Part shown: positions 1-64,000 of the stretch, piece by piece
Layout of the letters: every line of letters starts with the position of its first letter
How positions within the stretch are numbered: the stretch's first letter is position 1
NCBI GenBank assembly: GCA_025360815.1
Contig: JANYBL010000109.1
Span: 1-64,000 of the forward strand
Length of the DNA stretch: 64,000 nt
From: Burkholderiales bacterium
Lineage (GTDB): Bacteria; Pseudomonadota; Gammaproteobacteria; Burkholderiales; Usitatibacteraceae
Direction: 5' to 3'
Notes under the pieces: generated by a model
Database searches by the model: none
The model's input: the letters and a program-made list of their open reading frames with translations, nothing else
What the model was told of the DNA's origin: nothing
Program-made: the position numbers and the translations under genes

Positions 1-1
1 C

Positions 2-214
2 GATCCGCGCTACGGCCTAACCCCGGGTACGGCGGGATTTTGCAACAATTTGGACGATCTAGTGGGTCAGGCCGATCTGTGGCTGCACGGCCATTTGCAT
101 TGCCGCGTTGACTACTTGCTAAATGGTTGCCGCGTCATTTCTAACCCGCTTGGCTATGCCAAGCGCGGTGAGCAGCTTGGGTTTGATGGTTCGCGATTGA
201 TCGCGGTAACCTGA
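2..214 (+). CDS. Metallophosphoesterase, C-terminal part (partial)
   Basis: The window opens inside this gene; 70 codons remain before a TGA stop. The visible residues include HGHLH at the position of the GHxH metal-ligand motif that closes the calcineurin-like phosphoesterase fold, followed by a short strand and an SNPLGY segment typical of the C-terminus of this superfamily. Such enzymes use a two-metal centre to hydrolyse phosphate esters, but the substrate cannot be told from this tail. The start and the other metal-binding motifs lie outside the window. Family assignment is fairly safe because of the motif and the following Asn-Pro; nothing more specific is supported. Confidence 0.7.
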   Translation, partial: DPRYGLTPGTAGFCNNLDDLVGQADLWLHGHLHCRVDYLLNGCRVISNPLGYAKRGEQLGFDGSRLIAVT

Positions 215-431
215 CAATCCGTTTCAATGCAGGTCTGTGATGCGGTCTCCTGTGTTTCGGCGCATCGACGGAGCGCCTCCGGTTCGGTGTCTTTTGGTCA
301 CCGTGGTTGTTACCCGGCTTCATGGTTTAAAACAACATTTGCCGGATAGGTCTGGTTTAAACTTGGATAGGTTTACTACTTTTTGCGATACCCAACACAC
401 ACTCAAATTTAATTCAAATAGGAAACTCGCT

Positions 432-1280
432 ATGAACGTCGCATTTTTAGGTCTTGGTGTCATGGGCTATCCGATGGCGGGGCATTTGCAGGCTAACGGG
501 CACGCCGTCACGGTTTACAACCGCACTGAAAGTAAAGCCCAAGCCTGGGCGAAGCAGCACGGTGGTGCCGCGAAAGCCACGCCAGCCGAGGCGGCTACCG
601 GGGCCGATATTGTGTTCATGTGTGTTGGCAATGACAACGATGTATTGGCGGTCGCACAAGCAGCATTAAAGGGCATGGAAACGGGCGCTATCTTGGTCGA
701 TCACACCACGGCATCTGCCGACGCGGCGCGGCATCTATACGCAATGGCGAAAGCGCAAGGCGTGGCGTTTATCGATGCGCCCGTCTCTGGCGGTCAAATG
801 GGTGCGGAAAAAGGCCAATTGACCATCATGTGCGGGGGCGATCAAACCGCGTTTAATGTTGCCAAACCGGTCATGGATTGTTTCGCAAAAGCGACCACGC
901 TGATGGGCGCGTCCGGCGCAGGACAGCTGACTAAAATGGTCAATCAAATCTGCATTGCCGGCTTGGTGCAGGCGTTATCAGAAGGTTTGGCGTTTGCCGA
1001 GAAGGCCGGGCTTGATGGCGATTTGGTGTTGGATGTGATTTCCAAAGGCGCCGCGCAATCCTGGCAAATGGAAAATCGCGGCAAGACGATGTTAAAGCGC
1101 GAATTCAATTTTGGCTTTGCTGTCGATTGGATGCGCAAGGATTTGGGTATCGTCATTGACGAAGCAAAGCGTAACGGCGCAGTGCTGCCGATCACCGCAC
1201 AAATCGATCAGTTTTATGCCGACGTACAACAGGCGGGCGGCGCACGGTTTGACACATCGTCCCTGATTACTAGACTATAG
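432..1280 (+). CDS. 3-hydroxyisobutyrate dehydrogenase-family NAD(P)-dependent reductase
   Basis: A 282-residue beta-hydroxyacid dehydrogenase. The N-terminus starts directly with the Rossmann strand and the GLGVMG dinucleotide-binding loop, then the DAPVSGG substrate-binding motif, and the family's catalytic lysine (K168) in GQLTKMVNQ. The reading frame is open back to 237, but the ATG at 432 is chosen because it gives the standard N-terminus and has an AGGAAA sequence just upstream. Members oxidise 3-hydroxyisobutyrate (valine breakdown) or reduce tartronate or succinic semialdehyde. The lysine and the SGG motif do not discriminate between these, so the substrate is left open. A glutathione transferase follows 51 bp downstream on the same strand. 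Confidence 0.9.
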   Translation: MNVAFLGLGVMGYPMAGHLQANGHAVTVYNRTESKAQAWAKQHGGAAKATPAEAATGADIVFMCVGNDNDVLAVAQAALKGMETGAILVDHTTASADAARHLYAMAKAQGVAFIDAPVSGGQMGAEKGQLTIMCGGDQTAFNVAKPVMDCFAKATTLMGASGAGQLTKMVNQICIAGLVQALSEGLAFAEKAGLDGDLVLDVISKGAAQSWQMENRGKTMLKREFNFGFAVDWMRKDLGIVIDEAKRNGAVLPITAQIDQFYADVQQAGGARFDTSSLITRL

Positions 1281-1331
1281 ATGCTTGGCAGGTTTTTTTG
1301 CGATGCCCGAAGGCTAGAACAGGAACAAATT

Positions 1332-1964
1332 GTGATCAAACTCTATTATTCTCCCGGCGCTTGCTCACTCGCTCCCCACATTGTGTTGGAAGAACTGGGC
1401 ATCGCCTTTGAGTCAGTGTTGGTCTCGCTTAAAGATGGCGAGCAACACAAAGCGGATTTCTTGCGCGTGAATCCACGGGCACGCGTCCCGGCGCTGGTCG
1501 TCGACGGTAAACTGCTAACGGAGTGCCCGGCAATTCTGACCTACCTCGGCGGCGGTTATGCGGCGCGCGGACTTTGGCCAAAAGAAACATGGAAACAAGC
1601 CGAGGCGTTGTCATTGATGAGTTGGTTGTCGTCGAGTGTGCACATTGCGGTGGCGGGTATTTTCCGCCCCGAGCGCTATTCAGCGGACATGGCCGCAAAG
1701 GAAAGTATCAACGCCACCAGTAAAGCGACGCTGCTGAACTATTACGCGGACATCGAACGCATGCTCACCGGCAAATCTTTTTTTGCCGGCAGCCAATACA
1801 CGGTCTGCGATCCTTATCTGCTGGTGTTCTATCGATGGGGTCACCGGATTGGTGTTGATATGAAATTGCAGTTCCCCAACTGGACCAAGCACGCCTTGCG
1901 GGTTGCGTCTCGTCCCACGGTGAAGCGGGTGCTTGAGGTTGAGGGCATTAAGATTGATGGCTAA
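1332..1964 (+). CDS. Glutathione S-transferase (beta-class-like)
   Basis: A 210-residue glutathione transferase. The N-terminal thioredoxin-like domain begins with the YYSPGACSLAPH segment, where the Cys (C11) matches the conserved cysteine of bacterial beta-class enzymes. The NPRARVPALVVDG and ESxA-like (ECPAIL) motifs bind glutathione; a helical C-terminal domain follows. The GTG at 1332 is preferred over an in-frame ATG at 1281 because AGGA lies about 8 nt upstream and the protein then starts exactly where the family does. These enzymes conjugate or reduce electrophiles in the cytosol. Pairing with the upstream reductase suggests co-transcription, but no shared pathway can be shown. Confidence 0.88.
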   Translation: MIKLYYSPGACSLAPHIVLEELGIAFESVLVSLKDGEQHKADFLRVNPRARVPALVVDGKLLTECPAILTYLGGGYAARGLWPKETWKQAEALSLMSWLSSSVHIAVAGIFRPERYSADMAAKESINATSKATLLNYYADIERMLTGKSFFAGSQYTVCDPYLLVFYRWGHRIGVDMKLQFPNWTKHALRVASRPTVKRVLEVEGIKIDG

Positions 1965-2069
1965 TAAATTTGTAGAGTCCAGTATTGGCAAGGGTTTTGG
2001 GGCATTTATGGCTGAAAACTCCCGCCAAAGCTAGCGTTCATAAAAAGTTGCGTTAAATTAGGGCGTGTT

Positions 2070-3500
2070 ATGCAAGTCCAGTCGATGTTTTTCAAACAAA
2101 CCGCGAGCACGAAGCTCAATGACGCGGTGTTGCAGCGCGTGATGAAAAAAGCAAAGGTCAAGTTTGTTGACGGTCGCGCTGAAGGCGTTGCGCTGATCGA
2201 CAACTGGGAGGACATTCGTACCTATGCGGCTGCTATGCGTGATCGGGTAATCGCGAATTTGGACGCCTACTTGATCGAGTTTGAAAAAAACGCGATTCGC
2301 CGCGGCTCGGTTGTGCATTGGGCTGAAACGGCGGAAGAAGCAAACGCGATTATTGTTAAGATTGCCCAAGAAAATGATGTAAAGGCGGTCACCAAATCTA
2401 AATCGATGGTGAGTGAAGAAGTGGCGCTCAATGATGCACTGGAGGCGGTGGGTGTCTCGGTGCTTGAAACCGATTTAGGCGAATATATTTTGCAGCTCGC
2501 CAAAGAGCCACCGTCGCATATTGTGGCGCCCGCCGTGCATAAATCGAAAGAGCAGGTCGCGCAATTATTTGTTGATCACCATCACAGCCCGGGCACCCCG
2601 CCTCTGACCGATATTGCCGCAATGACGCGGGAAGCCCGCGAGGTTTTACGGGGACGCTTTTTATCGGCGGACATGGGCATCAGCGGTGCGAATTTTATCA
2701 TTGCCGAAACCGGTACCACGCTCACCGTCACCAATGAAGGTAATGCCGACATGGTGACCACTATTCCGCGGATTCATTGCGTGATTACCGGTATCGAGAA
2801 GGTCATCCCCACGCTGGAGGATTTTGCGACTTTGATACGGCTGCTGCCGCGCTCGGCGATTGGCCAAACGATTTCAAATTATCTGACGCTTACCACTGGC
2901 ATCAAGGCGCCCGACGAGCAAGAAGGCCCGGCGCAAATGCATATTGTGTTGGTCGACGCGGGCCGCACCAAATTAGTCGGCAGTGATATGAGCGAGATGC
3001 TGCGTTGTATCCGCTGCGGCGCATGTATGAACCATTGCCCGGTTTATCAGAACGTCGGCGGTCATGCCTATGGCTGGGTGTATCCGGGGCCGATGGGCTC
3101 GGTGCTAACGCCGGTTTACCAAGGCATCGAGAAGGGCGGCGATTTACCCAATGCGGCGACGTTTTGCGGCGAATGTCAGGTCGTTTGCCCGGTAAAAATT
3201 CCGTTGCCGGATTTGATGCGTAAATTGCGCGAGCAGCAATTCGATAAAAAATTGCGGCCGTTCAGCGAGCGTTTTGGCATTGCTGTTTGGAGTTATTTTG
3301 TGCAGCGCCCCAAATTGTATTCCCTCGCAGCGAGTGTCGGCGCCAGGTTTGCGGCATGGCTGGGCGGGCGCGGGAAGTTGATTCACAAGCTGCCCGGTAT
3401 CGATGGCTGGACCGATGGTCGCGATATGCCGGCGCCGGAAGGCCGGACGTTTCGCGAACTTTATGTCGAGAAACAGCGAATTAAAAAAGCAAATTCATGA
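2070..3500 (+). CDS. lutB: LutB-type lactate utilisation iron-sulfur protein
   Basis: A 476-residue protein of the LutB/LldF/YkgF family. Residues of about 70-300 form the LUD domain. This is followed by two cysteine clusters for 4Fe-4S centres: C313-x2-C316-x2-C319-x3-C323-P (CIRCGACMNHCP) and C366-x2-C369-x3-C373-P. In the LutABC system this subunit passes electrons during oxidation of L-lactate to pyruvate in the cytosol. The ATG at 2070 has AGGG 6 nt upstream; an ATG at 2085 is possible. The stop overlaps lutC by 4 bp, so the two are translationally coupled. The third usual partner, the CCG-domain protein LutA, is not next to it in this window. Confidence 0.93.
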   Translation: MQVQSMFFKQTASTKLNDAVLQRVMKKAKVKFVDGRAEGVALIDNWEDIRTYAAAMRDRVIANLDAYLIEFEKNAIRRGSVVHWAETAEEANAIIVKIAQENDVKAVTKSKSMVSEEVALNDALEAVGVSVLETDLGEYILQLAKEPPSHIVAPAVHKSKEQVAQLFVDHHHSPGTPPLTDIAAMTREAREVLRGRFLSADMGISGANFIIAETGTTLTVTNEGNADMVTTIPRIHCVITGIEKVIPTLEDFATLIRLLPRSAIGQTISNYLTLTTGIKAPDEQEGPAQMHIVLVDAGRTKLVGSDMSEMLRCIRCGACMNHCPVYQNVGGHAYGWVYPGPMGSVLTPVYQGIEKGGDLPNAATFCGECQVVCPVKIPLPDLMRKLREQQFDKKLRPFSERFGIAVWSYFVQRPKLYSLAASVGARFAAWLGGRGKLIHKLPGIDGWTDGRDMPAPEGRTFRELYVEKQRIKKANS

Positions 3501-4198
3501 GCGCACGTGACAACATTTTGGCGAGGATCGGCTTACAAATTTTGCGTTCGCAAACTCAGGCAAATATAAAAAGCGGTAATCGCCCAAACGCCTCACTAGG
3601 AGACGATCTCGGCGTTGCGCACCGAGCTGTCCGTGAGGTCATCGCCAAGCACGAACGCGGCCCCTTACCCGGCTTTGCGAAGCATGATCCCGTTGAGCAT
3701 TTCGTTGCCGAATGTGAGCGCGTCAAAACGACCCTGACTGAAGTCGCCTCGCTTGCCGCCGTTCCGATTGAAATCGCGCGTTATCTAGGGACGATCGCCG
3801 ACACACAAAACAAGTTGGTCGGTTGGCCGGAGTTTGCTGACCAAGATTGGCTGAGCGCTGGCCTCGACTATCAAAATCGTCCCGCCATCGGTAGCGATTT
3901 AGTCGGCGTTACCGGCTGTTTTTGCGCGATCGGTGAGACCGGTACTTTGATGCTGCTCGGTGCACGCGACACCCCAAAAATCACTGCGTTGCTACCTGAA
4001 ACGCATATCTGCATTGTCAAAAAATCGCGCATTGTGGCAACAATGGAAGACGCGTTCCAGCTGATGCGCGAAGAAATCGGCGAGCCGCCGCGAGCCACTT
4101 TCTTCGTCTCGGGACCGTCAAGGACAGCCGACATTGAGCAAACCATCGTGATCGGCGCGCATGGTCCGTATCGGGTGCATGTGGTGTTGGTGCGCTAA
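3497..4198 (+). CDS. lutC: LutC-type lactate utilisation protein (LUD domain)
   Basis: A 233-residue protein made mainly of one LUD domain, matching LutC/YkgG. Typical features are the GVTGCFCAIGETGTLML stretch, a lysine-rich strand (HICIVKKSRIV) and the C-terminal SGPSRTADIE motif that is nearly invariant in this family. It overlaps lutB by ATGA and so is made together with it. In Bacillus LutABC it is needed for growth on L-lactate. The N-terminal 70 residues are more variable. There is no sign of truncation. Confidence in the family is high; the role in lactate oxidation is inherited from characterised homologues. Confidence 0.92.
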   Translation: MSARDNILARIGLQILRSQTQANIKSGNRPNASLGDDLGVAHRAVREVIAKHERGPLPGFAKHDPVEHFVAECERVKTTLTEVASLAAVPIEIARYLGTIADTQNKLVGWPEFADQDWLSAGLDYQNRPAIGSDLVGVTGCFCAIGETGTLMLLGARDTPKITALLPETHICIVKKSRIVATMEDAFQLMREEIGEPPRATFFVSGPSRTADIEQTIVIGAHGPYRVHVVLVR

Positions 4199-4267
4199 GG
4201 CTGGCGCGCCTTCATCGCCGAGAGGCGGTGTCGAGTTGACGATGCGCTTCCGGTTTTTCTCGCGCCC

Positions 4268-4343
4268 TTTTTCTCACCTCCCCTTTTCTCACCTCCCTTT
4301 TCTCACCTCCCTTTCCCCCCCTTTTTCTCACCTTTTTCTCACC
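4268..4343 (+). repeat. Pyrimidine-rich 14-bp tandem repeat
   Basis: Five copies of TTTTCTCACC occur in 76 bp. Three adjacent copies extend to the 14-bp unit TTTTCTCACCTCCC (starting near 4270, 4284 and 4298). After a C-run there are two shorter 11-bp copies (4322 and 4333). The array lies between lutC and the downstream permease, whose SD (AAGG at 4377-4380) is 34 bp further on. One strand is almost all pyrimidine, so slippage or unusual DNA structure is possible; that effect is inference. Confidence 0.9.
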
Positions 4344-4386
4344 TTTAACGCAGCGCCTCGCGCCCATACCGAAAAAAAGGCTTTCC

Positions 4387-5616
4387 ATGTTGGCAGTGTC
4401 ACCGATCATGATCGGCACCATTCCCGTCGACTTCATTTTGTTCGCGCTCGTCCTGCTGGGCGTGGCTTTCTTCCATCGGCATACCTTGACTATTGCGATG
4501 GCGGGCGTCGTGGTCATTGCGCTCTATAAAATCATTTTTACTGGCTTCAGTTCTGGCGTCGGGATGATGGGCTTTATAAATCATCTTAGCCATGAATGGG
4601 TGGTTATGAGCAATTTGTTGGGCTTGTTGCTGGGCTTCGCGCTGCTCTCCCGACATTTCGAAAAAAGCCATGTGCCATTGATTCTGCCGCGTTTCTTGCC
4701 TGATGATTGGCGGGGTGCATTTTTGTTGTTGGTGATGGTATTTGTGTTATCGGCGTTCCTCGATAATATCGCTGCCGCATTGATCGGCGGCGCGATGGCC
4801 CATCAGTTGTTTCGCGCCAAGCTGCATGTCGGCTATTTGGCGGGTATTGTCGCGGCAGCGAATGCGGGCGGGGCGGGCTCAGTGGTGGGCGATACCACCA
4901 CCACAATGTTGTGGATTTCGGGCGTGCGCCCGCTTGAGGTATTCCACGCTTATGTTGCTTCGGCAGTGGCGTTGTTCGTGTGCGGTATTCCCGCCGCCAT
5001 CCAGCAGCAGCGCTATTCACCGATGATCAAAAATACCGAGACCCGCACCCATATCGACTGGGCACGCATCGGCATCGTGATGATGATGTTACTGTTTGCG
5101 ATCCTCGCTAATTTGTTTGTGAACCTGAAAATAAGCGCGGCGGTGACGAGTGCGGCAGAACATTTCCCCCTGCTAGGCTTGGCGGTATGGCTGGCGATCC
5201 TTATTTCGCTGCCGCTTCGTCGTCCTGACTGGAAGGTTATGCCTGATGCATTTAAGGGCGCTGTTTTTTTGTTATCGCTGGTGTTGTGCGCATCGATGAT
5301 GCCCGTTGAGCAATTGCCGCCGGCCTCGTGGCAGAGCACGCTCGGCCTGGGGTTTGTCTCGGCTGTGTTCGACAATATTCCGCTCACGGCTTTAGCGATC
5401 AAGCAAGGTGGTTACGATTGGGGTGTCCTCGCTTATGCGGCGGGCTTTGGTGGCTCGATGGTCTGGTTTGGCTCTTCTGCAGGCGTGGCCTTGGTTAGCA
5501 TGTTTCCAGAAGCAAAATCGGTATCAAGCTGGCTAAAAGGCGGCTGGCATGTGCCGCTGGCCTACGTTCTCGGTTTCGTGGTGATGCTGGGTGTCATGGG
5601 CTGGCAGCCACGTTAA
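4387..5616 (+). CDS. NhaD/ArsB-type ion transporter (IT superfamily)
   Basis: A 409-residue polytopic membrane protein with about ten to twelve hydrophobic segments. It shows the internal repeat of the IT superfamily: a first-half FLDNIAAALIGG segment followed by GGAGSVVGDTTTTMLW, and a second-half VFDNIPLTALAI followed by GGSMVWFGSSAGVA. The GD(T/V)TT and DN motifs resemble NhaD sodium/proton antiporters, but citrate and arsenite carriers share this fold, so the ion is uncertain. The ATG at 4387 has AAGG 6 nt upstream. It follows lutBC by 188 bp, in which a pyrimidine-rich repeat sits. It could import a carboxylate for lutBC, or be unrelated. Confidence 0.8.
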   Translation: MLAVSPIMIGTIPVDFILFALVLLGVAFFHRHTLTIAMAGVVVIALYKIIFTGFSSGVGMMGFINHLSHEWVVMSNLLGLLLGFALLSRHFEKSHVPLILPRFLPDDWRGAFLLLVMVFVLSAFLDNIAAALIGGAMAHQLFRAKLHVGYLAGIVAAANAGGAGSVVGDTTTTMLWISGVRPLEVFHAYVASAVALFVCGIPAAIQQQRYSPMIKNTETRTHIDWARIGIVMMMLLFAILANLFVNLKISAAVTSAAEHFPLLGLAVWLAILISLPLRRPDWKVMPDAFKGAVFLLSLVLCASMMPVEQLPPASWQSTLGLGFVSAVFDNIPLTALAIKQGGYDWGVLAYAAGFGGSMVWFGSSAGVALVSMFPEAKSVSSWLKGGWHVPLAYVLGFVVMLGVMGWQPR

Positions 5617-5939
5617 ACCTGATGTCAGCCCCCCCAAAATATGAAGCGCACCAACGTAACACCTACGTTGTTAACCTTGTTACGTGCATCGCATTGCATT
5701 GCTGCGGTGCAGCAAGTGATCGTCATCTATGCTTGTACCGGTGCGATGTTGTATTTTGATTTCGGTCAACGGACTTCATACTGCTTTCTATTGCGCCCTT
5801 GCCACATCACGATTAGCATACAGGTTGTATTATTAAAACCAGTCATCGAAGCTGGCGCGTCTGACGTTAACTTATCGTCACACGATAAGCGTCACGAGAA
5901 AAAATCTAATTTTAATATTCCATCTCTGGAGGAGTTTTC
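5617..5939. other. Intergenic region upstream of the amino-acid binding protein gene
   Basis: This 323-bp stretch holds no credible gene: a 100-codon frame from 5641 runs through the next gene's ribosome site and has no family features. The right end is AT-rich and contains a palindrome (5871-5889) and a strong SD, GGAGGAG at 5928-5934, 5 nt before the ATG at 5940. It is most likely the promoter region of the transporter operon. Confidence 0.6.
5871..5889. promoter_or_regulatory. Palindrome, possible operator
   Basis: CTTATCGT and ACGATAAG form perfect 8-bp arms around a 3-bp centre. Flanking GACG (5863-5866) and CGTC (5890-5893) extend the symmetry with a gap. It lies 51 bp before the start of the substrate-binding protein gene in AT-rich DNA, a usual place for a regulator site. 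It could also be a small RNA hairpin. No known regulator motif was recognised. Confidence 0.45.
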
Positions 5940-7103
5940 ATGAAGAGCAAGCTACTAGGTTTAGTCGCCGCGATTGCGGCTGTTGTTTCCGTTTCAGCGT
6001 TGGCGGCGGATCCGATTAAAATCGGTGTGTCGGGCCCATTTACCGGTGGTTCCGCGCCCATGGGCGTGTCGATGCGCGATGGCGTGAAATTGGCCGTTAC
6101 TGAAATCAACGCCAAAGGCGGTGTAATGGGTCGCCAATTCGTGATGGTTGAGCGCGACGATGAAGCGAAAAACGAGCGCGGTGTGCAAATCGCCCAAGAA
6201 CTCATCAACAAAGAAAAAGTCGTTGCCACCTTGGGCTTTATTAACACTGGCGTTTCTTTGGCCTCACAGCGCTTCTATCAAGAAGCAAAAATTCCTGTGT
6301 TCAATAATGTCGCAACCGGCTCGCTGGTGACGAAGCAATTTATCGAGCCAGAATTTAAAGAAAACTACATTTTCCGTAATGCTGCGCACGACACCATTCA
6401 GTCCGCAATGATTGTTGAAGAAGCCATCACTAAGCGTAAATTTACCAAAGTTGCGATCTTGGCCGATTCAACGAACTATGGCCAGCTGGGCATGGCTGAT
6501 TTGGTGAAAGCGCTTGAGAAAAAGGGCATGAAAGCTGTCGCCATTGAGAAATTCAACGTTAAAGATGTCGATATGACCTCACAATTGCTGAAGGCCAAAG
6601 AAGCGGGTGCGCAAGCTGTATTGACCTACGCGATTGGCCCAGAATTGGCGCAAATCGCCAATGGCATGGAAAAGCTTGGTTGGAAAGTCCCGATGATTGG
6701 TTCGTGGACATTGTCGATGGGTAACTTTATCGACAATGCAGGCAAAAACGGTGACGGCGCAACGATGCCGCAAACATTCATCCAAGAAGGAAATACGCCG
6801 AAGCGGAAAGCCTTCATTGAGGCTTACGTAAAGGCCTACAAGCCAGCGAATGACCGTATTCCATCGCCAGTTTCCGCTGCCCAGGGATATGACTCGGTTT
6901 ACTTGCTCGCCGCTGCGATCAAGCAAGCAGGTTCAACCGACGGTGTGAAGGTTCGTGAGGCACTTGAGAATCTGAAGGAAAAAGTTGACGGCGTCGTGAC
7001 CACATACGATAAGCCATTCTCAAAAGACGACCATGAAGCCATCAAAATGGGTGTTCCCGTAATGGGACAAGTCGTTGACGGGCGCGTCGTACCTGCTAAG
7101 TAA
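5940..7103 (+). CDS. Branched-chain amino-acid type ABC transporter, substrate-binding protein
   Basis: A 387-residue periplasmic binding protein of the LivJ/LivK type (type I fold). A signal peptide ends near SALAA, and the mature protein starts DPIKIGVSGPFTGG, the typical first strand and ligand loop. Other family signs are the GVKLAVTEINAKGGVMG helix and the QGYDSVYLLAAAIKQAG segment near the C-terminus. A very strong SD (GGAGGAG) precedes the ATG, as expected for a protein made in excess. Homologues bind leucine, other amino acids, amides or aromatic acids, so the ligand is not certain. A hairpin at 7136-7164 separates it from the permease genes. Confidence 0.93.
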   Translation: MKSKLLGLVAAIAAVVSVSALAADPIKIGVSGPFTGGSAPMGVSMRDGVKLAVTEINAKGGVMGRQFVMVERDDEAKNERGVQIAQELINKEKVVATLGFINTGVSLASQRFYQEAKIPVFNNVATGSLVTKQFIEPEFKENYIFRNAAHDTIQSAMIVEEAITKRKFTKVAILADSTNYGQLGMADLVKALEKKGMKAVAIEKFNVKDVDMTSQLLKAKEAGAQAVLTYAIGPELAQIANGMEKLGWKVPMIGSWTLSMGNFIDNAGKNGDGATMPQTFIQEGNTPKRKAFIEAYVKAYKPANDRIPSPVSAAQGYDSVYLLAAAIKQAGSTDGVKVREALENLKEKVDGVVTTYDKPFSKDDHEAIKMGVPVMGQVVDGRVVPAK

Positions 7104-7135
7104 ATCATCGCCTGCTGCATGATTTGGTAAACCAG

Positions 7136-7164
7136 AACGCGGGGGATGTTTCGTCCTCCGCGTT
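7136..7164 (+). terminator. Hairpin between binding-protein and permease genes
   Basis: AACGCGGGGGA pairs with TCCTCCGCGTT (11 bp with one G-U pair) around a 7-nt loop and is followed by TTATTTTG. This is a plausible partial Rho-independent terminator or an mRNA-stabilising stem that would leave more transcript of the binding protein than of the membrane genes. Confidence 0.65.
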
Positions 7165-7221
7165 TATTTTGTCCGCTTGTCTTGATGCGTCACGATAGAT
7201 AACAAAAAGGTTTGGCACGCT

Positions 7222-8112
7222 ATGGATATTTTCTTACAACTCACCTTCAGCGGCATCGCACTGGGAATGATTTATGCGGTGATCGCGTTTGGCTACCAGC
7301 TTACGTTTGCCACTTCGGGCACGCTTAATTTCGGGCAGGGCGAAGCGTTGATGCTGGGTGCCTTGGTTGGGTTGAGTTTGGCGGGCAACGTCATGGGCGG
7401 GCCCTACATCAATTATTGGTTGATGATTCCGCTAGTCATGTTATTTGGCGCACTACACGGTGTCGTGGTGGAGCGCATTGGTGTGCAGCCGTCTGTAAAA
7501 ACTAAAAATGAATTCGGCTGGATTATGTCCACGATTGCGTTGGCGATTATTTTTAAAAATGTAGCCGAAAATATTTGGGGTAAGGACGATATTACTTTTC
7601 CCTCGCCGGTATCAACCGCGCCGTTTGAAATCTTCGGCGCACGAGTCCAGATTATGCAGGTCATCGTGGTGGTTGGCGCGCTGGCCATCATGTTGGCGGT
7701 TGAAATGTTCAACCGCAAATCGATTTATGGAAAAGCCGTGGTGGCGACGGCGAACGATTCTGATGCGGCCGGCTTGATGGGTATTAATACGGCACAGGTC
7801 GTTACGTTTTCCTATGCGCTGTCTTCTGCAACTGCCGCGTTCGCCGGCGTGTTAGTCGCGCCATTGACACTCACAGGCTCAACAATGGGTACCGCTCTCG
7901 GCCTGAAGGCGTTTGCGGTGGCGATTATCGGCGGTCTGACGTCAGGCGTTGGCGCGATTGTTGGCGGGCTTATTTTGGGCATAGCCGAAACGCTCACGGG
8001 TTACTACATTTCCACCGGTTATAAAGAAGTGCCGGGCTTACTCCTGCTATTACTGGTGCTGGCGATAAAGCCATCGGGTCTGTTTGGCAAAACTACCATC
8101 AAGAAAGTTTAA
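7222..8112 (+). CDS. livH: LivH-type ABC transporter permease
   Basis: A 296-residue inner-membrane permease of the branched-chain amino-acid ABC family. It has about eight hydrophobic segments and the family markers GMIYAVIAFGYQLTFATSG and NFGQGEALMLGA near the N-terminus. The ALGLKAFAVAIIGGLTSGVGAIVGG loop that contacts the ATPases lies near the C-terminus. The ATG at 7222 has AAGG upstream. It is followed after only 3 bp by the LivM-LivG fusion gene, so co-translation is likely. With the fused LivM it would form the membrane channel for the ligand delivered by the upstream binding protein. Confidence 0.95.
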   Translation: MDIFLQLTFSGIALGMIYAVIAFGYQLTFATSGTLNFGQGEALMLGALVGLSLAGNVMGGPYINYWLMIPLVMLFGALHGVVVERIGVQPSVKTKNEFGWIMSTIALAIIFKNVAENIWGKDDITFPSPVSTAPFEIFGARVQIMQVIVVVGALAIMLAVEMFNRKSIYGKAVVATANDSDAAGLMGINTAQVVTFSYALSSATAAFAGVLVAPLTLTGSTMGTALGLKAFAVAIIGGLTSGVGAIVGGLILGIAETLTGYYISTGYKEVPGLLLLLLVLAIKPSGLFGKTTIKKV

Positions 8113-8115
8113 GTC

Positions 8116-10107
8116 ATGAAGCGAAATAGCCTGACGGTGATGATCGGTTTCGTTTTAGCGCTTATCCTGTTTCCGATTCTGATTCCCAATCCTTATTACA
8201 TCCATCTCGCAGAAACGATTTTAATCTACGCGATCTTATTGTTTGGTCTCGACATTGTGGTGGGCTACACCGGAGAAGTCTCGCTGGGGCACGCCGGTTT
8301 GTTTGGCATTGGCTCCTATACCGCTGGCGTGTTGTTCTTCAAGCTCGGCGTGCCATTTGTATTGGCTGTACCGGCTAGCATTGCGGTGACGGCCATCTTT
8401 GGTGCTCTGTTGGCGCTGCCCGCGTTGCGCGTTACGGGGCCATATCTCGCAATGGTCACATTGGCATTCGGAACAATCATCCAAATTTTGATCAATGAAA
8501 TGACCTTTCTAACCGAGGGTCCGCTGGGTATCAAAGTGCCAAAACCATCATTTTTTGGCCACAAATTGGATGAAGTTGAATATTTTTATTTGGTTGCGGC
8601 CATCATGATTATTGCGCTCGTCGCCGTTAATCGATTGCTCAAATCGCATTTTGGCCGCGCCTTTCAAGCACTACGTGCCAGTCCGGTGGCGTGTGATTGC
8701 ATGGGCGTTTCCGTCTATCGCTATAAAGTTTTTGCGTTTGTATTCAGTGCGGGAATGGCAGGCTTGGCGGGTAGCTTGTACACCTACTCCGAGGAATATA
8801 TTTCGCCTAATACGTATGTGAATGAGTTGACGATTCTGTTCTTGCTCGCGGTGATTATGGGCGGGCGCAAAACGCGCAGCGGGCCGATCATCGGGGCTTC
8901 AATCGTGGTGATGTTGCCAAGCTTATTGTCTGATATCGAACTCTTCCGCAAGATTGCCTATACCGCTGCAACGGTCGGCGTGTTGGCATCGATTTGGTTG
9001 TTAGCCAAGAAGCATAAGACGCTACGTGAAATCGCATTACCGCTCGTCGCCACCATCGCAATGGCTGTTTTTTCTTATAAATTAGAAAACATTATCGATT
9101 GGCGTTTAACTATTTTCGGTTTGATGACACTCTTTGTCGTTTATTATTTACAGGATGGCATCGTTGGTTTTGTGTGCAGCATTGCCGAGAAAATTTGGCC
9201 GAATGCCTTTCGCAAACATGATGAATACTCGGAAAAAGCTGACGAAGCACTCGCTTGGGAAAAGTCGCCACACACTACATCGTCGAGTGCAGCTTTGTTG
9301 GATGCGAAACAAATCTTAATGCAATTCGGCGGCTTAAAAGCGCTAAATTTGGTTGACCTTAACATCTCAAAAGGCACCATTCACGGACTGATTGGGCCCA
9401 ATGGTTCGGGTAAGAGCACGATGATGAACGTGCTCACAGGTATCTACAAGCCCACCGCCGGTGCAGTAGAATTTAATGGCGGCGTAATTTCGGATTCAAC
9501 GCCGTCCGCCATCGCGCTCGGCGGCATTGCCCGTACGTTCCAAAACGTGCAATTGTTTGGTGAAATGACGGCGACTGAGAACGTACTGGTCGGCCTGCAC
9601 CACACCTTCAAAAGTAATATGCTTGACGTGATGCTGAACACGAGGCGTTATCGGGACGAGGAACACCGCGCCCGAATTCGTGCAGCCAGCATTTTGCAGT
9701 TTGTTGGTTTGGCGGAACTGGCCACCGACGAGGCGCGCAACCTGCCTTATGGCAAACAGCGCTTGCTGGAAATTGGGCGCGCACTTGGTTTGAGCCCGAA
9801 TCTGCTGCTGCTCGACGAACCTGCCGCCGGTCTGACCGCACCGGACATCAAAGAGCTTGTCGCTATCATTCGCAAAATCCGTGAGCATGGCATCACACTC
9901 ATTTTGATTGAACATCATATGGATGTTGTGATGTCGATCTGCGATACCGTGACAGTGCTTGATTTTGGACAAAAAATTGCCGAAGGTATGCCGGCCGATG
10001 TGCAGGCGAATCCAAAGGTGATCGAAGCTTATTTGGGTGGTGATGCAGGTGCAGCCGAAAATGGAAGTCTTGCCACGCCAACATCAACCACGCCAGTTCC
10101 CGCATAA
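8116..10107 (+). CDS. Fused LivM permease and LivG ATPase
   Basis: A 663-residue fusion. Residues 1 to about 310 are a LivM permease (LDIVVGYTGEVSLGHAGLFGIG and the GGRKTRSGPIIGA coupling loop). About 80 residues with two further hydrophobic stretches and a polar linker follow. From about residue 393 there is a complete LivG ATPase: Walker A GPNGSGKST at 427-435, the Q-loop region ARTFQNVQLF, a signature-like LPYGKQRLLEIGRAL, Walker B LLLLDEPAAGL, and the H-loop in LIEHHMDVV. The usual LSGGQ is replaced by LPYGK, which is common in LivG proteins. The frame is continuous with no internal stop, so this is a real single gene, not a misread pair. Confidence 0.93.
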   Translation: MKRNSLTVMIGFVLALILFPILIPNPYYIHLAETILIYAILLFGLDIVVGYTGEVSLGHAGLFGIGSYTAGVLFFKLGVPFVLAVPASIAVTAIFGALLALPALRVTGPYLAMVTLAFGTIIQILINEMTFLTEGPLGIKVPKPSFFGHKLDEVEYFYLVAAIMIIALVAVNRLLKSHFGRAFQALRASPVACDCMGVSVYRYKVFAFVFSAGMAGLAGSLYTYSEEYISPNTYVNELTILFLLAVIMGGRKTRSGPIIGASIVVMLPSLLSDIELFRKIAYTAATVGVLASIWLLAKKHKTLREIALPLVATIAMAVFSYKLENIIDWRLTIFGLMTLFVVYYLQDGIVGFVCSIAEKIWPNAFRKHDEYSEKADEALAWEKSPHTTSSSAALLDAKQILMQFGGLKALNLVDLNISKGTIHGLIGPNGSGKSTMMNVLTGIYKPTAGAVEFNGGVISDSTPSAIALGGIARTFQNVQLFGEMTATENVLVGLHHTFKSNMLDVMLNTRRYRDEEHRARIRAASILQFVGLAELATDEARNLPYGKQRLLEIGRALGLSPNLLLLDEPAAGLTAPDIKELVAIIRKIREHGITLILIEHHMDVVMSICDTVTVLDFGQKIAEGMPADVQANPKVIEAYLGGDAGAAENGSLATPTSTTPVPA

Positions 10108-10116
10108 GGACGCATC

Positions 10117-10845
10117 ATGCTAACAATCAATGGGCTATATGCAGGCTACGGCAAAGTGGAAGTACTTCATGGGATCTCGCTGGAGGTGCCCAAAGGTAAA
10201 GTTGTTACCTTGATCGGCTCCAATGGTGCGGGCAAAACCACGACCATGCGGGCAATTTGCGGCATGATTAAACCGAAATCCGGCGACGTACAACTCAACG
10301 GAAAAAATGTTGCGGGCTTGGATTCCCATCGCATTGCGCGTGCGGGGTTGGCGCATTCACCGGAAGGCCGTCGTGTTTTTTCGACGATGAGCGTGCGTGA
10401 CAATTTAACGCTTGGCGCATTTCCCCGTTTTACCGGCGCCCGCCCAAAAGGCGACATCAAAGCCGACTTGGAAAAGTCGCTTGAATTGTTCCCGCGCTTA
10501 AAAGAGCGTCAAGACCAACTGGCCGGCACGTTGTCGGGCGGCGAGCAGCAAATGTTGGCAATGGCGCGGGCACTTATGATGAACCCCGATGTGATTTTGC
10601 TTGATGAGCCGTCGATGGGGCTAGCGCCGATTTTGGTCGAAGAAGTATTCCGTATTATTTTGCGTCTAAAAGCCGAGGGCATCACGATGCTTCTGGTTGA
10701 GCAATTTGCGGCTGCCGCGCTGAACGTGGCTGACTACGGCTACGTGATGGAAAACGGGCGGATATCATTGCATGGTGCCGCGGATAAATTGAAGAACGAT
10801 CCGGCAGTCAATGAAGCTTACTTAGGTGGTGCGAATAAGCATTAG
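10117..10845 (+). CDS. livF: LivF-type ABC transporter ATP-binding protein
   Basis: A 242-residue ATPase, the last gene of the transporter operon. It has Walker A GSNGAGKTT, the HSPEGRRVFSTMSVRDNL segment typical of LivF, the signature LSGGEQQMLAMARAL, Walker B VILLDEPSMGLAP and the H-loop-type VEQFAAAAL. It starts 9 bp after the fusion gene. It would pair with the fused LivG domain, giving a heterodimeric motor for amino-acid uptake. Length and motifs are normal for the family. Confidence 0.95.
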   Translation: MLTINGLYAGYGKVEVLHGISLEVPKGKVVTLIGSNGAGKTTTMRAICGMIKPKSGDVQLNGKNVAGLDSHRIARAGLAHSPEGRRVFSTMSVRDNLTLGAFPRFTGARPKGDIKADLEKSLELFPRLKERQDQLAGTLSGGEQQMLAMARALMMNPDVILLDEPSMGLAPILVEEVFRIILRLKAEGITMLLVEQFAAAALNVADYGYVMENGRISLHGAADKLKNDPAVNEAYLGGANKH

Positions 10846-10973
10846 TAAACGTTGATGGTGTCGGGGTAGAAGGCATGCGGGCCGGTCGGTCGGTCGGGTA
10901 AACAGTGAGGCTGCTGACCCAGCACAGGCGATAAAAATCAAACCCAATATGAAATGCACCGGTGAAGTCGGAT

Positions 10974-11945
10974 ATGCCAAAGAGTCTAAAGATCCTTATC
11001 ACTCGCCAAGTTTTTCCTGAAGTCATCGATTTCCTTGGCGCTGATTTTGAAATCGATTACAACGAATCCGATGTGGTGCTTTCCACCGATGAATTGTGTG
11101 AGCGTGCGGCGAGCTGTGCTGGCTTGCTCTGCTGCCTAACCGAAAAAATTGACAATACATTTTTTGAGCATTGTCCAACCGTTAGAGTGGTCAGCAACAT
11201 TGCCGTTGGCTATAACAATATCGATGCGATTGAAGCAAAAAATCGCGGCGTAAAAATCACTAACACGCCGGGGGTGCTCGACGACACGACCGCTGACCTT
11301 ACGTTTACTTTGCTGATGGCGGTCGCCAGGCGCATCACTGAGGCTGAATCGCTGTTGCGACAAGGGCGGTGGAAAAAAAGCTTTGCCGTGCAGCAAATGC
11401 TCGGCATGGATATTCACCATGCAAGCCTCGGCATCATTGGTATGGGACGGATCGGCCAAGCCATCGCCAAACGTGCGGCGGGCTTTGACATGCAAGTCCG
11501 CTATTTCAATCGCACGCCACTCGACGCGACGACCGAGCAAAAATTCAATGTTTGTTATGTGTCGCAAGAGGCGATCTTGCGCAATAGCGATTTTGTGTTG
11601 GTGATGGTGCCCTATTCAGCCGCAACACATCACTTGATTGGTGCTGAAGAACTCGCACTGATGAAACCGTCCGCGATTTTAATCAACACCGCAAGGGGTG
11701 GCGTAGTGGACGAAGTGGCATTAATTGCGGCCCTAAAAAAAAATCAGATCGCGGGGGCAGGACTGGATGTATTCGAAAATGAACCCGCGTTCAATCCCGA
11801 ATTTCTCGGTTTAAAAAATGTTGTACTCACCCCGCATATCGGCAGCGCTACGCGCTCAACCCGTATGGCGATGGCAATGCTGGCCGCAACGAATTTAAAA
11901 GCCGCTTTGCAAGGAGAAACGCCCCCGAATTGGGTGAATCCATGA
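10974..11945 (+). CDS. D-2-hydroxyacid dehydrogenase (glyoxylate/hydroxypyruvate reductase type)
   Basis: A 323-residue NAD(P)-dependent reductase of the D-isomer 2-hydroxyacid dehydrogenase family. It has the NIAVGYNNID substrate loop, the nucleotide motif GIIGMGRIGQAIAKRA, and the catalytic triad segments NTARGGVVDE (Arg), ENEP (Glu) and TPHIGSAT (His). This combination is closest to GhrB/GyaR glyoxylate or hydroxypyruvate reductases. The ATG at 10974 is preferred; an in-frame GTG at 10962 would add four residues, and neither has a strong SD. The preceding 128 bp include a short GGTC repeat and no gene. The downstream neighbour is convergent. Confidence 0.9.
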   Translation: MPKSLKILITRQVFPEVIDFLGADFEIDYNESDVVLSTDELCERAASCAGLLCCLTEKIDNTFFEHCPTVRVVSNIAVGYNNIDAIEAKNRGVKITNTPGVLDDTTADLTFTLLMAVARRITEAESLLRQGRWKKSFAVQQMLGMDIHHASLGIIGMGRIGQAIAKRAAGFDMQVRYFNRTPLDATTEQKFNVCYVSQEAILRNSDFVLVMVPYSAATHHLIGAEELALMKPSAILINTARGGVVDEVALIAALKKNQIAGAGLDVFENEPAFNPEFLGLKNVVLTPHIGSATRSTRMAMAMLAATNLKAALQGETPPNWVNP

Positions 11946-12072
11946 ATTGGAAAAGTGATGGTTTTTGGACTGCTGTGAGAAGGTAATGAAGGCTGCGGCC
12001 TTGGACTTCCCCGCCCGTCCCCGGCCCGTCCCCAAGGCATCTAATGCTATCTTTAACGCATCTCAGCTATCG

Positions 12073-13683
12073 TTAGGGCATCTTCACCCAAGCCAGCTCT
12101 AACCAAGCGTCCGGCCGATGCACCACGGATACACCCGCCCTCGCTGCCCACGGCATAACTTGTAAGTGCAGAGGGATATGCAGCACCTCATCGTGATGGA
12201 TCTTCATCGCTTGGTTAATCATGTCTTGGCGTTTTTTAACGTCAATTTCACCCTCTAATTTATCGATCAACTCGTCCATAGCAACATTTTTATAGTTACC
12301 CCAGTTGTATTCTCCGGCACCTTTGTCATCGCGGCTATGCAAAACTGGCTTGAGTGTAAAGATGGCATCGGTGGTTGAGCCGCCCCAGCCGAGCATGTAG
12401 AAACTGGTGTCGAGCTTTTGCACCTTGGGGAAATAATTGGCCTTGGGGATCGATGCCACTTTGACCGTGACGCCAATCTTCGACCACATGCCCGCCAGCG
12501 CCACGCAGATTCGCTCGTCGTTTATGTAGCGATCATTGGGGCAGTCCAGCGTGACGGTAAAGCCGTTGGAATACCCGGCATCGGCCAGCAACTTTTTTGC
12601 AGCGTCAATAGTGATCATCGGATGGCGCTTTTCCATCGAATCAGGAATGCCAGCCTCCTTACGCGCGGGCATGAGAATCGCAGTGGGAATAGAGAGGCCG
12701 CGCATCACCGTGCGCTTGATGGCCTCGACATCAAGCGATTGATAAAGGGCTAGACGAACCCGCCTGTCCTTAAACGGATTTTTGCCTTTCACGTCCGAAT
12801 AGAGCAACTCAGCCCGTGCCTGATCCATGCCGATAAATACAACGCGGTTCTCGCGACCTTCGTATATTTTTATTTTTTTATCTTGGGACAATTTGGCAAT
12901 ATCTTGCAGCGGCGGATCGAGCACGAAATCTAACTCGCCAGAAATCAGCGCGGCGAGACGGGTGCCGGGCGAGCGGATCGGGGTGAAGACAACATCGGTG
13001 ACATTGCCCTCGAAACGTCCTTCTTTGAGTCCCCACCAGTTGGGATTCTTCGTGAGCACCGTTTTCACGTCTGCCTCCCGCGACACCAGCAGGAATGGCC
13101 CCGTGCCCATCGCGTTGCGCACAGCGAAAGTTTCTTCCTTATTGTTGTAGTCCTGCGGCTTTTCGACTTTGTTTTTGATTGCCCATGCTTTTGACATAAT
13201 GAACATGGTTGAACTGCCAAGCATGTCCGGTAATACCGCGTTAGGTACAGGTGTGACAAGTTCGATCGTGAACGCATCGATTTTGCGCGGCTTACCGAGC
13301 GCGTTGGCATAGACCTTGAACTTTGAGGTCGACATTTGATTGCGCAAGATTGAGAACACAACGTCATCAGCCGTGAACGCTGAGCCGTCGTGCCATTTCA
13401 CACCTTTGCGCAGCTCAATCAGCCAAGTGGTCGGATTGGTCTGCGCAACCGATGTCGCTAAGCGTGGGATGAGCTTCATGTTTTTATCGCGGCTCAACAA
13501 CTGTTCGTAAATTTGGCCATTGAATTGATTGTTAAATGACTCATTGTCGGCGTGCGGGTCGAAGGTGGTGGCATCGCCTTGGTTTGACCAACGTAGCGTT
13601 TTGGCGTTTGCCAAGTCGAGGGGTGCTGTCAACGACGCGATCAAGAGGGTCACGGCGATACAAAAGTGATTGGTTTTTTTCAT
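12073..13683 (-). CDS. Dipeptide-type ABC transporter substrate-binding protein (orphan)
   Basis: A 536-residue periplasmic binding protein of the SBP_bac_5 (DppA/OppA) family. A signal peptide ends near DLANA and the mature part opens KTLRWSNQGDATTFDPHADN. The VKWHDGSAFTADDVVFS segment is the family hallmark. It is clearly paralogous to the two binding proteins at 24.9 and 26.8 kb: all three share the NA(M/N)GTGPF motif, and this one also shares CPNDRYIND with the first of them. No permease or ATPase genes flank it, so it probably delivers its ligand to the dppBCDF complex 15 kb away or to another transporter. It is divergent from the M61 peptidase gene and converges with the reductase gene. 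Confidence 0.92.
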   Translation of the reverse strand: MKKTNHFCIAVTLLIASLTAPLDLANAKTLRWSNQGDATTFDPHADNESFNNQFNGQIYEQLLSRDKNMKLIPRLATSVAQTNPTTWLIELRKGVKWHDGSAFTADDVVFSILRNQMSTSKFKVYANALGKPRKIDAFTIELVTPVPNAVLPDMLGSSTMFIMSKAWAIKNKVEKPQDYNNKEETFAVRNAMGTGPFLLVSREADVKTVLTKNPNWWGLKEGRFEGNVTDVVFTPIRSPGTRLAALISGELDFVLDPPLQDIAKLSQDKKIKIYEGRENRVVFIGMDQARAELLYSDVKGKNPFKDRRVRLALYQSLDVEAIKRTVMRGLSIPTAILMPARKEAGIPDSMEKRHPMITIDAAKKLLADAGYSNGFTVTLDCPNDRYINDERICVALAGMWSKIGVTVKVASIPKANYFPKVQKLDTSFYMLGWGGSTTDAIFTLKPVLHSRDDKGAGEYNWGNYKNVAMDELIDKLEGEIDVKKRQDMINQAMKIHHDEVLHIPLHLQVMPWAARAGVSVVHRPDAWLELAWVKMP

Positions 13684-13818
13684 AACATGCTCTAAATGCG
13701 CTCAAACTCATTGACAGTGGCCTTGATGCCATAATAAGCATCATTATCATCGCATGTGCAATCTTTTATGATTAATTTTTATGCATCGTGATAGCACTCA
13801 TCAACCCTTAAATCGCCC

Positions 13819-15738
13819 ATGAAACCGACTGTCCCGCTTCCCCAGGCAACCACGCTTACGCAATACACCATCGCGCCCAAAAATCTCGCAGCGCATTTGT
13901 TTGAAGTCACCGTTAACATCGATGCGCCCGATCCAGCCGGGCAGCGCTTTGCGTTGCCAACTTGGATTCCGGGCAGCTACATGATCCGGGAGTTTGCCCG
14001 CAATATTGTCAGCTTGGTTGCGATGAGCGGCAACGAGTTCGTAGCCGTTGAAAAAATCGACAAAACCACATGGCAATGTGCGCCGACAAAGGGAAATGGC
14101 GAGCTGACACTACGTTATGACGTTTACGCTTGGGATTTAAGCGTTCGCGCCGCGCACCTTGATGAAAACCATGGATTTTTTAACGGCACGAGCGTTTTTG
14201 TGTTGCCCGAGGGCAGGCGTGATGCGCCGTGTGTGGTCTCGATTACCGGGCCATCGGACTGGAGAATAGCCTCCGCGTTAGCGGAGGATGAACCTCCGGC
14301 ATTGGCGGGCATCGCAGGGCGAAATGCGTTCAAAACGCCCGACCAGAGCCAACTTTCATCAACAAAAACTCACCTGCGCTATGCCGCCAACTTTGATGAA
14401 CTGATCGACCATCCGGTTGAAATGGGCACCTTCACCCATGCCAGTTTTGATGCCTGCGGTGTCAAGCACCATATTGCCATCACCGGCAAACATCGTGCGG
14501 ATTTGCCCCGTCTGTGTGCGGATTTTAAAAAAATCTGCGAGGCGCAGATCCAGTTTTTTGAGCCTTTACCAATGTCCGTCCCAGCGTCCGCCCAACCGGC
14601 GACTGCCAGCGCCGCGCCATTTAACGAGTATTGGTTTTTACTTACGGTTGTGGGCGATGGTTTTGGCGGATTAGAACATCGCGCTTCCACCGCATTGATT
14701 GCGGGACGCGACGATTTGCCGCACTCGCATGTGCCTGGCATGACGCCCGGCTATCGCAAATTGTTGTCACTCACCTCGCATGAATATTTCCATACCTGGA
14801 ACGTTAAGCGCATCAAGCCTGCCGCGTTTATTGAGTACGATTTGTTCAACGAAAGTTATACCCGCCAGCTTTGGTTTTTTGAAGGCTTTACCGATTATTA
14901 CGACGATCTGTTTTTAGTCCGCACGGGATTAATTACGCCGCTCGAATACCTTGAAGTCGAAGCCGAAAATGTTGGCCGGGTGTTATCGCAGTCAGGACGC
15001 TTAAAACAAAGCGTGGCCGAATCGTCGTTCGATGCTTGGACAAAATATTATCGCCAAGACGAAAACGCGCCGAACGCAATTGTCAGCTATTACCAAAAAG
15101 GTGCGATGGTCGCGCTGGCATTAGATCTCATGATTCGCAGCCTTACTGAAAACAGCCCGGACGGGCCAAAATCGCTCGATGATGTCATGCGTTTTTTATG
15201 GACACATCATGGCAAAGGCAACATCGGCGTGCCGGAAAATGGCATCGAAAAAATCGTTGCGGTCGTAACGGGGTTGGATTTGAAAGCCTTTTTCAACGAG
15301 GCGGTTTATGGCACAAATGACTTGGCACTCGCACCATTGTTCGCCGCGGTCGGCATTGAAATGAGCGCGCGCGTGCCCGGCCAGGCCAAAGCCGGCGATG
15401 CGCTTCCGCCGACCATCGGCGCGCGCGTTGGCATAGACACCAATGGCGATGCAAAATTGGTACAAGTTTTTGACGGGGGCGCGGCGCAAGAGGCAGGACT
15501 CTCTGCTGGCGACACCATCGTTGCTATTGATGGGTTGCGCGTGACCGCAAATAATTTTGACAGGCGGATTAAATCATTTGCGGTGGCCACCACGGTTGAA
15601 ATGATCGCCTTCCGTCGAGATGAAATCAGGCGCTGCATGGTTACCCTGCAAGCGCAGGCGGCCAGCACCGTAGTGCTGACCACACGTGACACCGCCCCGG
15701 AATGCAAGTTGCGACGCGACCGATGGCTTGGGCAATAA
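13819..15738 (+). CDS. M61 family (glycyl) metallopeptidase with PDZ domain
   Basis: A 639-residue peptidase of family M61. An N-terminal beta domain (TLTQYTI, LPTWIPGSYMIREFARN) precedes the zinc site HEYFH at 321-325 in SHEYFHTWNVKRIKP. The third zinc ligand is E355 in FFEGFTDYYDD. A PDZ domain occupies roughly residues 550-620 (GAAQEAGLSAGDTIVAIDG). Characterised members cleave N-terminal glycine or alanine from peptides. No signal peptide is visible, so it is probably cytoplasmic. The ATG at 13819 gives the standard N-terminus. Divergence from a peptide-binding protein gene fits a role in using imported peptides, which is inference. Confidence 0.93.
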   Translation: MKPTVPLPQATTLTQYTIAPKNLAAHLFEVTVNIDAPDPAGQRFALPTWIPGSYMIREFARNIVSLVAMSGNEFVAVEKIDKTTWQCAPTKGNGELTLRYDVYAWDLSVRAAHLDENHGFFNGTSVFVLPEGRRDAPCVVSITGPSDWRIASALAEDEPPALAGIAGRNAFKTPDQSQLSSTKTHLRYAANFDELIDHPVEMGTFTHASFDACGVKHHIAITGKHRADLPRLCADFKKICEAQIQFFEPLPMSVPASAQPATASAAPFNEYWFLLTVVGDGFGGLEHRASTALIAGRDDLPHSHVPGMTPGYRKLLSLTSHEYFHTWNVKRIKPAAFIEYDLFNESYTRQLWFFEGFTDYYDDLFLVRTGLITPLEYLEVEAENVGRVLSQSGRLKQSVAESSFDAWTKYYRQDENAPNAIVSYYQKGAMVALALDLMIRSLTENSPDGPKSLDDVMRFLWTHHGKGNIGVPENGIEKIVAVVTGLDLKAFFNEAVYGTNDLALAPLFAAVGIEMSARVPGQAKAGDALPPTIGARVGIDTNGDAKLVQVFDGGAAQEAGLSAGDTIVAIDGLRVTANNFDRRIKSFAVATTVEMIAFRRDEIRRCMVTLQAQAASTVVLTTRDTAPECKLRRDRWLGQ

Positions 15739-15814
15739 TTTGACGCCGTGGCGCAACGTATTCGCATAAAAGCGCAAAATAAAAGCCGCGCGGGATGTTA
15801 GATAACCTTTAGTA

Positions 15815-15838
15815 ATTTTTAAGGAATTTTTTAAGGAA
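15815..15838 (+). promoter_or_regulatory. Duplicated Shine-Dalgarno region before gabD
   Basis: The sequence TTTTTAAGGAA occurs twice, 12 bp apart. AAGGA is found at 15821-15825 and 15833-15837. The second copy is 5 nt from the ATG at 15843 and is the likely functional site; the first is 17 nt away. It looks like a short tandem duplication. Confidence 0.75.
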
Positions 15839-15842
15839 TTTT

Positions 15843-17318
15843 ATGAACGCTCCACAAGATTTAAAACGCCTCCCGCTGCAAGATCCCACACTGTTGCGCA
15901 CCCAATGCTACCTCGACGGCGCTTGGGTCGATGCCGATTCGGGCAAACACTTTGAGGTCGATAATCCCGCGACCGGCAATATCATTGCTAACGTACCCGA
16001 TTGCGGGGCTGATGAAGCCAAACGCGCTATTGCCGCCGCCGCCGCCGCGTTACCCGCCTGGCGCGCGCTGACCGCCAAGGCGCGCAGCCAAATACTGCGC
16101 AAGTGGTTTGACCTGATGATCGCTCACGCCGACGATTTGGCTCTGATTCTCACCACTGAGCAAGGCAAACCCCTTGCTGAGGCTAAGGGTGAAGTGATGT
16201 ACGGTGCGTCGTTTATTGAATGGTTTGCCGAGGAAGGCAAACGTATTTATGGTGATGTGATCCCACCGCATATGGCCGACAAACGGTTGATCGTCATGAA
16301 GCAGCCGATTGGGGTCTGTGCAGCGATTACGCCATGGAATTTTCCGAATGCGATGATCACCCGGAAGGCCGCGCCAGCACTGGCCGCTGGCTGCACGATG
16401 GTTTTAAAGCCGGCCGAGCAGACACCGCTTTCTGCGCTCGCGATGGCCGAGCTCGCGGACCGTGCCGGCATCCCCAAAGGCGTGTTTAACGTCATCACGG
16501 GTGATGCCCCGGCGATTGGCGGCGAGCTGTGTGCGAACCCGGTTGTGCGCAAGCTTACTTTCACCGGTTCGACCGAAGTCGGGCGTATTCTGATGCGTCA
16601 ATGTGCGCCAACGATCAAAAAATTATCGCTCGAACTCGGCGGCAACGCGCCGTTTATTGTGTTTGATGATGCTGATTTGGATATCGCAACCGAGAGCCTG
16701 ATGGCGGCAAAATATCGCAACGCCGGACAGACTTGCGTGTCGGCCAATCGCATTTATGTGCAGGCGGGTGTGTATGAAAAATTTGCCGAAAAGGTAAAAG
16801 CAAAAATGTCGCCGCTTAAGGTCGGCGTAGGCACCGAGGCAGGCACAAATATCGGCCCGTTGATCGACCAGCAGGCGATGAAAAAGGTCGAAACGCATGT
16901 GGCCGATGCGGTTGCCAAAGGAGCCACTATTGTCACCGGCGGCAAGAAGAGTGCGCTCGGCGGCTTGTTTTACGAACCAACGCTGCTCACTAATGTGCCG
17001 ATGTCAGCGATGGTATCGCATGAGGAAACCTTCGGCCCGGTTGCGCCATTGATTAAATTCGATACCGAAGCTGAAGTCATAAAACTTGCAAACGATTCAG
17101 AATTTGGTCTGGCCTGTTATTTTTTCTCGCGCGATGTGAGCCGGGTGTTTCGTGTTGGCGAGGCGCTCGAATCGGGCATGGTCGGCATCAACACCGGCAT
17201 GTTTTCAAACGAAGTGGCGCCATTCGGCGGGGTCAAACAGTCAGGTTTGGGGCGCGAAGGCTCGAAGTATGGGATCGAGGATTATTTGGAAATTAAGTAC
17301 CTTTGTATCGGGGTTTGA
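15843..17318 (+). CDS. gabD: NAD(P)-dependent succinate-semialdehyde dehydrogenase
   Basis: A 491-residue aldehyde dehydrogenase. It contains the oxyanion-hole segment TPWNFPNAMITRK, the catalytic glutamate E264 in LELGGNAP and the catalytic cysteine C298 in NAGQTCVSANR. GFSxxSGLGREGSKYG-like and EDYLEIKYLCIG sequences close the protein. These are typical of GabD-type enzymes, which oxidise succinate semialdehyde to succinate at the end of the GABA and 4-hydroxybutyrate routes; glutarate semialdehyde is an alternative substrate. The gene ends 3 bp before the gamma-glutamyltransferase gene. An alanine-run near residue 63 comes from a GCC repeat. Confidence 0.92.
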   Translation: MNAPQDLKRLPLQDPTLLRTQCYLDGAWVDADSGKHFEVDNPATGNIIANVPDCGADEAKRAIAAAAAALPAWRALTAKARSQILRKWFDLMIAHADDLALILTTEQGKPLAEAKGEVMYGASFIEWFAEEGKRIYGDVIPPHMADKRLIVMKQPIGVCAAITPWNFPNAMITRKAAPALAAGCTMVLKPAEQTPLSALAMAELADRAGIPKGVFNVITGDAPAIGGELCANPVVRKLTFTGSTEVGRILMRQCAPTIKKLSLELGGNAPFIVFDDADLDIATESLMAAKYRNAGQTCVSANRIYVQAGVYEKFAEKVKAKMSPLKVGVGTEAGTNIGPLIDQQAMKKVETHVADAVAKGATIVTGGKKSALGGLFYEPTLLTNVPMSAMVSHEETFGPVAPLIKFDTEAEVIKLANDSEFGLACYFFSRDVSRVFRVGEALESGMVGINTGMFSNEVAPFGGVKQSGLGREGSKYGIEDYLEIKYLCIGV

Positions 17319-17321
17319 CAG

Positions 17322-19205
17322 ATGCAGTATCGGCACATAGACACAAGGATCAGCGAGTGTTTCGGGGCATTATTGCCGCGAAATGCGTGCCAGTACTTGA
17401 GTTTGATGATTTTTAGCGGGCTACTTCTATTTTCGGTGCCAGCTTTTCCCCAAGCGGTTTCGGCGGCTCAACCGCCTTCTTCGGCTGTTCGTGAACCCTT
17501 GCGTGAACCCCTCCGCGAGCCAACTCGTGAATCACCCGAGCTGGCAACCGGCGTTGTCGCCAAACAAGCCGTCTCCGCCATGCACTCGATGGTCGTTGCG
17601 GCGCATCCGCTGGCGGTCGAGGCGGGTTTAAAAATGCTCGATCAGGGTGGTGCTGCGATTGATGCAACGATTGCGGTACAGCTCGTTTTAAACCTGATTG
17701 AAGCGCATGCATCCGGCATTGGCGGCGGTGCATTCATCATGCATTTTGATGCCCAGAAAAATAGTGTCGCCGCCTACGATGGCCGCGAAGAGGCGCCGAT
17801 GGCGGCGACGCCAGAATTGTTTTTAGGCAAAGACGGCAAACCGATGAAGTTTGTCGATGCCGTGATTGGCGGTAAATCAGTTGGTGTGCCGGGGCTGTTG
17901 CGAGCATTGGAAATGGCGCACGCCAAGCATGGCAGGCTTAAATGGGCGCAATTGTTTGAGCCTGCAATTGACCTTGCCCTGAACGGCTACCCCTTGGTAT
18001 TGCGTTTACAAAGGCATTTGGAAAACGAAACAATACTGCGCAATAATCCGAATGCTAAAACGATTTTTTATAACGAAGACGGCAGCTTGAAGCCGCTGGG
18101 CGCAAAGATTAAAAATCCGCAATTTGCAGCGGTGTTGAAGCGTATTTCTAAAGAAGGTGCCGATGCGTTTTATAAAGGCGAAATCGCCCGCGATATCGTG
18201 GCGGCGGTGCAAGGCCATGCGACCAATCCCGGCGGCTTGAGCGAAGCAGATATGAGCCACTACGAAGCCCGCGCCGTCGAGCCTGTTTGCGGCAATTATC
18301 GTACTTATAAGGTCTGCGGCATGCCGCCACCGTCAAGCGGCGGTATTGCGGTGCTGCAAATGTTGGAAATATTGGCTCGCTTCGACTTGAAATCGATGCG
18401 CCCGAATTCTGCCGGGGCCGTTCATTTGTTTTCGGAAGCGGGCCGCTTGGTTTATGCGGATCGTGACCGCTATATCGGCGATGATCGATTTGTCAGTGTG
18501 CCGGTAGCAGGCTTAATTGACCCGTCCTACAACAAAGCCCGGAGCCAATTGATCGCGCCGGAAAAATCAATGGGCAAAGCCGAGGCGGGCATCCCGGTAG
18601 GTATTAAAACCGCGATGGCCGATGGTGACACGCTCGAATTTCCGTCAACATCTCATATTTCAGTGGTGGACCGGGACGGTAACGCGGTCAGTATGACAAC
18701 TTCGATTGAGTCGTTTTTTGGTAGTCGGTTGTTTGTCCATGGTTTCCCGTTGAACAATCAACTGACCGATTTTTCGATGACGCCAACTGAAAATGGCCGC
18801 CCGGTTGCCAATGCCGTCGCACCCGGCAAGCGGCCACGTAGCGCAATGTCGCCGACGTTTGTCTTTAGCAATACCGGCATCGATAAAGGCCAACTCGTCA
18901 TGGTTATTGGCTCGGCTGGTGGCAGCGCGATTATCAATTACGTCGCGAAAGCCATTGTCGGCGTGCTCGATTGGGGAATGGACATTCAGGCCGCCATTTC
19001 GCGCCCTAATATCGGCAGCCGAAACGGCCCGACTGATCTGGAGCGCGCGACCAGTGCCGAACAATTGGCGGCGACGCTCGAGGCGATGGGGCATGAAACC
19101 CGGGTGGTTGACTTGAGCAGCGGCACGCACGGCATTATGCGAACAACCGATGGCTGGCAGGCGGGCGCTGACCCCAGACGTGAGGGTGTTGGCAAAGGAC
19201 GTTGA
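17322..19205 (+). CDS. ggt: Gamma-glutamyltransferase / glutathione hydrolase
   Basis: A 627-residue autoprocessing Ntn hydrolase. The hydrophobic signal segment covers about residues 27-46 (LSLMIFSGLLLFSVPAFPQA), so the product is periplasmic. The self-cleavage site and nucleophile is T443 in the S-T-S-H-I-S-V-V-D motif, which splits it into a large subunit and a small subunit of about 185 residues; PRSAMSPTFVF and GSAGGSAI follow as expected. The enzyme releases glutamate from glutathione and other gamma-glutamyl compounds. Start is uncertain: 17322 keeps a GGGG-type SD, while the ATG at 17406 would give a shorter signal peptide. A 12-bp repeat encodes REPL-like units just after the signal. 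Confidence 0.93.
   Translation: MQYRHIDTRISECFGALLPRNACQYLSLMIFSGLLLFSVPAFPQAVSAAQPPSSAVREPLREPLREPTRESPELATGVVAKQAVSAMHSMVVAAHPLAVEAGLKMLDQGGAAIDATIAVQLVLNLIEAHASGIGGGAFIMHFDAQKNSVAAYDGREEAPMAATPELFLGKDGKPMKFVDAVIGGKSVGVPGLLRALEMAHAKHGRLKWAQLFEPAIDLALNGYPLVLRLQRHLENETILRNNPNAKTIFYNEDGSLKPLGAKIKNPQFAAVLKRISKEGADAFYKGEIARDIVAAVQGHATNPGGLSEADMSHYEARAVEPVCGNYRTYKVCGMPPPSSGGIAVLQMLEILARFDLKSMRPNSAGAVHLFSEAGRLVYADRDRYIGDDRFVSVPVAGLIDPSYNKARSQLIAPEKSMGKAEAGIPVGIKTAMADGDTLEFPSTSHISVVDRDGNAVSMTTSIESFFGSRLFVHGFPLNNQLTDFSMTPTENGRPVANAVAPGKRPRSAMSPTFVFSNTGIDKGQLVMVIGSAGGSAIINYVAKAIVGVLDWGMDIQAAISRPNIGSRNGPTDLERATSAEQLAATLEAMGHETRVVDLSSGTHGIMRTTDGWQAGADPRREGVGKGR
17490..17537 (+). repeat. In-frame 12-bp repeat in ggt
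   Basis: Four 12-bp units (starting at 17490, 17502, 17514 and 17526) follow the pattern CGTGAACCCCTC with increasing decay. They encode a charged REPL/REPL/REPT/RESP linker between the signal peptide and the mature enzyme. Because the period is a multiple of three, copy-number change would not break the frame. Confidence 0.9.
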
Positions 19206-19225
19206 GGCCGGTAGGGAAAGACACG

Positions 19226-19291
19226 GGAATCGGAATCGGAATTGAAATTGAAATTGGGTTGGGGTTGGGGTAGGGGTTCGAGTTGAAATTA
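19226..19291 (+). repeat. Degenerate hexanucleotide array with G-quadruplex motif
   Basis: Eleven consecutive 6-bp units can be read in register: GGAATC twice, GGAATT, GAAATT twice, GGGTTG twice, GGGTAG, GGGTTC, GAGTTG and AAATTA. The part from 19256 to 19276 has four runs of three or four G separated by 2-nt loops, which fits the G3+ N1-7 quadruplex rule. It lies between ggt and the FKBP lipoprotein gene, on the coding strand, so the transcript could fold as well. Confidence 0.9.
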
Positions 19292-19333
19292 GAGGGTTCA
19301 TTCTTAATGTTGAAATTTTTTGGGAATATAGCG

Positions 19334-19942
19334 ATGTCTACGCAAAAAAACGGTCTATCGAAATGTCATTTTTTGGCTTCAACCCTTGCCTTGGCTGCGT
19401 TCAGCGCATGCAGCGTCAGTCCGCCAGCGACCACGGCGGCTGCGCCCTCAGCTTCGGTGCCCGCTGCGACGCAATCCGCCAAGCCGTTGCCCGCGGCGGA
19501 ACCCGCGAAGACCGGTCCGCTCGCCGCCAATGCACCAGCCGCGGTTGACGCAATGCCCGCTGCCGTGACGGATCTTATTATTCGCGATAGCGCTTTGGGC
19601 AAGGGTGATGCCGCGACCACCGGCGCGGTGATGTCGGTGCATTACACCGGCTGGCTGTACGATCCAAAAATGCCGAACGGCAAAGGCAAAAAATTTGATT
19701 CTTCATTGGATCGCAACGAGCGTTTTCCGATTACGCTCGGTGTAAGCCGCGTGATACAGGGGTGGACGAAAGGCTTGGCCGGTATGAAAGTGGGCACCAA
19801 ACGCACGCTCATTATTCCACCGCAACTGGGCTACGGTGAGCGCGGTGCAGGCGGCGTGATTCCACCAAATGCAACATTGCTGTTCGAGGTTGAATTGTTC
19901 ACGATGACGCCCGGACCAATGCCAGCGCCTACCGGCAAGTAA
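19334..19942 (+). CDS. FKBP-type peptidyl-prolyl isomerase, probable lipoprotein
   Basis: A 202-residue protein. The N-terminus is a signal segment ending LALAAFSAC, a near-consensus lipobox, so the Cys at about residue 26 may be lipidated. An Ala/Pro-rich linker of about 50 residues follows. The C-terminal 110 residues are one FKBP domain ([59 protein letters not shown]). It would catalyse proline isomerisation in the periplasm. In-frame starts also exist at 19307 (ATG, AGAGGG upstream) and 19283 (TTG); 19334 is chosen because it gives a normal-length lipoprotein signal. The gene is preceded by a G-rich hexamer array. Confidence 0.87.
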
Positions 19943-19945
19943 ACA

Positions 19946-20731
19946 GTGGAGGTCGATGTATCGTGGACCTTTGCCGCACTCTGTGCATTGGCCTTTTTTG
20001 CGGGCTTGGTTGATTCCGTGATTGGCGGTGGCGGCTTGATTCAAGTGCCAGCACTTTTGGTCATGCTGCCCACAGCGCCGATTGCCACGGTCTTTGGTAC
20101 CAATAAAATTGTTTCCGTTTGTGGCACATCCGTGGCGTTAGCGCAAATCGCCCGCAAGGTGACGGTGCCTTGGACGATGTTGCTCGGCGGTGCGTTGACG
20201 GCGGCAACCTTCGCGTTTTTGGGTGCGCGCTCGGTCACGTACATTGATCCGAAATATTTGAAGCCGGTTATCTTATTGCTGTTGATCGGCGTGGCGATTT
20301 ATACCTTTACGCGCAAAGATTTTGGCAGCCTGCATGCGCCGAAGTGGCCGGAGGCGACCCAGCGTTGGATCGCGATGGCGATTGGAGCAGTCCTCGGTTT
20401 TTACGAAGGCTTTTTTGGTCCCGGCACCGGTAGCTTTTTAATTTTTGCGTTTGTTGGTTTGTTGGGGTTTAATTTCTTAACCGCATCGGCGTCAGCAAAG
20501 GTGATTAACATCACCACGAATTTGGCTGCAACCGCGTGGTTTGCGTGGAGTGGCAATATCCTATACAAGCTAGCCATTCCGATGGCGATTTTTAATGTTG
20601 CTGGTGCGGCCGTAGGTGCACGGTTGGCGATTCGGAAGGGCAGCGGTTTTTTGCGGGTGTTTTTTTTGATCGTGATGGTCGCGCTGATTGTTCGCTATGC
20701 CTACGATATTTTTTTGAAACAAGCGCCATAA
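19946..20731 (+). CDS. TauE/SafE family membrane exporter
   Basis: A 261-residue protein with about eight hydrophobic segments. The N-terminal FFAGLVDSVIGGGGLIQVPALL and the second-half GAVLGFYEGFFGPGTGSFLIFAFV are the two characteristic half-repeats of the TauE/SafE family (formerly DUF81). Members are linked to export of sulfite or sulfoacetate, but many have no known substrate. The start is a GTG at 19946, only 3 bp after the FKBP gene; no in-frame ATG lies near it. Tight spacing suggests translation coupled to the FKBP gene, though no functional link is evident. Confidence 0.88.
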   Translation: MEVDVSWTFAALCALAFFAGLVDSVIGGGGLIQVPALLVMLPTAPIATVFGTNKIVSVCGTSVALAQIARKVTVPWTMLLGGALTAATFAFLGARSVTYIDPKYLKPVILLLLIGVAIYTFTRKDFGSLHAPKWPEATQRWIAMAIGAVLGFYEGFFGPGTGSFLIFAFVGLLGFNFLTASASAKVINITTNLAATAWFAWSGNILYKLAIPMAIFNVAGAAVGARLAIRKGSGFLRVFFLIVMVALIVRYAYDIFLKQAP

Positions 20732-20747
20732 ACGAGAGGGCCTGACT

Positions 20748-21506
20748 ATGCAAAGAACCTTTGGCGCAATCATCATTGGCGATGAAATTTTGTCCGGCAA
20801 ACGGGAAGATAAACATCTCGCTAAAACCATCGAAACCCTTGGCTCGCGCGGACTTTCACTGAGTTACGCCCATTATTTTGGCGATGAACCCAGCCAAATT
20901 ATTGCCGCCTTCAAGCAATCGTTTGCTACCGACAATATTGTTTTTAGCTTCGGCGGTATCGGTGCGACACCGGACGATTACACCCGCCAGTGTGCCGCTG
21001 CTGCGCTCAATGTGGCGCTGTATCAACATCCCGAAGCCGTCGCGGCGATGGCTGCACGCGCCACTATTGACCAGGGTTTCACCTTAACGCCGAGCCGCCT
21101 AAAAATGGCTGAATTCCCGTTGGGCTCAGTGATTATTCCGAATCCGTACAATCAAATTGCGGCGTTCTCCTGCGGCGATCATCATTTCCTGCCTGGCTTC
21201 CCTGAAATGGCGTGGCCAATGATGGCTTGGTTGCTTGACACTAAATACGCTGAGCTATTTCACCAAACGCCGTTTGCCGAGGAGATTATCGTGATTGAAC
21301 GTGCCGGCGAGAGTGATTTGATCGATGTGATGGAATCAATTGTCGCCAACTACCCGACGATTAAACTCTCGAGCCTCCCACAAAATAGGCCAGAAGGCCG
21401 CATCATCGAGCTCTCGATTCGCGGTAACCCAGCGGCTGTGCCAGAGGCGATGCAAAAAATGCAGCAAGAAGTTCACAATAGAGGCTACCCGTTCAGCTTA
21501 AAATAA
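20748..21506 (+). CDS. Molybdopterin-binding domain protein (CinA N-terminal type)
   Basis: A 252-residue protein whose first 170 residues form a MoaB/MogA-like molybdopterin-binding domain as found at the N-terminus of CinA. It starts FGAIIIGDEILSGKREDKH and has the FGGIGATPDDYTRQ motif, the LPGFPEMAW motif and a C-terminal beta-rich part. The C-terminal nicotinamide-nucleotide amidase domain of full CinA is absent, which is normal for this shorter family. Homologues are annotated as competence/damage-inducible protein A, but their real substrate is unclear; a CinA-like ADP-ribose or NMN role is possible. It follows the TauE gene by 16 bp with a GAGAGGG SD. Confidence 0.88.
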   Translation: MQRTFGAIIIGDEILSGKREDKHLAKTIETLGSRGLSLSYAHYFGDEPSQIIAAFKQSFATDNIVFSFGGIGATPDDYTRQCAAAALNVALYQHPEAVAAMAARATIDQGFTLTPSRLKMAEFPLGSVIIPNPYNQIAAFSCGDHHFLPGFPEMAWPMMAWLLDTKYAELFHQTPFAEEIIVIERAGESDLIDVMESIVANYPTIKLSSLPQNRPEGRIIELSIRGNPAAVPEAMQKMQQEVHNRGYPFSLK

Positions 21507-21596
21507 TCACGGTAATTACTGTTTTCTAAAGCGGGAGAAATTTATTGCTTTTGAAAGCATCCTCAGCTTAACCTCACAATTTAGACGGAGCGAATC

Positions 21597-22058
21597 ATGG
21601 GACTACTTGACGGTGTTTTAGGCAATCTCGCAGGCAGCTTTTTAAATGGCAGCGGCCAACAGCAAGGCGGCAATCCGCTGATGCAACTAGCGATGCAAAT
21701 GTTGATGCACCAAGGTGGCGGTGCACAATCCACGCAAGAGACCGATCCAAATGTAGCCAGCATGGGTGGTTTGGGCGGTATTTTGGAGGCTTTCCAAAAA
21801 GGCGGCTTGGGGCATCTCGCCGATTCTTGGGTTGGCACAGGTGAAAATTTGCCAGTTAGTGGCGATCAACTGACCCAAGTATTGGGCACAGACAAAATCA
21901 ATGCGATTGCAAATCAATTGGGCATGGGTAATGGCGATGTGGCTGGGCAGCTCGCGCAAATGTTGCCGCAGCTCATTAATCACGTGACGCCCAACGGCCA
22001 AGTGCCGCAGGATCACAGCATGATTACCGACGCGCTGAGCATGTTTTTGAAGCGTTAG
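21597..22058 (+). CDS. YidB-family protein (DUF937)
   Basis: A 153-residue protein starting MGLLDGVLGNLAGSFL, rich in Gly, Gln and Met, with the C-terminal VSGDQLTQVLGTDKINAIANQLGM and LAQMLPQLINHVTPNGQVP segments that define YidB/DUF937. The function of the family is unknown. There is no signal peptide or membrane segment. It is preceded by a small palindromic stretch (ACGGTAATTACTGT at 21512-21525) that might be regulatory, and converges with the YceI gene. Confidence 0.88.
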   Translation: MGLLDGVLGNLAGSFLNGSGQQQGGNPLMQLAMQMLMHQGGGAQSTQETDPNVASMGGLGGILEAFQKGGLGHLADSWVGTGENLPVSGDQLTQVLGTDKINAIANQLGMGNGDVAGQLAQMLPQLINHVTPNGQVPQDHSMITDALSMFLKR

Positions 22059-22142
22059 CGTTGTGATCCAAATTTTGGGATGGAAAAACCCGCAATTGGT
22101 TTAGCGTGATTCGCTGATATCGTAACTTTCGTTGGCATCGGC

Positions 22143-22970
22143 CTAATGCTCGGTATTTGCCGACCGAGGTTGCGAAGGGTACGCAGCTTCTGATGGTTGA
22201 GCCGGCGGGTTTGGCTGTGCAGGTGGCGGGTTGGGTGTGCGGGGCTGATCCAGTTTTTCATCGGGTTTCGTGTCTGTCGACGCCGACCCCGACCCCGCAT
22301 ACGCCACCAACTCGACAATAATTTTTATCTCATCCCCCACCGAAGCCGACCACGCTTTCATTCCGAAATCCGAGCGTTTTACATTTAGATAAGCGTCTGC
22401 CGTACATCGGGCGCGTTTGGCCGCGTGGGCCGCCGTGCAGCCTGAGTTTTGTACCAACAGTCGCACGGGTTTGGTCACGCCAACCAGGGTGAGTGTGCCG
22501 TCAATAGCGGTTAATTTATCGGCCTCCCAAACAAAACGGGATGATTTGAATTCGATGTTGGGAAATTTCTCCACGTGAAAAAACGCGGCGCTCCGCAGCA
22601 CCTTGTTGGTGGCGGCAGAATTGACAACATTCGCACTCACTGTGGTGCTGTCGATTGTGGCTTGGATTGCGTCGTTTGCCCTGCTGGCCGCATCCGCGCG
22701 CTCGGGGTCATGATTCAATGTGCCGGTAGTGCGGTTAAATTTTCCGCGTACCGTCATGAAGCCTAAAAACAAAACTTCGAATCGCGAGCGGGTCTCAATC
22801 GGATCCAGCACGTAGAGCGGCGTTGTTATTAGCGCAGCTTGGGATGAAGGTTGCAGCAAAGGTTGGTGCTGCGACAGTGGCACTTGTGGGTATGCCGCGC
22901 CCGACAAAATAACCAAGCTGGCGCAACAAATCGCTGGAAGACCGCGGGCGATGCGCCAGCTATTCATCAT
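22143..22970 (-). CDS. YceI-family periplasmic lipocalin-like protein
   Basis: A 275-residue protein. A signal peptide (RGLPAICCASLVILSGAAYPQ) is followed by a YceI domain from about residue 45: DPIETRSRFEVLFLGFMTVRGKFNRTTG, HVEKFPNIEFKSSRF, LTLVGVTKPVRL and SDFGMKAWSASVGDEIKI. The last 50 residues are a Pro/Gln/Ser-rich tail not usual in the family. YceI proteins bind isoprenoid-like lipids in a beta-barrel. The ATG at 22970 overlaps the end of the Hsp15 gene by 11 bp; an in-frame TTG at 22997 is a weaker alternative. Its stop converges with yidB. Confidence 0.88.
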   Translation of the reverse strand: MMNSWRIARGLPAICCASLVILSGAAYPQVPLSQHQPLLQPSSQAALITTPLYVLDPIETRSRFEVLFLGFMTVRGKFNRTTGTLNHDPERADAASRANDAIQATIDSTTVSANVVNSAATNKVLRSAAFFHVEKFPNIEFKSSRFVWEADKLTAIDGTLTLVGVTKPVRLLVQNSGCTAAHAAKRARCTADAYLNVKRSDFGMKAWSASVGDEIKIIVELVAYAGSGSASTDTKPDEKLDQPRTPNPPPAQPNPPAQPSEAAYPSQPRSANTEH

Positions 22971-23394
22971 CGCGCTGACTGTGAAGGGCGCGTTCAAAAT
23001 TCTCGAGAGCCCTTCGATCGTGTTTGGTGGGCCGGCCCTTAAAAACGGGCGGCGGCAGATCGCGTTGCTCCTGCGCGAGGGCTGCGCGGGCGGCTAGACT
23101 CTCGGTTGTTTCTTCATAAAGACTGCGCGCAATGACGGCTGAGCCGCGTTTTTCAGAGATACTTTTTACCATCAGATGAAATGCAAACGGCGGCTTTCGC
23201 AATAGTAATAGATCGTGCAAGTGAATTGTTTTGGCAGGCTTGGCGCGTTCGCTGTTCACATCGACTCGGCCAGCATTGATCGCATCAATCGCCATTTGCC
23301 GAGTCTTGAAAAAGCGCGCCGCCCATAGCCATTTATCAAGCCGCGCGGTTGGTGCAGAGTCTTCATTTACATGATCCGAGTGGTGTACGTTCAT
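22960..23394 (-). CDS. hslR: Hsp15-like S4-domain RNA-binding protein
   Basis: A 144-residue basic protein with an S4 domain at its N-terminus: RLDKWLWAARFFKTRQMAIDAINAGRVDVN is almost diagnostic of Hsp15. The C-terminal half is charged and ends KHDRRALENFERAL. In E. coli Hsp15 binds stalled 50S subunits carrying nascent chains after heat shock. The ATG at 23394 is preferred over a TTG at 23412. It lies directly downstream of the proteasome-like gene and overlaps the YceI gene at its 3' end, so the three leftward genes form one tight unit. Confidence 0.9.
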   Translation of the reverse strand: MNVHHSDHVNEDSAPTARLDKWLWAARFFKTRQMAIDAINAGRVDVNSERAKPAKTIHLHDLLLLRKPPFAFHLMVKSISEKRGSAVIARSLYEETTESLAARAALAQEQRDLPPPVFKGRPTKHDRRALENFERALHSQRDDE

Positions 23395-23412
23395 CCGGCA
23401 ATCGTCCTGCAA

Positions 23413-24021
23413 TTATTTCTGGATCGTTGATTTGACGGTCGCCAATTTGACCGTCGCCATGTTCAGCGGCAAGGCCGTTCCGGTATCGTATTCAGCGCCA
23501 GCGGTCACGCCAAGTCGGGCAATCGATTCAGCTGTCTTTTGCTTGCTGGCGCCTTTTGCTTGGTCGTAGGCGGCATACATCGCGCCGAGGGCAAAATCGC
23601 GTCCGGAGCCAATCGCCCAAAAGCGATCAAACTCGAACACTTCGCGCATTGAGTACACACCGAAGATGCCGCTGGGGTTGACTACCAGTGCGGTCAATTG
23701 CGACGACTCGTACGCGTCATCGTCATCTTCTTTGGTGTTCAAAAACGCCTCATCTTTCAGCAAGGGGTGTATCTTCCGAAAGCTCTCATAAATCTCTTCG
23801 CGGCCATGAAATTTAAATTCAGGATGACGCTTCAATAAACTTTCAAGCACAAGCTGGTGCGCAGCTGAACCGGCAATGCCGAAATAGGTATCACCATGCT
23901 TCAACAATTTTTCTGGCGCAGCATCATGCGCGCTGCCCAATCGGGTCGAACCAAAGGTAGTGAGTGTGTCGCCCGCGATCACTGCCACCCCGTCTTTTTT
24001 TACCACTACGATTGTTGTCAT
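23413..24021 (-). CDS. Proteasome-like Ntn hydrolase (BPH/HslV superfamily)
   Basis: A 202-residue protein beginning M-T-T-I-V-V-V-K-K-D-G. Removal of Met exposes the catalytic Thr1. D17 is found in AGDTLTTFGS, a lysine is in APEKLLKH (position 37, four residues later than K33 of HslV), and a GSGRDFALGA motif is present near residue 140. These are active-site features of proteasome beta-type subunits. Length and sequence differ from classical HslV, which is next to hslU; no hslU is nearby here. The protein resembles the betaproteobacterial proteasome homologue called BPH, which forms double rings with no known ATPase. The next gene is the heat-shock protein Hsp15. Confidence 0.82.
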   Translation of the reverse strand: MTTIVVVKKDGVAVIAGDTLTTFGSTRLGSAHDAAPEKLLKHGDTYFGIAGSAAHQLVLESLLKRHPEFKFHGREEIYESFRKIHPLLKDEAFLNTKEDDDDAYESSQLTALVVNPSGIFGVYSMREVFEFDRFWAIGSGRDFALGAMYAAYDQAKGASKQKTAESIARLGVTAGAEYDTGTALPLNMATVKLATVKSTIQK

Positions 24022-24132
24022 GTTTGTTCCCCGATACAGTCGATTTGTTGCTATTACGTTGCTGGGTCGTTCTTTTACCGTTCTCTTACTATTCTTACCA
24101 TTCCTAAGCGTATCGTAAATTCCGCTAATCCA

Positions 24133-24594
24133 CTAACTCCGCAGCCTGTCACCAAAATTAACCAGTAATACGCCTGCAACAACCAGCACAGCGCCAATCA
24201 AGCGCGGGGTTGATAACTCGCGTTCAACCAGCCCCAAAATGCCAATACGATCGAACACGAGCGACGCCAAAATCTGCCCGGCAATCACCAAGCTGAGCAT
24301 GGTCGCTACGCCAATGCGCGGTGCAATCAAGGTAGTGCCAAAAACAAAAATTGCGCCCAATATGCCGCCCGCCAATTGCCACGGCGCGATGCTATCGAGC
24401 TTAAGTACGCTGCTCCATTTTTCACCAGACAGAACACAAATCACACCCAAAATAATAGCGCCCACCAAAAAATTCATGAACGCGGCAAACACGGCACCAC
24501 TGCCGACGGTGACGCGCAATGAGTTGTTAACCAAGGCTTGCAGGGGAATAATGCAGCCGATAAAAAATGCGAACAGCAATAACGATGAGTTCAT
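24133..24594 (-). CDS. DMT superfamily small exporter (DUF606/YdcZ type)
   Basis: A 153-residue inner-membrane protein with five hydrophobic segments, lacking a cleavable signal. The opening SLLLFAFFIGCIIPLQALVNNSLR and the central GGILGAIFVFGTTLIAPRIGVA segment identify DUF606 (YdcZ-like), a half-size branch of the drug/metabolite transporter superfamily that works as pairs. The substrate is unknown. It is on the same strand as, and 111 bp upstream of, the proteasome-like gene. Confidence 0.85.
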   Translation of the reverse strand: MNSSLLLFAFFIGCIIPLQALVNNSLRVTVGSGAVFAAFMNFLVGAIILGVICVLSGEKWSSVLKLDSIAPWQLAGGILGAIFVFGTTLIAPRIGVATMLSLVIAGQILASLVFDRIGILGLVERELSTPRLIGAVLVVAGVLLVNFGDRLRS

Positions 24595-24922
24595 CTAAGT
24601 CCTAATTGTTGAATCGGCACTCGAAATCTTGATTGCCGCACTTCTCGATCGCCCACACTAAGCGGGTAGGGCTGGGGCGGTGTGGATTCAGTCACTGCAT
24701 GCCTCATTGCGCCTAATTAACGGCGCACGCGGTTTGTAGCTAAATCCACGATTGAAATCCATGATTGCAAATTCATTATTACAAACTACCGTACATTCTA
24801 TTCGCTAAAAGTATCGTTGACTTCAATCACCCGCTTGGGCAAACTTCTCCAATTGGTAGCCCCCTTCGGCGAATTGTTGGGTAGTCAAAATTGAGTCAAA
24901 TTGGAATACTTGGGAGCCACTC
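24595..24922. other. Divergent intergenic region with short direct repeats
   Basis: No gene was found in these 328 bp between the leftward DMT gene and the rightward peptide-binding gene, so promoters for both must lie here. Two decayed tandem duplications are visible: AAATCCACGATTG/AAATCCATGATTG at 24742-24767 (13 bp) and AGTCAAAATTG/AGTCAAATTGG at 24883-24904 (11 bp). The SD of the next gene is GGGAG at 24911-24915. Confidence 0.65.
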
Positions 24923-26563
24923 ATGAAAATTGCATATATTACCTATCGCCGCGCCGTCGATTCCATGCGCGTTCGCAGCACACTAGCCGTTATCGCCGCC
25001 AGTTTTGCGTGTGTAGCCTGCGCCGCGTCGTCGGTTTTTGCCTCTACTGAGCTACCAGCGAAAAGCTTTCGCTGGTCAAGCCGGTCCGATGTTTTTTCAA
25101 TGGACCCACACTCGACGAACAACGGCTTCAATAATACTATTTCGTCCTATGTCTACGAGCCGCTCGTCATACGCGGCAAGACCATGGCGATTGAGGGGGC
25201 GCTGGCTGTTTCTTGGTTACCCGTCGACGCGACCACGATGCGCTTCAAGCTGCGCGACAAAGTAAAATTCCATGATGGCGCGGCATTCAGCGCCGACGAT
25301 GTGGTGTTCTCGATTACGCGAGCGTTGGAGAAAACCTCGGATTTTTCTGAATACATGCAAGGCATTAGAGGCGCAAAGAAAATTGACGCGTTGACGGTTG
25401 ATATTGTCAGCGATGTCCAAAATCCAACGCTGCTTGATCAATTGACTGAAATTAGAATCATGAACAAAGCATGGGCGCAAAATCATAAGGTGTTGCGGCC
25501 ACAAGACTATAAAAACGGTGAGGAAACTTACACTGCCCGCAACGCCAACGGCACGGGACCGTTTATTCTCAAATCACGCGAGCCGGATGTGAAGACGGTG
25601 ATGATAGTGAATCCAAATTGGTGGAGCAAAATTGATGGCGCGATTACGGAGGTTATTTATCGTCCTATTAAATCCGATGCGACCCGCGTGGCAGCGCTCA
25701 TCACGGGCGAGCTTGATTTAGTGCTCGATCCGCCGGTGCAGGATTTGGCGAAGCTGAAAGAAAATAGAGACATTAAAATATTGGAAGGTAACGAAAATCG
25801 CACTATTTTCCTCAACTTCGACCAGAGTCGTGAGGAGCTGCTCTATGGGAGCAAAGGCAAAAACCCGTTTAAAGATATTCGTGTTCGCCAAGCGATGCTG
25901 CTGGCGATTGATGTAAATGCCATTCATAAAACCGTGATGCGCGGCTTGTCGCTGCCCACCATGTCGATGATCGCGCCGCAGGTGCGGGGATACACAAAAG
26001 ATGTTGAAAAACGTCCCGCTGTGGATTTAGTGAGAGCTAAGAAGCTTATGGCGGAAGCGGGGTTGGCGAATGGCTTTGAGGTGACCTTTGATTGTCCGAA
26101 TGACCGCTACATCAATGATATTCAAATTTGTAGCGCGATTGCAGCTATGCTGGCCAAAATTGATATCCGGGTTAGGCTCAATGCCATGCCTGCCACTCTA
26201 TTTCTGCCCAAAATTCAAAAGAGTGACACGAGCCTATATTTGCTTGGTTGGGGCGTGCCGACCTTTGATTCGCTTAATCCCTTGCAGGCTTTGCTGCGCA
26301 CCAAAACTAAGGGCACCGATGGCAATTTCAATTTTTCTGGCTACTCGAATGCTAAAGTTGATGCGTTGGTTGAAAAGCTCAAAACGGAAACTGATTTCAA
26401 AAAACGCGCGGACTTAACCCGGGAAGCCTTGCTCATCGACCAGGCCGATGTTGGACATATTCCGCTGCATCATCAAGTGATTCCGTGGGCGATGCGAAAG
26501 AATGTCACCGTGGTGCACCGATCGGACAACGGAATGTGGGCGAGGTGGGCGGTTATCAACTAA
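24923..26563 (+). CDS. Dipeptide-type ABC transporter substrate-binding protein 1
   Basis: A 546-residue SBP_bac_5 protein. The signal peptide (LAVIAASFACVACAASSVFA) is preceded by a long basic n-region. The mature protein has SFRWSSRSDVFSMDPHSTNN, VKFHDGAAFSADDVVFS and NANGTGPFILKSREPDVKT. It is closer to the orphan protein at 12.1-13.7 kb (shared CPNDRYIND) than to its direct neighbour. The ATG at 24923 has GGGAG about 8 nt upstream; the ATG at 24965 would give a shorter signal. It precedes a second binding protein and dppBCDF, so it likely feeds peptides, or another oligomeric ligand, to that permease. Confidence 0.93.
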   Translation: MKIAYITYRRAVDSMRVRSTLAVIAASFACVACAASSVFASTELPAKSFRWSSRSDVFSMDPHSTNNGFNNTISSYVYEPLVIRGKTMAIEGALAVSWLPVDATTMRFKLRDKVKFHDGAAFSADDVVFSITRALEKTSDFSEYMQGIRGAKKIDALTVDIVSDVQNPTLLDQLTEIRIMNKAWAQNHKVLRPQDYKNGEETYTARNANGTGPFILKSREPDVKTVMIVNPNWWSKIDGAITEVIYRPIKSDATRVAALITGELDLVLDPPVQDLAKLKENRDIKILEGNENRTIFLNFDQSREELLYGSKGKNPFKDIRVRQAMLLAIDVNAIHKTVMRGLSLPTMSMIAPQVRGYTKDVEKRPAVDLVRAKKLMAEAGLANGFEVTFDCPNDRYINDIQICSAIAAMLAKIDIRVRLNAMPATLFLPKIQKSDTSLYLLGWGVPTFDSLNPLQALLRTKTKGTDGNFNFSGYSNAKVDALVEKLKTETDFKKRADLTREALLIDQADVGHIPLHHQVIPWAMRKNVTVVHRSDNGMWARWAVIN

Positions 26564-26823
26564 TTTGTCCTACCGATGGTATCGAGCCGATGGTTGATAG
26601 GTCCGTTGTTTACCGGTGTATCGCCAGCCTATAATTGAGATTGTATCTTTACCGAAGGCTAGGCCTCGCGATGACAAACCAGCTTCGCTGCCTTTACAAT
26701 TTGCCGCCTTATGCGATGCCTGTTCCGCGATGGTACGCTTCCGGATTGTGCAAACTCAGTTGCTAATCGTGCTATGCCCGTTGGTGCGATGTCTTTTTTT
26801 GCTTTTTTTGGGATGATGTGGCC

Positions 26824-28434
26824 ATGATGAATTTTGTCTTTAAATTTCACCCGCGCGCGGTTTTCGCCTCGCTGATTGCTTGCCTATGTTCAGCGATGCT
26901 ATGCACGGCGGTGTCTGCCAACACACTTCGTTACGCCAGCCAAGACGATCCTCAGACCCTTGACCCACATGCGGCCAACTTGTTGCCAACGACCCGTGTC
27001 ATTGCTCAGATTTATGAATCCTTGGTTGCGCGGGATCAACAGTTTAAAATTGTTCCCGGTTTGGCGTTGTGGTGGAGCAATCCCGATAGCAAAACATGGC
27101 GCTTTAAGCTGCGCCCCAATGTGAAGTTTCATGACGGATCGCCGTTTACGGCCGATGATGTGGTGTTTTCGGTAGAGCGTGCGCTCCACCCGCAATCCCA
27201 GCTGAAAGCATCGTTGGTCGGGGTCGCGACCGCTAAAAAAATTGATGATTTCACAGTCGATTTAATTATGAAAGACCCAAACCCAATTCTGATTAACAAT
27301 CTATTTCTGTTTCGCGTGATGTCAAAAATATGGGCGACTAAAAATGGCGCATTGGCTCCGCAAAACTATAAGGCGAGTGAAGACACTTTTGCTTCGCGCA
27401 ATGCCAACGGTACCGGCCCGTTCATGGTTAAGTTGCGCCAGCCGGATGTCAAAACTGTGTTGGTCGCCAATCCTAACTGGTGGAATATTGCCAGCACCGA
27501 AAAAGGCAATATTACGCAGGTAGAAATGTTGCCCATCAAATCAAACGCAACCCGCGTTGCGGCTTTACTCTCGGGCGAGGTTGATTTTGTTTTGGATCCG
27601 CCGCAGCAAGATGTCGCGCGGCTAAAAAAAGAGGCCAACATTCGCGTCTCGGAGGGTAGCGATGCGCGCATTCAATATTTCGCGTTCGATCAATTTCGCG
27701 ACGAATTGTTGTACAGCAGCGTAAAAGGTAAGAACCCGTTCAAAGATTTACGCGTCCGCCAAGCAGTAGCACATGCGATTGATGCCAGTGCCATACGCCA
27801 AGTAGTCATGCGCGGTCTGTCGATCCCGACCGGCAGCTTAGTGCCGGAAGGCACACAAGGCTACACCAAGGATGTCGAGAAACGCCTTCCAGTTGATCGC
27901 GAAAAAGCCAAGGCATTGCTGACCGAAGCGGGCTATCCGACAGGGTTTTCAGTCACGCTGGACTGCGGCATTAACCAGCCCGCTGCCGATATCTGCCAGG
28001 CAGCAGCATCCATGCTGTCGCAAGTTGGCATCCGCACGACGCCCAATATCGTGCCACTTGCCAATTATTTCCAAAAACTACAGCGCTTCGACACGAGCTT
28101 TTATTTGTTGAGCTGGGGAACCAGCACATTCGACGCACTCGATACCTTGCAGGCCGTGCTTGAGAAAAATAGAGGCGAACAAACGACCGGTGGCGATTCC
28201 AACTATGGCCGCTACTCCAACCCCAAAATGGATGACATTATCGGCAAAATCAAAGTTGAAATGGATATGAAAAAACGCAATCTGTTGATCCATGATGCGC
28301 TGGTTCTGAACCAAACTGATATTGCAACCTTGCCGTTGCATCAGCCTGTGATACCGTGGGCAATGCGCAAGAATGTGACAGCGGTTTTTACGCCCAATAA
28401 TGTGCCTTATTTTTTCCGCTTTAAAATGAATTAG
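26824..28434 (+). CDS. Dipeptide-type ABC transporter substrate-binding protein 2
   Basis: A 536-residue SBP_bac_5 protein with a signal peptide ending near AVSA and a mature start NTLRYASQDDPQTLDPHAAN. It has VKFHDGSPFTADDVVFS and NANGTGPFMVKLRQPDVKT, in line with the two paralogues, but the later CPNDRYIND segment is replaced by CGINQPAAD, which suggests a different ligand. A GTG at 26818 is in frame two codons upstream. It is 71 bp upstream of dppB and is the likely dedicated binding protein for that permease. The 260-bp gap before it holds no gene. Confidence 0.93.
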   Translation: MMNFVFKFHPRAVFASLIACLCSAMLCTAVSANTLRYASQDDPQTLDPHAANLLPTTRVIAQIYESLVARDQQFKIVPGLALWWSNPDSKTWRFKLRPNVKFHDGSPFTADDVVFSVERALHPQSQLKASLVGVATAKKIDDFTVDLIMKDPNPILINNLFLFRVMSKIWATKNGALAPQNYKASEDTFASRNANGTGPFMVKLRQPDVKTVLVANPNWWNIASTEKGNITQVEMLPIKSNATRVAALLSGEVDFVLDPPQQDVARLKKEANIRVSEGSDARIQYFAFDQFRDELLYSSVKGKNPFKDLRVRQAVAHAIDASAIRQVVMRGLSIPTGSLVPEGTQGYTKDVEKRLPVDREKAKALLTEAGYPTGFSVTLDCGINQPAADICQAAASMLSQVGIRTTPNIVPLANYFQKLQRFDTSFYLLSWGTSTFDALDTLQAVLEKNRGEQTTGGDSNYGRYSNPKMDDIIGKIKVEMDMKKRNLLIHDALVLNQTDIATLPLHQPVIPWAMRKNVTAVFTPNNVPYFFRFKMN

Positions 28435-28505
28435 TGTTTTACAGCGAGGGTAAATGTTGCGCCGACCGTCCCCGCACTTTTTCTAAAAACGAAGAATAAA
28501 TAAAA

Positions 28506-29486
28506 ATGCTCGCATTCATCATCCGCCGTTTGCTGCAAAGTATCCTTGTGATGCTGGCAGTTAGCTTCATCGCCTTCTCACTATTTAATTTCACAGGCGA
28601 TCCGGTTGCGCTGATGTTGCCGCCGGAAGCGACCCAACTGGATCGTGAAGAAGTGCGGAAAACACTCGGTCTTGACCAACCGTTTTATGTGCAGTTTGCG
28701 GTGTTTGTGCAAAACGCATTACAGGGCAATTTTGGCATTTCGTTGCGCTTGGGTCGGCCAGTTTCACAATTGCTGATTGAGCGTCTGCCGGCGACACTAG
28801 AACTTGCCACAACCGCTGCCGCCCTCGGCTTATTGATTGGCATTCCGCTCGGTATCTACACCGCGTTGAAGCGCGAAAGCTGGACATCCAACCTGCTGCT
28901 CACCGGTTCATTGATTGGTGTCTCGTTGCCAAATTTTTTGATCGGGATATTTTTGATCCTAATTTTTGCCGTTTGGCTGGGTTGGCTACCGTCATTCGGG
29001 CGCGGGGAAGTAACGCAACTCGGCCTTTGGAGTACTGGATTTTTAACTGAATCCGGCCTTAAAGCATTAGTGCTGCCCGCCATCACGTTGGGTTTTTATC
29101 CGGTTACACTTTTTATGCGTTTGGTTCGCGCGCAAATGTTGGAAGTCCTGCGTGCCGATTATATTAAGTTTGCGCGTGCGCGCGGGCTTACCAACAACGC
29201 AGTTTATTTTGGTCATGCGCTGAAAAATACCTTGGTGCCTGTCATCACGATTGCCGGTTTGCAGCTCGGTGGTTTGATCGCGTTTGCGATTATTACCGAG
29301 ACTGTTTTCCAATGGCCGGGGATGGGCTTATTGTTTATTCAGGCGGTACAGTTCGCGGACATTCCCGTGATGGCGGCCTATCTTTGTTTGATTGGATTTA
29401 TTTTTGTGAGTATCAATCTTATGGTGGATGTCCTCTATTACATCGTTGATCCAAGGCTGCGCACTGACCGCGCGGGGGGGCATTGA
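28506..29486 (+). CDS. dppB: Dipeptide ABC transporter permease DppB
   Basis: A 326-residue inner-membrane permease. The N-terminus MLAFIIRRLLQSILVMLAVSFIAFSLF is typical of DppB/OppB. The loop RADYIKFARARGLTNNAVYFGHALKNTLVPV is the EAA-type coupling motif that docks on the ATPases. About six transmembrane segments are visible. It is separated from dppC by a single base and belongs to the dppBCDF operon. Confidence 0.95.
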   Translation: MLAFIIRRLLQSILVMLAVSFIAFSLFNFTGDPVALMLPPEATQLDREEVRKTLGLDQPFYVQFAVFVQNALQGNFGISLRLGRPVSQLLIERLPATLELATTAAALGLLIGIPLGIYTALKRESWTSNLLLTGSLIGVSLPNFLIGIFLILIFAVWLGWLPSFGRGEVTQLGLWSTGFLTESGLKALVLPAITLGFYPVTLFMRLVRAQMLEVLRADYIKFARARGLTNNAVYFGHALKNTLVPVITIAGLQLGGLIAFAIITETVFQWPGMGLLFIQAVQFADIPVMAAYLCLIGFIFVSINLMVDVLYYIVDPRLRTDRAGGH

Positions 29487-29487
29487 T

Positions 29488-30420
29488 ATGGTTGCCTTGG
29501 TCAATGTAGTCGATTCATTCCGGCGTTTTTTTGACGGTGATGTTTGGTACAGCTTTAGACGCAATCCATTGGTGATCCTGGCAACCCTTGCGGCGTTAGT
29601 CGGTATTATTGGCGCCGCTTTCGCGCCATGGATTGCGCCGCACAATCCGTTCGATTTAAAGACGCTCAACTTGCTGGATGCGTTTTCTCCGCCCGCTTGG
29701 ACAGAGCTTGGCAAGCCCCAGTTCTGGCTCGGCACCGATGACCAAGGTCGCGATGTACTCTCGACCATCATGCATGGCTCCAGAGTGTCACTGGTTGTGG
29801 GTATTTGTGCGGTATTTTTATCGATGGTGGTGGGTATCACGCTCGGCTTGATTAGCGGCTATGTGGGCGGCTCGGTGGACGCCTTCATCATGCGGGTGGC
29901 TGATATTCAATTGTCGTTTCCGGCCATCCTGATCGCGTTGTTGATCGATGGTGTGGCGCGTGCCGTGATTGGCAAGGAGCACCACGATCAGGTGGCGGTG
30001 TATGTATTGATTTTCGCCATCGCGGCATCGGGTTGGGTGCAATATGCCCGCACGGTGCGCGGCTCGACGTTAGTTGAGCGGAACAAAGAATATGTGCAGG
30101 CCGCGCAAGTGATCGGCCGTCGCTCACTCGCGATTATGTTCTCGCATGTGCTGCCGAATGTTATGGGGCCGGTATTTGTGTTGGCGACACTACATGTCGG
30201 TACTGCCATCATCACTGAGGCGACGTTGTCGTTCTTGGGCGTGGGTGTGCCGCCCACCCAGCCCTCGTTAGGCACCTTGATTCGTGTCGGCAATGACTTC
30301 TTATTTTCTGGCGAATGGTGGATTACTGTATTCCCCGGTTTGGCGCTGGTGATTCTCGTGCTCTCAATCAACATCATCGGCGATTGGCTGCGTGATGCGC
30401 TCAACCCGAAACTTCGCTAG
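29488..30420 (+). CDS. dppC: Dipeptide ABC transporter permease DppC
   Basis: A 310-residue permease. It has the N-terminal RRNPLVILATLAALVGIIGAAFAPWIAPHNPFD and the LGTDDQGRDVLSTIMHGSRVSL motif typical of DppC/OppC. The coupling loop EYVQAAQVIGRRSLAIMFSHVLPNVMGP and GVPPTQPSLGTLI follow. The ATG at 29488 is chosen because a run of seven G (29474-29480) sits at SD distance and the protein then has the normal N-terminus; the frame is open 60 bp further upstream inside dppB. It pairs with DppB to form the channel. Confidence 0.94.
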   Translation: MVALVNVVDSFRRFFDGDVWYSFRRNPLVILATLAALVGIIGAAFAPWIAPHNPFDLKTLNLLDAFSPPAWTELGKPQFWLGTDDQGRDVLSTIMHGSRVSLVVGICAVFLSMVVGITLGLISGYVGGSVDAFIMRVADIQLSFPAILIALLIDGVARAVIGKEHHDQVAVYVLIFAIAASGWVQYARTVRGSTLVERNKEYVQAAQVIGRRSLAIMFSHVLPNVMGPVFVLATLHVGTAIITEATLSFLGVGVPPTQPSLGTLIRVGNDFLFSGEWWITVFPGLALVILVLSINIIGDWLRDALNPKLR

Positions 30421-30431
30421 TTGGTGCCGAT

Positions 30432-31442
30432 ATGAACCCCCCGTTATTGCAAGTCAAACATTTGCGGATTGAATTCCCCACCCGTCGCGGCATTTTAGTG
30501 GCAGTCGACGATATTAGTTTTGACATCGCTGCTGGTGAAGTGCTTGGTGTGGTTGGCGAGTCGGGTGCGGGGAAATCACTGACCGGTGCCGCGGTGATCG
30601 GATTGTTGGAGCCGCCGGGTCGTATTGCCGGAGGTGAAATTATTTTTAACGGCAAGCGAATCGATAATTTGCCGTTTGAAGAAATCCGTAAAATTCGCGG
30701 TCGTGAGATTGGGGCGATTTTTCAAGACCCGCTTACCTCGCTGAATCCTCTGTACACCATTGGCCGACAAATTACCGAGACCATTGAAACTCATCTGGCA
30801 CTCACTCACGCGCAAGCGCGCGCAAGGGCGATTGAATTGCTGAACGAAGTCGGCATCCCTGCCGCCGACAAACGCATTGATCATTACCCGCACCAGTTCT
30901 CTGGCGGGATGCGTCAGCGAGTAGTAATTTCACTGGCTTTAGCTGCAAACCCGAAGCTTATTATTGCCGACGAACCAACTACGGCGCTCGATGTTTCCAT
31001 TCAAGCGCAGATCATTACGCTACTCAAAAAGCTGGGGCGCGAGCACGGCACGGCCGTCATGTTAGTCACGCATGATATGGGCGTCATTGCCGAAACCGCC
31101 GACCGCGTGGCCGTGATGTACGCGGGGCGCATCGCCGAAATTGGCCCGGTTGCCGATGTGATCCACCATCCGCAGCATCCGTATACGATCGGCCTGATGG
31201 GCGCAATTCCCAACGTGGGGGACAACAATGAGCGCCTTGCACAAATTGACGGCTCGATGCCGCGGCTAACCGCGATTCCAAGTGGCTGTGCGTTTAACCC
31301 CCGCTGCACTCGAACCGCCGATGTGCCCAACCAGCGCTGCACCACAGAGCGCCCCGGTTTGATGCCTGCGGGGGCGACACGCGCTGCGTGCTGGCTCCAT
31401 GCCAAACAATACGTTAAGCAAAACGAAGCGTTGCCCGTATGA
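30432..31442 (+). CDS. dppD: Dipeptide ABC transporter ATPase DppD
   Basis: A 336-residue ABC ATPase of the oligopeptide class. It shows Walker [12 protein letters not shown], the Q-loop [10 protein letters not shown], the signature [15 protein letters not shown], Walker [14 protein letters not shown] and [10 protein letters not shown]. The C-terminal extension [13 protein letters not shown] with GCAFNPRC is the oligopeptide-transport domain, which in several members binds an iron-sulfur cluster through its cysteines. It overlaps dppF by 4 bp. Confidence 0.95.
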
Positions 31443-32482
31443 CTGGTCAAACAATGCCAATCGAAAAATCAAATATCCTCCTTGAAGTGCGCGATGTTGC
31501 CAAAGAATTCGATGTCTCCAAGCCATGGCTAAATCGCGTGATCGAGCGACAGGAGCGGCAAATTTTAAAAGCTGTTGATGGGGTTAGCTTCACGATCAAT
31601 CGCGGCGAAACCCTTTCACTCGTCGGCGAATCGGGGTGCGGGAAATCGACGGTCGCGCGGCTCGTTTGCGGGCTCTACACGCCTTCGCGTGGGAGTATCC
31701 ACTTCGATGGTATGGATATGGCAAAGGCTGAAGGCGACGTGCTACGCAAACTACGGGCGCGCTTTCAAATGATTTTCCAAGACCCATATGCCAGCTTGAA
31801 CCCACGCTGGCGGGTGGGCAAGATTATTGCCGAGCCGATTCTGGTGCACGGGCTTGGCAAGCCCGGCGATGCGCTCAATGAGCGCGTGGGCGAACTGCTC
31901 ACGCAGGTTGGCTTATCGCCGCTGGATGCTGAAAAATTCCCGCATGAATTTTCTGGCGGCCAGCGCCAGCGCGTCTCCATTGCGCGGGCATTATCGAGCA
32001 ATCCTGAGTTTTTAGTTTGCGACGAACCGACTTCGGCGCTCGATGTTTCGGTGCAAGCGCAAATTTTGAATTTGATGAAAGATTTGCAGCGCGAGTTTGG
32101 CCTTACCTATCTATTTATCTCGCACAATTTGGCCGTCGTTTCACATATCTCTAACCGCGTTGGCGTGATGTACTTGGGGCGCTTGGTTGAGGTCGCCGAT
32201 ACCAAACGAATTTTTACAATGCCGCTGCATCCGTACACACAAATGCTGCAATCCGCGATTCCCGATTTGAAAATGACTGGTAAACAGCGTACGCCGGTGG
32301 CGGGCGAAGTCCCGAACCCGCTCACGCCACCGACCGGCTGTGCATTCCACCCGCGGTGCCCGCATGCCAATGAGCGCTGCAAGCGCGAGCGCCCGGAAAT
32401 GATCGATCACCCCGGCGGTGGGCAAGTCGCTTGTCACGGGGTCGAGGAAAAGCGCATCAACATAATCAAACTGGCAGCTTAG
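31439..32482 (+). CDS. dppF: Dipeptide ABC transporter ATPase DppF
   Basis: A 347-residue ABC ATPase, partner of DppD. It has Walker [13 protein letters not shown], the Q-loop [12 protein letters not shown], the signature [15 protein letters not shown], Walker [19 protein letters not shown] and [28 protein letters not shown] and [15 protein letters not shown] form the C-terminal oligopeptide domain. It starts inside the dppD stop codon (ATGA). It is the last gene of the transporter operon; ThpR follows after 64 bp. Confidence 0.95.
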
Positions 32483-32546
32483 TAAATGTAAAGGGCGCAG
32501 TGGACTTAGAGGGCATAAGGCTAAAAACATAAAATCGGGAGGCAGT

Positions 32547-33080
32547 ATGCGATTGTTCTTTGCCGTTTGGTTGGACGTGGACACATTGACCGCTGTGGAG
32601 GGCGTACAAGAACGGTTGTTGGCCATTAGTGCCGGCCGCCCGATGGTGCCCGAAACGATGCACCTCACCTTGTCGTTTGTTGGCGATATTGACGAAGCAC
32701 AGTCAGCGGATCGGCTGGCGGATTTAGTCCGCATTGGTGAGCAAATACAGCTGCCCGCATTTCTTTTCCATATCAACAAAATTAGCTGTTTTGAAAAATC
32801 AAAAGTCGCTTGGGCGGGCACTAAAAATGTGCCGGGTGAGCTGATCGCATTGCAGAGTGCCATCGACGGCATGGTGGGTCAAGCTGGGTTCCCGCGCGAT
32901 CCGCGGCCTTTTCGGCCGCATATCACCTTGATTCGCAATTTGCCCGCGCCGTTAGAGATGATGTCTACTCAAGACATTATCTGGCCGATAAGCGCGTTCT
33001 CACTGGTGAAAGTTAACCAAAGCGGGGTTGGTTTGCCTTATGAAATTTTGCATGTTTGGCCGCTGACGGCTGGCCGCTGA
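32547..33080 (+). CDS. thpR: RNA 2',3'-cyclic phosphodiesterase (2H family)
   Basis: A 177-residue member of the 2H phosphoesterase family. The two catalytic motifs are H39-L-T in MHLTLSFVGD and H125-I-T in RPHITLIRN, with the expected spacing. The protein starts RLFFAVWLD, as ThpR/LigT proteins do. Characterised members open 2',3'-cyclic phosphates on RNA and can join tRNA halves in vitro. A GGGAGG SD is about 6 nt before the ATG. It converges with the SRPBCC gene; the 27 bp between them can form a short GCGTT/AACGC hairpin. Confidence 0.92.
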   Translation: MRLFFAVWLDVDTLTAVEGVQERLLAISAGRPMVPETMHLTLSFVGDIDEAQSADRLADLVRIGEQIQLPAFLFHINKISCFEKSKVAWAGTKNVPGELIALQSAIDGMVGQAGFPRDPRPFRPHITLIRNLPAPLEMMSTQDIIWPISAFSLVKVNQSGVGLPYEILHVWPLTAGR

Positions 33081-33107
33081 AGCGTTAGAAAACGCCAAAA
33101 CTGTGGT

Positions 33108-33776
33108 TCATTTTTTGCCCAATGGTGGCGTCGCAGTGGCTGCTGGCGGCGCTGATGAGGACGCCGGTCGTGCGGCCTGGCTCTTCTCAATTTGCGCCAG
33201 CCAGGTTGTCCAATCAACGGGTCCGTCGTCAAATCGTTTTTTCAAATTTGCCAATACCTTCGGCCACGCCTTGCCAAAGTAATCAAACGCTTTATCCCAT
33301 TCGCCGTCGTTGCCCTCGCTACTTCCAACCACACCAACGCTGCCTCCAACACTACCTGAGCCCCAGCCAATGTGATGGATCGACACATCGGTCAGCGAAT
33401 CACCTCGCGCCACGAAACGCACAATCACGATGGTGCGTTGCTTGCGTGCTTCCGGCAAAGATGGCGGCGCATTCCAGGTAAACGACAACATTTTTTTATC
33501 TTGGAAGCCGATAATTTTTGTATCATCCGCGCCCTTCAGCCCCGCCTCGGCCAGTGGGTTCATAAAAATTTGGAATGGGCCGTCAACCCGCAGCTCCACG
33601 TTTGCATCGGGCGCGAAAAATGTTTTGATTCCGGCTGACGTCGTCCACGCTTTCCAGACATCATCCACGCCGGCTTTGACGGTAATTTTTTCATCAATTG
33701 CGCGTTCTGTTACGGGGGATGTGCAAGCGGCGATCGGCCAAATCAGCATTACTAAGAACCACATACGATGCTTCAT
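33108..33776 (-). CDS. SRPBCC-domain (AHSA1-like) putative lipoprotein
   Basis: A 222-residue protein. The N-terminus FLVMLIWPIAAC carries a lipobox, so it is probably a lipoprotein. Residues of about 30-185 are a START/Bet v1-like (SRPBCC, AHSA1 type) domain: VDDVWKAWTTSAGIKTFFAPDANVEL and EWDKAFDYFGKAWPKVLANLKKRF. A Gly/Ser/Val-rich insert sits between GWG and EWDKAF and is encoded by a decayed 12-bp repeat. The C-terminal 30 residues are Ala/Pro/Ser-rich. The function is unknown; such domains bind small hydrophobic ligands. It starts within the stop codon of the aminotransferase gene. Confidence 0.82.
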   Translation of the reverse strand: MKHRMWFLVMLIWPIAACTSPVTERAIDEKITVKAGVDDVWKAWTTSAGIKTFFAPDANVELRVDGPFQIFMNPLAEAGLKGADDTKIIGFQDKKMLSFTWNAPPSLPEARKQRTIVIVRFVARGDSLTDVSIHHIGWGSGSVGGSVGVVGSSEGNDGEWDKAFDYFGKAWPKVLANLKKRFDDGPVDWTTWLAQIEKSQAARPASSSAPPAATATPPLGKK

Positions 33777-34987
33777 ACTCTGTCCCTCCTATGATCCAGC
33801 ACGATAGCCATACGGCCGATCGCCGCTTGCAGACGTGCAATGTTGTTGGTGTAAGCAAAACGAATATAACGCTCGGGCTGATTCGCGCCGAAATCTTTGC
33901 CCGGCGTAATCGCGACGCGGGCTTCTTGTAAAATTTGCCGGCACAGTTCGAAGCTGTCGTCTGTGAGGTTTGAGCAATCCGCATAAACATAAAATGCGCC
34001 TTGGGGCTCTACGGCAACGATGAACCCAAGTTCGCGTAGCGCGGAGATCAGGAAATTTCGCCGAGCTTCAAACTCGAGGCGGCGTTCCTCCAGTATCGCT
34101 AACGTCTCCGGCAGGAATGCCGCGAGCGCTGCATATTGCGCGGGCGTCGAGGGGGAAATAAATAAATTCTGCGCTAATTTTTCCACCTCGCGCACATAAG
34201 CAGGCGGCACGACCAGCCACCCCAAGCGCCAACCCGTCATTTGAAAATATTTACTAAAACTGTTGATGACAAATAAGTTTTTTGCAGCATCCGTGCCACA
34301 ATTAAGCGCGGTACTTGGCGCGACCCCATACGTTAAGCCCTGATAAATTTCATCAACAATCAGGCTGCCGCCCCGGGCGCTCACAGCGGAATGGATGGCT
34401 TGAAGCTCAGATGGCGTAACCAATGTGCCCGTGGGATTTGAAGGTGTCGCAACAAGTGCGGCGACGCTGCGCTCATCCCAATGTGCACCAATTTGCATGG
34501 CGGTCAATTGATAACCATCTTTACTGCCCGACACAATCATATTCGGCACACCACCCATCGCTCGGACAAAATGACGGTTGCACGGATAGCCCGGGTCTGC
34601 CATCAGCACTTTATCGCCCGCGCTGAGCAGGACCCCCATCGTCAGTAACAGCGCGGCGCTAGAGCCAGCGGTGATGATAATGCGGCTCGCGTCAACGGTA
34701 ACGCCATATTTTGTTTGGTAAAACGCGCTGATCGCGTCACGCAGTGGCGCAATGCCCAATGCCGAGGTGTAGGACATCGATTGCTCGCTTAGCGCTTTGA
34801 TTCCAGCATCAATAATCGGCTGCGGTGTCGTAAAATCAGGCTCGCCGATTTCCATGTGGATCACATCGTGGCCTTGGCGTTCCAGTTCGCGGGCGGCGGT
34901 TTGAATCTCCATTACCTCGAAAGGCGCGATGTGGGACATGCGGTCGGCCAATCGATTGACGGCAATATCGGTATTGATCGTTTTCAT
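33773..34987 (-). CDS. Class I/II pyridoxal-phosphate aminotransferase
   Basis: A 404-residue fold-type I aminotransferase. It has YTSALGIAPLRDAISAFY, the PSNPTGT loop and the PLP lysine K246 in SFSKYFQMTGWRLGW. A PQGAFYVYAD segment and the substrate-carboxylate arginine in RYIRFAY follow near the C-terminus. It belongs to the aspartate/aromatic aminotransferase-like group (similar to AspC/PatA), but the preferred amino acid cannot be read from sequence. Its ATG overlaps the hrpA stop by 4 bp and its stop overlaps the SRPBCC start, so it is the middle of a coupled leftward trio. Confidence 0.9.
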   Translation of the reverse strand: MKTINTDIAVNRLADRMSHIAPFEVMEIQTAARELERQGHDVIHMEIGEPDFTTPQPIIDAGIKALSEQSMSYTSALGIAPLRDAISAFYQTKYGVTVDASRIIITAGSSAALLLTMGVLLSAGDKVLMADPGYPCNRHFVRAMGGVPNMIVSGSKDGYQLTAMQIGAHWDERSVAALVATPSNPTGTLVTPSELQAIHSAVSARGGSLIVDEIYQGLTYGVAPSTALNCGTDAAKNLFVINSFSKYFQMTGWRLGWLVVPPAYVREVEKLAQNLFISPSTPAQYAALAAFLPETLAILEERRLEFEARRNFLISALRELGFIVAVEPQGAFYVYADCSNLTDDSFELCRQILQEARVAITPGKDFGANQPERYIRFAYTNNIARLQAAIGRMAIVLDHRRDRV

Positions 34988-37900
34988 TTCTGCATTTCAT
35001 CCCAAACTCTACCCACCCGCTTCACGCTCACCGGCAGCGGTGTGCGTAATTCTTGGGCAAACAAACTCACCCGCAATTCCTCTACCAGCCAACGATACTC
35101 TCGGACGTTGTCGTCAAGCTGATTTTTGACGCGTAACCAATTCTGCCAGAGCGGGCGAATTTGTTTGAAGTTTTCCAAATCACGTTCCATCGCGCCTGCC
35201 TTGGCTTTGTTGATTCGCATCGCAATCGCTTTCAGATAGCGCGGGTAATGCAGCAGTTGTGCGCCGCGTGTTTCGCGCAAAAATTCCTTGCTGAATAATT
35301 GCTTAAGCTGGTCTTCTATATCGGGGCCGATATGTTCCCAGCCTTTGACGTAGCGTTCACTCAATAATTTTTTGATTTCCGCTGCAAGTGTGAGTGATTC
35401 ATCAATTGCCGCCGCCAGTGCCTGCACATGGACATTCAGCTTCGATTTCATCGCGTCGCGTGTGCTGGCAAACAATGCCGCATCGCGGATCATGGGCTTG
35501 TCTAAATCAACAAACGTCATCGCAAACGCGGCATAAACCAGCTCGGTCTTCAACGCATCCTGCGCATGATTTTTAGCCTCCGGAAAATACTGCGCGAACT
35601 GAAATGCTGCAACTGGCGAAACCTTAATGGCGCGTTCAGCAAACTTGGCTTGTTCCGCCAGTTCCAGCATGAAAAGCCTTGTTAAGCCGCGCCGGTGCTG
35701 GAGCTTTGCCAACAGTGGCTCGTCGACGATCCGAATGGCCACATCGGTTTCATGATCCATCAGCGCGGGATAACCATCGTACCGGATGCCCGATTTTTCG
35801 AAGTTAATGGTCTCCGGAATCTCACCCAAACCCGGCGGCCACGCCGTCAAACCATCTTGCTCCATTCGGTTGCTATGCAGCGTCGAGAACACGGTGCGGG
35901 ACGCATCGGCAAATTGTAGTTTCAACGCGGCGAAGTCGCGCGACATCGCCAGCTCTTTGCCGTCCGCGTCAACGATTTGAAAATTCATCATCAGGTGCGC
36001 GGGTAGCCGTGCCAAATCCCAAACGTCCTTTGGCGGATCAATCTGCTTGGCACGTTTTAAAAACGCAGTGAGTGCGTCGGTCAACGGCAATTCGGCGGCA
36101 GATAAATCGCGCATTCCGTCGGATTTTAAAAGATGCTCCATAAATTCACTAACGGTGTCTGGCACCGGTACGAGCGGGCTGCGCAGGCGCTGTGGCAGCG
36201 TTTTTATGACCGCGACTACCTTCTCGCGCAACATGCCCATCACCAACCACTCAAATCGCGCAGGGGGCACTTGGTTGAGGACGGCAACGGGCAACGTGAT
36301 CGTCACGCCATCCATCGGATGTGTCGGCTCGAAACGATAGCTAAGCGGGTAGGTCGCGCCGCGGGTTTGGAGTGTTTTCGGGTAAAGATCAAACGTGATT
36401 TCCTGCGCGGTACGGCGCATCAGTTGCTCAATGCTGAACTGCAAAATTTTCGGGTTGGCACGTTCCGCATCTTTGCGCCAACGCTCGAAGCCGGCCATAT
36501 TGACGATATCGGTGGGAACAATCGCGTCGTAGAGCGCCACCATTTCCGCTTCATCGATCAGCACATCTTGACGGCGGGCTTTGCTTTCGATGTCCTCAAT
36601 TTCATCGACCAGCTGCAAATTGTGTTGCAAAAATTTGCCGTGGGTATCAACTTCGCCTGCCACCAAGCCTTGACGAATAAAAATTTCGCGCGATTCAACG
36701 GGCTTGATCGCGCCATAGTGGATGCGTTTGCGCGGGTTCACGATCAGGCCATACAGCGCCACTTGTTCAAATGCGACCACCTGCCCGCTCTTGCGTTCCC
36801 AATGCGGATCAAAGTGCGTACGCGTGACCAAATGCGAGGCGAGTTGTTCAATCCACTCCGGCTCAATGCTTGCAATGGTGCGCGCGTAAACGCGGGTGGT
36901 CTCGGTCAACTCGGCGGCCATCACCCATTTCATCCGAGTGGGCTTTTGACCGGCGTGTTGTTGTTGCATCCGCGGCAATTGAAATTTCAACGCACGCGTG
37001 CCGAGGTAGTGATCGCCCTCCAACGCTTTCGTGCCGACGTTCGTTAACAAGCCGGTGAGCAAGGCGCGATGAATATTTTCAAACCGTGCCGGCACATCGT
37101 TTAGCAAAAGCCCAAGGGACGTGACCATCTCCGACAACTGGGAATGCACATCACGCCATTCGCGCATCCGCAGCGGCGATAGGAAATTTTCGATCAGCAT
37201 TTGATCGAATTTGCGGTTCGATTTTTTATGCTTCAGCGCTTCATCATAGAATGCCCACATTTTCACGAAGGCTAAAAACTCAGATTGTGGATCCGCAAAT
37301 TTTTCATGCGCAACAGCGGACTCCTGCTGCTTATCGTGCGGCCGATTGCGCGGGTCTTGCACCGATAACGCGGCGGCAATAATCAATACTTCCGTTAACG
37401 CCGCTTCTTTGGCTGCTGCCACCAACATCCGCGCCAATGCTGGATCTACAGGAAATTTTGCGAGCGTCGTACCGAGCGGTGTGAGCGCTTTTTCGGCATC
37501 GACTGCGCCCAATTCAAATAGCTGGCGATAGCCATCTTCGATCATGCGTGATGACGGCGGCTCGATAAACGGAAAGTCAGCGATGTCGCCCAAATCAAGT
37601 GCCTTCATCCGCAAAATCACCGCGGCCAACGAAGTGCGCAAAATTTCCGGCGTGGTGAACGCAGGCCGTGCGTCGTGGTCTTCCTCGCTATACAAACGAA
37701 TCGCAATGCCATCCGCCACCCGACCACAACGCCCTGCGCGCTGTTTGGCAGAGGCTTGCGAAATCGGTTCAATCTGCAGCTGATTAATTTTTGAGCGCGG
37801 CGAGTACCGGTTGATTCTAGCAACGCCCGCATCGATTACGTAGCGAATGCCGGGCACCGTGAGCGAGGTTTCGGCGACGTTGGTGGCGAGGACAATTCTT

Positions 37901-39006
37901 CTGCGCCCGCCCGTTTGAAAAACACGATCTTGCTCAGCGTTTGAGAGCCGCGAATAGAGGGGCAAAATTTCTAGGTGCGCCCGGATTCCGGCCCCTGGCG
38001 CGTTCACGGTGTGCTTGCGCAACGCCTCAGCGCAATCGCGAATCTCCCGCTCGCCGGGCAAAAAAATGAGAATGTCACCCTGATGCGATTCGTGGAGCAA
38101 TTCGTCAACCGAGCGCACGACGGCATCTTCAATATTCACTGCGTCTTCAGCATCGTCTAAAAAATGTTCAGGACGGTAGCGAACCTCAACGGGGAATGTA
38201 CGACCTGAAACCTCGATGATCGGCGTAAGTACAGCAGTGTCGCCATAGCCCAAGCCGAAGTGTTCGGCAAACTTACGCGGATCAATCGTCGCCGAGGTCA
38301 CTATCACTTTTAAATCCGGCCGCCGCGCAATCAAGCGTTTCACGTAACCGAGCAAAAAATCAATGTTGAGCGAGCGCTCATGCGCCTCATCGATAATCAG
38401 CGTGTCGTATTGCCTAAGCGAATGATCGTTATGAGTCTCAGCGAGCAAAATACCGTCCGTCATCACCTTTACAAACGTTGAATCATCGGTCCGATCATTG
38501 AAGCGAATTTTGTAGGCGACGGTGTGGTTACCAGATTGTTTTAATTCTTGCGCCAAGCGCGTTGCTAAACTTCGTGCCGCAATCCGGCGTGGCTGGGTGC
38601 AGCCGATCATACCGTTCATGCCGCGCCCCAGTTCCAAACAAATCTTAGGAAGTTGCGTGGTTTTACCGGAACCGGTTTCACCGCAGAGAATCACAACTTG
38701 ATGTTTGCGAATTAAATCCGCAATCTCGTGCCTGCGTTCAGCAATCGGGAGCGCATCATCGTATCTTGGGCCACCCTGCCCCAAGACCAAAGCGTGGCGG
38801 GCCTTTCGGGCCACATAACGCGCTTGCGCCGCTGTCAAATCGGCCGTAAATTTTTGCTCTAATTGCTCAACCGGCTTACCCTGCTTGATAAAATCGCGGC
38901 GCTTCCGATCCAGCGTGATAAGCCGCCCGCGATCAACGAGCAATAGATCGTCGGGGATGGCGTAGTGGCGTGGTGTTGCAGCGGGCGGGTTGAGGTGAAC
39001 TGACAT
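34984..39006 (-). CDS. hrpA: ATP-dependent RNA helicase HrpA (DEAH box)
   Basis: A 1340-residue DEAH-box helicase, the usual length for HrpA. Motif I is GETGSGKT at 109-116 and motif II is DEAH at 206-209. Motif III is TSAT, and motif VI is QRAGRCGR near residue 425. The helicase-associated and OB-fold regions follow, and the long C-terminal part matches the HrpA-specific DUF3418. HrpA acts on mRNA and on stalled or collided ribosomes. The gene is divergent from the rsmH-like gene across 139 bp, and its end overlaps the aminotransferase start. No frameshift is visible. Confidence 0.96.
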   Translation of the reverse strand: MSVHLNPPAATPRHYAIPDDLLLVDRGRLITLDRKRRDFIKQGKPVEQLEQKFTADLTAAQARYVARKARHALVLGQGGPRYDDALPIAERRHEIADLIRKHQVVILCGETGSGKTTQLPKICLELGRGMNGMIGCTQPRRIAARSLATRLAQELKQSGNHTVAYKIRFNDRTDDSTFVKVMTDGILLAETHNDHSLRQYDTLIIDEAHERSLNIDFLLGYVKRLIARRPDLKVIVTSATIDPRKFAEHFGLGYGDTAVLTPIIEVSGRTFPVEVRYRPEHFLDDAEDAVNIEDAVVRSVDELLHESHQGDILIFLPGEREIRDCAEALRKHTVNAPGAGIRAHLEILPLYSRLSNAEQDRVFQTGGRRRIVLATNVAETSLTVPGIRYVIDAGVARINRYSPRSKINQLQIEPISQASAKQRAGRCGRVADGIAIRLYSEEDHDARPAFTTPEILRTSLAAVILRMKALDLGDIADFPFIEPPSSRMIEDGYRQLFELGAVDAEKALTPLGTTLAKFPVDPALARMLVAAAKEAALTEVLIIAAALSVQDPRNRPHDKQQESAVAHEKFADPQSEFLAFVKMWAFYDEALKHKKSNRKFDQMLIENFLSPLRMREWRDVHSQLSEMVTSLGLLLNDVPARFENIHRALLTGLLTNVGTKALEGDHYLGTRALKFQLPRMQQQHAGQKPTRMKWVMAAELTETTRVYARTIASIEPEWIEQLASHLVTRTHFDPHWERKSGQVVAFEQVALYGLIVNPRKRIHYGAIKPVESREIFIRQGLVAGEVDTHGKFLQHNLQLVDEIEDIESKARRQDVLIDEAEMVALYDAIVPTDIVNMAGFERWRKDAERANPKILQFSIEQLMRRTAQEITFDLYPKTLQTRGATYPLSYRFEPTHPMDGVTITLPVAVLNQVPPARFEWLVMGMLREKVVAVIKTLPQRLRSPLVPVPDTVSEFMEHLLKSDGMRDLSAAELPLTDALTAFLKRAKQIDPPKDVWDLARLPAHLMMNFQIVDADGKELAMSRDFAALKLQFADASRTVFSTLHSNRMEQDGLTAWPPGLGEIPETINFEKSGIRYDGYPALMDHETDVAIRIVDEPLLAKLQHRRGLTRLFMLELAEQAKFAERAIKVSPVAAFQFAQYFPEAKNHAQDALKTELVYAAFAMTFVDLDKPMIRDAALFASTRDAMKSKLNVHVQALAAAIDESLTLAAEIKKLLSERYVKGWEHIGPDIEDQLKQLFSKEFLRETRGAQLLHYPRYLKAIAMRINKAKAGAMERDLENFKQIRPLWQNWLRVKNQLDDNVREYRWLVEELRVSLFAQELRTPLPVSVKRVGRVWDEMQK

Positions 39007-39145
39007 AGATAGTGCATTTTACGCGGTTGCAAGCCCAAACACTGAATGCGTAACATGCGGCAAAAGCGAGTTTACACATTAACGAACACGTCACAAGTGA
39101 TACCCTTGCAGCCAGTGCACCTCTGATTTTTTCAAGGCTTAACGT

Positions 39146-40246
39146 ATGACAAATGAAGTCCCGCCGCCGCACGTACGCCGCAAGCGTTACGTCGGCACGC
39201 ACCCTAAAAAATTTGCCGAAAAATACAAGGAATTAAATTCCGAAGATTTCGCGGAAGATATTGAAAAAGTCATCGCGCGTGGGCAAACGCCGGCCAGCAC
39301 CCATCGCCCGATTTGCGTGGATGAAATCCTCGCCATTCTAAATCCGCAGCCCGGCGAGATAGCACTCGATGCCACGCTGGGCTTTGGCGGCCATACGCAG
39401 GCGATATTGCCGCGTTTGTTGCCCGGCGGTAGGCTGTTTGCAACCGATGTCGATTCGGTTGAATTGCCGCGCACTGAGAAGCGTTTGCGCAAGCTGGGTT
39501 TTGGTGCAGACGTGCTGGTCGTTCGCAATATCAATTTTGCGGGTATCGCCGGATTGGTGCCGGAAACGGTTGCGGATGGCAGTTATGACAGCGATAGTGA
39601 TAGTCATATAGATAGTGACGTGGGCGGCTTCGATTGCATCCTCGCCGATTTGGGCGTTTCATCGATGCAGCTTGACAATCCCTCGCGCGGATTCTCATAT
39701 AAAAATGACGGTCCGCTTGACCTGCGCCTAAACCCTGCGCGCGGCGAGCCAGCCTCGTTGTTATTGCAGTCGGTTGATGAATTAAAACTCATTGAATTGC
39801 TGACAAAAAATGCGGATGAGCCACAGGCCGCCCTGATCGCGCATGAGATCAAAAACAATTCCGCCGTGATCGAAACCACGCAGCAATTAGCTGAAGCTGT
39901 TCGCGCTGCCCTCGATGGTATCGTTGAGGAAAAAGAGCATAAAAAAACCTTGGCGAGGGTGTTTCAAGCGCTGCGTATTGCCGTCAATGATGAGTTCGGT
40001 GTGCTGGATCGTTTTCTCGGTTTGCTGCCCTGGTGCATGAAGCCCAATGGCCGCGTGGCCGTATTGACGTTTCATTCTGGCGAGGATAAGCGGGTTGAAC
40101 GGGCGTTTCAGCAATCGCTGGACGCGGGCGTTTTTTCCAGCATCAGCACCAGTGCGATCCGGCCATCGGGCGAGGAGCAGCGCAGCAATCCACGTTCGAC
40201 TGCGGCACGATTGCGGTGGGCGATTCGGGCGGATTTTTCGGTTTAG
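39146..40246 (+). CDS. rsmH: RsmH-like 16S rRNA (C1402-N4) methyltransferase, lone copy
   Basis: A 366-residue SAM-dependent methyltransferase of the RsmH (MraW) family: HRPICVDEIL, DATLGFGGHTQAIL, ADLGVSSMQLDNPSRGFSYKNDGPLDLRLN and LTFHSGEDKRVERAFQ. It differs from the common enzyme in several ways. A basic extension of about 50 residues precedes the domain (RRKRYVGTHPKKFAEKYKELN), and the usual S-F-H-S-L-E-D reads T-F-H-S-G-E-D. An acidic SDSDSHIDSD insert sits before the D-C-I-L-A-D-L-G strand. It is not in a cell-division cluster, so it may be a second paralogue. The start ATG at 39146 is within the divergent region with hrpA. Confidence 0.85.
   Translation: MTNEVPPPHVRRKRYVGTHPKKFAEKYKELNSEDFAEDIEKVIARGQTPASTHRPICVDEILAILNPQPGEIALDATLGFGGHTQAILPRLLPGGRLFATDVDSVELPRTEKRLRKLGFGADVLVVRNINFAGIAGLVPETVADGSYDSDSDSHIDSDVGGFDCILADLGVSSMQLDNPSRGFSYKNDGPLDLRLNPARGEPASLLLQSVDELKLIELLTKNADEPQAALIAHEIKNNSAVIETTQQLAEAVRAALDGIVEEKEHKKTLARVFQALRIAVNDEFGVLDRFLGLLPWCMKPNGRVAVLTFHSGEDKRVERAFQQSLDAGVFSSISTSAIRPSGEEQRSNPRSTAARLRWAIRADFSV
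39587..39619 (+). repeat. GATAGT-type repeat inside the rsmH-like gene
   Basis: GACAGC, GATAGT, GATAGT, CATATA, GATAGT and the start of GAC are read in the coding frame and encode the acidic S/D/H insert of the methyltransferase. It is a decayed 6-bp in-frame repeat. Confidence 0.75.
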
Positions 40247-40630
40247 GAAAACGAAAAAATACGCAAACACGAGTATTGGTGAGGCGTTTCGAACGTTTTT
40301 GGCTGGAACGCTCCGCTAATACTAGAGTTTTTACAATCGATTTATTGCCTTTTTCATCTACGCATTCTTGCGAATTTAGCGCAAAGAGCTTGCCCGATTA
40401 AAAGGCCTGAAGCGAAGGCCTGAACCGAAGGCCTGAAGCGCAATTGTGGGTGCAAAGTCTTTACGCTGAACGGATTCAAATGCCGCGCCAGTGCCGGGGC
40501 TTAGCGATTGTTAGCGGGGGCACGCAACGCGTAGCGCATGCATCCTTTTGAGGTTATCTCATCAACCCCGCGGCCAACGTAAAATTTGCCTTGAGCCTCC
40601 GAACATGCCCAAAGCGTAAAATACAACATT
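40247..40630. other. Intergenic region with 13-bp tandem repeat
   Basis: These 384 bp between the rsmH-like gene and the 3' end of the RraB-like gene hold no convincing gene. The main feature is a threefold 13-bp repeat at 40402-40440. No clear T-tailed terminator hairpin was found, although two convergent transcripts end here. Confidence 0.6.
40402..40440 (+). repeat. 13-bp tandem repeat, three copies
   Basis: AAGGCCTGAAGCG, AAGGCCTGAACCG and AAGGCCTGAAGCG are directly adjacent; only one base differs. AGGCCT in each unit is a small palindrome. It lies in the convergent intergenic region downstream of the rsmH-like gene. Confidence 0.95.
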
Positions 40631-41029
40631 TTAAACTTGAGAAAAACAGCCCCAGCCGTCATTGCAACCGCCAAGCGGCGGTGCGTCGTCGGCGATTGCG
40701 TTCTCGTCACGAGAAACATTTCCGTGTCTTGGCATCATTATGCGATGCAGCTGAACCTGCCAAGGAAAATCATCGATTCCTTCGTATGATGAAAACGATA
40801 TTTTTTGTTGATTGCGAAGCACATGCATTGCAAACTTAAGAGCAGCGTCTCCCATAGGAAAAATGACGGAAAAATCGATTTCCCTTCCCGTGCTGAGATT
40901 GTCTCCACCTTGGTTCATGTTCCATAAAATATCGCCATTTTCGTCATCCGGTAAATCTGTAAAGTTGCGTTGCATTTTTGCTGGCATAAATGATTTATTT
41001 GATATTTCGTACTTAACGATAGCGAGCAA
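40631..41029 (-). CDS. rraB: RraB-family protein (RNase E inhibitor-like), TTG start
   Basis: A 132-residue acidic protein matching the RraB family: DLPDDENGDILWNMNQGGDNL, EIDFSVIFPMGDAALKFAMHVL, DFPWQVQLHRIMMPRH and the C-terminal DAPPLGGCNDGWGCFSQ motif. RraB binds the C-terminal half of RNase E and lowers its activity. The start is a TTG at 41029: AAGGAG at 41038-41043 (complement) lies 8 nt upstream, whereas the first in-frame ATG has no SD. The SD overlaps the stop codon of the M13 peptidase gene, so translation is coupled. Family membership is well supported; the RNase E role is inherited from E. coli. Confidence 0.85.
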   Translation of the reverse strand: MLAIVKYEISNKSFMPAKMQRNFTDLPDDENGDILWNMNQGGDNLSTGREIDFSVIFPMGDAALKFAMHVLRNQQKISFSSYEGIDDFPWQVQLHRIMMPRHGNVSRDENAIADDAPPLGGCNDGWGCFSQV

Positions 41030-41037
41030 TGTTTAGA

Positions 41038-41043
41038 CTCCTT
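41038..41043 (-). promoter_or_regulatory. Shine-Dalgarno AAGGAG for the RraB-like TTG start
   Basis: On the complement, AAGGAG is followed by 8 nt and TTG at 41029. The TAA stop of the upstream peptidase gene shares its first bases. This settles the start of the RraB-like gene. Confidence 0.85.
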
Positions 41044-43111
41044 ACCAAACCCTCACCGTATCCCCGGCCGCCCTTAGCATCTTATCCCCCGCCTTGCACC
41101 CAAAGGCTTGCTGAAATTCCGGCAAATTACCCAACGGTCCGAGAACGCGGAAACGCGCTGGCGAATGTGAATCGGTCAGGATGCGGCGGCGTAATTCGGC
41201 TTCGCGAATGTTTTGCCGCCATGATTGCGCATAGTTGACGAAGAAGCGTTGTTGGTTCGTCAGGCCGTGTATTTTTGCATCAGCGTTATTATTTGCCGCA
41301 ATGGCTTTTTGCAATCCCAGATAAGCGATCGTCAAGCCGCCAAAATCAGCAATATTTTCGCCCAGCGTGGCACGACCGTTGATGTTGAGTTGTGGCAGCG
41401 GGGCGAAGGCATCGTACTGTTTGGCGATCGCATCTGCCTTGGCGGTGTAGCGAGCAGCATCGTCGGCTGTCCACCAATCGCGGCGATTGCCAATGGCATC
41501 AAACTTTCGGCCACGGTCGTCGAAGCCATGCGTCAGCTCATGGCCGATCACCATGCCAATGCCCCCATAGTTTGAGGCATCGTCGGCGTTTACATCGAAA
41601 AACGGCGACTGCAAAATGCCAGCGGGGAACACGATTTCGTTAATGCTAGCGTTGTAGTAGGCATTTACAGTTGGTGGCGACATAGACCATGCGCTTCGAT
41701 CAATCGGTTTACCCAAGCGATCTATCTGGCGTTGGAATTCCACACGTGTGGCACGCAGTACATTGCCCAGATAATCATCGCGTTTAATGACAACCGCATC
41801 GTAGTTTTTCCATACATCGGGATAGCCAATTTTTACATTCATCGCATCGAGCTTGATGATGGCTTGCTGCTTTGTTTCATCGCCCATCCAGTCGAGCGTC
41901 TGGATGCGATCGCGCAATGCCAGGCGCACGTTTTTGACCAGTTCTAGGGCTTTGTCCTTTGCGGCGGATTTGAAGGCGCGTTCGACATAGAGCTGGCCGA
42001 GCGCTTCGCCCATGGTGCGGTCAATTGTGGCGATCACGCGTTTTTCCCGCGATTCCATTTCTTCCGAGCCGGTCAACACCTTGCCGTAGAACGCAAAATT
42101 TTCCTTTTCAAATTCACCGCCCATTTGTGGGGAAAGCGTGCGCAAGGTGTGCCAGGTGCTGTAAGCCGCCCACGTGTCAGCAGGTGTTTCTTTGGCGAGC
42201 TTGGAGAGGGCTTGAAAAAATTTTGGTTGGCCGATGTTGATATCACCGGTCTCTTTAATACCAAGCGCTGCAAAAAAATCGGTCCACTCGATATTCGGCG
42301 CCAGTGTTTGTAGCTGGGCCAATGTCATCAGGTTATACGTTTTGTCCGGATCGCGCGCATCGGTGCGGATCATGGCGGCTTCGGCCATGGCGGTTTCCAA
42401 TGTCATGATGTCGCTGGCCGCTTTGGTGGCGGCATTGGTGGGAACGCCGCCCAAAGCGAGTACTTTGGCAACATGGGCAACGTACTGATCGCGTTGTTTT
42501 TGGCTGCGCTCGTCTTTCGAAAAATAATATTCGCGTTCCGGCAAACCCAAACCGCCCTGCGAAAGCTGCACAATATAACGCGATGAATTTTTTTGGTCCT
42601 GGCGGATGCCGAAATTAAAGCCAACTGGCGTGCCTTGAGCATGAAGGAGGGCAAAGGTTGCAGCCATGTTCTTGTTGGCTTTTTCATCCTGCATGGCGGC
42701 GAATGCAATAGCAAGGTTGTCTTCTGGAGCGGCTTTCGAGCCGTTTTTCACATTCATGCCTGATGCATAAAAATCACCCATCTTCCGCTTGACGGTGCCA
42801 GCTTTCGCAGATGTTGGCGACATGGCGGATTCTAAAATTGCTTTCATCACCTCGCGATTCCGCGCCTCAATCTGGTCGAACGCACCCCAACGCGCTTTGT
42901 CCTTCGGAATCTCATTCGTGTCCTGCCAACGCCCAACGGCATAGCGATAAAAATCATCGCAGGCGCCAACCCTGGGGTCGAGATAGGCAGTGTCGACACC
43001 GGGTTTATCAGTGGTGAGGTTGCTGGGCGCCGCGTAGCTTGCGCTGCCAGTCAAGGCGAGCAACAAGGGTAGCGTGCGCAAGATGAAGTGTGGATGCGGA
43101 TTCGTTTTCAT
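41042..43111 (-). CDS. pepO: M13 family zinc metallopeptidase (neprilysin/PepO type)
   Basis: A 689-residue secreted peptidase. The signal peptide is HFILRTLPLLLALTGSASYA. The N-terminal M13 domain has DPRVGACDDFYRYAVGRWQD. The catalytic part has VNAYYNASINEIVFPAGILQ, the zinc motif HELTH at 524-528 followed by GFDDRGRKFD, and GENIADFGGLTIAY with the third zinc ligand. It ends RVW as family members do. The ATG at 43111 has GAGGAG 6 nt upstream and is preferred to the open frame reaching 43150. It would cut small peptides in the periplasm. The RraB-like gene is coupled downstream. Confidence 0.94.
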   Translation of the reverse strand: MKTNPHPHFILRTLPLLLALTGSASYAAPSNLTTDKPGVDTAYLDPRVGACDDFYRYAVGRWQDTNEIPKDKARWGAFDQIEARNREVMKAILESAMSPTSAKAGTVKRKMGDFYASGMNVKNGSKAAPEDNLAIAFAAMQDEKANKNMAATFALLHAQGTPVGFNFGIRQDQKNSSRYIVQLSQGGLGLPEREYYFSKDERSQKQRDQYVAHVAKVLALGGVPTNAATKAASDIMTLETAMAEAAMIRTDARDPDKTYNLMTLAQLQTLAPNIEWTDFFAALGIKETGDINIGQPKFFQALSKLAKETPADTWAAYSTWHTLRTLSPQMGGEFEKENFAFYGKVLTGSEEMESREKRVIATIDRTMGEALGQLYVERAFKSAAKDKALELVKNVRLALRDRIQTLDWMGDETKQQAIIKLDAMNVKIGYPDVWKNYDAVVIKRDDYLGNVLRATRVEFQRQIDRLGKPIDRSAWSMSPPTVNAYYNASINEIVFPAGILQSPFFDVNADDASNYGGIGMVIGHELTHGFDDRGRKFDAIGNRRDWWTADDAARYTAKADAIAKQYDAFAPLPQLNINGRATLGENIADFGGLTIAYLGLQKAIAANNNADAKIHGLTNQQRFFVNYAQSWRQNIREAELRRRILTDSHSPARFRVLGPLGNLPEFQQAFGCKAGDKMLRAAGDTVRVW

Positions 43112-43186
43112 GCAGGCTCCTCGGAAATTTGAACTCTCGAATATTGGCACAGAATTTAGTGAGTTAGAGTTTGGGCTGTTGCGATA

Positions 43187-43247
43187 GGGGTGTATGGATT
43201 GGGGTGTGCGGATTGGGGTGTACGAATTGGTGTGGGGTGTACGGATT
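43187..43247 (+). repeat. 14-bp G-rich tandem repeat, four copies
   Basis: The units GGGGTGTATGGATT, GGGGTGTGCGGATT, GGGGTGTACGAATT and GGGGTGTACGGATT start at 43187, 43201, 43215 and 43234. A 5-bp GGTGT fragment lies before the last. It sits 76 bp upstream of the peptidase start. Confidence 0.93.
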
Positions 43248-43462
43248 GCTATTTCAAGGGCATGGTCGCTTCACCTCACCTCACCCGCGCGTTGCGATAC
43301 CTGGCACCCGATTTCCGATGTCGCTGGGTGGTGGACGTGCTGCCCACTATAGCTGAGCCCGCTACACCGGCGAGCCTTTGCGGCGACTCCCGCTGTTAAA
43401 TTGAGGGCGAGTGTGTTGTCCCACATGTTGCCCCTTATGTTGCGCCGCAACATAAAAAGTGA

Positions 43463-43491
43463 TTGACACCGCCACGCTTGAGTAATACGCT
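43463..43491 (+). promoter_or_regulatory. Predicted promoter of the TetR gene
   Basis: TTGACA at 43463-43468 is a perfect -35 box. With a 17-bp spacer the -10 would be TACGCT (43486-43491), a weak match. The palindrome at 43496-43511 would then cover the start of transcription, a usual arrangement for self-repression. Confidence 0.5.
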
Positions 43492-43495
43492 AATT

Positions 43496-43511
43496 TCAAA
43501 CAATCGTTTGA
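43496..43511. promoter_or_regulatory. Palindromic operator TCAAAC-N4-GTTTGA (PsrA-like)
   Basis: TCAAAC and GTTTGA form a perfect inverted repeat around AATC. The core CAAAC-N4-GTTTG fits the (G/C)AAAC-N2-4-GTTT(G/C) site described for PsrA, a fatty-acid responsive TetR regulator of Pseudomonas. It is 44 bp upstream of a TetR gene that leads a beta-oxidation cluster, so autoregulation is likely. That the binding protein is this TetR is inference. Confidence 0.7.
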
Positions 43512-43555
43512 TTGACTTTCATGTACATCGTTAACTAATTGATATTAAAAAACAT

Positions 43556-44296
43556 ATGGCTTTAAGTTCCGTCGTCCCTTCCGTTTCCCGATTGCCAAAA
43601 TTGGCTGAGCAAGCCACAGAAAGGCCGAATGAAGTTGATACCAAGTCGCGTATTTTGGATGCGGCCGAAGAGCTGTTTATGGAGCACGGTTTTGAGGCGA
43701 CTTCACTGCGCTTGATTACGACAGCGGCGAGTGTGAATTTGGCGGCGGCGAATTATCACTTTGGCTCAAAAGAGGAATTGTTCCAAGCAGTGCTCACCCG
43801 CCGGCTTGATCCGATGAATCAGGATCGCATGGCGCTCTTGACTGCCTACGAAACCGCCAGCGGCGGGACGGCACTGACTTGCGAAAAAATTATTTCAGCT
43901 ATGTTTATTCCCGCGTTGAAATTAGCGCGTAATCACGATCAGGGCGGCAAAAATTTTCTACGATTGTTGGGACGCGCTTATGCCGATCCAGCGCCGTTTA
44001 TTCGCGAATTTCTGTCGAATCAATATGCAGCGATGATCGCGCGCTTTCGCGCCGCTTTCGGCCGGGCATTGCCGCACTTGGAGCGTGAGGAAGTCTCTTG
44101 GCGGCTGCATTTTGTGATGGGTGCGCTGTCGTACACCTTGGCGGGAACCGACGCGCTGAAAATGATTGCGCAGTTTCATCCCGAAGAAATCAACAACGAT
44201 GAACTATTGCTTAAACGCTTGGCGCCTTTTTTGGCGGCTGGGCTTCGCGCGCCGGTGCAGGCGACTGATTCGCACCAGTGGTTTCAGGAAACTTAG
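43556..44296 (+). CDS. TetR-family regulator of fatty-acid degradation (PsrA-like)
   Basis: A 246-residue regulator. The N-terminal helix-turn-helix spans about residues 28-75: KSRILDAAEELFMEHGFEATSLRLITTAASVNLAAANYHFGSKEELFQAVL. The NLAAANYHFGSKEELF form and the C-terminal AHxAF-like region (EVSWRLHFVMGALSYTLAGTDALK) are close to PsrA-type TetR proteins, which release DNA on binding long-chain fatty acids or acyl-CoA. The gene is directly upstream of fadE and has a palindromic site at its promoter. No SD is evident before the ATG at 43556, so the start, or the translation level, is uncertain; the first 25 residues are not part of the domain. Confidence 0.88.
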   Translation: MALSSVVPSVSRLPKLAEQATERPNEVDTKSRILDAAEELFMEHGFEATSLRLITTAASVNLAAANYHFGSKEELFQAVLTRRLDPMNQDRMALLTAYETASGGTALTCEKIISAMFIPALKLARNHDQGGKNFLRLLGRAYADPAPFIREFLSNQYAAMIARFRAAFGRALPHLEREEVSWRLHFVMGALSYTLAGTDALKMIAQFHPEEINNDELLLKRLAPFLAAGLRAPVQATDSHQWFQET

Positions 44297-44424
44297 TATC
44301 GAATGCCGTAAGTATTCGTGCAGTTTTGGGACTTAGCGCCAAAGCACCCACATTAACTTTTAGCAATTTTTGCGCTTTCAGCTTTCAGTGTTTTATCAGT
44401 GTTTCATTTAACGAAGGAGTCATC

Positions 44425-46908
44425 ATGACGATTCTAGTTTGTGTCATCGTTGCCATTGTCCTCATCTGGGCGCTGGCATATTACGCGGTTAGCGCCGCAA
44501 TCTGGTCCGCAGCGGTTGGCGTGACGCTCGTGGTAGCGACCGCGACGGACGTGCTTTCCGGCGCGCTAGCCGGCTTGGTATGGTTTATATTTTTAGCCGT
44601 TTCGGTGGTGGCAAGTGTTAAATCGCTGCGCCTTAGCCTGCTCACGGTTCCCATTTTTGCAATGTACAAAAAAGTTTTGCCGCAAATGTCGGATACCGAG
44701 CGCGATGCCTTAGAGGCCGGCACGGTCTGGTGGGACGGCGATTTGTTTTCCGGCAAACCGGATTGGAACAAATGGCTGAACGTCCCTAAAGCAAAATTGA
44801 CGGCGGAAGAGCAAGCTTTTATTGATGGCCCCACCAATGAATTGTGCGCGATGATCGATGAGTGGAAAACCACCCATGAGCTGCACGATCTGGAGCCGAA
44901 AGTCTGGCAGTTCATCAAAGACAACGGTTTCTTGGGCATGATTATCCCCAAGGAATATGGCGGCAAAGGGTTTTCAGCATACGGTCACAGCCAATGTGTG
45001 ATGAAAATTTCCACCCGTTCCGCTACCGCGGCCGTTTCAGTCATGGTGCCGAATTCTCTCGGCCCCGGCGAATTGTTGATGCACTACGGAACCGCAGCGC
45101 AAAAAGATTATTATCTGCCACGCCTCGCCAAAGGGCTGGAGATTCCGTGCTTCGCCCTGACCGCGCCAGAAGCGGGATCTGACGCGGCTTCAATGCCCGA
45201 TACCGGTATCGTTTGCACGCAAATGTGGGACGGCAAACAAACGCTTGGTTTGCGGGTCACATGGGAAAAGCGCTACATTACGCTAGGTCCGGTGGCGACG
45301 ATTTTGGGACTGGCGTTTAAGTGTTTTGACCCTGATAAATTGATCGGGAGCGAAACCGATTTGGGTATCACCTGCGCATTGATTCCGACATCACACAAGG
45401 GCGTCAATATTGGTCGCCGTCATATGACGCTTAACGCCGCGTTCATGAATGGCCCAAACTCCGGTAAGGACGTGTTCATCCCGATGGATTGGGTGATCGG
45501 CGGGCAGCCAATGGTCGGCCAAGGTTGGCGTATGTTGATGGAATGTTTGGCTGCAGGCCGCTCGATTTCATTGCCCGCACAATCAATTGCAGCGGGCAAA
45601 GTGGCCGCGTTTGCGTCGGGTGCATACTCGCGGGTTCGCCAGCAATTCAAAATGCCGATCGGTAAGTTTGAGGGCATCGAGGAGCCATTGGCACGAATCG
45701 GTGCAACGACATACATGATTGATGCGATCCGTACTATCACGGCAGGTGCGCTGGATTTGGGCGAGAAGCCGTCAGTACTCTCGGCCATTTCGAAATACCA
45801 TGCAACCGAAGCCATGCGCATCATGGTCAACGACGCGATGGATATTCACGGTGGCAAAGGTATTTGCATGGGGCCGAATAATTATCTGGGACGCGCCTAT
45901 CAACAAGTGCCGATTGCCATCACGGTCGAAGGCGCCAACATTTTGACGCGCTCACTCATCATCTTTGGCCAAGGCGCGATTCGTTGCCATCCTTGGGTGC
46001 TGAAAGAAATGAAAGCTGCGCGTGAAGACAGCGTCGATGCTTTCGATCATGCATTCTGGAATCACATCAAATTCACGATCTCGAACGCGGCACGCTCGCT
46101 TTGGATGGGCATCACCGGCGGCGTCGGCATGCCCGCCCCGGCCTGTCCTGAAACCAAGCGTTTCTACCAACAGATGACGCGTTTCTCATCGGCCTTTGCG
46201 CTGCTTGCGGACACGTCGATGTTCATCATTGGTGGCTCGTTGAAGCGCAAAGAAAAACTCTCTGCACGCTTGGGTGATGTGTTGTCGAATCTCTATTTGG
46301 CCTCCTGCGCATTGAAGTTTTACGACGAACGCGGCCAGCAAAAAGATGAATTGCCACTGCTTAAATGGGCGCTCTACGACTGCTCGTTCAAGATTCAAGT
46401 GGCGATGGATGGTGTAATCGCCAACTTCCCAAACCGCCCCGTCGCATGGATTTTGCGCCGCCTAGTGTTCCCGAAAGGATTGACGCTGATTAAGCCATCG
46501 GATGAAATGGGGCATGAGGTCGCCAAGATTTTAATCAACCCATCAGCCGCACGGGATCGTTTGGTTGCGGGTATGTATTTGCCCACCGATGAGCGCGACA
46601 TCATGGGGCATTTGAACGCCGCGATGAACGCGGTAATTGCCGCCGAACCGGTGGAATCGAAGGTCCGCGCCGCGCAGCGCGCGGGGCGCTTTCGCGTTGC
46701 CACACCGGATGCCATGTTCGATGAGGCGATGCAGTTGTCGATCATCTCTGAAACCGAATTGGCGCTCTGGAAACGCGCACGTGTGATGACCAAACAAGTC
46801 GTTGCCGTGGATGATTTTGACAAAAACTTTGGCTTGGCCGTCATGCCGGCAAACACGACTGCGGATGATTGGAAAAACGACCATTCCGAAGCGATGGCTG
46901 CTGAATAA
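44425..46908 (+). CDS. fadE: Acyl-CoA dehydrogenase FadE
   Basis: An 827-residue membrane-associated acyl-CoA dehydrogenase. Two hydrophobic segments occupy residues 1-60, as in E. coli FadE. The FAD-dependent core includes FLGMIIPKEYGGKGFSAYG, ALTAPEAGSDAASMPDTGIV and MDIHGGKGICMGPNNYLGRAYQ, and a C-terminal FadE-specific domain (DUF1974) follows. It performs the first step of beta-oxidation, acyl-CoA to trans-2-enoyl-CoA. The ATG at 44425 has GAAGGAG 5 nt upstream; the frame is open back to 44278 but that part is not protein-like. It is 128 bp after the TetR gene. Confidence 0.95.
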   Translation: MTILVCVIVAIVLIWALAYYAVSAAIWSAAVGVTLVVATATDVLSGALAGLVWFIFLAVSVVASVKSLRLSLLTVPIFAMYKKVLPQMSDTERDALEAGTVWWDGDLFSGKPDWNKWLNVPKAKLTAEEQAFIDGPTNELCAMIDEWKTTHELHDLEPKVWQFIKDNGFLGMIIPKEYGGKGFSAYGHSQCVMKISTRSATAAVSVMVPNSLGPGELLMHYGTAAQKDYYLPRLAKGLEIPCFALTAPEAGSDAASMPDTGIVCTQMWDGKQTLGLRVTWEKRYITLGPVATILGLAFKCFDPDKLIGSETDLGITCALIPTSHKGVNIGRRHMTLNAAFMNGPNSGKDVFIPMDWVIGGQPMVGQGWRMLMECLAAGRSISLPAQSIAAGKVAAFASGAYSRVRQQFKMPIGKFEGIEEPLARIGATTYMIDAIRTITAGALDLGEKPSVLSAISKYHATEAMRIMVNDAMDIHGGKGICMGPNNYLGRAYQQVPIAITVEGANILTRSLIIFGQGAIRCHPWVLKEMKAAREDSVDAFDHAFWNHIKFTISNAARSLWMGITGGVGMPAPACPETKRFYQQMTRFSSAFALLADTSMFIIGGSLKRKEKLSARLGDVLSNLYLASCALKFYDERGQQKDELPLLKWALYDCSFKIQVAMDGVIANFPNRPVAWILRRLVFPKGLTLIKPSDEMGHEVAKILINPSAARDRLVAGMYLPTDERDIMGHLNAAMNAVIAAEPVESKVRAAQRAGRFRVATPDAMFDEAMQLSIISETELALWKRARVMTKQVVAVDDFDKNFGLAVMPANTTADDWKNDHSEAMAAE

Positions 46909-46922
46909 GTTGGGATGCAAAT

Positions 46923-48200
46923 ATGAAAAAAGTTTATGTCGTCGACGGCGCACGCACGCCGTTTCTGAAAGCTAAATCGAAACCAGGGGCGTTTTCTAGC
47001 GGTGATCTGGCAGTCGGCTGCGGCCGTCCGTTGCTGGAACGCCAAGCATTTTCGCCCATGCAATTCGATGAGGTGATTATCGGTGCGGCCATGCCAAGCG
47101 CTGATGAGGCCAATATTGGCCGGGTTGTGTCACTCAGGCTCGGTTGTGGCGATAAGGTGCCTGCTTGGACAGTTATGCGCAATTGCGCCTCGGGCATGCA
47201 GGCGCTCGATTCGGCCTACATGAACATTTTGGCGGGAAAATCGCACCTCGTTTTAGCCGGTGGCACTGATGCCATGAGCCATGCACCACTGTTGTTCGGG
47301 CCGAAGATGGTGAATTGGTTGGCCGATTGGTATGGCGCGAAATCGTTCGGCCAACGCGCTGGCGTGGCCGTGCAGTTTCGCTTGGCCTATCTGGCGCCGG
47401 TGATTGCGATTCTCAAAGGCCTGACCGACCCGATCGTTAAACTCACGATGGGGCAGACGGCCGAAATTGTTGCCAAGCGTTTCGGTATTACGCGACAAAT
47501 GATGGATGCGTTCGCCGCCGATTCGCATCTGCGGGTATTGGCTGGTAGGGCCGCCGGTCATTTCAATGAGATTGAACCGATCATCGATGCCAACGGTCAT
47601 GTCTATACGGAGGATGATGGCGTCCGGACTGATTCAACGCCGGTGCGGTTGGCGAAGCTGCGCCCGGTGTTTGATAAGGTCTACGGCAACGTCACGGCGG
47701 GAAATTCATCACAAGTCACCGATGGTGCAGCACTGCTGATTCTGGCCAGTGAGGAGGCGGTGTTGAAACATAATCTCAAGCCGCTCGGCGCGATTATTGA
47801 TTCCCAATGGTCGGCGCTCGATCCTTCGGAAATGGGCCTTGGACCGGTGCACGCGATTACGCCGATGCTGTTGCGCAATGGCATGACGCTTCAAAACTTA
47901 GATGCGCTCGAAATCAATGAGGCCTTCGCCGCCCAAGCGCTTGGCTGTTTGGCAGCATGGGAATCGGACGCGTACTGCCAAGAGAAGCTCGGCTTGGATA
48001 AAGCGTTCGGCGCGATCGATCGTGAAAAATTCAACGTCGATGGCGGCGCGATTGCGATTGGCCACCCTATTGGCGCATCCGGCGCACGGGTTGTTTTACA
48101 TGCGCTGAAAACCCTGCAGCGCACTGGCGGCTCGCGTGCGGCCGCAAGCCTTTGCATCGGTGGCGGTCAGGGCGGGGCAATGCTGTTAGAGCGGGCGTAA
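46923..48200 (+). CDS. Acetyl-CoA acyltransferase, FadI-like thiolase
   Basis: A 425-residue thiolase. The acyl-binding cysteine is C88 in MRNCASGMQALDSAYMNI. It has QVTDGAALLIL, NEAFAAQALG, the catalytic histidine in AIGHPIGASGARV and the second cysteine in CIGGGQGGAML. Length and the long loop around YGAKSFGQRAGVAV place it nearer the FadI/trifunctional beta-subunit type than the short FadA type. It would cleave 3-ketoacyl-CoA to acetyl-CoA and a shortened acyl-CoA. It starts 14 bp after fadE and pairs with the FadJ-like enzyme after 183 bp. Confidence 0.92.
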   Translation: MKKVYVVDGARTPFLKAKSKPGAFSSGDLAVGCGRPLLERQAFSPMQFDEVIIGAAMPSADEANIGRVVSLRLGCGDKVPAWTVMRNCASGMQALDSAYMNILAGKSHLVLAGGTDAMSHAPLLFGPKMVNWLADWYGAKSFGQRAGVAVQFRLAYLAPVIAILKGLTDPIVKLTMGQTAEIVAKRFGITRQMMDAFAADSHLRVLAGRAAGHFNEIEPIIDANGHVYTEDDGVRTDSTPVRLAKLRPVFDKVYGNVTAGNSSQVTDGAALLILASEEAVLKHNLKPLGAIIDSQWSALDPSEMGLGPVHAITPMLLRNGMTLQNLDALEINEAFAAQALGCLAAWESDAYCQEKLGLDKAFGAIDREKFNVDGGAIAIGHPIGASGARVVLHALKTLQRTGGSRAAASLCIGGGQGGAMLLERA

Positions 48201-48209
48201 CGCCATACG

Positions 48210-48253
48210 ATCCACACGACTCCTATTCCACACGACTCACACAATCCGCGCGA
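48210..48253 (+). repeat. Degenerate repeat of ATTCCACACGACTC type
   Basis: ATCCACACGACTC, ATTCCACACGACTC and ATCCGCGCGAC follow one another with irregular spacers just after the thiolase stop. It appears to be a decayed tandem array. Confidence 0.65.
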
Positions 48254-48276
48254 CAAGAATAAGTAAGCAATCAAAA

Positions 48277-48335
48277 ACTAGTGCTAGAGCGCGTTTCCAA
48301 GCATAAATGCCTGAAAAAGCGCTCTAATGCTAGTG
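48277..48335. repeat. Imperfect long inverted repeat between thiolase and FadJ-like genes
   Basis: TAGAGCGC (48285-48292) and GCGCTCTA (48319-48326) are perfect 8-bp arms around a 26-nt loop. Outer CTAG/CTAG pairs and flanking AAAA-C/G-TTTT sequences extend the stem with a bulge. The hairpin could end or attenuate transcription from fadE, or be a regulator or mobile-repeat remnant; there is no clean T-tract typical of an intrinsic terminator, although GTGTTTTACTG follows. Confidence 0.6.
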
Positions 48336-48383
48336 TTTTACTGTTGCTGCGCACAAAAAAATTTCGACAACTCGGAGCACGCA

Positions 48384-50426
48384 ATGCAAACTTGGAAACA
48401 CTGGCGACTCGAATTTTCTCCCGAAGATAGTCTAGCGTGGCTTTACTTCGATAAATCCTACGCTGATCAATCGGAGACCACGAACACGTTTTCGAGCGAG
48501 GCGCTGCGTGAACTATCGGCTGTTTGCTCAGAATTAAAAGCCCGTCCGCCATCGGGCTTGGCTATCTTGTCGGCCAAAGAAAACGGCTTTGCGGCTGGTG
48601 CGGATATTGATGAATTCACCTCGTTCAAAACGCCCGATGAGGCCTATGCCATGACGGTATTAGGCAATGAAGTCTTCGACGACATTGCCGCGCTGCCGTT
48701 CCCCACGCTTGCCCTGATACATGGCTTCTGCATGGGCGGTGGCACTGAACTCGCATTGGCGTGCTGCTATCGCATCATGGATGATGGTCCGAAATCAAAA
48801 ATGGCGTTGCCCGAAGTGATGATCGGCATTGTGCCAGGGTGGGGTGGCGCTAAACGCATGCCCGTGCTGATCGGCGCCGCGCAGGCGTTGGACTTGATGC
48901 TGACAGGTCGAAGTGTGGATGGAAAAAAAGCGTTGCGTATGGGCTTGGTCGACGCGGTGACACCGCGCCGTCATTTTATCAATGCTGCTAAAACGTTATT
49001 GCATAAACCGCCCGCACCACATCAGCCGGCGTTCAAAGACGCCATCACAAACTGGCCCGTAATTCGCGGCATTATTGCCAGCCAATCGCGCAAGCAAGTC
49101 GCTAAGCGAGCCCGCCAAGATCACTACCCCGCGCCTTACGCGATTATTGACTTGTGGGAAAACTTCGGCGGCGATCCGCGTCAGGTACCGCGCGAAAGTC
49201 CGTCGTCGCTGTTCAGTTTGGCCGCGCATCCGACGACAGCGAATCTGATCCGCATTTTCAAATTGCAGGATCGCATGAAGGCGCTCGGTGGAGATGGGAG
49301 TGGCAAAAGCGGAGGCATCCAACATGTTCACGTCATCGGTGCCGGCGTGATGGGGGGCGATATCGCTGCATGGTGCGCGATGCGCGGTTTAAAAGTGACG
49401 CTGCAAGACCTTGAACATGCCCGCATTGCGCCCGCGATTGCGCGTGCGGCTGCGTTATATAAAAAGCGTTTGAAGTTACCGCATTTGGTGCAGGCGGCGA
49501 TGGATCGTCTGATACCGGACGTGGCCGGTAACGGCGTGGCGCATTGTGATCTGGTGATTGAGGCGATTGTTGAAAACGCCGACATTAAGAAAACGCTGTA
49601 CGCGGCAATTGAGCCAAGAATGAGGCTAGGCGCCATTCTTGCGAGCAACACCTCGTCCATTCCGCTGCATGAATTATCGGTTGGATTAATGCGTCCAGAG
49701 TGCTTGGTCGGGATTCATTTTTTTAATCCGGTAGCGCAAATGATGTTAGTGGAAATTGTCGAAGGCGCACAAACATCTGCCGAAGTAATGAAACGTGCAC
49801 AAGCGTTTGTGAAAAAAATCGACAAACTGCCGCTGCCCGTAAAGTCTGCCCCCGGCTTTTTGGTAAACCGTATCCTCACGCCTTACATGACGGAAGCGCA
49901 GATCATGTTGGAAGAAGGCATTCCAGCAGAAACCATTGATGCGGCCGCGAAGGAGTTTGGAATGCCAATGGGCCCGATTGAATTGGCCGATGTGGTGGGT
50001 CTGGATGTTGGCTTGGCGGTGGGAACAGAGCTTCACAAGCCGGGAAATCCACAGCCGAAGAAAATCCAGGAATTGGTTGCCGCAAAAAAATTGGGCAAAA
50101 AATCCGGTGAGGGATTTTATAATTGGATCGATGGTAAAGCGCAAAAATCGCACGGTTCCGGCACGGTCGATCTGGCACCGCTATGGATGCGCATGACATT
50201 GCCGGCGGTGAACGAAGCCGTTGCCTGTGTTCGCGAAGGCATCGTCGCGGATGCCGATTTATGCGATGCAGGTGTGATTTTCGGCACCGGCTTCGCGCCC
50301 CATCGCGGCGGTCCGGTTCAGTATTTGCGCTCGGTCGGTAAAGAAAAACTGCTGGCCGAGATGAAGGTGCTGGAAGAAAAATATGGCCAGCGGTTTACGG
50401 CAGACACGGGCTGGGCGACGATTTAG
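48384..50426 (+). CDS. FadJ-like bifunctional enoyl-CoA hydratase / 3-hydroxyacyl-CoA dehydrogenase
   Basis: A 680-residue enzyme with the hydratase first. Residues of about 10-200 are a crotonase domain (GFAAGADIDEF, HGFCMGGGTELALACCYRI, LPEVMIGIVPGWGGAKRMP). From about residue 314 there is an NAD-binding dehydrogenase domain (VHVIGAGVMGGDIAAWCAMRG, ASNTSSIPL, GIHFFNPVAQMMLVEIV), then the C-terminal dehydrogenase domains. This is the FadB/FadJ order. The ATG at 48384 with CGGAGC upstream gives the normal N-terminus; the frame is open to 48327. It works with the FadI-like thiolase upstream. Confidence 0.94.
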   Translation: MQTWKHWRLEFSPEDSLAWLYFDKSYADQSETTNTFSSEALRELSAVCSELKARPPSGLAILSAKENGFAAGADIDEFTSFKTPDEAYAMTVLGNEVFDDIAALPFPTLALIHGFCMGGGTELALACCYRIMDDGPKSKMALPEVMIGIVPGWGGAKRMPVLIGAAQALDLMLTGRSVDGKKALRMGLVDAVTPRRHFINAAKTLLHKPPAPHQPAFKDAITNWPVIRGIIASQSRKQVAKRARQDHYPAPYAIIDLWENFGGDPRQVPRESPSSLFSLAAHPTTANLIRIFKLQDRMKALGGDGSGKSGGIQHVHVIGAGVMGGDIAAWCAMRGLKVTLQDLEHARIAPAIARAAALYKKRLKLPHLVQAAMDRLIPDVAGNGVAHCDLVIEAIVENADIKKTLYAAIEPRMRLGAILASNTSSIPLHELSVGLMRPECLVGIHFFNPVAQMMLVEIVEGAQTSAEVMKRAQAFVKKIDKLPLPVKSAPGFLVNRILTPYMTEAQIMLEEGIPAETIDAAAKEFGMPMGPIELADVVGLDVGLAVGTELHKPGNPQPKKIQELVAAKKLGKKSGEGFYNWIDGKAQKSHGSGTVDLAPLWMRMTLPAVNEAVACVREGIVADADLCDAGVIFGTGFAPHRGGPVQYLRSVGKEKLLAEMKVLEEKYGQRFTADTGWATI

Positions 50427-50533
50427 TTGTTTCGGTTCCCACCCCTACTTATGCAACCCGTCGGTGCGAAGGGTTGCTTTTGAAGATGGACTGTAAAACG
50501 CCGCTGTGCCGCTCAAAATAGGCCATAAATCCA

Positions 50534-51049
50534 ATGAATAAAATCCAAAACCTCTGGCAAAGACTCTCGACAAAGCCGCTTGGAAAATGGCTTTTCTCGC
50601 GTGCAGTGTGCTTCAAGGCACCATATTTTGCGACCATCAAACCACGCTTTGAAGAGATGCGACCCGGCTACGCCAAAGTCAGCATGAAAAACAGGCGCAG
50701 TGTGCAAAACCATATCCAATCCATCCACGCGATTGCGATGTGCAATTTGGCCGAGGTTGGAGCAGGGACAATGATGGAAGCGAGCCTTTCCAACAAAATG
50801 CGCTGGCTACCGCGTGGTATGACGGTGCAATATCTCAAGGTCGCAAAAACGGACATTATTGCCGAGTGTGTGGCCGCCGATATTGCAGACGGCCCCGCAC
50901 GCGACGTGATGGTTAAATGTGATATCAAGGATGCAACCGGGAACATCGTTTGCCATGCGGATATTGCGATGTATATCAGCCCGCGTAAAGAGGGGGCAGC
51001 TGCACTGAAAAGTAACACGGGGCATCTAAGAACGGCTAAGAACGTATAA
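50534..51049 (+). CDS. DUF4442 hotdog-fold protein
   Basis: A 171-residue protein matching DUF4442, a hotdog-fold family related to PaaI-type thioesterases: FEEMRPGYAKVSMKNRRSVQNHIQSIHAIAMCNLAEVGAGTMM, then TVQYLKVAKTDIIAEC, then VMVKCDIKDATGNIVCHADIAMYI. Function is not established, but its place between beta-oxidation and acyl-CoA synthetase genes argues for acyl-CoA hydrolysis or binding. No signal peptide. It is 107 bp after the FadJ-like gene. Confidence 0.85.
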   Translation: MNKIQNLWQRLSTKPLGKWLFSRAVCFKAPYFATIKPRFEEMRPGYAKVSMKNRRSVQNHIQSIHAIAMCNLAEVGAGTMMEASLSNKMRWLPRGMTVQYLKVAKTDIIAECVAADIADGPARDVMVKCDIKDATGNIVCHADIAMYISPRKEGAAALKSNTGHLRTAKNV

Positions 51050-51106
51050 TCTTTTTCTGTTGTGCGAATAAAAAAGCGCTTTAAAAAATTGCACTTTAAA
51101 CATTGC

Positions 51107-51111
51107 AGGAG
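51107..51111 (+). promoter_or_regulatory. Shine-Dalgarno AGGAG for a TTG start
   Basis: AGGAG is followed by 7 nt and TTG at 51119, in frame with the acyl-CoA synthetase. The alternative GTG at 51062 would add a Lys/Arg-rich stretch and has no SD. Confidence 0.75.
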
Positions 51112-51118
51112 AAGAAAT

Positions 51119-52945
51119 TTGGCAGCTGTAAATTTGGAAAATCGGCGTGGCACGCGCTATCTAATGTTCGACGAAGCTGCGACGGTTGCTGATGTGTTCG
51201 CGTTGCGTTGCCGCACCTCGCCAAACGCACCTGCCTATCGCGATTTTGATGGCCCATCCAAAGCATGGATTGGCTGTAGCTGGCGCGAGATTGGCGATAA
51301 AGTGATGTTGATGCGCGAGGGACTGCGTCGCGATGGTTTCCAATCAGGCGAGCGCCTCGCCATCATGCTCAAAAATTCCAGCAACTGGGTGCTAGCCGAC
51401 CAAGGCGCGTTTGCTCATGGGATGGTGCCGGTGCCGTTGTTCGCCGATGATCGCCCAGACAACGTCGCATTTATTTTGAACGATGCCGATGTGAAAGCCA
51501 TTGTCATTGACGGCGAAGAACACTGGAAACGGCTCAAAACTGTTCGCGAGCAACTTGGTACATTGAAGCTGATTTTAACGATAAAACCGGTAATCGACGC
51601 AGATGAACCGCGTCTAAAATCGCTCGCCGATTGGTTGCCATCCAACGCGGGATTGATCGAGCGTGCGCCGACTAAAGGCAGCGATTTGGCAACGATTGTT
51701 TATACCAGCGGCACCACGGGAAAATCAAAAGGCGTGATGCTTTCGCATCGTAATATTCTCTCAAATGTGCAATCGGGCTTATGCGTTTACGATATTTATC
51801 CGGATGATGTTTTCTTGTCATTTCTGCCGCTCTCTCATATGTTTGAACGTACCTGTGATTATTATTTGAATATGGTCTCAGGTGCCTCTATTGCGTTCTC
51901 GCGCTCGATTCCGCAGCTTGCGGAAGATTTTCGTACTATTCAGCCGACGATTATTTTTTCCGTGCCGCGTATTTATGAACGCTTCTTGGCCGCTATCAAC
52001 GACCAGCTTAAAAAGGCATCGCCCGCCAAACGGAAGCTGTTTGATTTTGCAGTCAAAACCGGCTGGACAAAATTTGAATTTGAGCACGGCCGCGGCAGCT
52101 GGAGCCCATCGTTTTTGCTGTGGCCAATTCTGAAAAAATTGGTTGCTGAAAAATTGCTGGCCCGGATGGGCGGCAAATTAAAGTTTGCGATTTCCGGTGG
52201 CGCGGCACTCTCGCCGGATGTTGCGAAAGTGTTCGTCGGCTTGGGGTTGCCGATTTGCCAAGGCTATGGCTTGTCAGAAGCTAGTCCTTTGTTGACTGTC
52301 AATTTGCTCGAAAAAAACAATCCCACGACAATTGGTCCGGCTGTGCCGGGCGTGGCGCTGCGCGTCGGTGAGAACGGTTGTTTGTTTGCGAAGGGCCCGA
52401 ACATCATGATGGGCTATTGGAATAATCCGGAGGCCACACGCGCGGTACTAAGTGAAGACGGTTGGCTCAACACCGGTGACCAAGCGAACATTGATGCGCA
52501 GGGATTTGTTCGCATCACCGGCCGATTAAAGGAAATTATTGTCATGGGTAACGGCGAAAAAATTCCGCCGGTTGACATGGAATTGGCGATTCAACTTGAC
52601 CCTTTGTTTGAGCAAATTTTGATTTTTGGTGAGGCTAAACCTTACCTGTCGGCCGTGGCTGTTTTGAACGATGATGAATGGGGACGGGCGGCGCATGAAA
52701 ATAAACTCGATCCCAATTTATCCGGGGCTGGCCGCGATAAAGCCGAGAAATTTTTGGTGCAGCGCATTACCAAGCGTATCAAATGTTTCCCCGGCTACGC
52801 GCAGGTACGTAAGGTCGCGATTGCGCCGGAAAAATGGACTATTGATAACGGACTCATGACGCCTACGCTTAAATTAAAGCGCAATGTTATTTTCCAAAAA
52901 TACGCCCCTGAGATTGATGAGATGTACAAAGGACATACTTTATGA
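51119..52945 (+). CDS. Long-chain acyl-CoA synthetase (AMP-forming)
   Basis: A 608-residue adenylate-forming enzyme. The P-loop-like motif YTSGTTGKSKG is at about 195-205. LPLSHMFERTCDYY, the ATP motif QGYGLSEASPLLTVN and the hinge region GWLNTGDQANIDAQGFVRITGRLKEIIVMGNGEKIPP follow. These match long-chain fatty-acid CoA ligases (FAA1/AMP-binding type). It would activate free fatty acids before FadE. The TTG start is supported by AGGAG 7 nt upstream. The last 4 bp overlap the thioesterase gene, so the ligase and an acyl-CoA hydrolase are co-made. Confidence 0.92.
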   Translation: MAAVNLENRRGTRYLMFDEAATVADVFALRCRTSPNAPAYRDFDGPSKAWIGCSWREIGDKVMLMREGLRRDGFQSGERLAIMLKNSSNWVLADQGAFAHGMVPVPLFADDRPDNVAFILNDADVKAIVIDGEEHWKRLKTVREQLGTLKLILTIKPVIDADEPRLKSLADWLPSNAGLIERAPTKGSDLATIVYTSGTTGKSKGVMLSHRNILSNVQSGLCVYDIYPDDVFLSFLPLSHMFERTCDYYLNMVSGASIAFSRSIPQLAEDFRTIQPTIIFSVPRIYERFLAAINDQLKKASPAKRKLFDFAVKTGWTKFEFEHGRGSWSPSFLLWPILKKLVAEKLLARMGGKLKFAISGGAALSPDVAKVFVGLGLPICQGYGLSEASPLLTVNLLEKNNPTTIGPAVPGVALRVGENGCLFAKGPNIMMGYWNNPEATRAVLSEDGWLNTGDQANIDAQGFVRITGRLKEIIVMGNGEKIPPVDMELAIQLDPLFEQILIFGEAKPYLSAVAVLNDDEWGRAAHENKLDPNLSGAGRDKAEKFLVQRITKRIKCFPGYAQVRKVAIAPEKWTIDNGLMTPTLKLKRNVIFQKYAPEIDEMYKGHTL

Positions 52946-53376
52946 GCGCCAGCGAAGCAATTAAAACCAACGACGAGGGTAGTTCGTTTTGCCCTCTCAT
53001 CGAATTGCCAAAAGATCAAATTCCCACTATTCGCATCATCCCGATGCCGGCGGACACCAATGCCAACGGAACTATTTTTGGTGGCTGGGTGATGGCGCAG
53101 GTTGATTTGGCGGGCAGCGTGCCGGCGAGTGAGCGTGCGATGGGGCGGGTTGTGACGGTTGCGGTGAATTCGTTTTTATTTAAGGAGCCGGTTTTTGTCG
53201 GTGATTTGGTGAGTTTCTACGCAAAGGTCGTTAAAACAGGGCGCACCTCGATCACGGTTGACGTTGAAGTCTATGCGCAGCGCCAGCGCTTTGGTTCCGA
53301 GATCGTGAAAGTGACCGAGGCAGTGCTGACCTATGTGGCGATCGACGAGAACCATAAGCCGCGGGCATTGATTTGA
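52942..53376 (+). CDS. Acyl-CoA thioesterase (YciA-like hotdog)
   Basis: A 144-residue hotdog thioesterase. The motif MPADTNANGTIFGGWVMAQVDLAGSVPA is nearly identical in YciA/BFIT-like enzymes, with the catalytic Asp-side loop present; EPVFVGDLVSFYAKVVKTGRTSITVDVEVYA follows. It hydrolyses short- to long-chain acyl-CoA in the cytosol. Its ATG lies in the synthetase stop codon (ATGA). With the ligase it could set the free acid/acyl-CoA balance, which is inference. Confidence 0.92.
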   Translation: MSASEAIKTNDEGSSFCPLIELPKDQIPTIRIIPMPADTNANGTIFGGWVMAQVDLAGSVPASERAMGRVVTVAVNSFLFKEPVFVGDLVSFYAKVVKTGRTSITVDVEVYAQRQRFGSEIVKVTEAVLTYVAIDENHKPRALI

Positions 53377-53499
53377 AATCGGCAGGATAATTTTCTGCAA
53401 CAATGTTTTACCAGTGCGGCATTTCGGCCATTATTGGCTTGAAACCCCAGCCAATACACATATCCATACCGAAAATATTCAGTCAACGAGAGAAAAATA

Positions 53500-55893
53500 A
53501 TGGCAAATAACGTGAAAAATTTCCACATCAAAAAAGTCGCCGTGCTTGGTGCGGGCGTGATGGGCGCGCAGATCGCGGCGCATCTCACCAACGCGGGCGT
53601 GAAGGCGATTCTATTCGACTTGCCCGCCAAGGAAGGTCCAAAGAATGGCGTGGTCCTGAAAGCGCTTGATGGCCTCTCAAAATTATCGCCCGATCCGCTT
53701 TCGAGCAAAGCGCGCGTATCGATGATTACTCCTGCTAACTACGATGAACACTTGGCGTGGTTACGCGATTGTGATTTAGTCATTGAAGCTATTTCAGAGC
53801 GTATGGATTGGAAAAAATCGTTATATGAAAAAGTAGCACCGTTTCTCGGCGTCAACACGATTTTTGCGTCCAATACATCTGGGCTGAGTATCACCGAATT
53901 GAGCAAGGTGTTTCCCGAAGCGCTGCGCCACCGCTTCTGCGGCATTCACTTTTTTAACCCGCCGCGTTATATGAAACTCGTGGAGCTCATTCCCACCGAA
54001 ACGACTGAACTGTCGATCATTGATCAACTTGAAACTTTTCTTGTCACCACCGTTGGCAAAGGCGTGATCCGCGCCAAAGATACGCCGAATTTTGTTGCTA
54101 ACCGTATCGGTGTTTTCTCGATTGCCGCCACGATGCATCACACCGCCCAGTTTGGCTTGCCCTTTGATGTGGTTGATGCGCTCACGGGTCCCGCCATTGG
54201 CCGCGCGAAGAGCGCGACTTATCGCACCAGCGATGTCGTGGGTTTGGATACGCTGTCGCTCACAATCAAAACGCTCGCCGATGGTTTGCCGAACGATGCG
54301 TGGCACCAATATTATGTGAGTCCGGCCTGGATGACTGCGTTGATTGCCAAAGGTGCACTGGGGCAAAAAACCAAAGCGGGCGTGTTTACCAAAACGGGCC
54401 GCGACATCATGGTGCTTGATTTGGCGACACAAGACTATGTGATTTCAACGGGCAAGATGGCTGACGAAGTTGCGGCTATTTTGAAGATTAAAGAGCCGTC
54501 TGAAAAATTTGCTGCACTGCGGGCGAGTGCGCATCCTCAGGGGCAATTTTTGTGGGCAATTTTCCGCGATTTGTTCCACTACTGTGCAGTCGCACTGGGT
54601 GATATTGCCCACAGTGCACGCGATATTGATTTCGCGATTCGCTGGGGATTCGGCTGGAAAATGGGCCCGTTCGAGCTTTGGCAGGCAGCTGGTTGGGAGC
54701 AGGTGGCTAACTGGATTTCAGAAGATATTGCCGCTGGCAAAGCGATGGCGAATGTCCCATTACCTGTCTGGGTTTTTGAACGCAACCAGGGCGTGCATTC
54801 ACAGACGGGTTCGTACTCTTCTGCGAACAATCAAATGGTGCCGCGCTCAGCTTTGCCAGTTTATCAACGTCAGCTGTTCCCAGAACGCATGCTAGGCGAA
54901 AAATCTGATTCGGGCGCAACGATTTTTGAAACCGATGCCGTGCGCATGTGGACTGCAATGGGCTATGACGATGTCGCCATTGTTTCGTTTAAAACGAAAA
55001 TGCACGCGATTGGCAGCGACGTCTTGGCGGGTTTAAATCGTGCCATCGATGAAGCCGAAGCCAATTACAAAGGCTTGGTGATTTGGCAAACCGAGCCGCC
55101 TTATGCCGCCGGTGCGAATTTGGTAAAAGCCTTGGAAAGCCTGCAGGCTGGGCGCTTCGATGAATTTGAGGCGATGGTGAATCTGTTCCAGCAGACTTCG
55201 CAGCGCTTGAAATATTCCTACGTGCCGGTCGTTTCCGCGGTTGACGGCGCAGCGCTCGGCGGCGGATGTGAATTTGTGATGCATTCAGATCGTGTGATGG
55301 CCTCGCTCGAAAGCTATATCGGTCTAGTCGAAGCGGGCGTTGGATTGTTGCCAGCAGGCGGCGGGTTAAAAGAAATTGCCCTGCGTGCGGCACTATCTGT
55401 TGGCGGAAATGCGGGTGGCGATGTGATGCCAACTATCACTAAAATGTTTAAACAGATCGCTATGGGAGAAGTCTCAAAATCCGCGCTCGGTGCGAAGGAA
55501 ATGGGCTATCTGCGCTGGCGTGACACGATTATTTTGAACAGCGGTGAGTTGCTGCTGGTTGCCATCGAAAATGTGCGAGCAATGGCTGCATCGGTTTATC
55601 GTCCGCCAATGCCGCCTACGTTGTTCCCTGTTGCGGGCGATACCGGCATTGCAACACTAAAAATGATCTTGATTAACATGAAAGAAGGCGGCTTTATTTC
55701 CGAACACGATTACGAAATTGGCTCCCGTATCGCGACTTGCCTATGCGGTGGGGAGGTTACGCCAGGCTCGATGGTGGATGAAAAATGGATGCTGGATTTG
55801 GAGCGCAAACATTTTGTCGAACTGGCAAAAATGCCAAAGACTCAGGAGCGGATCGCTTATATGTTGAAGAACGGTAAGCCGTTACGAAATTAA
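53500..55893 (+). CDS. fadN: FadN-like 3-hydroxyacyl-CoA dehydrogenase / enoyl-CoA hydratase
   Basis: A 797-residue enzyme with the dehydrogenase first. VAVLGAGVMGAQIAAHLTNAGV (about residues 12-35), ASNTSGLSITEL, GIHFFNPPRYMKLVELIP and two C-terminal dehydrogenase domains fill residues 1-430. A crotonase-like domain follows from about 490 (GLVIWQTEPPYAAGANL, VSAVDGAALGGGCEFVMHSDRVMA, EAGVGLLPAGGGLKE). This order and length match Bacillus FadN (YusL) and common betaproteobacterial enzymes. It lies 123 bp after the thioesterase and pairs with FadA downstream. Confidence 0.93.
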   Translation: MANNVKNFHIKKVAVLGAGVMGAQIAAHLTNAGVKAILFDLPAKEGPKNGVVLKALDGLSKLSPDPLSSKARVSMITPANYDEHLAWLRDCDLVIEAISERMDWKKSLYEKVAPFLGVNTIFASNTSGLSITELSKVFPEALRHRFCGIHFFNPPRYMKLVELIPTETTELSIIDQLETFLVTTVGKGVIRAKDTPNFVANRIGVFSIAATMHHTAQFGLPFDVVDALTGPAIGRAKSATYRTSDVVGLDTLSLTIKTLADGLPNDAWHQYYVSPAWMTALIAKGALGQKTKAGVFTKTGRDIMVLDLATQDYVISTGKMADEVAAILKIKEPSEKFAALRASAHPQGQFLWAIFRDLFHYCAVALGDIAHSARDIDFAIRWGFGWKMGPFELWQAAGWEQVANWISEDIAAGKAMANVPLPVWVFERNQGVHSQTGSYSSANNQMVPRSALPVYQRQLFPERMLGEKSDSGATIFETDAVRMWTAMGYDDVAIVSFKTKMHAIGSDVLAGLNRAIDEAEANYKGLVIWQTEPPYAAGANLVKALESLQAGRFDEFEAMVNLFQQTSQRLKYSYVPVVSAVDGAALGGGCEFVMHSDRVMASLESYIGLVEAGVGLLPAGGGLKEIALRAALSVGGNAGGDVMPTITKMFKQIAMGEVSKSALGAKEMGYLRWRDTIILNSGELLLVAIENVRAMAASVYRPPMPPTLFPVAGDTGIATLKMILINMKEGGFISEHDYEIGSRIATCLCGGEVTPGSMVDEKWMLDLERKHFVELAKMPKTQERIAYMLKNGKPLRN

Positions 55894-56055
55894 GCAAACC
55901 AAGAATGGTACAAACTTCCCCCGGATGACAAAATTTTGGGGTATGCAATTGCCGGGCAGATTATCAAGAAACCGTTGGCAATGCCAGACGATTTCATGAC
56001 TTAAGGCCGACAGAAAACCTTCGACGTATTTACAAAAGCATTCAGGAGAATCAAC

Positions 56056-57258
56056 ATGAAGCAAATTCAAGAAGCGTACATTGTTGCGGTCACCCGCACG
56101 CCGGTCGGCAAAGCGCCGCGTGGGATGTTTAAAAATGTTCGTCCTGACGACATGCTCGCGCACGTATTGCGCGCCGCAATTGCGCAAGTGCCGGGGCTTG
56201 ATCCGCACGACATCGGTGACGTGGTCGTCGGTTGCGCGATGCCTGAAGGCGAGCAGGGCATGAACGTGGCGCGGATTGGCGTGCTGCAGGCCGGGCTGCC
56301 GGATTCAATACCGGCGGTGACGATCAATCGGTTTTGTTCATCCGGCGTACAGGCGATTAGTATGGCGGCGGATCGGATTCGTTGCGGGGACGACGATGTG
56401 GTGATTGCAGCGGGAACGGAGTCGATGTCGATGGTGCCGATGATGGGTAATAAAATCGCATTGAATAGTGATGTGTTTAATACCGCACATCACGAAAACA
56501 TCGCTATTGCCTACGGCATGGGGATCACCGCTGAAAAGGTTGCCGAACAGTGGAAAGTAAGCCGCGAAGAGCAGGATCAATTCGCGGCAGCATCGCACGC
56601 CAAGGCGACTGCGGCGATTGCCGCCGGCCATTTCAAAGCCGAAATTTCACCCTATGAAATCAATAACGCCGCGCCCGATTTGACCAGCGGCGCGATTAAA
56701 TACAAAACAAAAACCGCTGATAACGATGAAGGCCCGCGTCCGGATTCGACGGCTGAATCGCTCGCGAAACTGCGACCGGTGTTTGCGGCAAAGGGCAGCG
56801 TAACGGCGGGCAATTCATCGCAAATGTCGGACGGTGCTGGTGCCGTGATTTTAATGAGCGAGGCGGCGCTAAAAAAATACAGTATCCAACCGCTCGCGAG
56901 ATTTGTCTCATTCGCCGTGGCTGGTGTGCCCGCCGAAATCATGGGTATTGGCCCGATCAAGGCGATCCCGAAAGTACTGCGGCAAGCGGGGCTGAAGCAA
57001 CAGGATTTAGGTTGGATTGAATTAAACGAAGCGTTTGCTGCGCAAGCGCTGGCCGTGACCAAGGAGCTCGACCTTGATCCAGCCAAAATCAATCCGCTCG
57101 GTGGCGCGATTGCGCTGGGGCATCCGCTCGGCGCCACGGGCGCAATCCGCGCTGCAACGCTCATACACGGCATGCGCCGCACTAAACAAAAGTGGGGCAT
57201 GGTGACTATGTGTATCGGCACGGGCATGGGCGCAGCTGGGTTGTTTGAGGTACTTTGA
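56056..57258 (+). CDS. fadA: Acetyl-CoA acyltransferase FadA (thiolase)
   Basis: A 400-residue thiolase. The acyl-binding cysteine is C94 in NRFCSSGVQAISMAA. QMSDGAGAVILMSE, NEAFAAQAL, the histidine in LGHPLGATGAIR and the second cysteine in MCIGTGMGAAG are all present. It ends the FadN/FadA pair and degrades 3-ketoacyl-CoA. A ribosome site AGGAG precedes the ATG by about 9 nt. The last codons (FEVL and the stop) lie in the first unit of a 14-bp tandem repeat that continues into the intergenic region, so the natural C-terminus may have been altered by it. Confidence 0.94.
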   Translation: MKQIQEAYIVAVTRTPVGKAPRGMFKNVRPDDMLAHVLRAAIAQVPGLDPHDIGDVVVGCAMPEGEQGMNVARIGVLQAGLPDSIPAVTINRFCSSGVQAISMAADRIRCGDDDVVIAAGTESMSMVPMMGNKIALNSDVFNTAHHENIAIAYGMGITAEKVAEQWKVSREEQDQFAAASHAKATAAIAAGHFKAEISPYEINNAAPDLTSGAIKYKTKTADNDEGPRPDSTAESLAKLRPVFAAKGSVTAGNSSQMSDGAGAVILMSEAALKKYSIQPLARFVSFAVAGVPAEIMGIGPIKAIPKVLRQAGLKQQDLGWIELNEAFAAQALAVTKELDLDPAKINPLGGAIALGHPLGATGAIRAATLIHGMRRTKQKWGMVTMCIGTGMGAAGLFEVL

Positions 57259-57309
57259 GGTAGTGCATTTGCGATACTGCGTTTGCAGCGCTGCGTTTGA
57301 GGTACCGCA
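57244..57309 (+). repeat. 14-bp tandem repeat overlapping the fadA stop
   Basis: A 10-bp partial unit (57244-57253) inside the last fadA codons is followed by four 14-bp units: TTTGAGGTAGTGCA, TTTGCGATACTGCG, TTTGCAGCGCTGCG and TTTGAGGTACCGCA, starting at 57254, 57268, 57282 and 57296. The fadA TGA lies at 57256-57258. Confidence 0.9.
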
Positions 57310-57626
57310 AGCTTGAATGGTGCGGCGGCGAGCGGCAATTGTCGCTTTATTTCCACACTTTTGATGTGGCGTGTCGGGTTATGCGGCTAAGTAACTGACT
57401 TGTTGTTCATTTTTACTGTTGTATTGTTGCAATGCAGCATAGGAAATTCGGTGTCTTGTCGAAAAATTTGCTGTAAAGTTGTAAACAGAAGTCATCGGGT
57501 AGCTATCGTGTGTTGATCATGTCGTAAAAGCATGAACACGGTGGCGTTGCGAAAGTCGGCAAAACGCCTAGCAATAGCCATGACTAAAAACGTAATTCAA
57601 TAAATTCATCTTGAGGAGAAACCGCA
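57259..57626. other. Intergenic region before the DUF1302 gene
   Basis: These 368 bp hold the 14-bp repeat and then AT-rich DNA with no gene. A small imperfect hairpin is possible at about 57509-57539 (GTGTT/AACAC and CATG/CATG). The SD GAGGAG (57614-57619) precedes the DUF1302 ATG. The promoter of the downstream envelope genes should be here, but no clear sigma-54 or strong sigma-70 match was seen. Confidence 0.6.
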
Positions 57627-59594
57627 ATGAGTAGGTTCACTACCAACCATTCAACGAGCCGTAGCGCATTCATTCCCACCGTTAAAGTATGTGCAATGGC
57701 GGTTGGCCTAATGCTGGCATCCGCAGCTGACGCGGTGCAGTTTACTTATGAAAGCGGCGTCACCGGCAGTTTCGATTCCACGTTTTCATACGGTGTATCC
57801 CGCCGTTTGCAGGAGCCAGATCGCACATTGATTGGCATCACAAACGGTGGCTTATCGAGCTCCGTCAATGAGGACGACGGTGACCGCAACTACAAAAAAG
57901 GCAAGCTATTTGCCAATGTGCTCAAAGGCACGCATGACCTTGAAATTAAATACGAAGGCTGGAGCTTGTTCACGCGCGGCTCCTATTTCATTGATTTTGC
58001 CAACCGCAACAAAGCTTTCTTGGGTCCGATTGCCAATGATCGCCTGAGCCAAAATGCGCGTATTTTGGACGCTTTCGTGACTAAGTCATTTAACGTCGCA
58101 GATCGCAATGTTCGGGTGCGCGCCGGCAACCAAGTAATTTCTTGGGGTGAATCGACTTTTATCCCCAACAGCATTAATTCAATCAACCCGGTCGATTTGC
58201 CGAAACTCCGTACCCCGGGCTCCGAGGTGAAAGAGGCATTCTTGCCCACATCCAGCCTCTTGGTTTCTGCGGAATTGACCAAGAACGCCAGTATGGAAGC
58301 CTTTGTTTTGTTCAATCACGATAAAACCCGGATTGATCCCAAAGGTTCGTATTGGAGCAATAACGACTTTATTTCTGACGATGCCGATAAAGTTTACGTG
58401 GGTTTTGGCCGTCGTAAAGACAACACACTGCCAATCACCAATCCAAGCTCAGCTGCCGTCACATTTGGCACCTTTGGACCGTTCGATCCGGCAGCACAAG
58501 TGTGGGCGCCGCGCTCAGCTGACCGAAACGCGAGTGATAGCGGACAATTTGGTGTAACAATGCGCTATTTGGCACCTGAGCTCAACAACACCGAGTTCGG
58601 TATCTACTACTTGAACTACCATAGCCGAGTTCCGTTCGTATCTGGCTTTAAGGGCAGCACGACATCGGTGCTGACGGGAACACCGTTCTCGCCAATTTTG
58701 CCGACGACAGTACTGGCCAATTATTTTGTGCAGTATCCTGAAAACATTCGTTTGATCGGTGTTTCATTCAATACACAGGGTCCCTTGGGTGTCGCGTTGC
58801 AGGGCGAGGTTTCATATCGTCCAAACCAGCCACTAGCGCTCTCCGGAACAGAATTAGTATTGGCAACATTGGGCGCGCCAAACTTGGTCACCGGCTATCT
58901 CACAATTCCGGGTACCGTAAGCGCGGCAAATCCCTTCGGCGCATCAGCGGCGGCTCTTGTACCGAACGGCACTTATCTGCAAGGCTGGACGCGCGTCAAA
59001 ATGACCCAAGCACAGATGACTGCCACCAAAGGCATTCCGAACGTCCTCGGCGCTGATCAAGCAACCCTGGTCGGTGAAATTGGCTTTACCCGATACGGCG
59101 GATTGCAGTCCGGTCAGAAGTATAGTGGTCCTGCTACATCGCTGCCTGCAACCCTGCAAGGCGCGATTGCTGGTCAAGCGGGTGCCGTGCAAGATACCGG
59201 TTTTGTTACCGATACGTCATGGGGCTATCGTTTGGTTGGCCGTTTGGAATATTCGAACTTAGTGTTCGGCGCTAACGTTGCACCGCGCATCGCTTTTAAC
59301 CACGATGTCAAAGGTGTTTCACAAACTTTCAACGAAGGTGTTAAGTCTATATCAGTTGGTACCAACTTCGATTGGCAGCGCCGTTTCTCACTCGATTTTT
59401 CGTATTCTGGCTTCTTCGGTGGCCGTGACTACTGCGGTACTACCGTAATTACACCGGGTCAAACAACGCTGCCATTGGCGATCAACGGCTTTCCAGCGTT
59501 TGGACGTCCTGCGCAGGGTGCGGCTTATTGCTCAACTGCCAACCCGATCAAAGATCGCGACTTCGTGTCGGTTGTCGCAACTTATTCGTTCTAA
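57627..59594 (+). CDS. DUF1302 outer-membrane protein
   Basis: A 655-residue protein of the DUF1302 family. The signal peptide ends near ASAADA, and the mature part starts VQFTYESGVTGSFDSTFSYGVSRRLQ. Alternating amphipathic strands continue throughout, and it ends ATYSF with a terminal phenylalanine, as outer-membrane beta-barrels do. Family hallmarks are VRVRAGNQVISWGESTFIPNSINSINPVDLPKLRTPGSEVKEA. Its function is unknown; homologues often sit with DUF1329 and RND genes in lipid, steroid or hydrocarbon degraders. It is the first gene of the envelope set after the fad cluster. Confidence 0.9.
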   Translation: MSRFTTNHSTSRSAFIPTVKVCAMAVGLMLASAADAVQFTYESGVTGSFDSTFSYGVSRRLQEPDRTLIGITNGGLSSSVNEDDGDRNYKKGKLFANVLKGTHDLEIKYEGWSLFTRGSYFIDFANRNKAFLGPIANDRLSQNARILDAFVTKSFNVADRNVRVRAGNQVISWGESTFIPNSINSINPVDLPKLRTPGSEVKEAFLPTSSLLVSAELTKNASMEAFVLFNHDKTRIDPKGSYWSNNDFISDDADKVYVGFGRRKDNTLPITNPSSAAVTFGTFGPFDPAAQVWAPRSADRNASDSGQFGVTMRYLAPELNNTEFGIYYLNYHSRVPFVSGFKGSTTSVLTGTPFSPILPTTVLANYFVQYPENIRLIGVSFNTQGPLGVALQGEVSYRPNQPLALSGTELVLATLGAPNLVTGYLTIPGTVSAANPFGASAAALVPNGTYLQGWTRVKMTQAQMTATKGIPNVLGADQATLVGEIGFTRYGGLQSGQKYSGPATSLPATLQGAIAGQAGAVQDTGFVTDTSWGYRLVGRLEYSNLVFGANVAPRIAFNHDVKGVSQTFNEGVKSISVGTNFDWQRRFSLDFSYSGFFGGRDYCGTTVITPGQTTLPLAINGFPAFGRPAQGAAYCSTANPIKDRDFVSVVATYSF

Positions 59595-59799
59595 ACCCAA
59601 GCGGCCCGCTTCCATTTTTATAATAAGTGTCAGCGGGTTGATTGAAGTTGGCGTTTAATAGACAGGGATCCCCGAGCTTAGTTTTAGTATTTGTAGGATT
59701 TGTAAAACCTAAAATCAATCTGCGTATACGACAACAAGAACGTGGCGCTGGTTGTTCAAGAATTAATTTTAAGAATCAAACCCATAATTTGGAGGAAAA

Positions 59800-61182
59800 A
59801 TGAAAGCGAAACAACTGACGATGTTGCTGTCGGCATCACTGGGTTCATTGGTCATCGCGACCGGTGCAACCAGTGTTTACGCCCAATTGGCACCTAGCGA
59901 TATTGCTAAACTGGGCACCACCCTGACCCCGATGGGAGCAGAAAAAGCGGGTAATGCCGCTGGTACAATTCCCGCATGGGATGGCGGTATCACCAAGATT
60001 CCTGCTGGCATTACGGTCAAAGCCGCAGGTACCTACCCAGACCCCTTTGCAGCCGACAAATCTTTGTTCACCATCAGCGCGGCCAATGCCGACAAGTACA
60101 AAGACAACCTCGCTCCAGGCCAATTGGCGATGTTGAAGCAATATCCGACCTATAAATTGATGGTCTACCCAACACACCGCAGCGCTGCATATCCTGAGGG
60201 CCATTACAAAGAAACCAAAGAATGCGCGGCAAAAGCCAAGCTGGCAGCAGGTGGCAACGGTGTTCAAAACTGTGCTGGCGGCACGCCATTCCCGATTCCA
60301 AAATCGGGTGTTGAAGCTATTTGGAATCATGTGTTGCACTACAAAGGCGATACCTTTGCGCAGCATTGGTCACAAGCGGCCGTCACCGCGTCGGGCGACT
60401 TCGCCTTGGTGAAATTTGAATATGAATACGATCTTTCATACGGAAATCTTTCCAAGTCGGTCTCGCAACGCGAAAACAACAAAATTCTGAACTATCTGCA
60501 AGTCACCACTGCGCCGGCGCGTTTGGCGGGGCAAATTTTGCTGGTACACGACACAGTTGATCAGGCAAAAGAGCCACGCTCTGCATGGACGTATAACCCT
60601 GGCCAACGCCGCGTTCGTTTGGCGCCAAACGTGGCTTATGACAATCCAGGTACGGCTGCTGACGGTCTGCGCACCAATGATGATTTCGGTATGTTTAACG
60701 GCGCGACAGATCGCTACGATTGGAAACTGGTCGGTAAAAAAGAAATGTACATTCCGTACAACTCTTATCGTCTGACAGACCCCAAAGTCAAATACGCCGA
60801 TTTACTCAAGCCAGGCCACATTAATCAGGACTTGTCGCGCTATGAGTTGCACCGCGTATGGGTTGTTGATGCAACCCTCAAGGCTGGTACATCACACATT
60901 TACTCTCGCCGCACTTTCTACATCGACGAAGATAGCTGGAACGTTGTCATGATCGATAAATACGATGGTCGCGGCCAGCTGTGGCGTTTTGCCGAGTTGC
61001 ACAACGAGAACTGGTACAACGTGCCAATGTGGTTCGGTACGGTTGAGGTGCATCACGATTTGCAATCGCGTCGCTATATTGCGATGGGCTTGCGTTCAGA
61101 AGAAGCTAAGATTTACGAACCGATCAAGCGTACGCCAGCAGATTACACACCTGCCAGTTTGGCGCGTATGGGCGTTCGATAA
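59800..61182 (+). CDS. DUF1329 periplasmic protein
   Basis: A 460-residue protein of family DUF1329. A signal peptide ends near TSVYA. The mature protein begins with APSDIAKLGTTLTPMGAEKAGNAAGTIPAWDGGI, the typical N-terminus, and has PTHRSAAYPEGHYKET and DRYDWKLVGKKEMYIPYNSYRL. A LolA/LolB-like lipid-carrier fold is recalled for this family, which would fit transport of a hydrophobic molecule across the periplasm. A GGAGG SD is 6 nt before the ATG. It is 205 bp after the DUF1302 gene and ends 50 bp before a strong terminator. Confidence 0.9.
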   Translation: MKAKQLTMLLSASLGSLVIATGATSVYAQLAPSDIAKLGTTLTPMGAEKAGNAAGTIPAWDGGITKIPAGITVKAAGTYPDPFAADKSLFTISAANADKYKDNLAPGQLAMLKQYPTYKLMVYPTHRSAAYPEGHYKETKECAAKAKLAAGGNGVQNCAGGTPFPIPKSGVEAIWNHVLHYKGDTFAQHWSQAAVTASGDFALVKFEYEYDLSYGNLSKSVSQRENNKILNYLQVTTAPARLAGQILLVHDTVDQAKEPRSAWTYNPGQRRVRLAPNVAYDNPGTAADGLRTNDDFGMFNGATDRYDWKLVGKKEMYIPYNSYRLTDPKVKYADLLKPGHINQDLSRYELHRVWVVDATLKAGTSHIYSRRTFYIDEDSWNVVMIDKYDGRGQLWRFAELHNENWYNVPMWFGTVEVHHDLQSRRYIAMGLRSEEAKIYEPIKRTPADYTPASLARMGVR

Positions 61183-61497
61183 GCGACTCGGCAAAGTTAG
61201 AAATAAAACTGCCTAGTTTATTGGAACTAGATTGGGGGATAACCGCGCAACAAGTTGAGAAGCTTGCGTCGTTATCCCCCAAATTTTTAGGCTGCTCAAT
61301 GGAGTGCTTGCCGGATTTGTTGCACTAGTCAATTGCGCGAGTTGCTAGCACGACATTCGCTAGTGCAGTGGCGGCGAAATGCCGAAACAGCCTGCGGTTT
61401 GTTTGGCATTGCTCACTGTTCATCGTCTACTATTTTTTGCGCAACACACGAAATCTCTTTTTTGTATTTCCTGTTTGTATTTTTAAAAAGCCAGCCC
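61183..61497. other. Intergenic region with terminator
   Basis: These 315 bp contain a strong hairpin (61232-61289) and then about 200 bp with no gene-like content. The frame of the next gene is open up to 61333, but that part has no signal or family match and is treated as leader. Confidence 0.6.
61232..61289 (+). terminator. Strong Rho-independent terminator
   Basis: TTGGGGGATAACCGCGCAA (61232-61250) pairs with TTGCGTCGTTATCCCCCAA (61264-61282): 19 bp with one mismatch and one G-U pair, a 13-nt loop, and a following ATTTTT. It lies 50 bp after the DUF1329 stop and should end most transcription of the DUF1302-DUF1329 unit. Confidence 0.92.
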
Positions 61498-62574
61498 ATG
61501 CGCCCCTACCTGCCGAATTGTTTGATGACTAAAACCTCGCTGTCGGTACAACCAAATCCTGTGTTCAAGTGGGCACATATTTGTTTGGTCATGGCGATGT
61601 TTTCAACCCAAATTTCTGCGCAGACGGCGCAACCGCCGACATCTACCCCTGCTTCTCCATTAGTCGTAACGGCAGTTTCTGCCTCGTTACCACTGACGGG
61701 TCCGCTTTCCAAACAAACCATGTCGCGTCTGTTGATTACAGACGCCGCCAAAATCGGTAACCGTATGGTCGCTGTAGGCGATCGCGGCTTCATTGTCTAT
61801 TCCGACAGCAATGGTGAAACTTGGGAGCGCGCGCAAACGCCTCCCAACGTACCGATGCTTACATCGATATTTTTTACGGATGCCAAGACGGGCTGGGCAG
61901 TCGGACACGATACGTTCATTTTGAAATCGGTTGACGAAGGCAATTCTTGGACAAAAGCGTTTTCAGCACCCGGTGAGCAAAAACCGTTGATGAGTGTACT
62001 GTTTACCGACGTCAATACGGGCTTTGCCGTTGGGGCTTATGGCGCATTTTATGCAACAACCGATGCCGGCCAGACTTGGATCGCGCGCAAAATCAACGAT
62101 GGCGACAAGCACTTCAACAGCATCATCAAGCTCAAAGATGATCAACTTTTGATCGTCGGCGAAGCCGGTTCAATTTTGAAATCGGGGGATGGTGGCAAGA
62201 ACTGGCTAGCCGTCGCCTCACCTTACAAGGGCTCGTTCTTTGGCGCGATTCAGGCGCAAGACGGTTCGGTCATTTTGTACGGCTTGCGCGGCCGTATTTT
62301 TCGCTCGGCAGACACCGGCCTGAAGAGCTTTGGCCAGATCGATAATAAATCGACGGCATCGATCATGGGAGCCACCAAACTGTCGGATGGCGCGTTGGTG
62401 CTCACCGGTTTGGCGGGTCTGGTGTTGATCTCCTCTGACAATGGGCTCTCGTTTACCCCACTCCAGACCGCTTCGACCAAGGCGATATCCGTCGCGCTGT
62501 TAGGTCCGCCGAATGCACTGGTGTTATTCGGGGAAACCGGCGCGCGCGACGTGATGTTGCCGACAAAAAAATAG
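61498..62574 (+). CDS. YCF48/BNR-type beta-propeller protein
   Basis: A 358-residue protein. The N-terminal hydrophobic stretch FKWAHICLVMAMFSTQISAQ is a likely signal peptide. The rest consists of BNR/YCF48-like repeats such as GDRGFIVYSDSNGETWERAQ, GWAVGHDTFILKSVDEGNSWTKA, GFAVGAYGAFYATTDAGQTW and GEAGSILKSGDGGKNWLAV. These form a beta-propeller like that of photosystem assembly factor YCF48. Starts at 61498 and 61525 (both ATG) are possible, neither with a good SD. Homologues lie next to RND genes and are thought to assist them; their actual role is not established. Confidence 0.85.
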   Translation: MRPYLPNCLMTKTSLSVQPNPVFKWAHICLVMAMFSTQISAQTAQPPTSTPASPLVVTAVSASLPLTGPLSKQTMSRLLITDAAKIGNRMVAVGDRGFIVYSDSNGETWERAQTPPNVPMLTSIFFTDAKTGWAVGHDTFILKSVDEGNSWTKAFSAPGEQKPLMSVLFTDVNTGFAVGAYGAFYATTDAGQTWIARKINDGDKHFNSIIKLKDDQLLIVGEAGSILKSGDGGKNWLAVASPYKGSFFGAIQAQDGSVILYGLRGRIFRSADTGLKSFGQIDNKSTASIMGATKLSDGALVLTGLAGLVLISSDNGLSFTPLQTASTKAISVALLGPPNALVLFGETGARDVMLPTKK

Positions 62575-62655
62575 TTATCCGGCAATTATTAAAAAGCCAT
62601 CCAGGTTCCTAACCCGACCAATATACCCACGGTTTACGCTAACGCGAGCGCCCAC

Positions 62656-64000
62656 ATGAAAATCCAACAATTCATCAATACCTTCTCCGGCATTATTTTT
62701 AACAACCGAAAACTTTGGTTAATTGTTTTTGCCGTTGCGACCGCGATTTTCGCATTTTCGGCCAGCCAGCTAAAGGTTGATGCGGGCTTTAATAAAATGG
62801 TGCCCCTCAAGCACCCCTATATGCAGGTCTATAAGGACTACGAAAAAGTTTTTGGCGGCGCAAACCGGATTGCAGTCGCGCTTGTGCAAAAAGAAGGCGA
62901 TATTTACAACAAAGAATTCATGACCAAGCTTAAGGGCTTGACCGATGATGTGCGTGGGTTAGACGGTGTCGAGCAGCCTAGTGTAAGGTCGTTATTTACG
63001 CCCAACACCCGCTTTATTGAGGTGGTGGAAGAAGGCTTCGCAGGCGGTAACGTGATCCCCGCCACTTTCCAAGGCAGCGATGCTGATTTGGCGATCGTGC
63101 GCGGCAACGTCCAAAAATCGACTGAAGTTGGCCGAACCGTTGCCACCGATTTCTCGGGTGCGTTGGTATCGGCGGGTTTACTCGAATTGATTCCAAAGGG
63201 CGACGGCAAGCTCGAAAAACTCAACTATTTTGAACTCTCCGAAAAATTGGAAGCCATTCGCACAAAATACGAAGGCCCAAATCACACCGTTCACATTATT
63301 GGTTTTGCGAAAGCGGTGAGCGATATTTCGGCTGGCGCAAAGGGCGTGATCACGTTTTTTCTGGTTGCATTTTTGATCACCGCGGTCTTGTTATATTTTT
63401 TCCTTAAAGATTTAAAGCTGACCGCCATCGCGCTCATTGTTGCGATGATGCCGGTACTCTGGCTGCTCGGCACATTGCCGATTATCGGTTTTGGTATTGA
63501 CCCGTTGTCTATTCTTGTGCCGTTCTTAATTTTTTCCATCGGCGTTTCACATGCGGTGCAAATGACCAAAACGTGGGAGCGCAATGTGACTGCTGGGGCA
63601 GATAGTTTGTCGGCCGCAAAGCACTCGTTTGCCAGTTTGTTCGTGCCGGGCACACTAGCGCTGCTCACCAACGTATTGGGTTTTGCCGTCATTATGCTGA
63701 TCCCGATTGATATCGTGCGTGAGTTGGGCATTACTGCATCGCTGGGGGTGGCATGGATGATTGTCACGAACAAAATGATGCTGCCGATTCTGCTGTCGTA
63801 TCTAGAACTATCGCCACGCGCAAAAGAGCTTAGAATTCGCCAAGAGAGTCGTGTTGATAGGCTCTGGCGCGCCGCTTCACGTTGTGCCGATAAAAAGGTC
63901 GCTTTGTGGGTTGTCGCCTTTAGTACGATTGTGATGGTTGTCGGCTTGTTTCAAGCCCACAATTTAAAAATTGGTGATTACGGCACAGGCGTGCCGGAGC
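62656..64000 (+). CDS. RND/MMPL-family transporter, N-terminal part (partial)
   Basis: The gene runs out of the window after 448 codons. A first transmembrane helix (LWLIVFAVATAIFAF) is followed by a periplasmic domain of about 180 residues. A block of helices follows from about residue 225: GVITFFLVAFLITAVLLYFF, LTAIALIVAMMPVLWLLG, GFGIDPLSILVPFLIFSIGVSHAVQM and SLGVAWMIVTNKMMLPILL. The last ones form the sterol-sensing-like bundle with the GIDPLS motif of MMPL/HpnN proteins. Such proteins export lipids or hydrophobic molecules using the proton gradient. It follows the YCF48-like gene by 81 bp. Confidence 0.9.
   Translation, partial: MKIQQFINTFSGIIFNNRKLWLIVFAVATAIFAFSASQLKVDAGFNKMVPLKHPYMQVYKDYEKVFGGANRIAVALVQKEGDIYNKEFMTKLKGLTDDVRGLDGVEQPSVRSLFTPNTRFIEVVEEGFAGGNVIPATFQGSDADLAIVRGNVQKSTEVGRTVATDFSGALVSAGLLELIPKGDGKLEKLNYFELSEKLEAIRTKYEGPNHTVHIIGFAKAVSDISAGAKGVITFFLVAFLITAVLLYFFLKDLKLTAIALIVAMMPVLWLLGTLPIIGFGIDPLSILVPFLIFSIGVSHAVQMTKTWERNVTAGADSLSAAKHSFASLFVPGTLALLTNVLGFAVIMLIPIDIVRELGITASLGVAWMIVTNKMMLPILLSYLELSPRAKELRIRQESRVDRLWRAASRCADKKVALWVVAFSTIVMVVGLFQAHNLKIGDYGTGVPE

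Follow-up and report, generated by a model that had tools for sequence, protein, structure and literature searches.

Gene content of the locus

The window, by which we mean the whole stretch of 64,000 nucleotides that was analysed (contig JANYBL010000109.1 of a Burkholderiales bacterium of the family Usitatibacteraceae), contains on its minus strand an open reading frame of 202 codons (23413–24021, ATG start, TAA stop) that almost certainly encodes a member of the Betaproteobacteria proteasome homologue (BPH) family. The plus strand opposite this frame is interrupted by stops. It is followed on the same strand by hslR (22960–23412, minus strand), which, read from the TTG at 23412, encodes 150 residues with an S4 domain (PF01479, 37.7 bits), probably the ribosome-associated heat shock protein Hsp15. 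Two starts are candidates for hslR: a TTG at 23412, the base right after the BPH stop, and an ATG 18 bases further on. The third gene of this leftward unit encodes a YceI-family protein (22143–22997, minus strand; PF04264, 106 bits) and, as called, shares 38 bases with the end of hslR. Upstream of the BPH gene lies an intergenic stretch (24022–24132, minus strand), which would hold the promoter of the unit, if there is one, followed by a gene for a YdcZ-family transporter (24133–24594, minus strand; PF04657, 118 bits) that is probably not part of the unit. The genes near BPH are thus hslR, yceI and a ydcZ-type gene, with no AAA+ unfoldase gene among them. The first-pass annotation had described a tight leftward unit with hslR; the hslR start does adjoin the BPH stop, and the two genes are very probably co-transcribed. 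Further upstream, on the plus strand, two adjacent genes (24923–26563 and 26818–28434) encode similar proteins that, by eye, resemble peptide-binding components of transporters and seem to have arisen by tandem duplication.

The hslR product is the sole Hsp15 match in the genome. It scores 97.2 bits with the Hsp15 model NF007673, against a cut-off of 148 that is exceeded in only one of the 77 genomes searched. RqcP was considered as an alternative identity. The accessible text of PMC11317155 characterises RqcP by the motif K14-R15-R16, a length of no more than 110 residues between Arg2 and the carboxy-terminus, and the presence of RqcH in the genome. Inspection of the hslR product shows R24-L25-D26, then K36-T37-R38, and 126 residues to the end, and RqcH has no match in this genome; by the criteria given in that text the protein is Hsp15 and not RqcP. 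The sole hslO gene of the genome, encoding Hsp33, is located on another contig (C85), beside glmU-like and ATP-synthase epsilon genes.

Active site and pore loop

Counted from Met1, the BPH protein contains Thr2, Asp18, Lys38, Gly51 and a GSG motif at residues 138–140, so that the Thr1/Asp17/Lys/GSG pattern reported in the first-pass annotation is present. Thr2, Asp18, Lys38, Gly51 and Ser139 correspond to Thr1, Asp17, Lys37, Gly50 and Ser of BPH as numbered in PMC5777263, a paper that we cite throughout from its accessible parts. The amino-terminus is Met-Thr, without a propeptide, and the Thr2 codon (24016–24018, minus strand) would, judging from the sequence and an alignment of 224 BPH rows, encode the mature amino-terminal nucleophile, Thr1 once the methionine is removed. 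Removal of this methionine has been demonstrated for the Cupriavidus metallidurans protein, Cm-BPH (PMC5777263). Lys38, Gly51, Gly138 and Gly140 are invariant across the 224 rows. The column of Asp18 contains 222 Asp and two Glu, that of Ser139 contains 199 Ser, seven Thr and 18 Ala, and the nucleophile is Thr in 190 rows and Ser in 34.

Residues 95–108, NTKEDDDDAYESSQ (23698–23739, minus strand), form the acidic pore loop, as assigned from the net acidity count and the structural model. Its net acidity (Asp plus Glu minus Lys plus Arg) is 5, which equals the median of the 224 rows, and NTKEDDDDAYESSQ, as judged from its residues, carries the acidic run that marks BPH. The least acidic loop in the alignment, with a net value of -1, belongs to the L281 copy. 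This copy comes from one of two genomes with two BPH copies each, G504 (L285) and G542 (L281, on contig C121 of G542); one copy per genome was examined.

Structure prediction and family assignment

In phmmer searches of solved structures, the best matches are PDB entries 5ovu (192 bits, E = 8.2e-56) and 5ovs (127 bits, E = 8.6e-36), the BPHs of C. metallidurans and T. denitrificans, respectively, while the best HslV structure reaches 27.6 bits (E = 2e-5). Pfam reports the superfamily PF00227 alone, at 25.1 bits, and the scores with the two NCBIfam HslV models, 33.6 and 32.9 bits, are far under the respective cut-offs, 137 and 157.75. An AlphaFold model of the monomer, built with 27 sequences, has a mean pLDDT of 82.5 and a pTM of 0.82; its least confident internal segment comprises residues 100–106, inside the pore loop. 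Foldseek places this model closest to 5ovu, 5ovs and 5ovt, with TM-scores of 0.80–0.83 normalised to the query length, ahead of HslV, and the first six matches are all BPHs. The protein is a routine addition to an already known family.

The genome (3.74 Mb, 99.99% complete) contains three PF00227 genes, so that HslV, BPH and an Anbu-like protein occur together in one genome. The HslV gene is located on contig C47 (292 and 272 bits to the HslV models), directly beside hslU (665 bits). The third gene (244 amino acids, contig C38, locus L003) is presumed to be Anbu-like from its length, its neighbours and the usual make-up of Anbu operons, rather than from a family model; the 318-amino acid gene ahead of it resembles the alpha-E partner usual for Anbu. 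Between BPH and this protein only a 13-residue match is found, at chance level (E = 0.78), and an Anbu identity for the BPH frame was discarded. The first-pass annotation had listed the protein as BPH-like and without HslU. The latter holds for the neighbourhood and fails for the genome as a whole.

A tree of 24 BPHs and 18 HslVs separates the groups by a single branch with an SH-aLRT support of 100. Forcing the BPH of the window among the HslVs of its family lowers the log-likelihood by 289 (p-AU 2.3e-8), and this test, together with HslV scores under the cut-offs, excludes an HslV identity at the level of the sequence. A topology that groups all HslVs and the BPH of the window against the other BPHs is not rejected (p-AU 0.66); this comparison bears only on the position of the root within BPH, which it does not fix. 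A place inside canonical HslV, in a genome with an hslU partner elsewhere and no other hslV, would have contradicted the first-pass assignment; instead, the nesting was rejected and a separate hslV with its hslU, plus the Anbu-like gene, was found elsewhere in the genome. The profile search, the HslV models, the structural comparison and the nesting test all agree with the BPH assignment.

Conservation of the gene order

Within the family of the window, BPH was found in 23 of the 25 genomes searched, and in 22 of these 23 hslR is the next gene downstream on the same strand, which is far above chance; the exception is G382, where 2.4 kb lie between the two. The two family genomes without BPH are G385, which is complete, and G370, where just 47 bases separate hslR from a contig end and the assembly may have lost BPH. 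The BPH-hslR order is kept across BPH identities of 58–100%. Most loci from the genus of the window have a yceI gene close to hslR, and those from the rest of the family do not. Among 30 BPH-hslR loci inspected, several show ATGA-type overlaps with the ATG at -3 (L098, L114, L124 and L136), and none contains a BPH-Hsp15 gene fusion; apparent long hslR frames in some of them are open read-through frames in G+C-rich DNA.

The gene contexts of BPH given in the accessible parts of PMC5777263 are argG, pyruvate dehydrogenase (PDC) and Hsp33. For the wider comparison, contexts were assigned by searching the six reading frames with profiles, with labels that depend on the distance limits chosen. The order sample (115 loci plus the window), the close relatives and the 80 named loci share genomes and are never summed. 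In evenly drawn Burkholderiales, BPH is present in 116 of 300 genomes, with argG as context in 40, hslO in 38, PDC in 11, hslR in ten, hslO plus hslR in six and another context in 11. One or both of the chaperone genes thus adjoin BPH in 54 of the 116, hslR in 16. The best 80 of 545 named loci, a selection biased toward close relatives, comprise hslR alone (29), PDC (15), hslO alone (8), hslO plus hslR (7), a paiB-like gene plus hslR (6), hslR 2.4 kb away (1) and other contexts (14). Some loci labelled "other", G454 and G557 among them, lie near contig ends, and L135 carries this label although tblastn shows an hslR-like stretch 48 bases downstream.

Seven of the named loci contain both hslO and hslR and are intermediates between the two arrangements: five have the order BPH-hslO-paiB-like-hslR (L095, L101, L117, L119 and L128) and two have BPH-hslO-hslR (L130 and L138). 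Others have BPH-paiB-like-hslR (L112, L113, L118, L132, L133 and L142), BPH-hslO-paiB-like (L145) or BPH-paiB-like with neither chaperone gene (L094, L100, L105, L123 and L137). Related lineages have retained the full set, a part of it or a single gene, and the order is constant. The middle gene encodes a PF04299 FMN-binding domain (174–176 bits), located between BPH or hslO and hslR at 3349–3990 of L112, 5570–6211 of L118, 4851–5498 of L119, 6551–7195 of L128 and 5564–6196 of L132; the name paiB-like follows that Pfam family. Both arrangements occur within one family (f219), in which six genomes have BPH-hslO-hslR and G640 has BPH-hslR and no hslO match anywhere. Taken together, these arrangements suggest that the Hsp33 context and the Hsp15 context both belong to a single locus, BPH-hslO-paiB-like-hslR. 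The adjacency to hslR highlighted in the first-pass annotation is thus borne out, not as an isolated pairing, but as part of a larger neighbourhood that includes the published Hsp33 context.

Adjacent hslO and hslR genes also occur in genomes without a BPH match (G413, G423 and G597, among the matches listed), so the chaperone pair predates BPH or is independent of it. Using complete lists of positive genomes, hslR is present in 101 of 116 BPH-bearing genomes (no match at E = 1e-10 in the other 15) versus 114 of 184 BPH-free genomes; the Fisher tests on such counts ignore kinship, and the co-occurrence may mirror genome size. No link between BPH and Hsp15 was found in the literature searched, although the context figure of PMC5777263 (Figure 1C) or an earlier survey (PMC3235984) may show or name hslR. 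The accessible parts of PMC5777263 contain neither the unified locus nor the riboflavin context described below.

Distribution over the BPH tree

A FastTree phylogeny of 224 BPHs was calculated, leaving out L132 (147 amino acids); it has many weak forks, and changes of context were counted on it unrooted. The labels change 21 times in all, compared with about 140 times when shuffled: twice for argG, four times for hslO, six for hslR and five for hslO plus hslR, while PDC forms one clade of 26 rows. The BPH of the window falls into a set of 31 rows: 29 have BPH-hslR, one has hslR at a greater distance, and the first branch of the set (L088, Sulfuricella) has BPH-hslO. A second set of 37 rows mixes hslO plus hslR, paiB-like plus hslR, hslR and hslO. 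Most simply, an ancestral BPH gene would have stood ahead of an hslO-(paiB-like)-hslR group, of which lineages then lost or moved members, with gain and loss inseparable on unrooted counts.

BPH is not confined to betaproteobacteria, to which the first-pass annotation had largely limited it: in a sample of 369 genomes of the class, four of which are from the order of the window, 31 genomes of another order match at 160 bits or more, compared with the 116 of 300 in the order itself. The accessible text of PMC5777263 already states that the family extends beyond betaproteobacteria. In Gammaproteobacteria outside Burkholderiales, BPHs with Ser-1 are located in the arrangement nrdR-ribD-BPH-ribE-ribBA (L012–L040, for instance L012:1–3583, and L147). 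For the best 29 of the 45 positive non-window genomes in the class sample, tblastn finds ribE downstream on the same strand within 300 bases in 27 and ribD upstream within 300 bases in 26, and the nucleophile is Ser in all 29. Five more BPHs outside this set have Ser-1, two in the argG context and three in other contexts, and at least one of them (L068/L244, G403) falls within Burkholderiales. None of the literature matches listed shows a link between BPH and riboflavin. The PaiB-like FMN-binding gene is, beside this riboflavin context, a second flavin gene near BPH.

The upstream region

The 24022–24132 stretch contains no sigma-70-like site and no sigma-32-like site at the threshold used (11 of 13). 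The sigma-32 scan covered five context groups, with single-base shuffles as reference and loci with fewer than 150 bases upstream skipped. None of the 20 upstream regions in the clade of the window reaches the threshold (0.03 expected from shuffles), nor does any of the 13 with hslO plus hslR, the 11 with PDC or the 40 with argG. In the hslO clade two of 38 do (0.23 expected), both of them close relatives. The test is weak, because the E. coli hslR and yrfG controls themselves score just 8 and 10, while the E. coli hslV control scores 12. A purine-rich near-repeat, GGTAAGAATAGTAAGAGAACGGTAAAAGAACG (read toward BPH), and the word TACGCTT, common to L072 and L073, are also present in this stretch.

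Possible function

According to the accessible parts of PMC5777263, BPH is an open-ended tetradecamer that does not need a propeptide and whose exposed Thr1 covalently binds epoxomicin; standard peptides and casein revealed no detectable activity, no ATPase is known for it, and a pull-down with the C. metallidurans protein recovered no partner. Hsp15, for its part, acts on stalled 50S subunits, where it stabilises peptidyl-tRNA (PMC11317155, accessible text). The explanation we favour, and consider reasonably probable, is that BPH is an amino-terminal-threonine, self-compartmentalising peptidase made together with Hsp15, which would act without an ATPase on unfolded or unfinished chains, and that the unit in the window is a reduced form of the BPH-hslO(Hsp33)-paiB-like-hslR(Hsp15) locus. 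The protein is expected to assemble into a heptameric double ring, free of an unfoldase and with an acidic entrance. Such substrates, in no need of unfolding, could be aborted nascent chains or those that Hsp33 holds, and the acidic entrance may favour basic ones. In this mechanism, which we think most likely, BPH would work in the situations to which Hsp15 and Hsp33 respond, the former at 50S subunits blocked by peptidyl-tRNA and the latter as a redox/heat holdase.

A functional link of BPH to Hsp15 and Hsp33 is itself tentative, if well within possibility, and so is the association with stalled chains or heat stress proposed in the first-pass annotation. No chaperone link can be general, since argG or PDC stands beside BPH in 51 of the 116 Burkholderiales genomes, and, RqcH being absent, no alanine-tailing pathway could feed BPH here. 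Also counting against the favoured explanation are the lack of sigma-32-like sites (by a weak test) and of a sigma-70-like site upstream, the 15 BPH-bearing genomes with no hslR match, and the inertness of BPH on standard substrates and the empty pull-down in C. metallidurans (PMC5777263). A much more speculative extension, which we think rather unlikely, would join BPH, Hsp33, the PaiB-like flavin-binding protein and Hsp15 in one ATP-independent clearance route, shrunk to BPH and Hsp15 in the lineage of the window. In such a route, Hsp15 would free 50S subunits blocked by peptidyl-tRNA, and Hsp33 would prevent the chain, once released or oxidised, from folding; the acidic barrel of BPH, with a preference for basic chains, would then degrade it without an unfoldase. 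If this were true, BPH would have seemed inert because the tests lacked chaperone-held substrates and were done in C. metallidurans, whose BPH gene left this locus.

The gene order may also be a matter of history, and we regard this as a serious contender: BPH would be an independent stress or housekeeping peptidase that came to lie beside hslO-hslR by chance, was kept there by tight spacing in streamlined genomes and has no link to Hsp15. The four main settings of BPH (argG, PDC, hslO/hslR and, in other Gammaproteobacteria, ribD-ribE) are indeed unrelated, contexts follow the BPH tree in blocks and, among the matches listed, hslO and hslR adjoin each other without BPH. However, where the tree has hslO/hslR contexts, the gene that follows BPH switches repeatedly, nearly always among the same three genes, and BPH-hslR persists across the wide range of BPH identities given above while yceI does not. 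It is improbable that BPH is a catalytically idle remnant. Peptidase activity has so far been seen for no BPH in the accessible parts of PMC5777263, but the same source reports the binding of epoxomicin to Thr1, and active-site residues kept in nearly all 224 rows over a wide divergence are unlike a remnant. That the protein is a divergent HslV, either left without its HslU partner or working with the HslU from the other contig, is extremely improbable. Weak matches to PF00227 and to the HslV models, an hslU gene on C47 and the derivation of BPH from HslV given in PMC5777263 (accessible text) speak for it. With about 33 bits to the HslV model, compared with 292 for the HslV of the same genome, and with a separate hslVU pair, this reading is refuted as far as the sequence goes; the nesting was rejected and, from the accessible parts of PMC5777263, HslU-contact residues are not conserved in BPH and no HslU was pulled down.

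With solved structures and a working active site, but without a known substrate or function, BPH is left with its gene neighbourhood as the main clue, and the published clues (argG, PDC and Hsp33) look unrelated. To view Hsp33 and Hsp15 as what different lineages retain of a single BPH-chaperone locus makes the question narrower and points to the lineages suited to trials with substrates that are held by chaperones or released from ribosomes. If the link is real, BPH would be a bacterial, uncapped proteasome-like barrel served by ATP-independent chaperones.

Comparison with known systems

HslV of the HslVU system shares the proteasome beta-like fold and the amino-terminal threonine with the BPH of the window, but the two are only 25–31% identical, over partial stretches, and the HslV gene is separate, beside hslU. 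Unlike BPH, HslV does not have the long acidic pore loop (PMC5777263, accessible text). Like the hslR product of the window, Hsp15 of E. coli has an S4 domain. In E. coli, 24 bases separate hslR from hslO, the two chaperone genes that also accompany BPH; there, however, the order is hslR-hslO and BPH is lacking, while the betaproteobacterial order is hslO-hslR.

In structural alignments over the whole chain, the protein is 49% identical to the BPH of Cupriavidus metallidurans (5ovu) and 38% identical to that of Thiobacillus denitrificans (5ovs, 5ovt). With 5ovu and 5ovs it shares the active-site residues, the acidic pore loop, the Thr-1 type and the lack of a nearby unfoldase gene. The contexts differ: the 5ovu gene is found with pyruvate dehydrogenase and the 5ovs gene with argG (PMC5777263, accessible text), whereas that of the window is found with hslR and a YceI gene. 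The BPH-Hsp33 operons described in the accessible parts of PMC5777263, for example that of Laribacter hongkongensis, belong to the same part of the BPH family and, like the window, have a heat-shock gene after BPH on the same strand. In those operons the downstream gene is hslO, encoding Hsp33, and in the window it is hslR, encoding Hsp15.

Follow-up and report, generated by a model that had tools for sequence, protein, structure and literature searches.

Which molecules cross the envelope through the products of four genes downstream of a fatty-acid degradation (fad) island, in which direction, and do the four genes form one machine? DUF1302 and DUF1329 proteins are widespread and turn up repeatedly in bacteria that degrade oils, terpenes and aromatics; their transport direction is not agreed. 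The locus lies in a window, the stretch of DNA analysed, that covers positions 1–64,000 of the 133,519-bp contig C63; the contig belongs to a Burkholderiales genome with 3.74 Mb and 99.99% completeness. The genome is a clean test case: the fad island is complete, the cassette is attached and there is no FadL to mask an effect.

The four-gene cassette

A sequence-only reading had described a barrel, a periplasmic protein, a propeller protein and a permease, in this order. Pfam profile matches bore out the families and their order: DUF1302, DUF1329, YCF48/PSII_BNR and RND genes are adjacent on the forward strand as A-B-C-D. Judged by families and order, the four genes are an AmeABCD-type set, a kind already known. 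New here is the context, an AmeABCD-type cassette beside a fad island headed by a PsrA-like regulator, in a genome without FadL. The cassette has the following features.

57627–59594, forward strand: AmeA-like DUF1302 outer-membrane barrel; 655 amino acids, signal peptide; PF06980 535 bits, full length
59800–61182, forward strand: AmeB-like DUF1329 periplasmic carrier with LolA fold; 460 amino acids, signal peptide; PF07044 507 bits, LolA_like 38 bits
61232–61282, forward strand: between the B and C genes, an extended hairpin with T-rich DNA behind it; folding energy of the stretch −43.6 kcal/mol
61525–62574, forward strand: AmeC-like YCF48/BNR-repeat protein; PSII_BNR 67 bits in two stretches; COG4447/YCF48-type
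62656–64000 in the window, to 64989 on the contig, forward strand: AmeD-like RND permease, MMPL-type and putatively HAE3-type; 777 amino acids, MMPL 81 bits

The DUF1302 protein has an N-terminal hydrophobic segment, and its outer-membrane location is predicted. PF06980 was the sole Pfam match; the FadL/TodX profile PF03349 did not match the protein, and a PDB sequence search with the DUF1302 alignment gave no match. The predicted structure (pLDDT 76.8) has 18 long strands by our count. Its best structural matches were porins of the Occ/BenF type (Z ~23) and the alginate exporter AlgE (Z ~22). FadL was not among the structures listed for the model, and absence from this list is no proof of difference. 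The barrel fits either direction, resembling uptake porins and an exporter alike; reading the direction from the fold was dropped, with both kinds of match at Z >20. AmeA of Castellaniella defragrans was inferred to be OpcA-like (PMC6394551). The 18-strand model suggests a larger AmeA-type barrel than this homology implies.

For the DUF1329 protein, a LolA/LolB-like fold had been named. The structure model (pLDDT 90.5) confirms the LolA fold by its match to LolA3 of Porphyromonas gingivalis (TMt 0.84). It also matched the DUF1329 structure 4z48 (TMt 0.73) and other LolA-like proteins. Among the named loci, the closest DUF1329 proteins (81–85% identity) came from metagenome-assembled genomes (MAGs) labelled Burkholderiales, Betaproteobacteria, Nitrosomonadaceae or Rhodocyclaceae, which places the host among the betaproteobacteria in the older sense of that name. 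A plasmid BLAST yielded partial DUF1329 or RND matches only. Antisense ORFs in GC-rich gaps of relatives were mostly without a Pfam match and were taken as spurious. The listed ORF of the YCF48 protein opens with TTG at 61333. A start at ATG 61525 is preferred, owing to a better signal peptide, as judged by eye, and a length as in relatives; 61498 is possible.

The window ends inside the RND gene, which is complete on the contig (62656–64989). Its best NCBIfam model was HAE3 TIGR00921 with 145 bits, below the cut-off of 352; the MMPL match was above cut-off. Twelve helices were not cleanly resolved by hydropathy. PDB relatives are MmpL4/5, HpnN, MmpL3 and NCR1, and the sterol permease BstA is also a relative. 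In an alignment of 19 RND orthologues, the pair Asp686-Tyr687 in TM10 was invariant; its counterpart in TM4 is Ser298-His299. By analogy with MmpL/HpnN proteins, the proton path would run via TM10.

Known systems and co-occurrence of the four genes

Deletion of AmeABCD in C. defragrans lowers monoterpene (limonene) tolerance and raises Nile Red accumulation, and the system was reported as an exporter (PMC6394551). On perillic acid, too, growth of the ameB mutant was poor (PMC4109377). The set in the window, likened to AmeABCD by family and order, shares with it the four families, the order, the strand and the signal peptides, and probably the HAE3 type of the RND (PMC6394551). Both belong with catabolic islands for hydrophobic substrates; AmeABCD is inside a monoterpene island, whereas the cassette here is beside a fad island with a PsrA-like regulator. 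In Pseudomonas putida, DUF1302, DUF1329, a periplasmic protein and an RND permease are split over two loci, PP_0765/PP_0766 and PP_2018/PP_2019, in contrast to the single cassette here. Growth of P. putida on the acyl ester Tween 20 requires all four genes, and the DUF1329 protein is predicted to contact both barrel and RND (PMC10866462). The earlier statement that the families have no settled function was too pessimistic: both fitness on an acyl substrate and co-complex prediction, which had been proposed as checks, are published for P. putida.

Related sets occur with other substrates. The ‘Nanopod’ cluster of ORM2a, an anaerobic benzene degrader, shares a porin-like protein, DUF1329, a YCF48-related protein and an MMPL transporter, and has extra genes, including one for a universal stress protein (PMC13101534). 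The four-gene set is also present in aromatic regulons of betaproteobacteria, where it was interpreted as protecting against solvents (PMC6449761). In Delftia, the first two members are part of a phenanthrene cluster (PMC3110197). HpnN, BstABC and MmpL3 share detectable RND homology and a lipid cargo, and act in export or lipid placement. To our knowledge, they have no DUF1302 barrel or YCF48 partner.

The co-occurrence analysis covered 140 genomes, roughly one from each family of the class, with cut-offs of at least 300 bits for DUF1302 and DUF1329 and at least 400 bits for RND. DUF1302 was present in 20 genomes and DUF1329 in exactly those 20. The RND permease was encoded in 19 of them and in none of the other 120 (p ~1e-22 to 1e-24, in statistics that ignore phylogeny). 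DUF1302 and DUF1329 genes lay within 6 kb in 19/20 genomes, and most distant cassette loci repeated the order A-B-C-D. A co-occurrence no better than chance had been named as the refutation of a common machine; DUF1302, DUF1329 and RND occur together far above chance. That the four genes form one machine is well supported by this co-occurrence and adjacency, by the published deletion (PMC6394551) and by the co-fitness and co-folding data in PMC10866462.

The fatty-acid island and FadL

The fad island upstream of the cassette is encoded on the forward strand throughout and is headed by a PsrA-like TetR regulator.

43495–43511, no strand assigned: candidate PsrA-type operator, the palindrome TTCAAACAATCGTTTGA, lying 45 nt ahead of the regulator start
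43556–44296, forward strand: PsrA-like TetR regulator; TetR_C_30 112 bits
44425–46908, forward strand: FadE-type acyl-CoA dehydrogenase; ACDH_C 360 bits, NF007000 1158 bits; the frame opens with GTG at 44278
46923–48200, forward strand: thiolase by Pfam
48327–50426, forward strand: FadJ/FadB-type fatty-acid oxidation alpha subunit by Pfam; FadJ model 498 bits, below cut-off
50534–51049, forward strand: DUF4442 hot-dog-type protein; Pfam 164 bits
51062–52945, forward strand: FadD-like acyl-CoA ligase; AMP-binding 239 bits, long-chain ligase models rank first
52942–53376, forward strand: 4HBT acyl-CoA thioesterase; Pfam 65 bits
53500–55893, forward strand: second 3-hydroxyacyl-CoA dehydrogenase/crotonase fusion; NF052272 611 bits, below cut-off
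56056–57258, forward strand: thiolase, final gene before the cassette; an ORF with cassette-side orthologues in relatives, the one in locus L111 being a thiolase by Pfam

The cassette had been said to follow acyl-CoA genes directly. An acyl-CoA thiolase gene is indeed next upstream, but a gap of 368 nt separates its end (57258) from the start of DUF1302 (57627). The best NCBIfam model of the regulator was PsrA, matched over the full length with 190 bits against a cut-off of 300, and the best PDB match was 2fbq (E 2e-36). The PsrA site is C/GAAAC-N2-4-GTTTG/C (PMC13104628), which TTCAAACAATCGTTTGA fits. PsrA-type sites were found twice in the window, against 1.75 expected; the sole point in favour of an operator is where TTCAAACAATCGTTTGA lies, at the promoter of the regulator itself, which is suggestive. 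The motif scan of the window revealed no PsrA operator in front of the cassette.

All loci of the family with enough sequence have fad genes ahead of the cassette. The link recurs with other gene orders elsewhere. In Azonexus hydrophilus the cassette is inside the fad operon, in the order TetR_C_30 regulator, FadE, thiolase, FadJ, cassette, FadB, thiolase. In two Desulfobacterota-type MAGs, one labelled ‘Deltaproteobacteria’ and one Geobacteraceae, genes for FadD, FadB, thiolase and a dehydrogenase come after the cassette. Across the class, fatty-acid genes were near the cassette in 4–5 of 20 loci, and the 15 control stretches, including two short ones, had none. Most class-wide cassettes are outside fad contexts, beside varied genes. 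A universal link of cassette and fatty-acid genes was rejected. With only 4–5 of the 20 class-wide loci carrying such genes, the acyl link is a trait of certain lineages, not of the machine family.

FadL shares with the DUF1302 barrel the proposed role, the outer-membrane entry of long-chain fatty acids. It belongs to another family (PF03349), its barrel has 14 strands against about 18 in the DUF1302 model, and it works without a carrier or RND partner, unlike the DUF1302 barrel set. A profile search with PF03349 gave no match anywhere in this 99.99% complete genome. Among 18 other genomes of the family, all with DUF1329, strong FadL (E ≤ 1e-40) was missing in 17; the exception is 73% complete. 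Class-wide, strong FadL was rarer with the cassette (3/20) than in the other genomes (61/120; Fisher p 0.003), at a threshold chosen after seeing the data and with relatedness left out of the statistics. In FadE-bearing genomes only, the numbers were 2/14 with and 44/72 without the cassette (p 0.002). When all weak Toluene_X hits were counted, the contrast was gone (12/20 versus 82/120, p 0.45). The contrast is a lead. A strict replacement of FadL by the cassette was rejected: strong FadL is present in three of the cassette genomes, and a Nitrospirae MAG (locus L035) has both side by side, with FadL as the divergent neighbour of the cassette. P. putida, too, carries FadL besides its DUF1302/DUF1329/RND set.

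Cargo and direction of transport

The cargo of the cassette in this genome is likely long-chain acyl. For this lineage, the acyl substrate proposed from the sequence is backed by the PsrA-like regulator, the conserved fad island and the lack of FadL; as a general statement it is limited by the few class-wide loci with fatty-acid genes and by the action of AmeABCD on monoterpenes. The more specific reading, an AmeABCD-type trans-envelope conduit for long-chain acyl substrates in which import is more likely than export by a moderate margin only, is given an even chance of being right. Long-chain acyl molecules, as free fatty acids or esters, would enter via the DUF1302 barrel. The DUF1329 protein would ferry them across the periplasm, and the proton-driven RND permease would deliver them to, or insert them into, the inner membrane. 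The YCF48 propeller may scaffold the permease. FadD and the fad enzymes could then consume the imported molecules. Long-chain acyl compounds are the probable inducers of the fad island, acting through the PsrA-like regulator. NPC1/NPC2 provide a precedent for an RND protein working from a soluble carrier towards a membrane.

Counted for this reading were the co-occurrence and adjacency of the set, its match to AmeABCD in order and composition, the need for the homologues on Tween 20 in P. putida, the linkage of cassette and fad genes, the PsrA-like regulator and the absence of FadL. Some neighbours were counted for the acyl conduit: a lipase gene in a distant genome (L132) and a penicillin-amidase-family acylase gene in a family member (L109), each between fad genes and cassette, and FadL next door in L035. 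Counted against this reading were the large share of class-wide cassettes with no fatty-acid genes nearby, the lipid export by HAE3/MmpL relatives of known function, the report of AmeABCD as an exporter, the threshold dependence of the FadL contrast, and the presence of FadL plus the set in P. putida and L035. In a stronger form, the AmeABCD-type system would be a dedicated, FadL-independent importer of long-chain fatty acids in FadL-less bacteria, its barrel, LolA-fold carrier and RND permease working inward like NPC2/NPC1 for cholesterol. This form is put forward tentatively and is rather unlikely. Import, if true, would explain lipid feeding of FadL-less bacteria and provide a bacterial RND permease working inward.

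With a chance of about one in three, the same machine may work outward. It would then clear excess fatty acids or other hydrophobic molecules from the periplasm and inner membrane and so protect the cell that feeds on them. The lower limonene tolerance and stronger Nile Red signal after AmeABCD deletion (PMC6394551), the exporters HpnN, MmpL3 and MmpL4/5 among the HAE3/MmpL relatives and the solvent protection assigned to similar sets in aromatic regulons (PMC6449761) all agree with export. The AmeABCD evidence is, however, indirect, being dye accumulation under an uncoupler, and the poor growth of the ameB mutant on perillic acid (PMC4109377) stands against it. The essentiality of the four homologues on Tween 20 in P. 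putida (PMC10866462) fits uptake at least equally well. An outward machine also leaves the long-chain fatty-acid uptake of a FadL-less genome unexplained.

A cargo that has nothing to do with fatty-acid catabolism, such as an envelope lipid or another hydrophobic product, is improbable; the fad island would then be merely a stable neighbour. The varied neighbours of most class-wide cassettes agree with such a cargo, as do the RND relatives HpnN, which acts on hopanoids, and BstA. Against it, the fad link is kept across the family and recurs in Azonexus and the two Desulfobacterota-type MAGs, and every published phenotype has to do with growth on hydrophobic substrates.

Two modules, barrel with carrier and propeller with permease, that adjoin by chance are highly improbable. 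Two findings agree with them: of 69 evaluable loci, 32 have just the barrel-carrier pair locally, most of these in Pseudomonas and Marinobacter and comparable to the split of PP_0765/PP_0766 and PP_2018/PP_2019, and a strong hairpin separates B from C here. Against them stand the joint presence of barrel, carrier and permease in 19/20 genomes and the shared phenotypes and predicted mutual contact of the separated P. putida modules (PMC10866462).

The hairpin itself (61232–61282) was more stable than expected from shuffled sequences (z −5.1, 0 of 200 as good). It is a candidate partial terminator or processing site and may lower the expression of C-D relative to A-B. Equally placed strong B-C hairpins, with differing stem sequences, are present in most family loci examined.

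Relatives of the barrel and carrier

In six genomes of the class-wide sample (G049, G061, G078, G082, G091 and G095), weak DUF1302-like and weak DUF1329/LolA-like matches lie no more than a few kilobases apart. Most of the six also have, in the same vicinity, a match to the RND permease that is distant, at about 20% identity. This clustering suggests a second, distant branch of systems that would combine a barrel, a LolA-fold carrier and an RND permease. G053, G126, G108 and G163 each have at least five DUF1302 and at least six DUF1329 matches; so many matches per genome hint at substrate-specific paralogues.

Hairpin within the cassette

The gap between the DUF1329 and YCF48 genes contains a candidate partial terminator:
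61232-61282, hairpin
Its position is conserved in comparison loci L106, L107, L108, L109, L110, L112, L113, L114, L120 and L122, while the stem sequence varies.

Neighbouring genes

In twelve Marinobacter loci (L051, L056, L064, L066, L075, L078, L080, L085, L087, L094, L102 and L104), the DUF1302 and DUF1329 genes form a pair that is immediately preceded by a thiolase-like gene in the same orientation. Neither YCF48 nor RND genes were found near the pair in these loci. Penicillin-amidase-family acylase genes adjoin the cassette in two separate lineages, one being the host's family (L109):
L109, 4224-6587, acylase
L126, 13613-16516, acylase
Within the window, two family-5 extracellular solute-binding protein (SBP_bac_5) genes side by side are an ordinary peptide-type uptake locus:
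24923-28434, SBP_bac_5 gene pair
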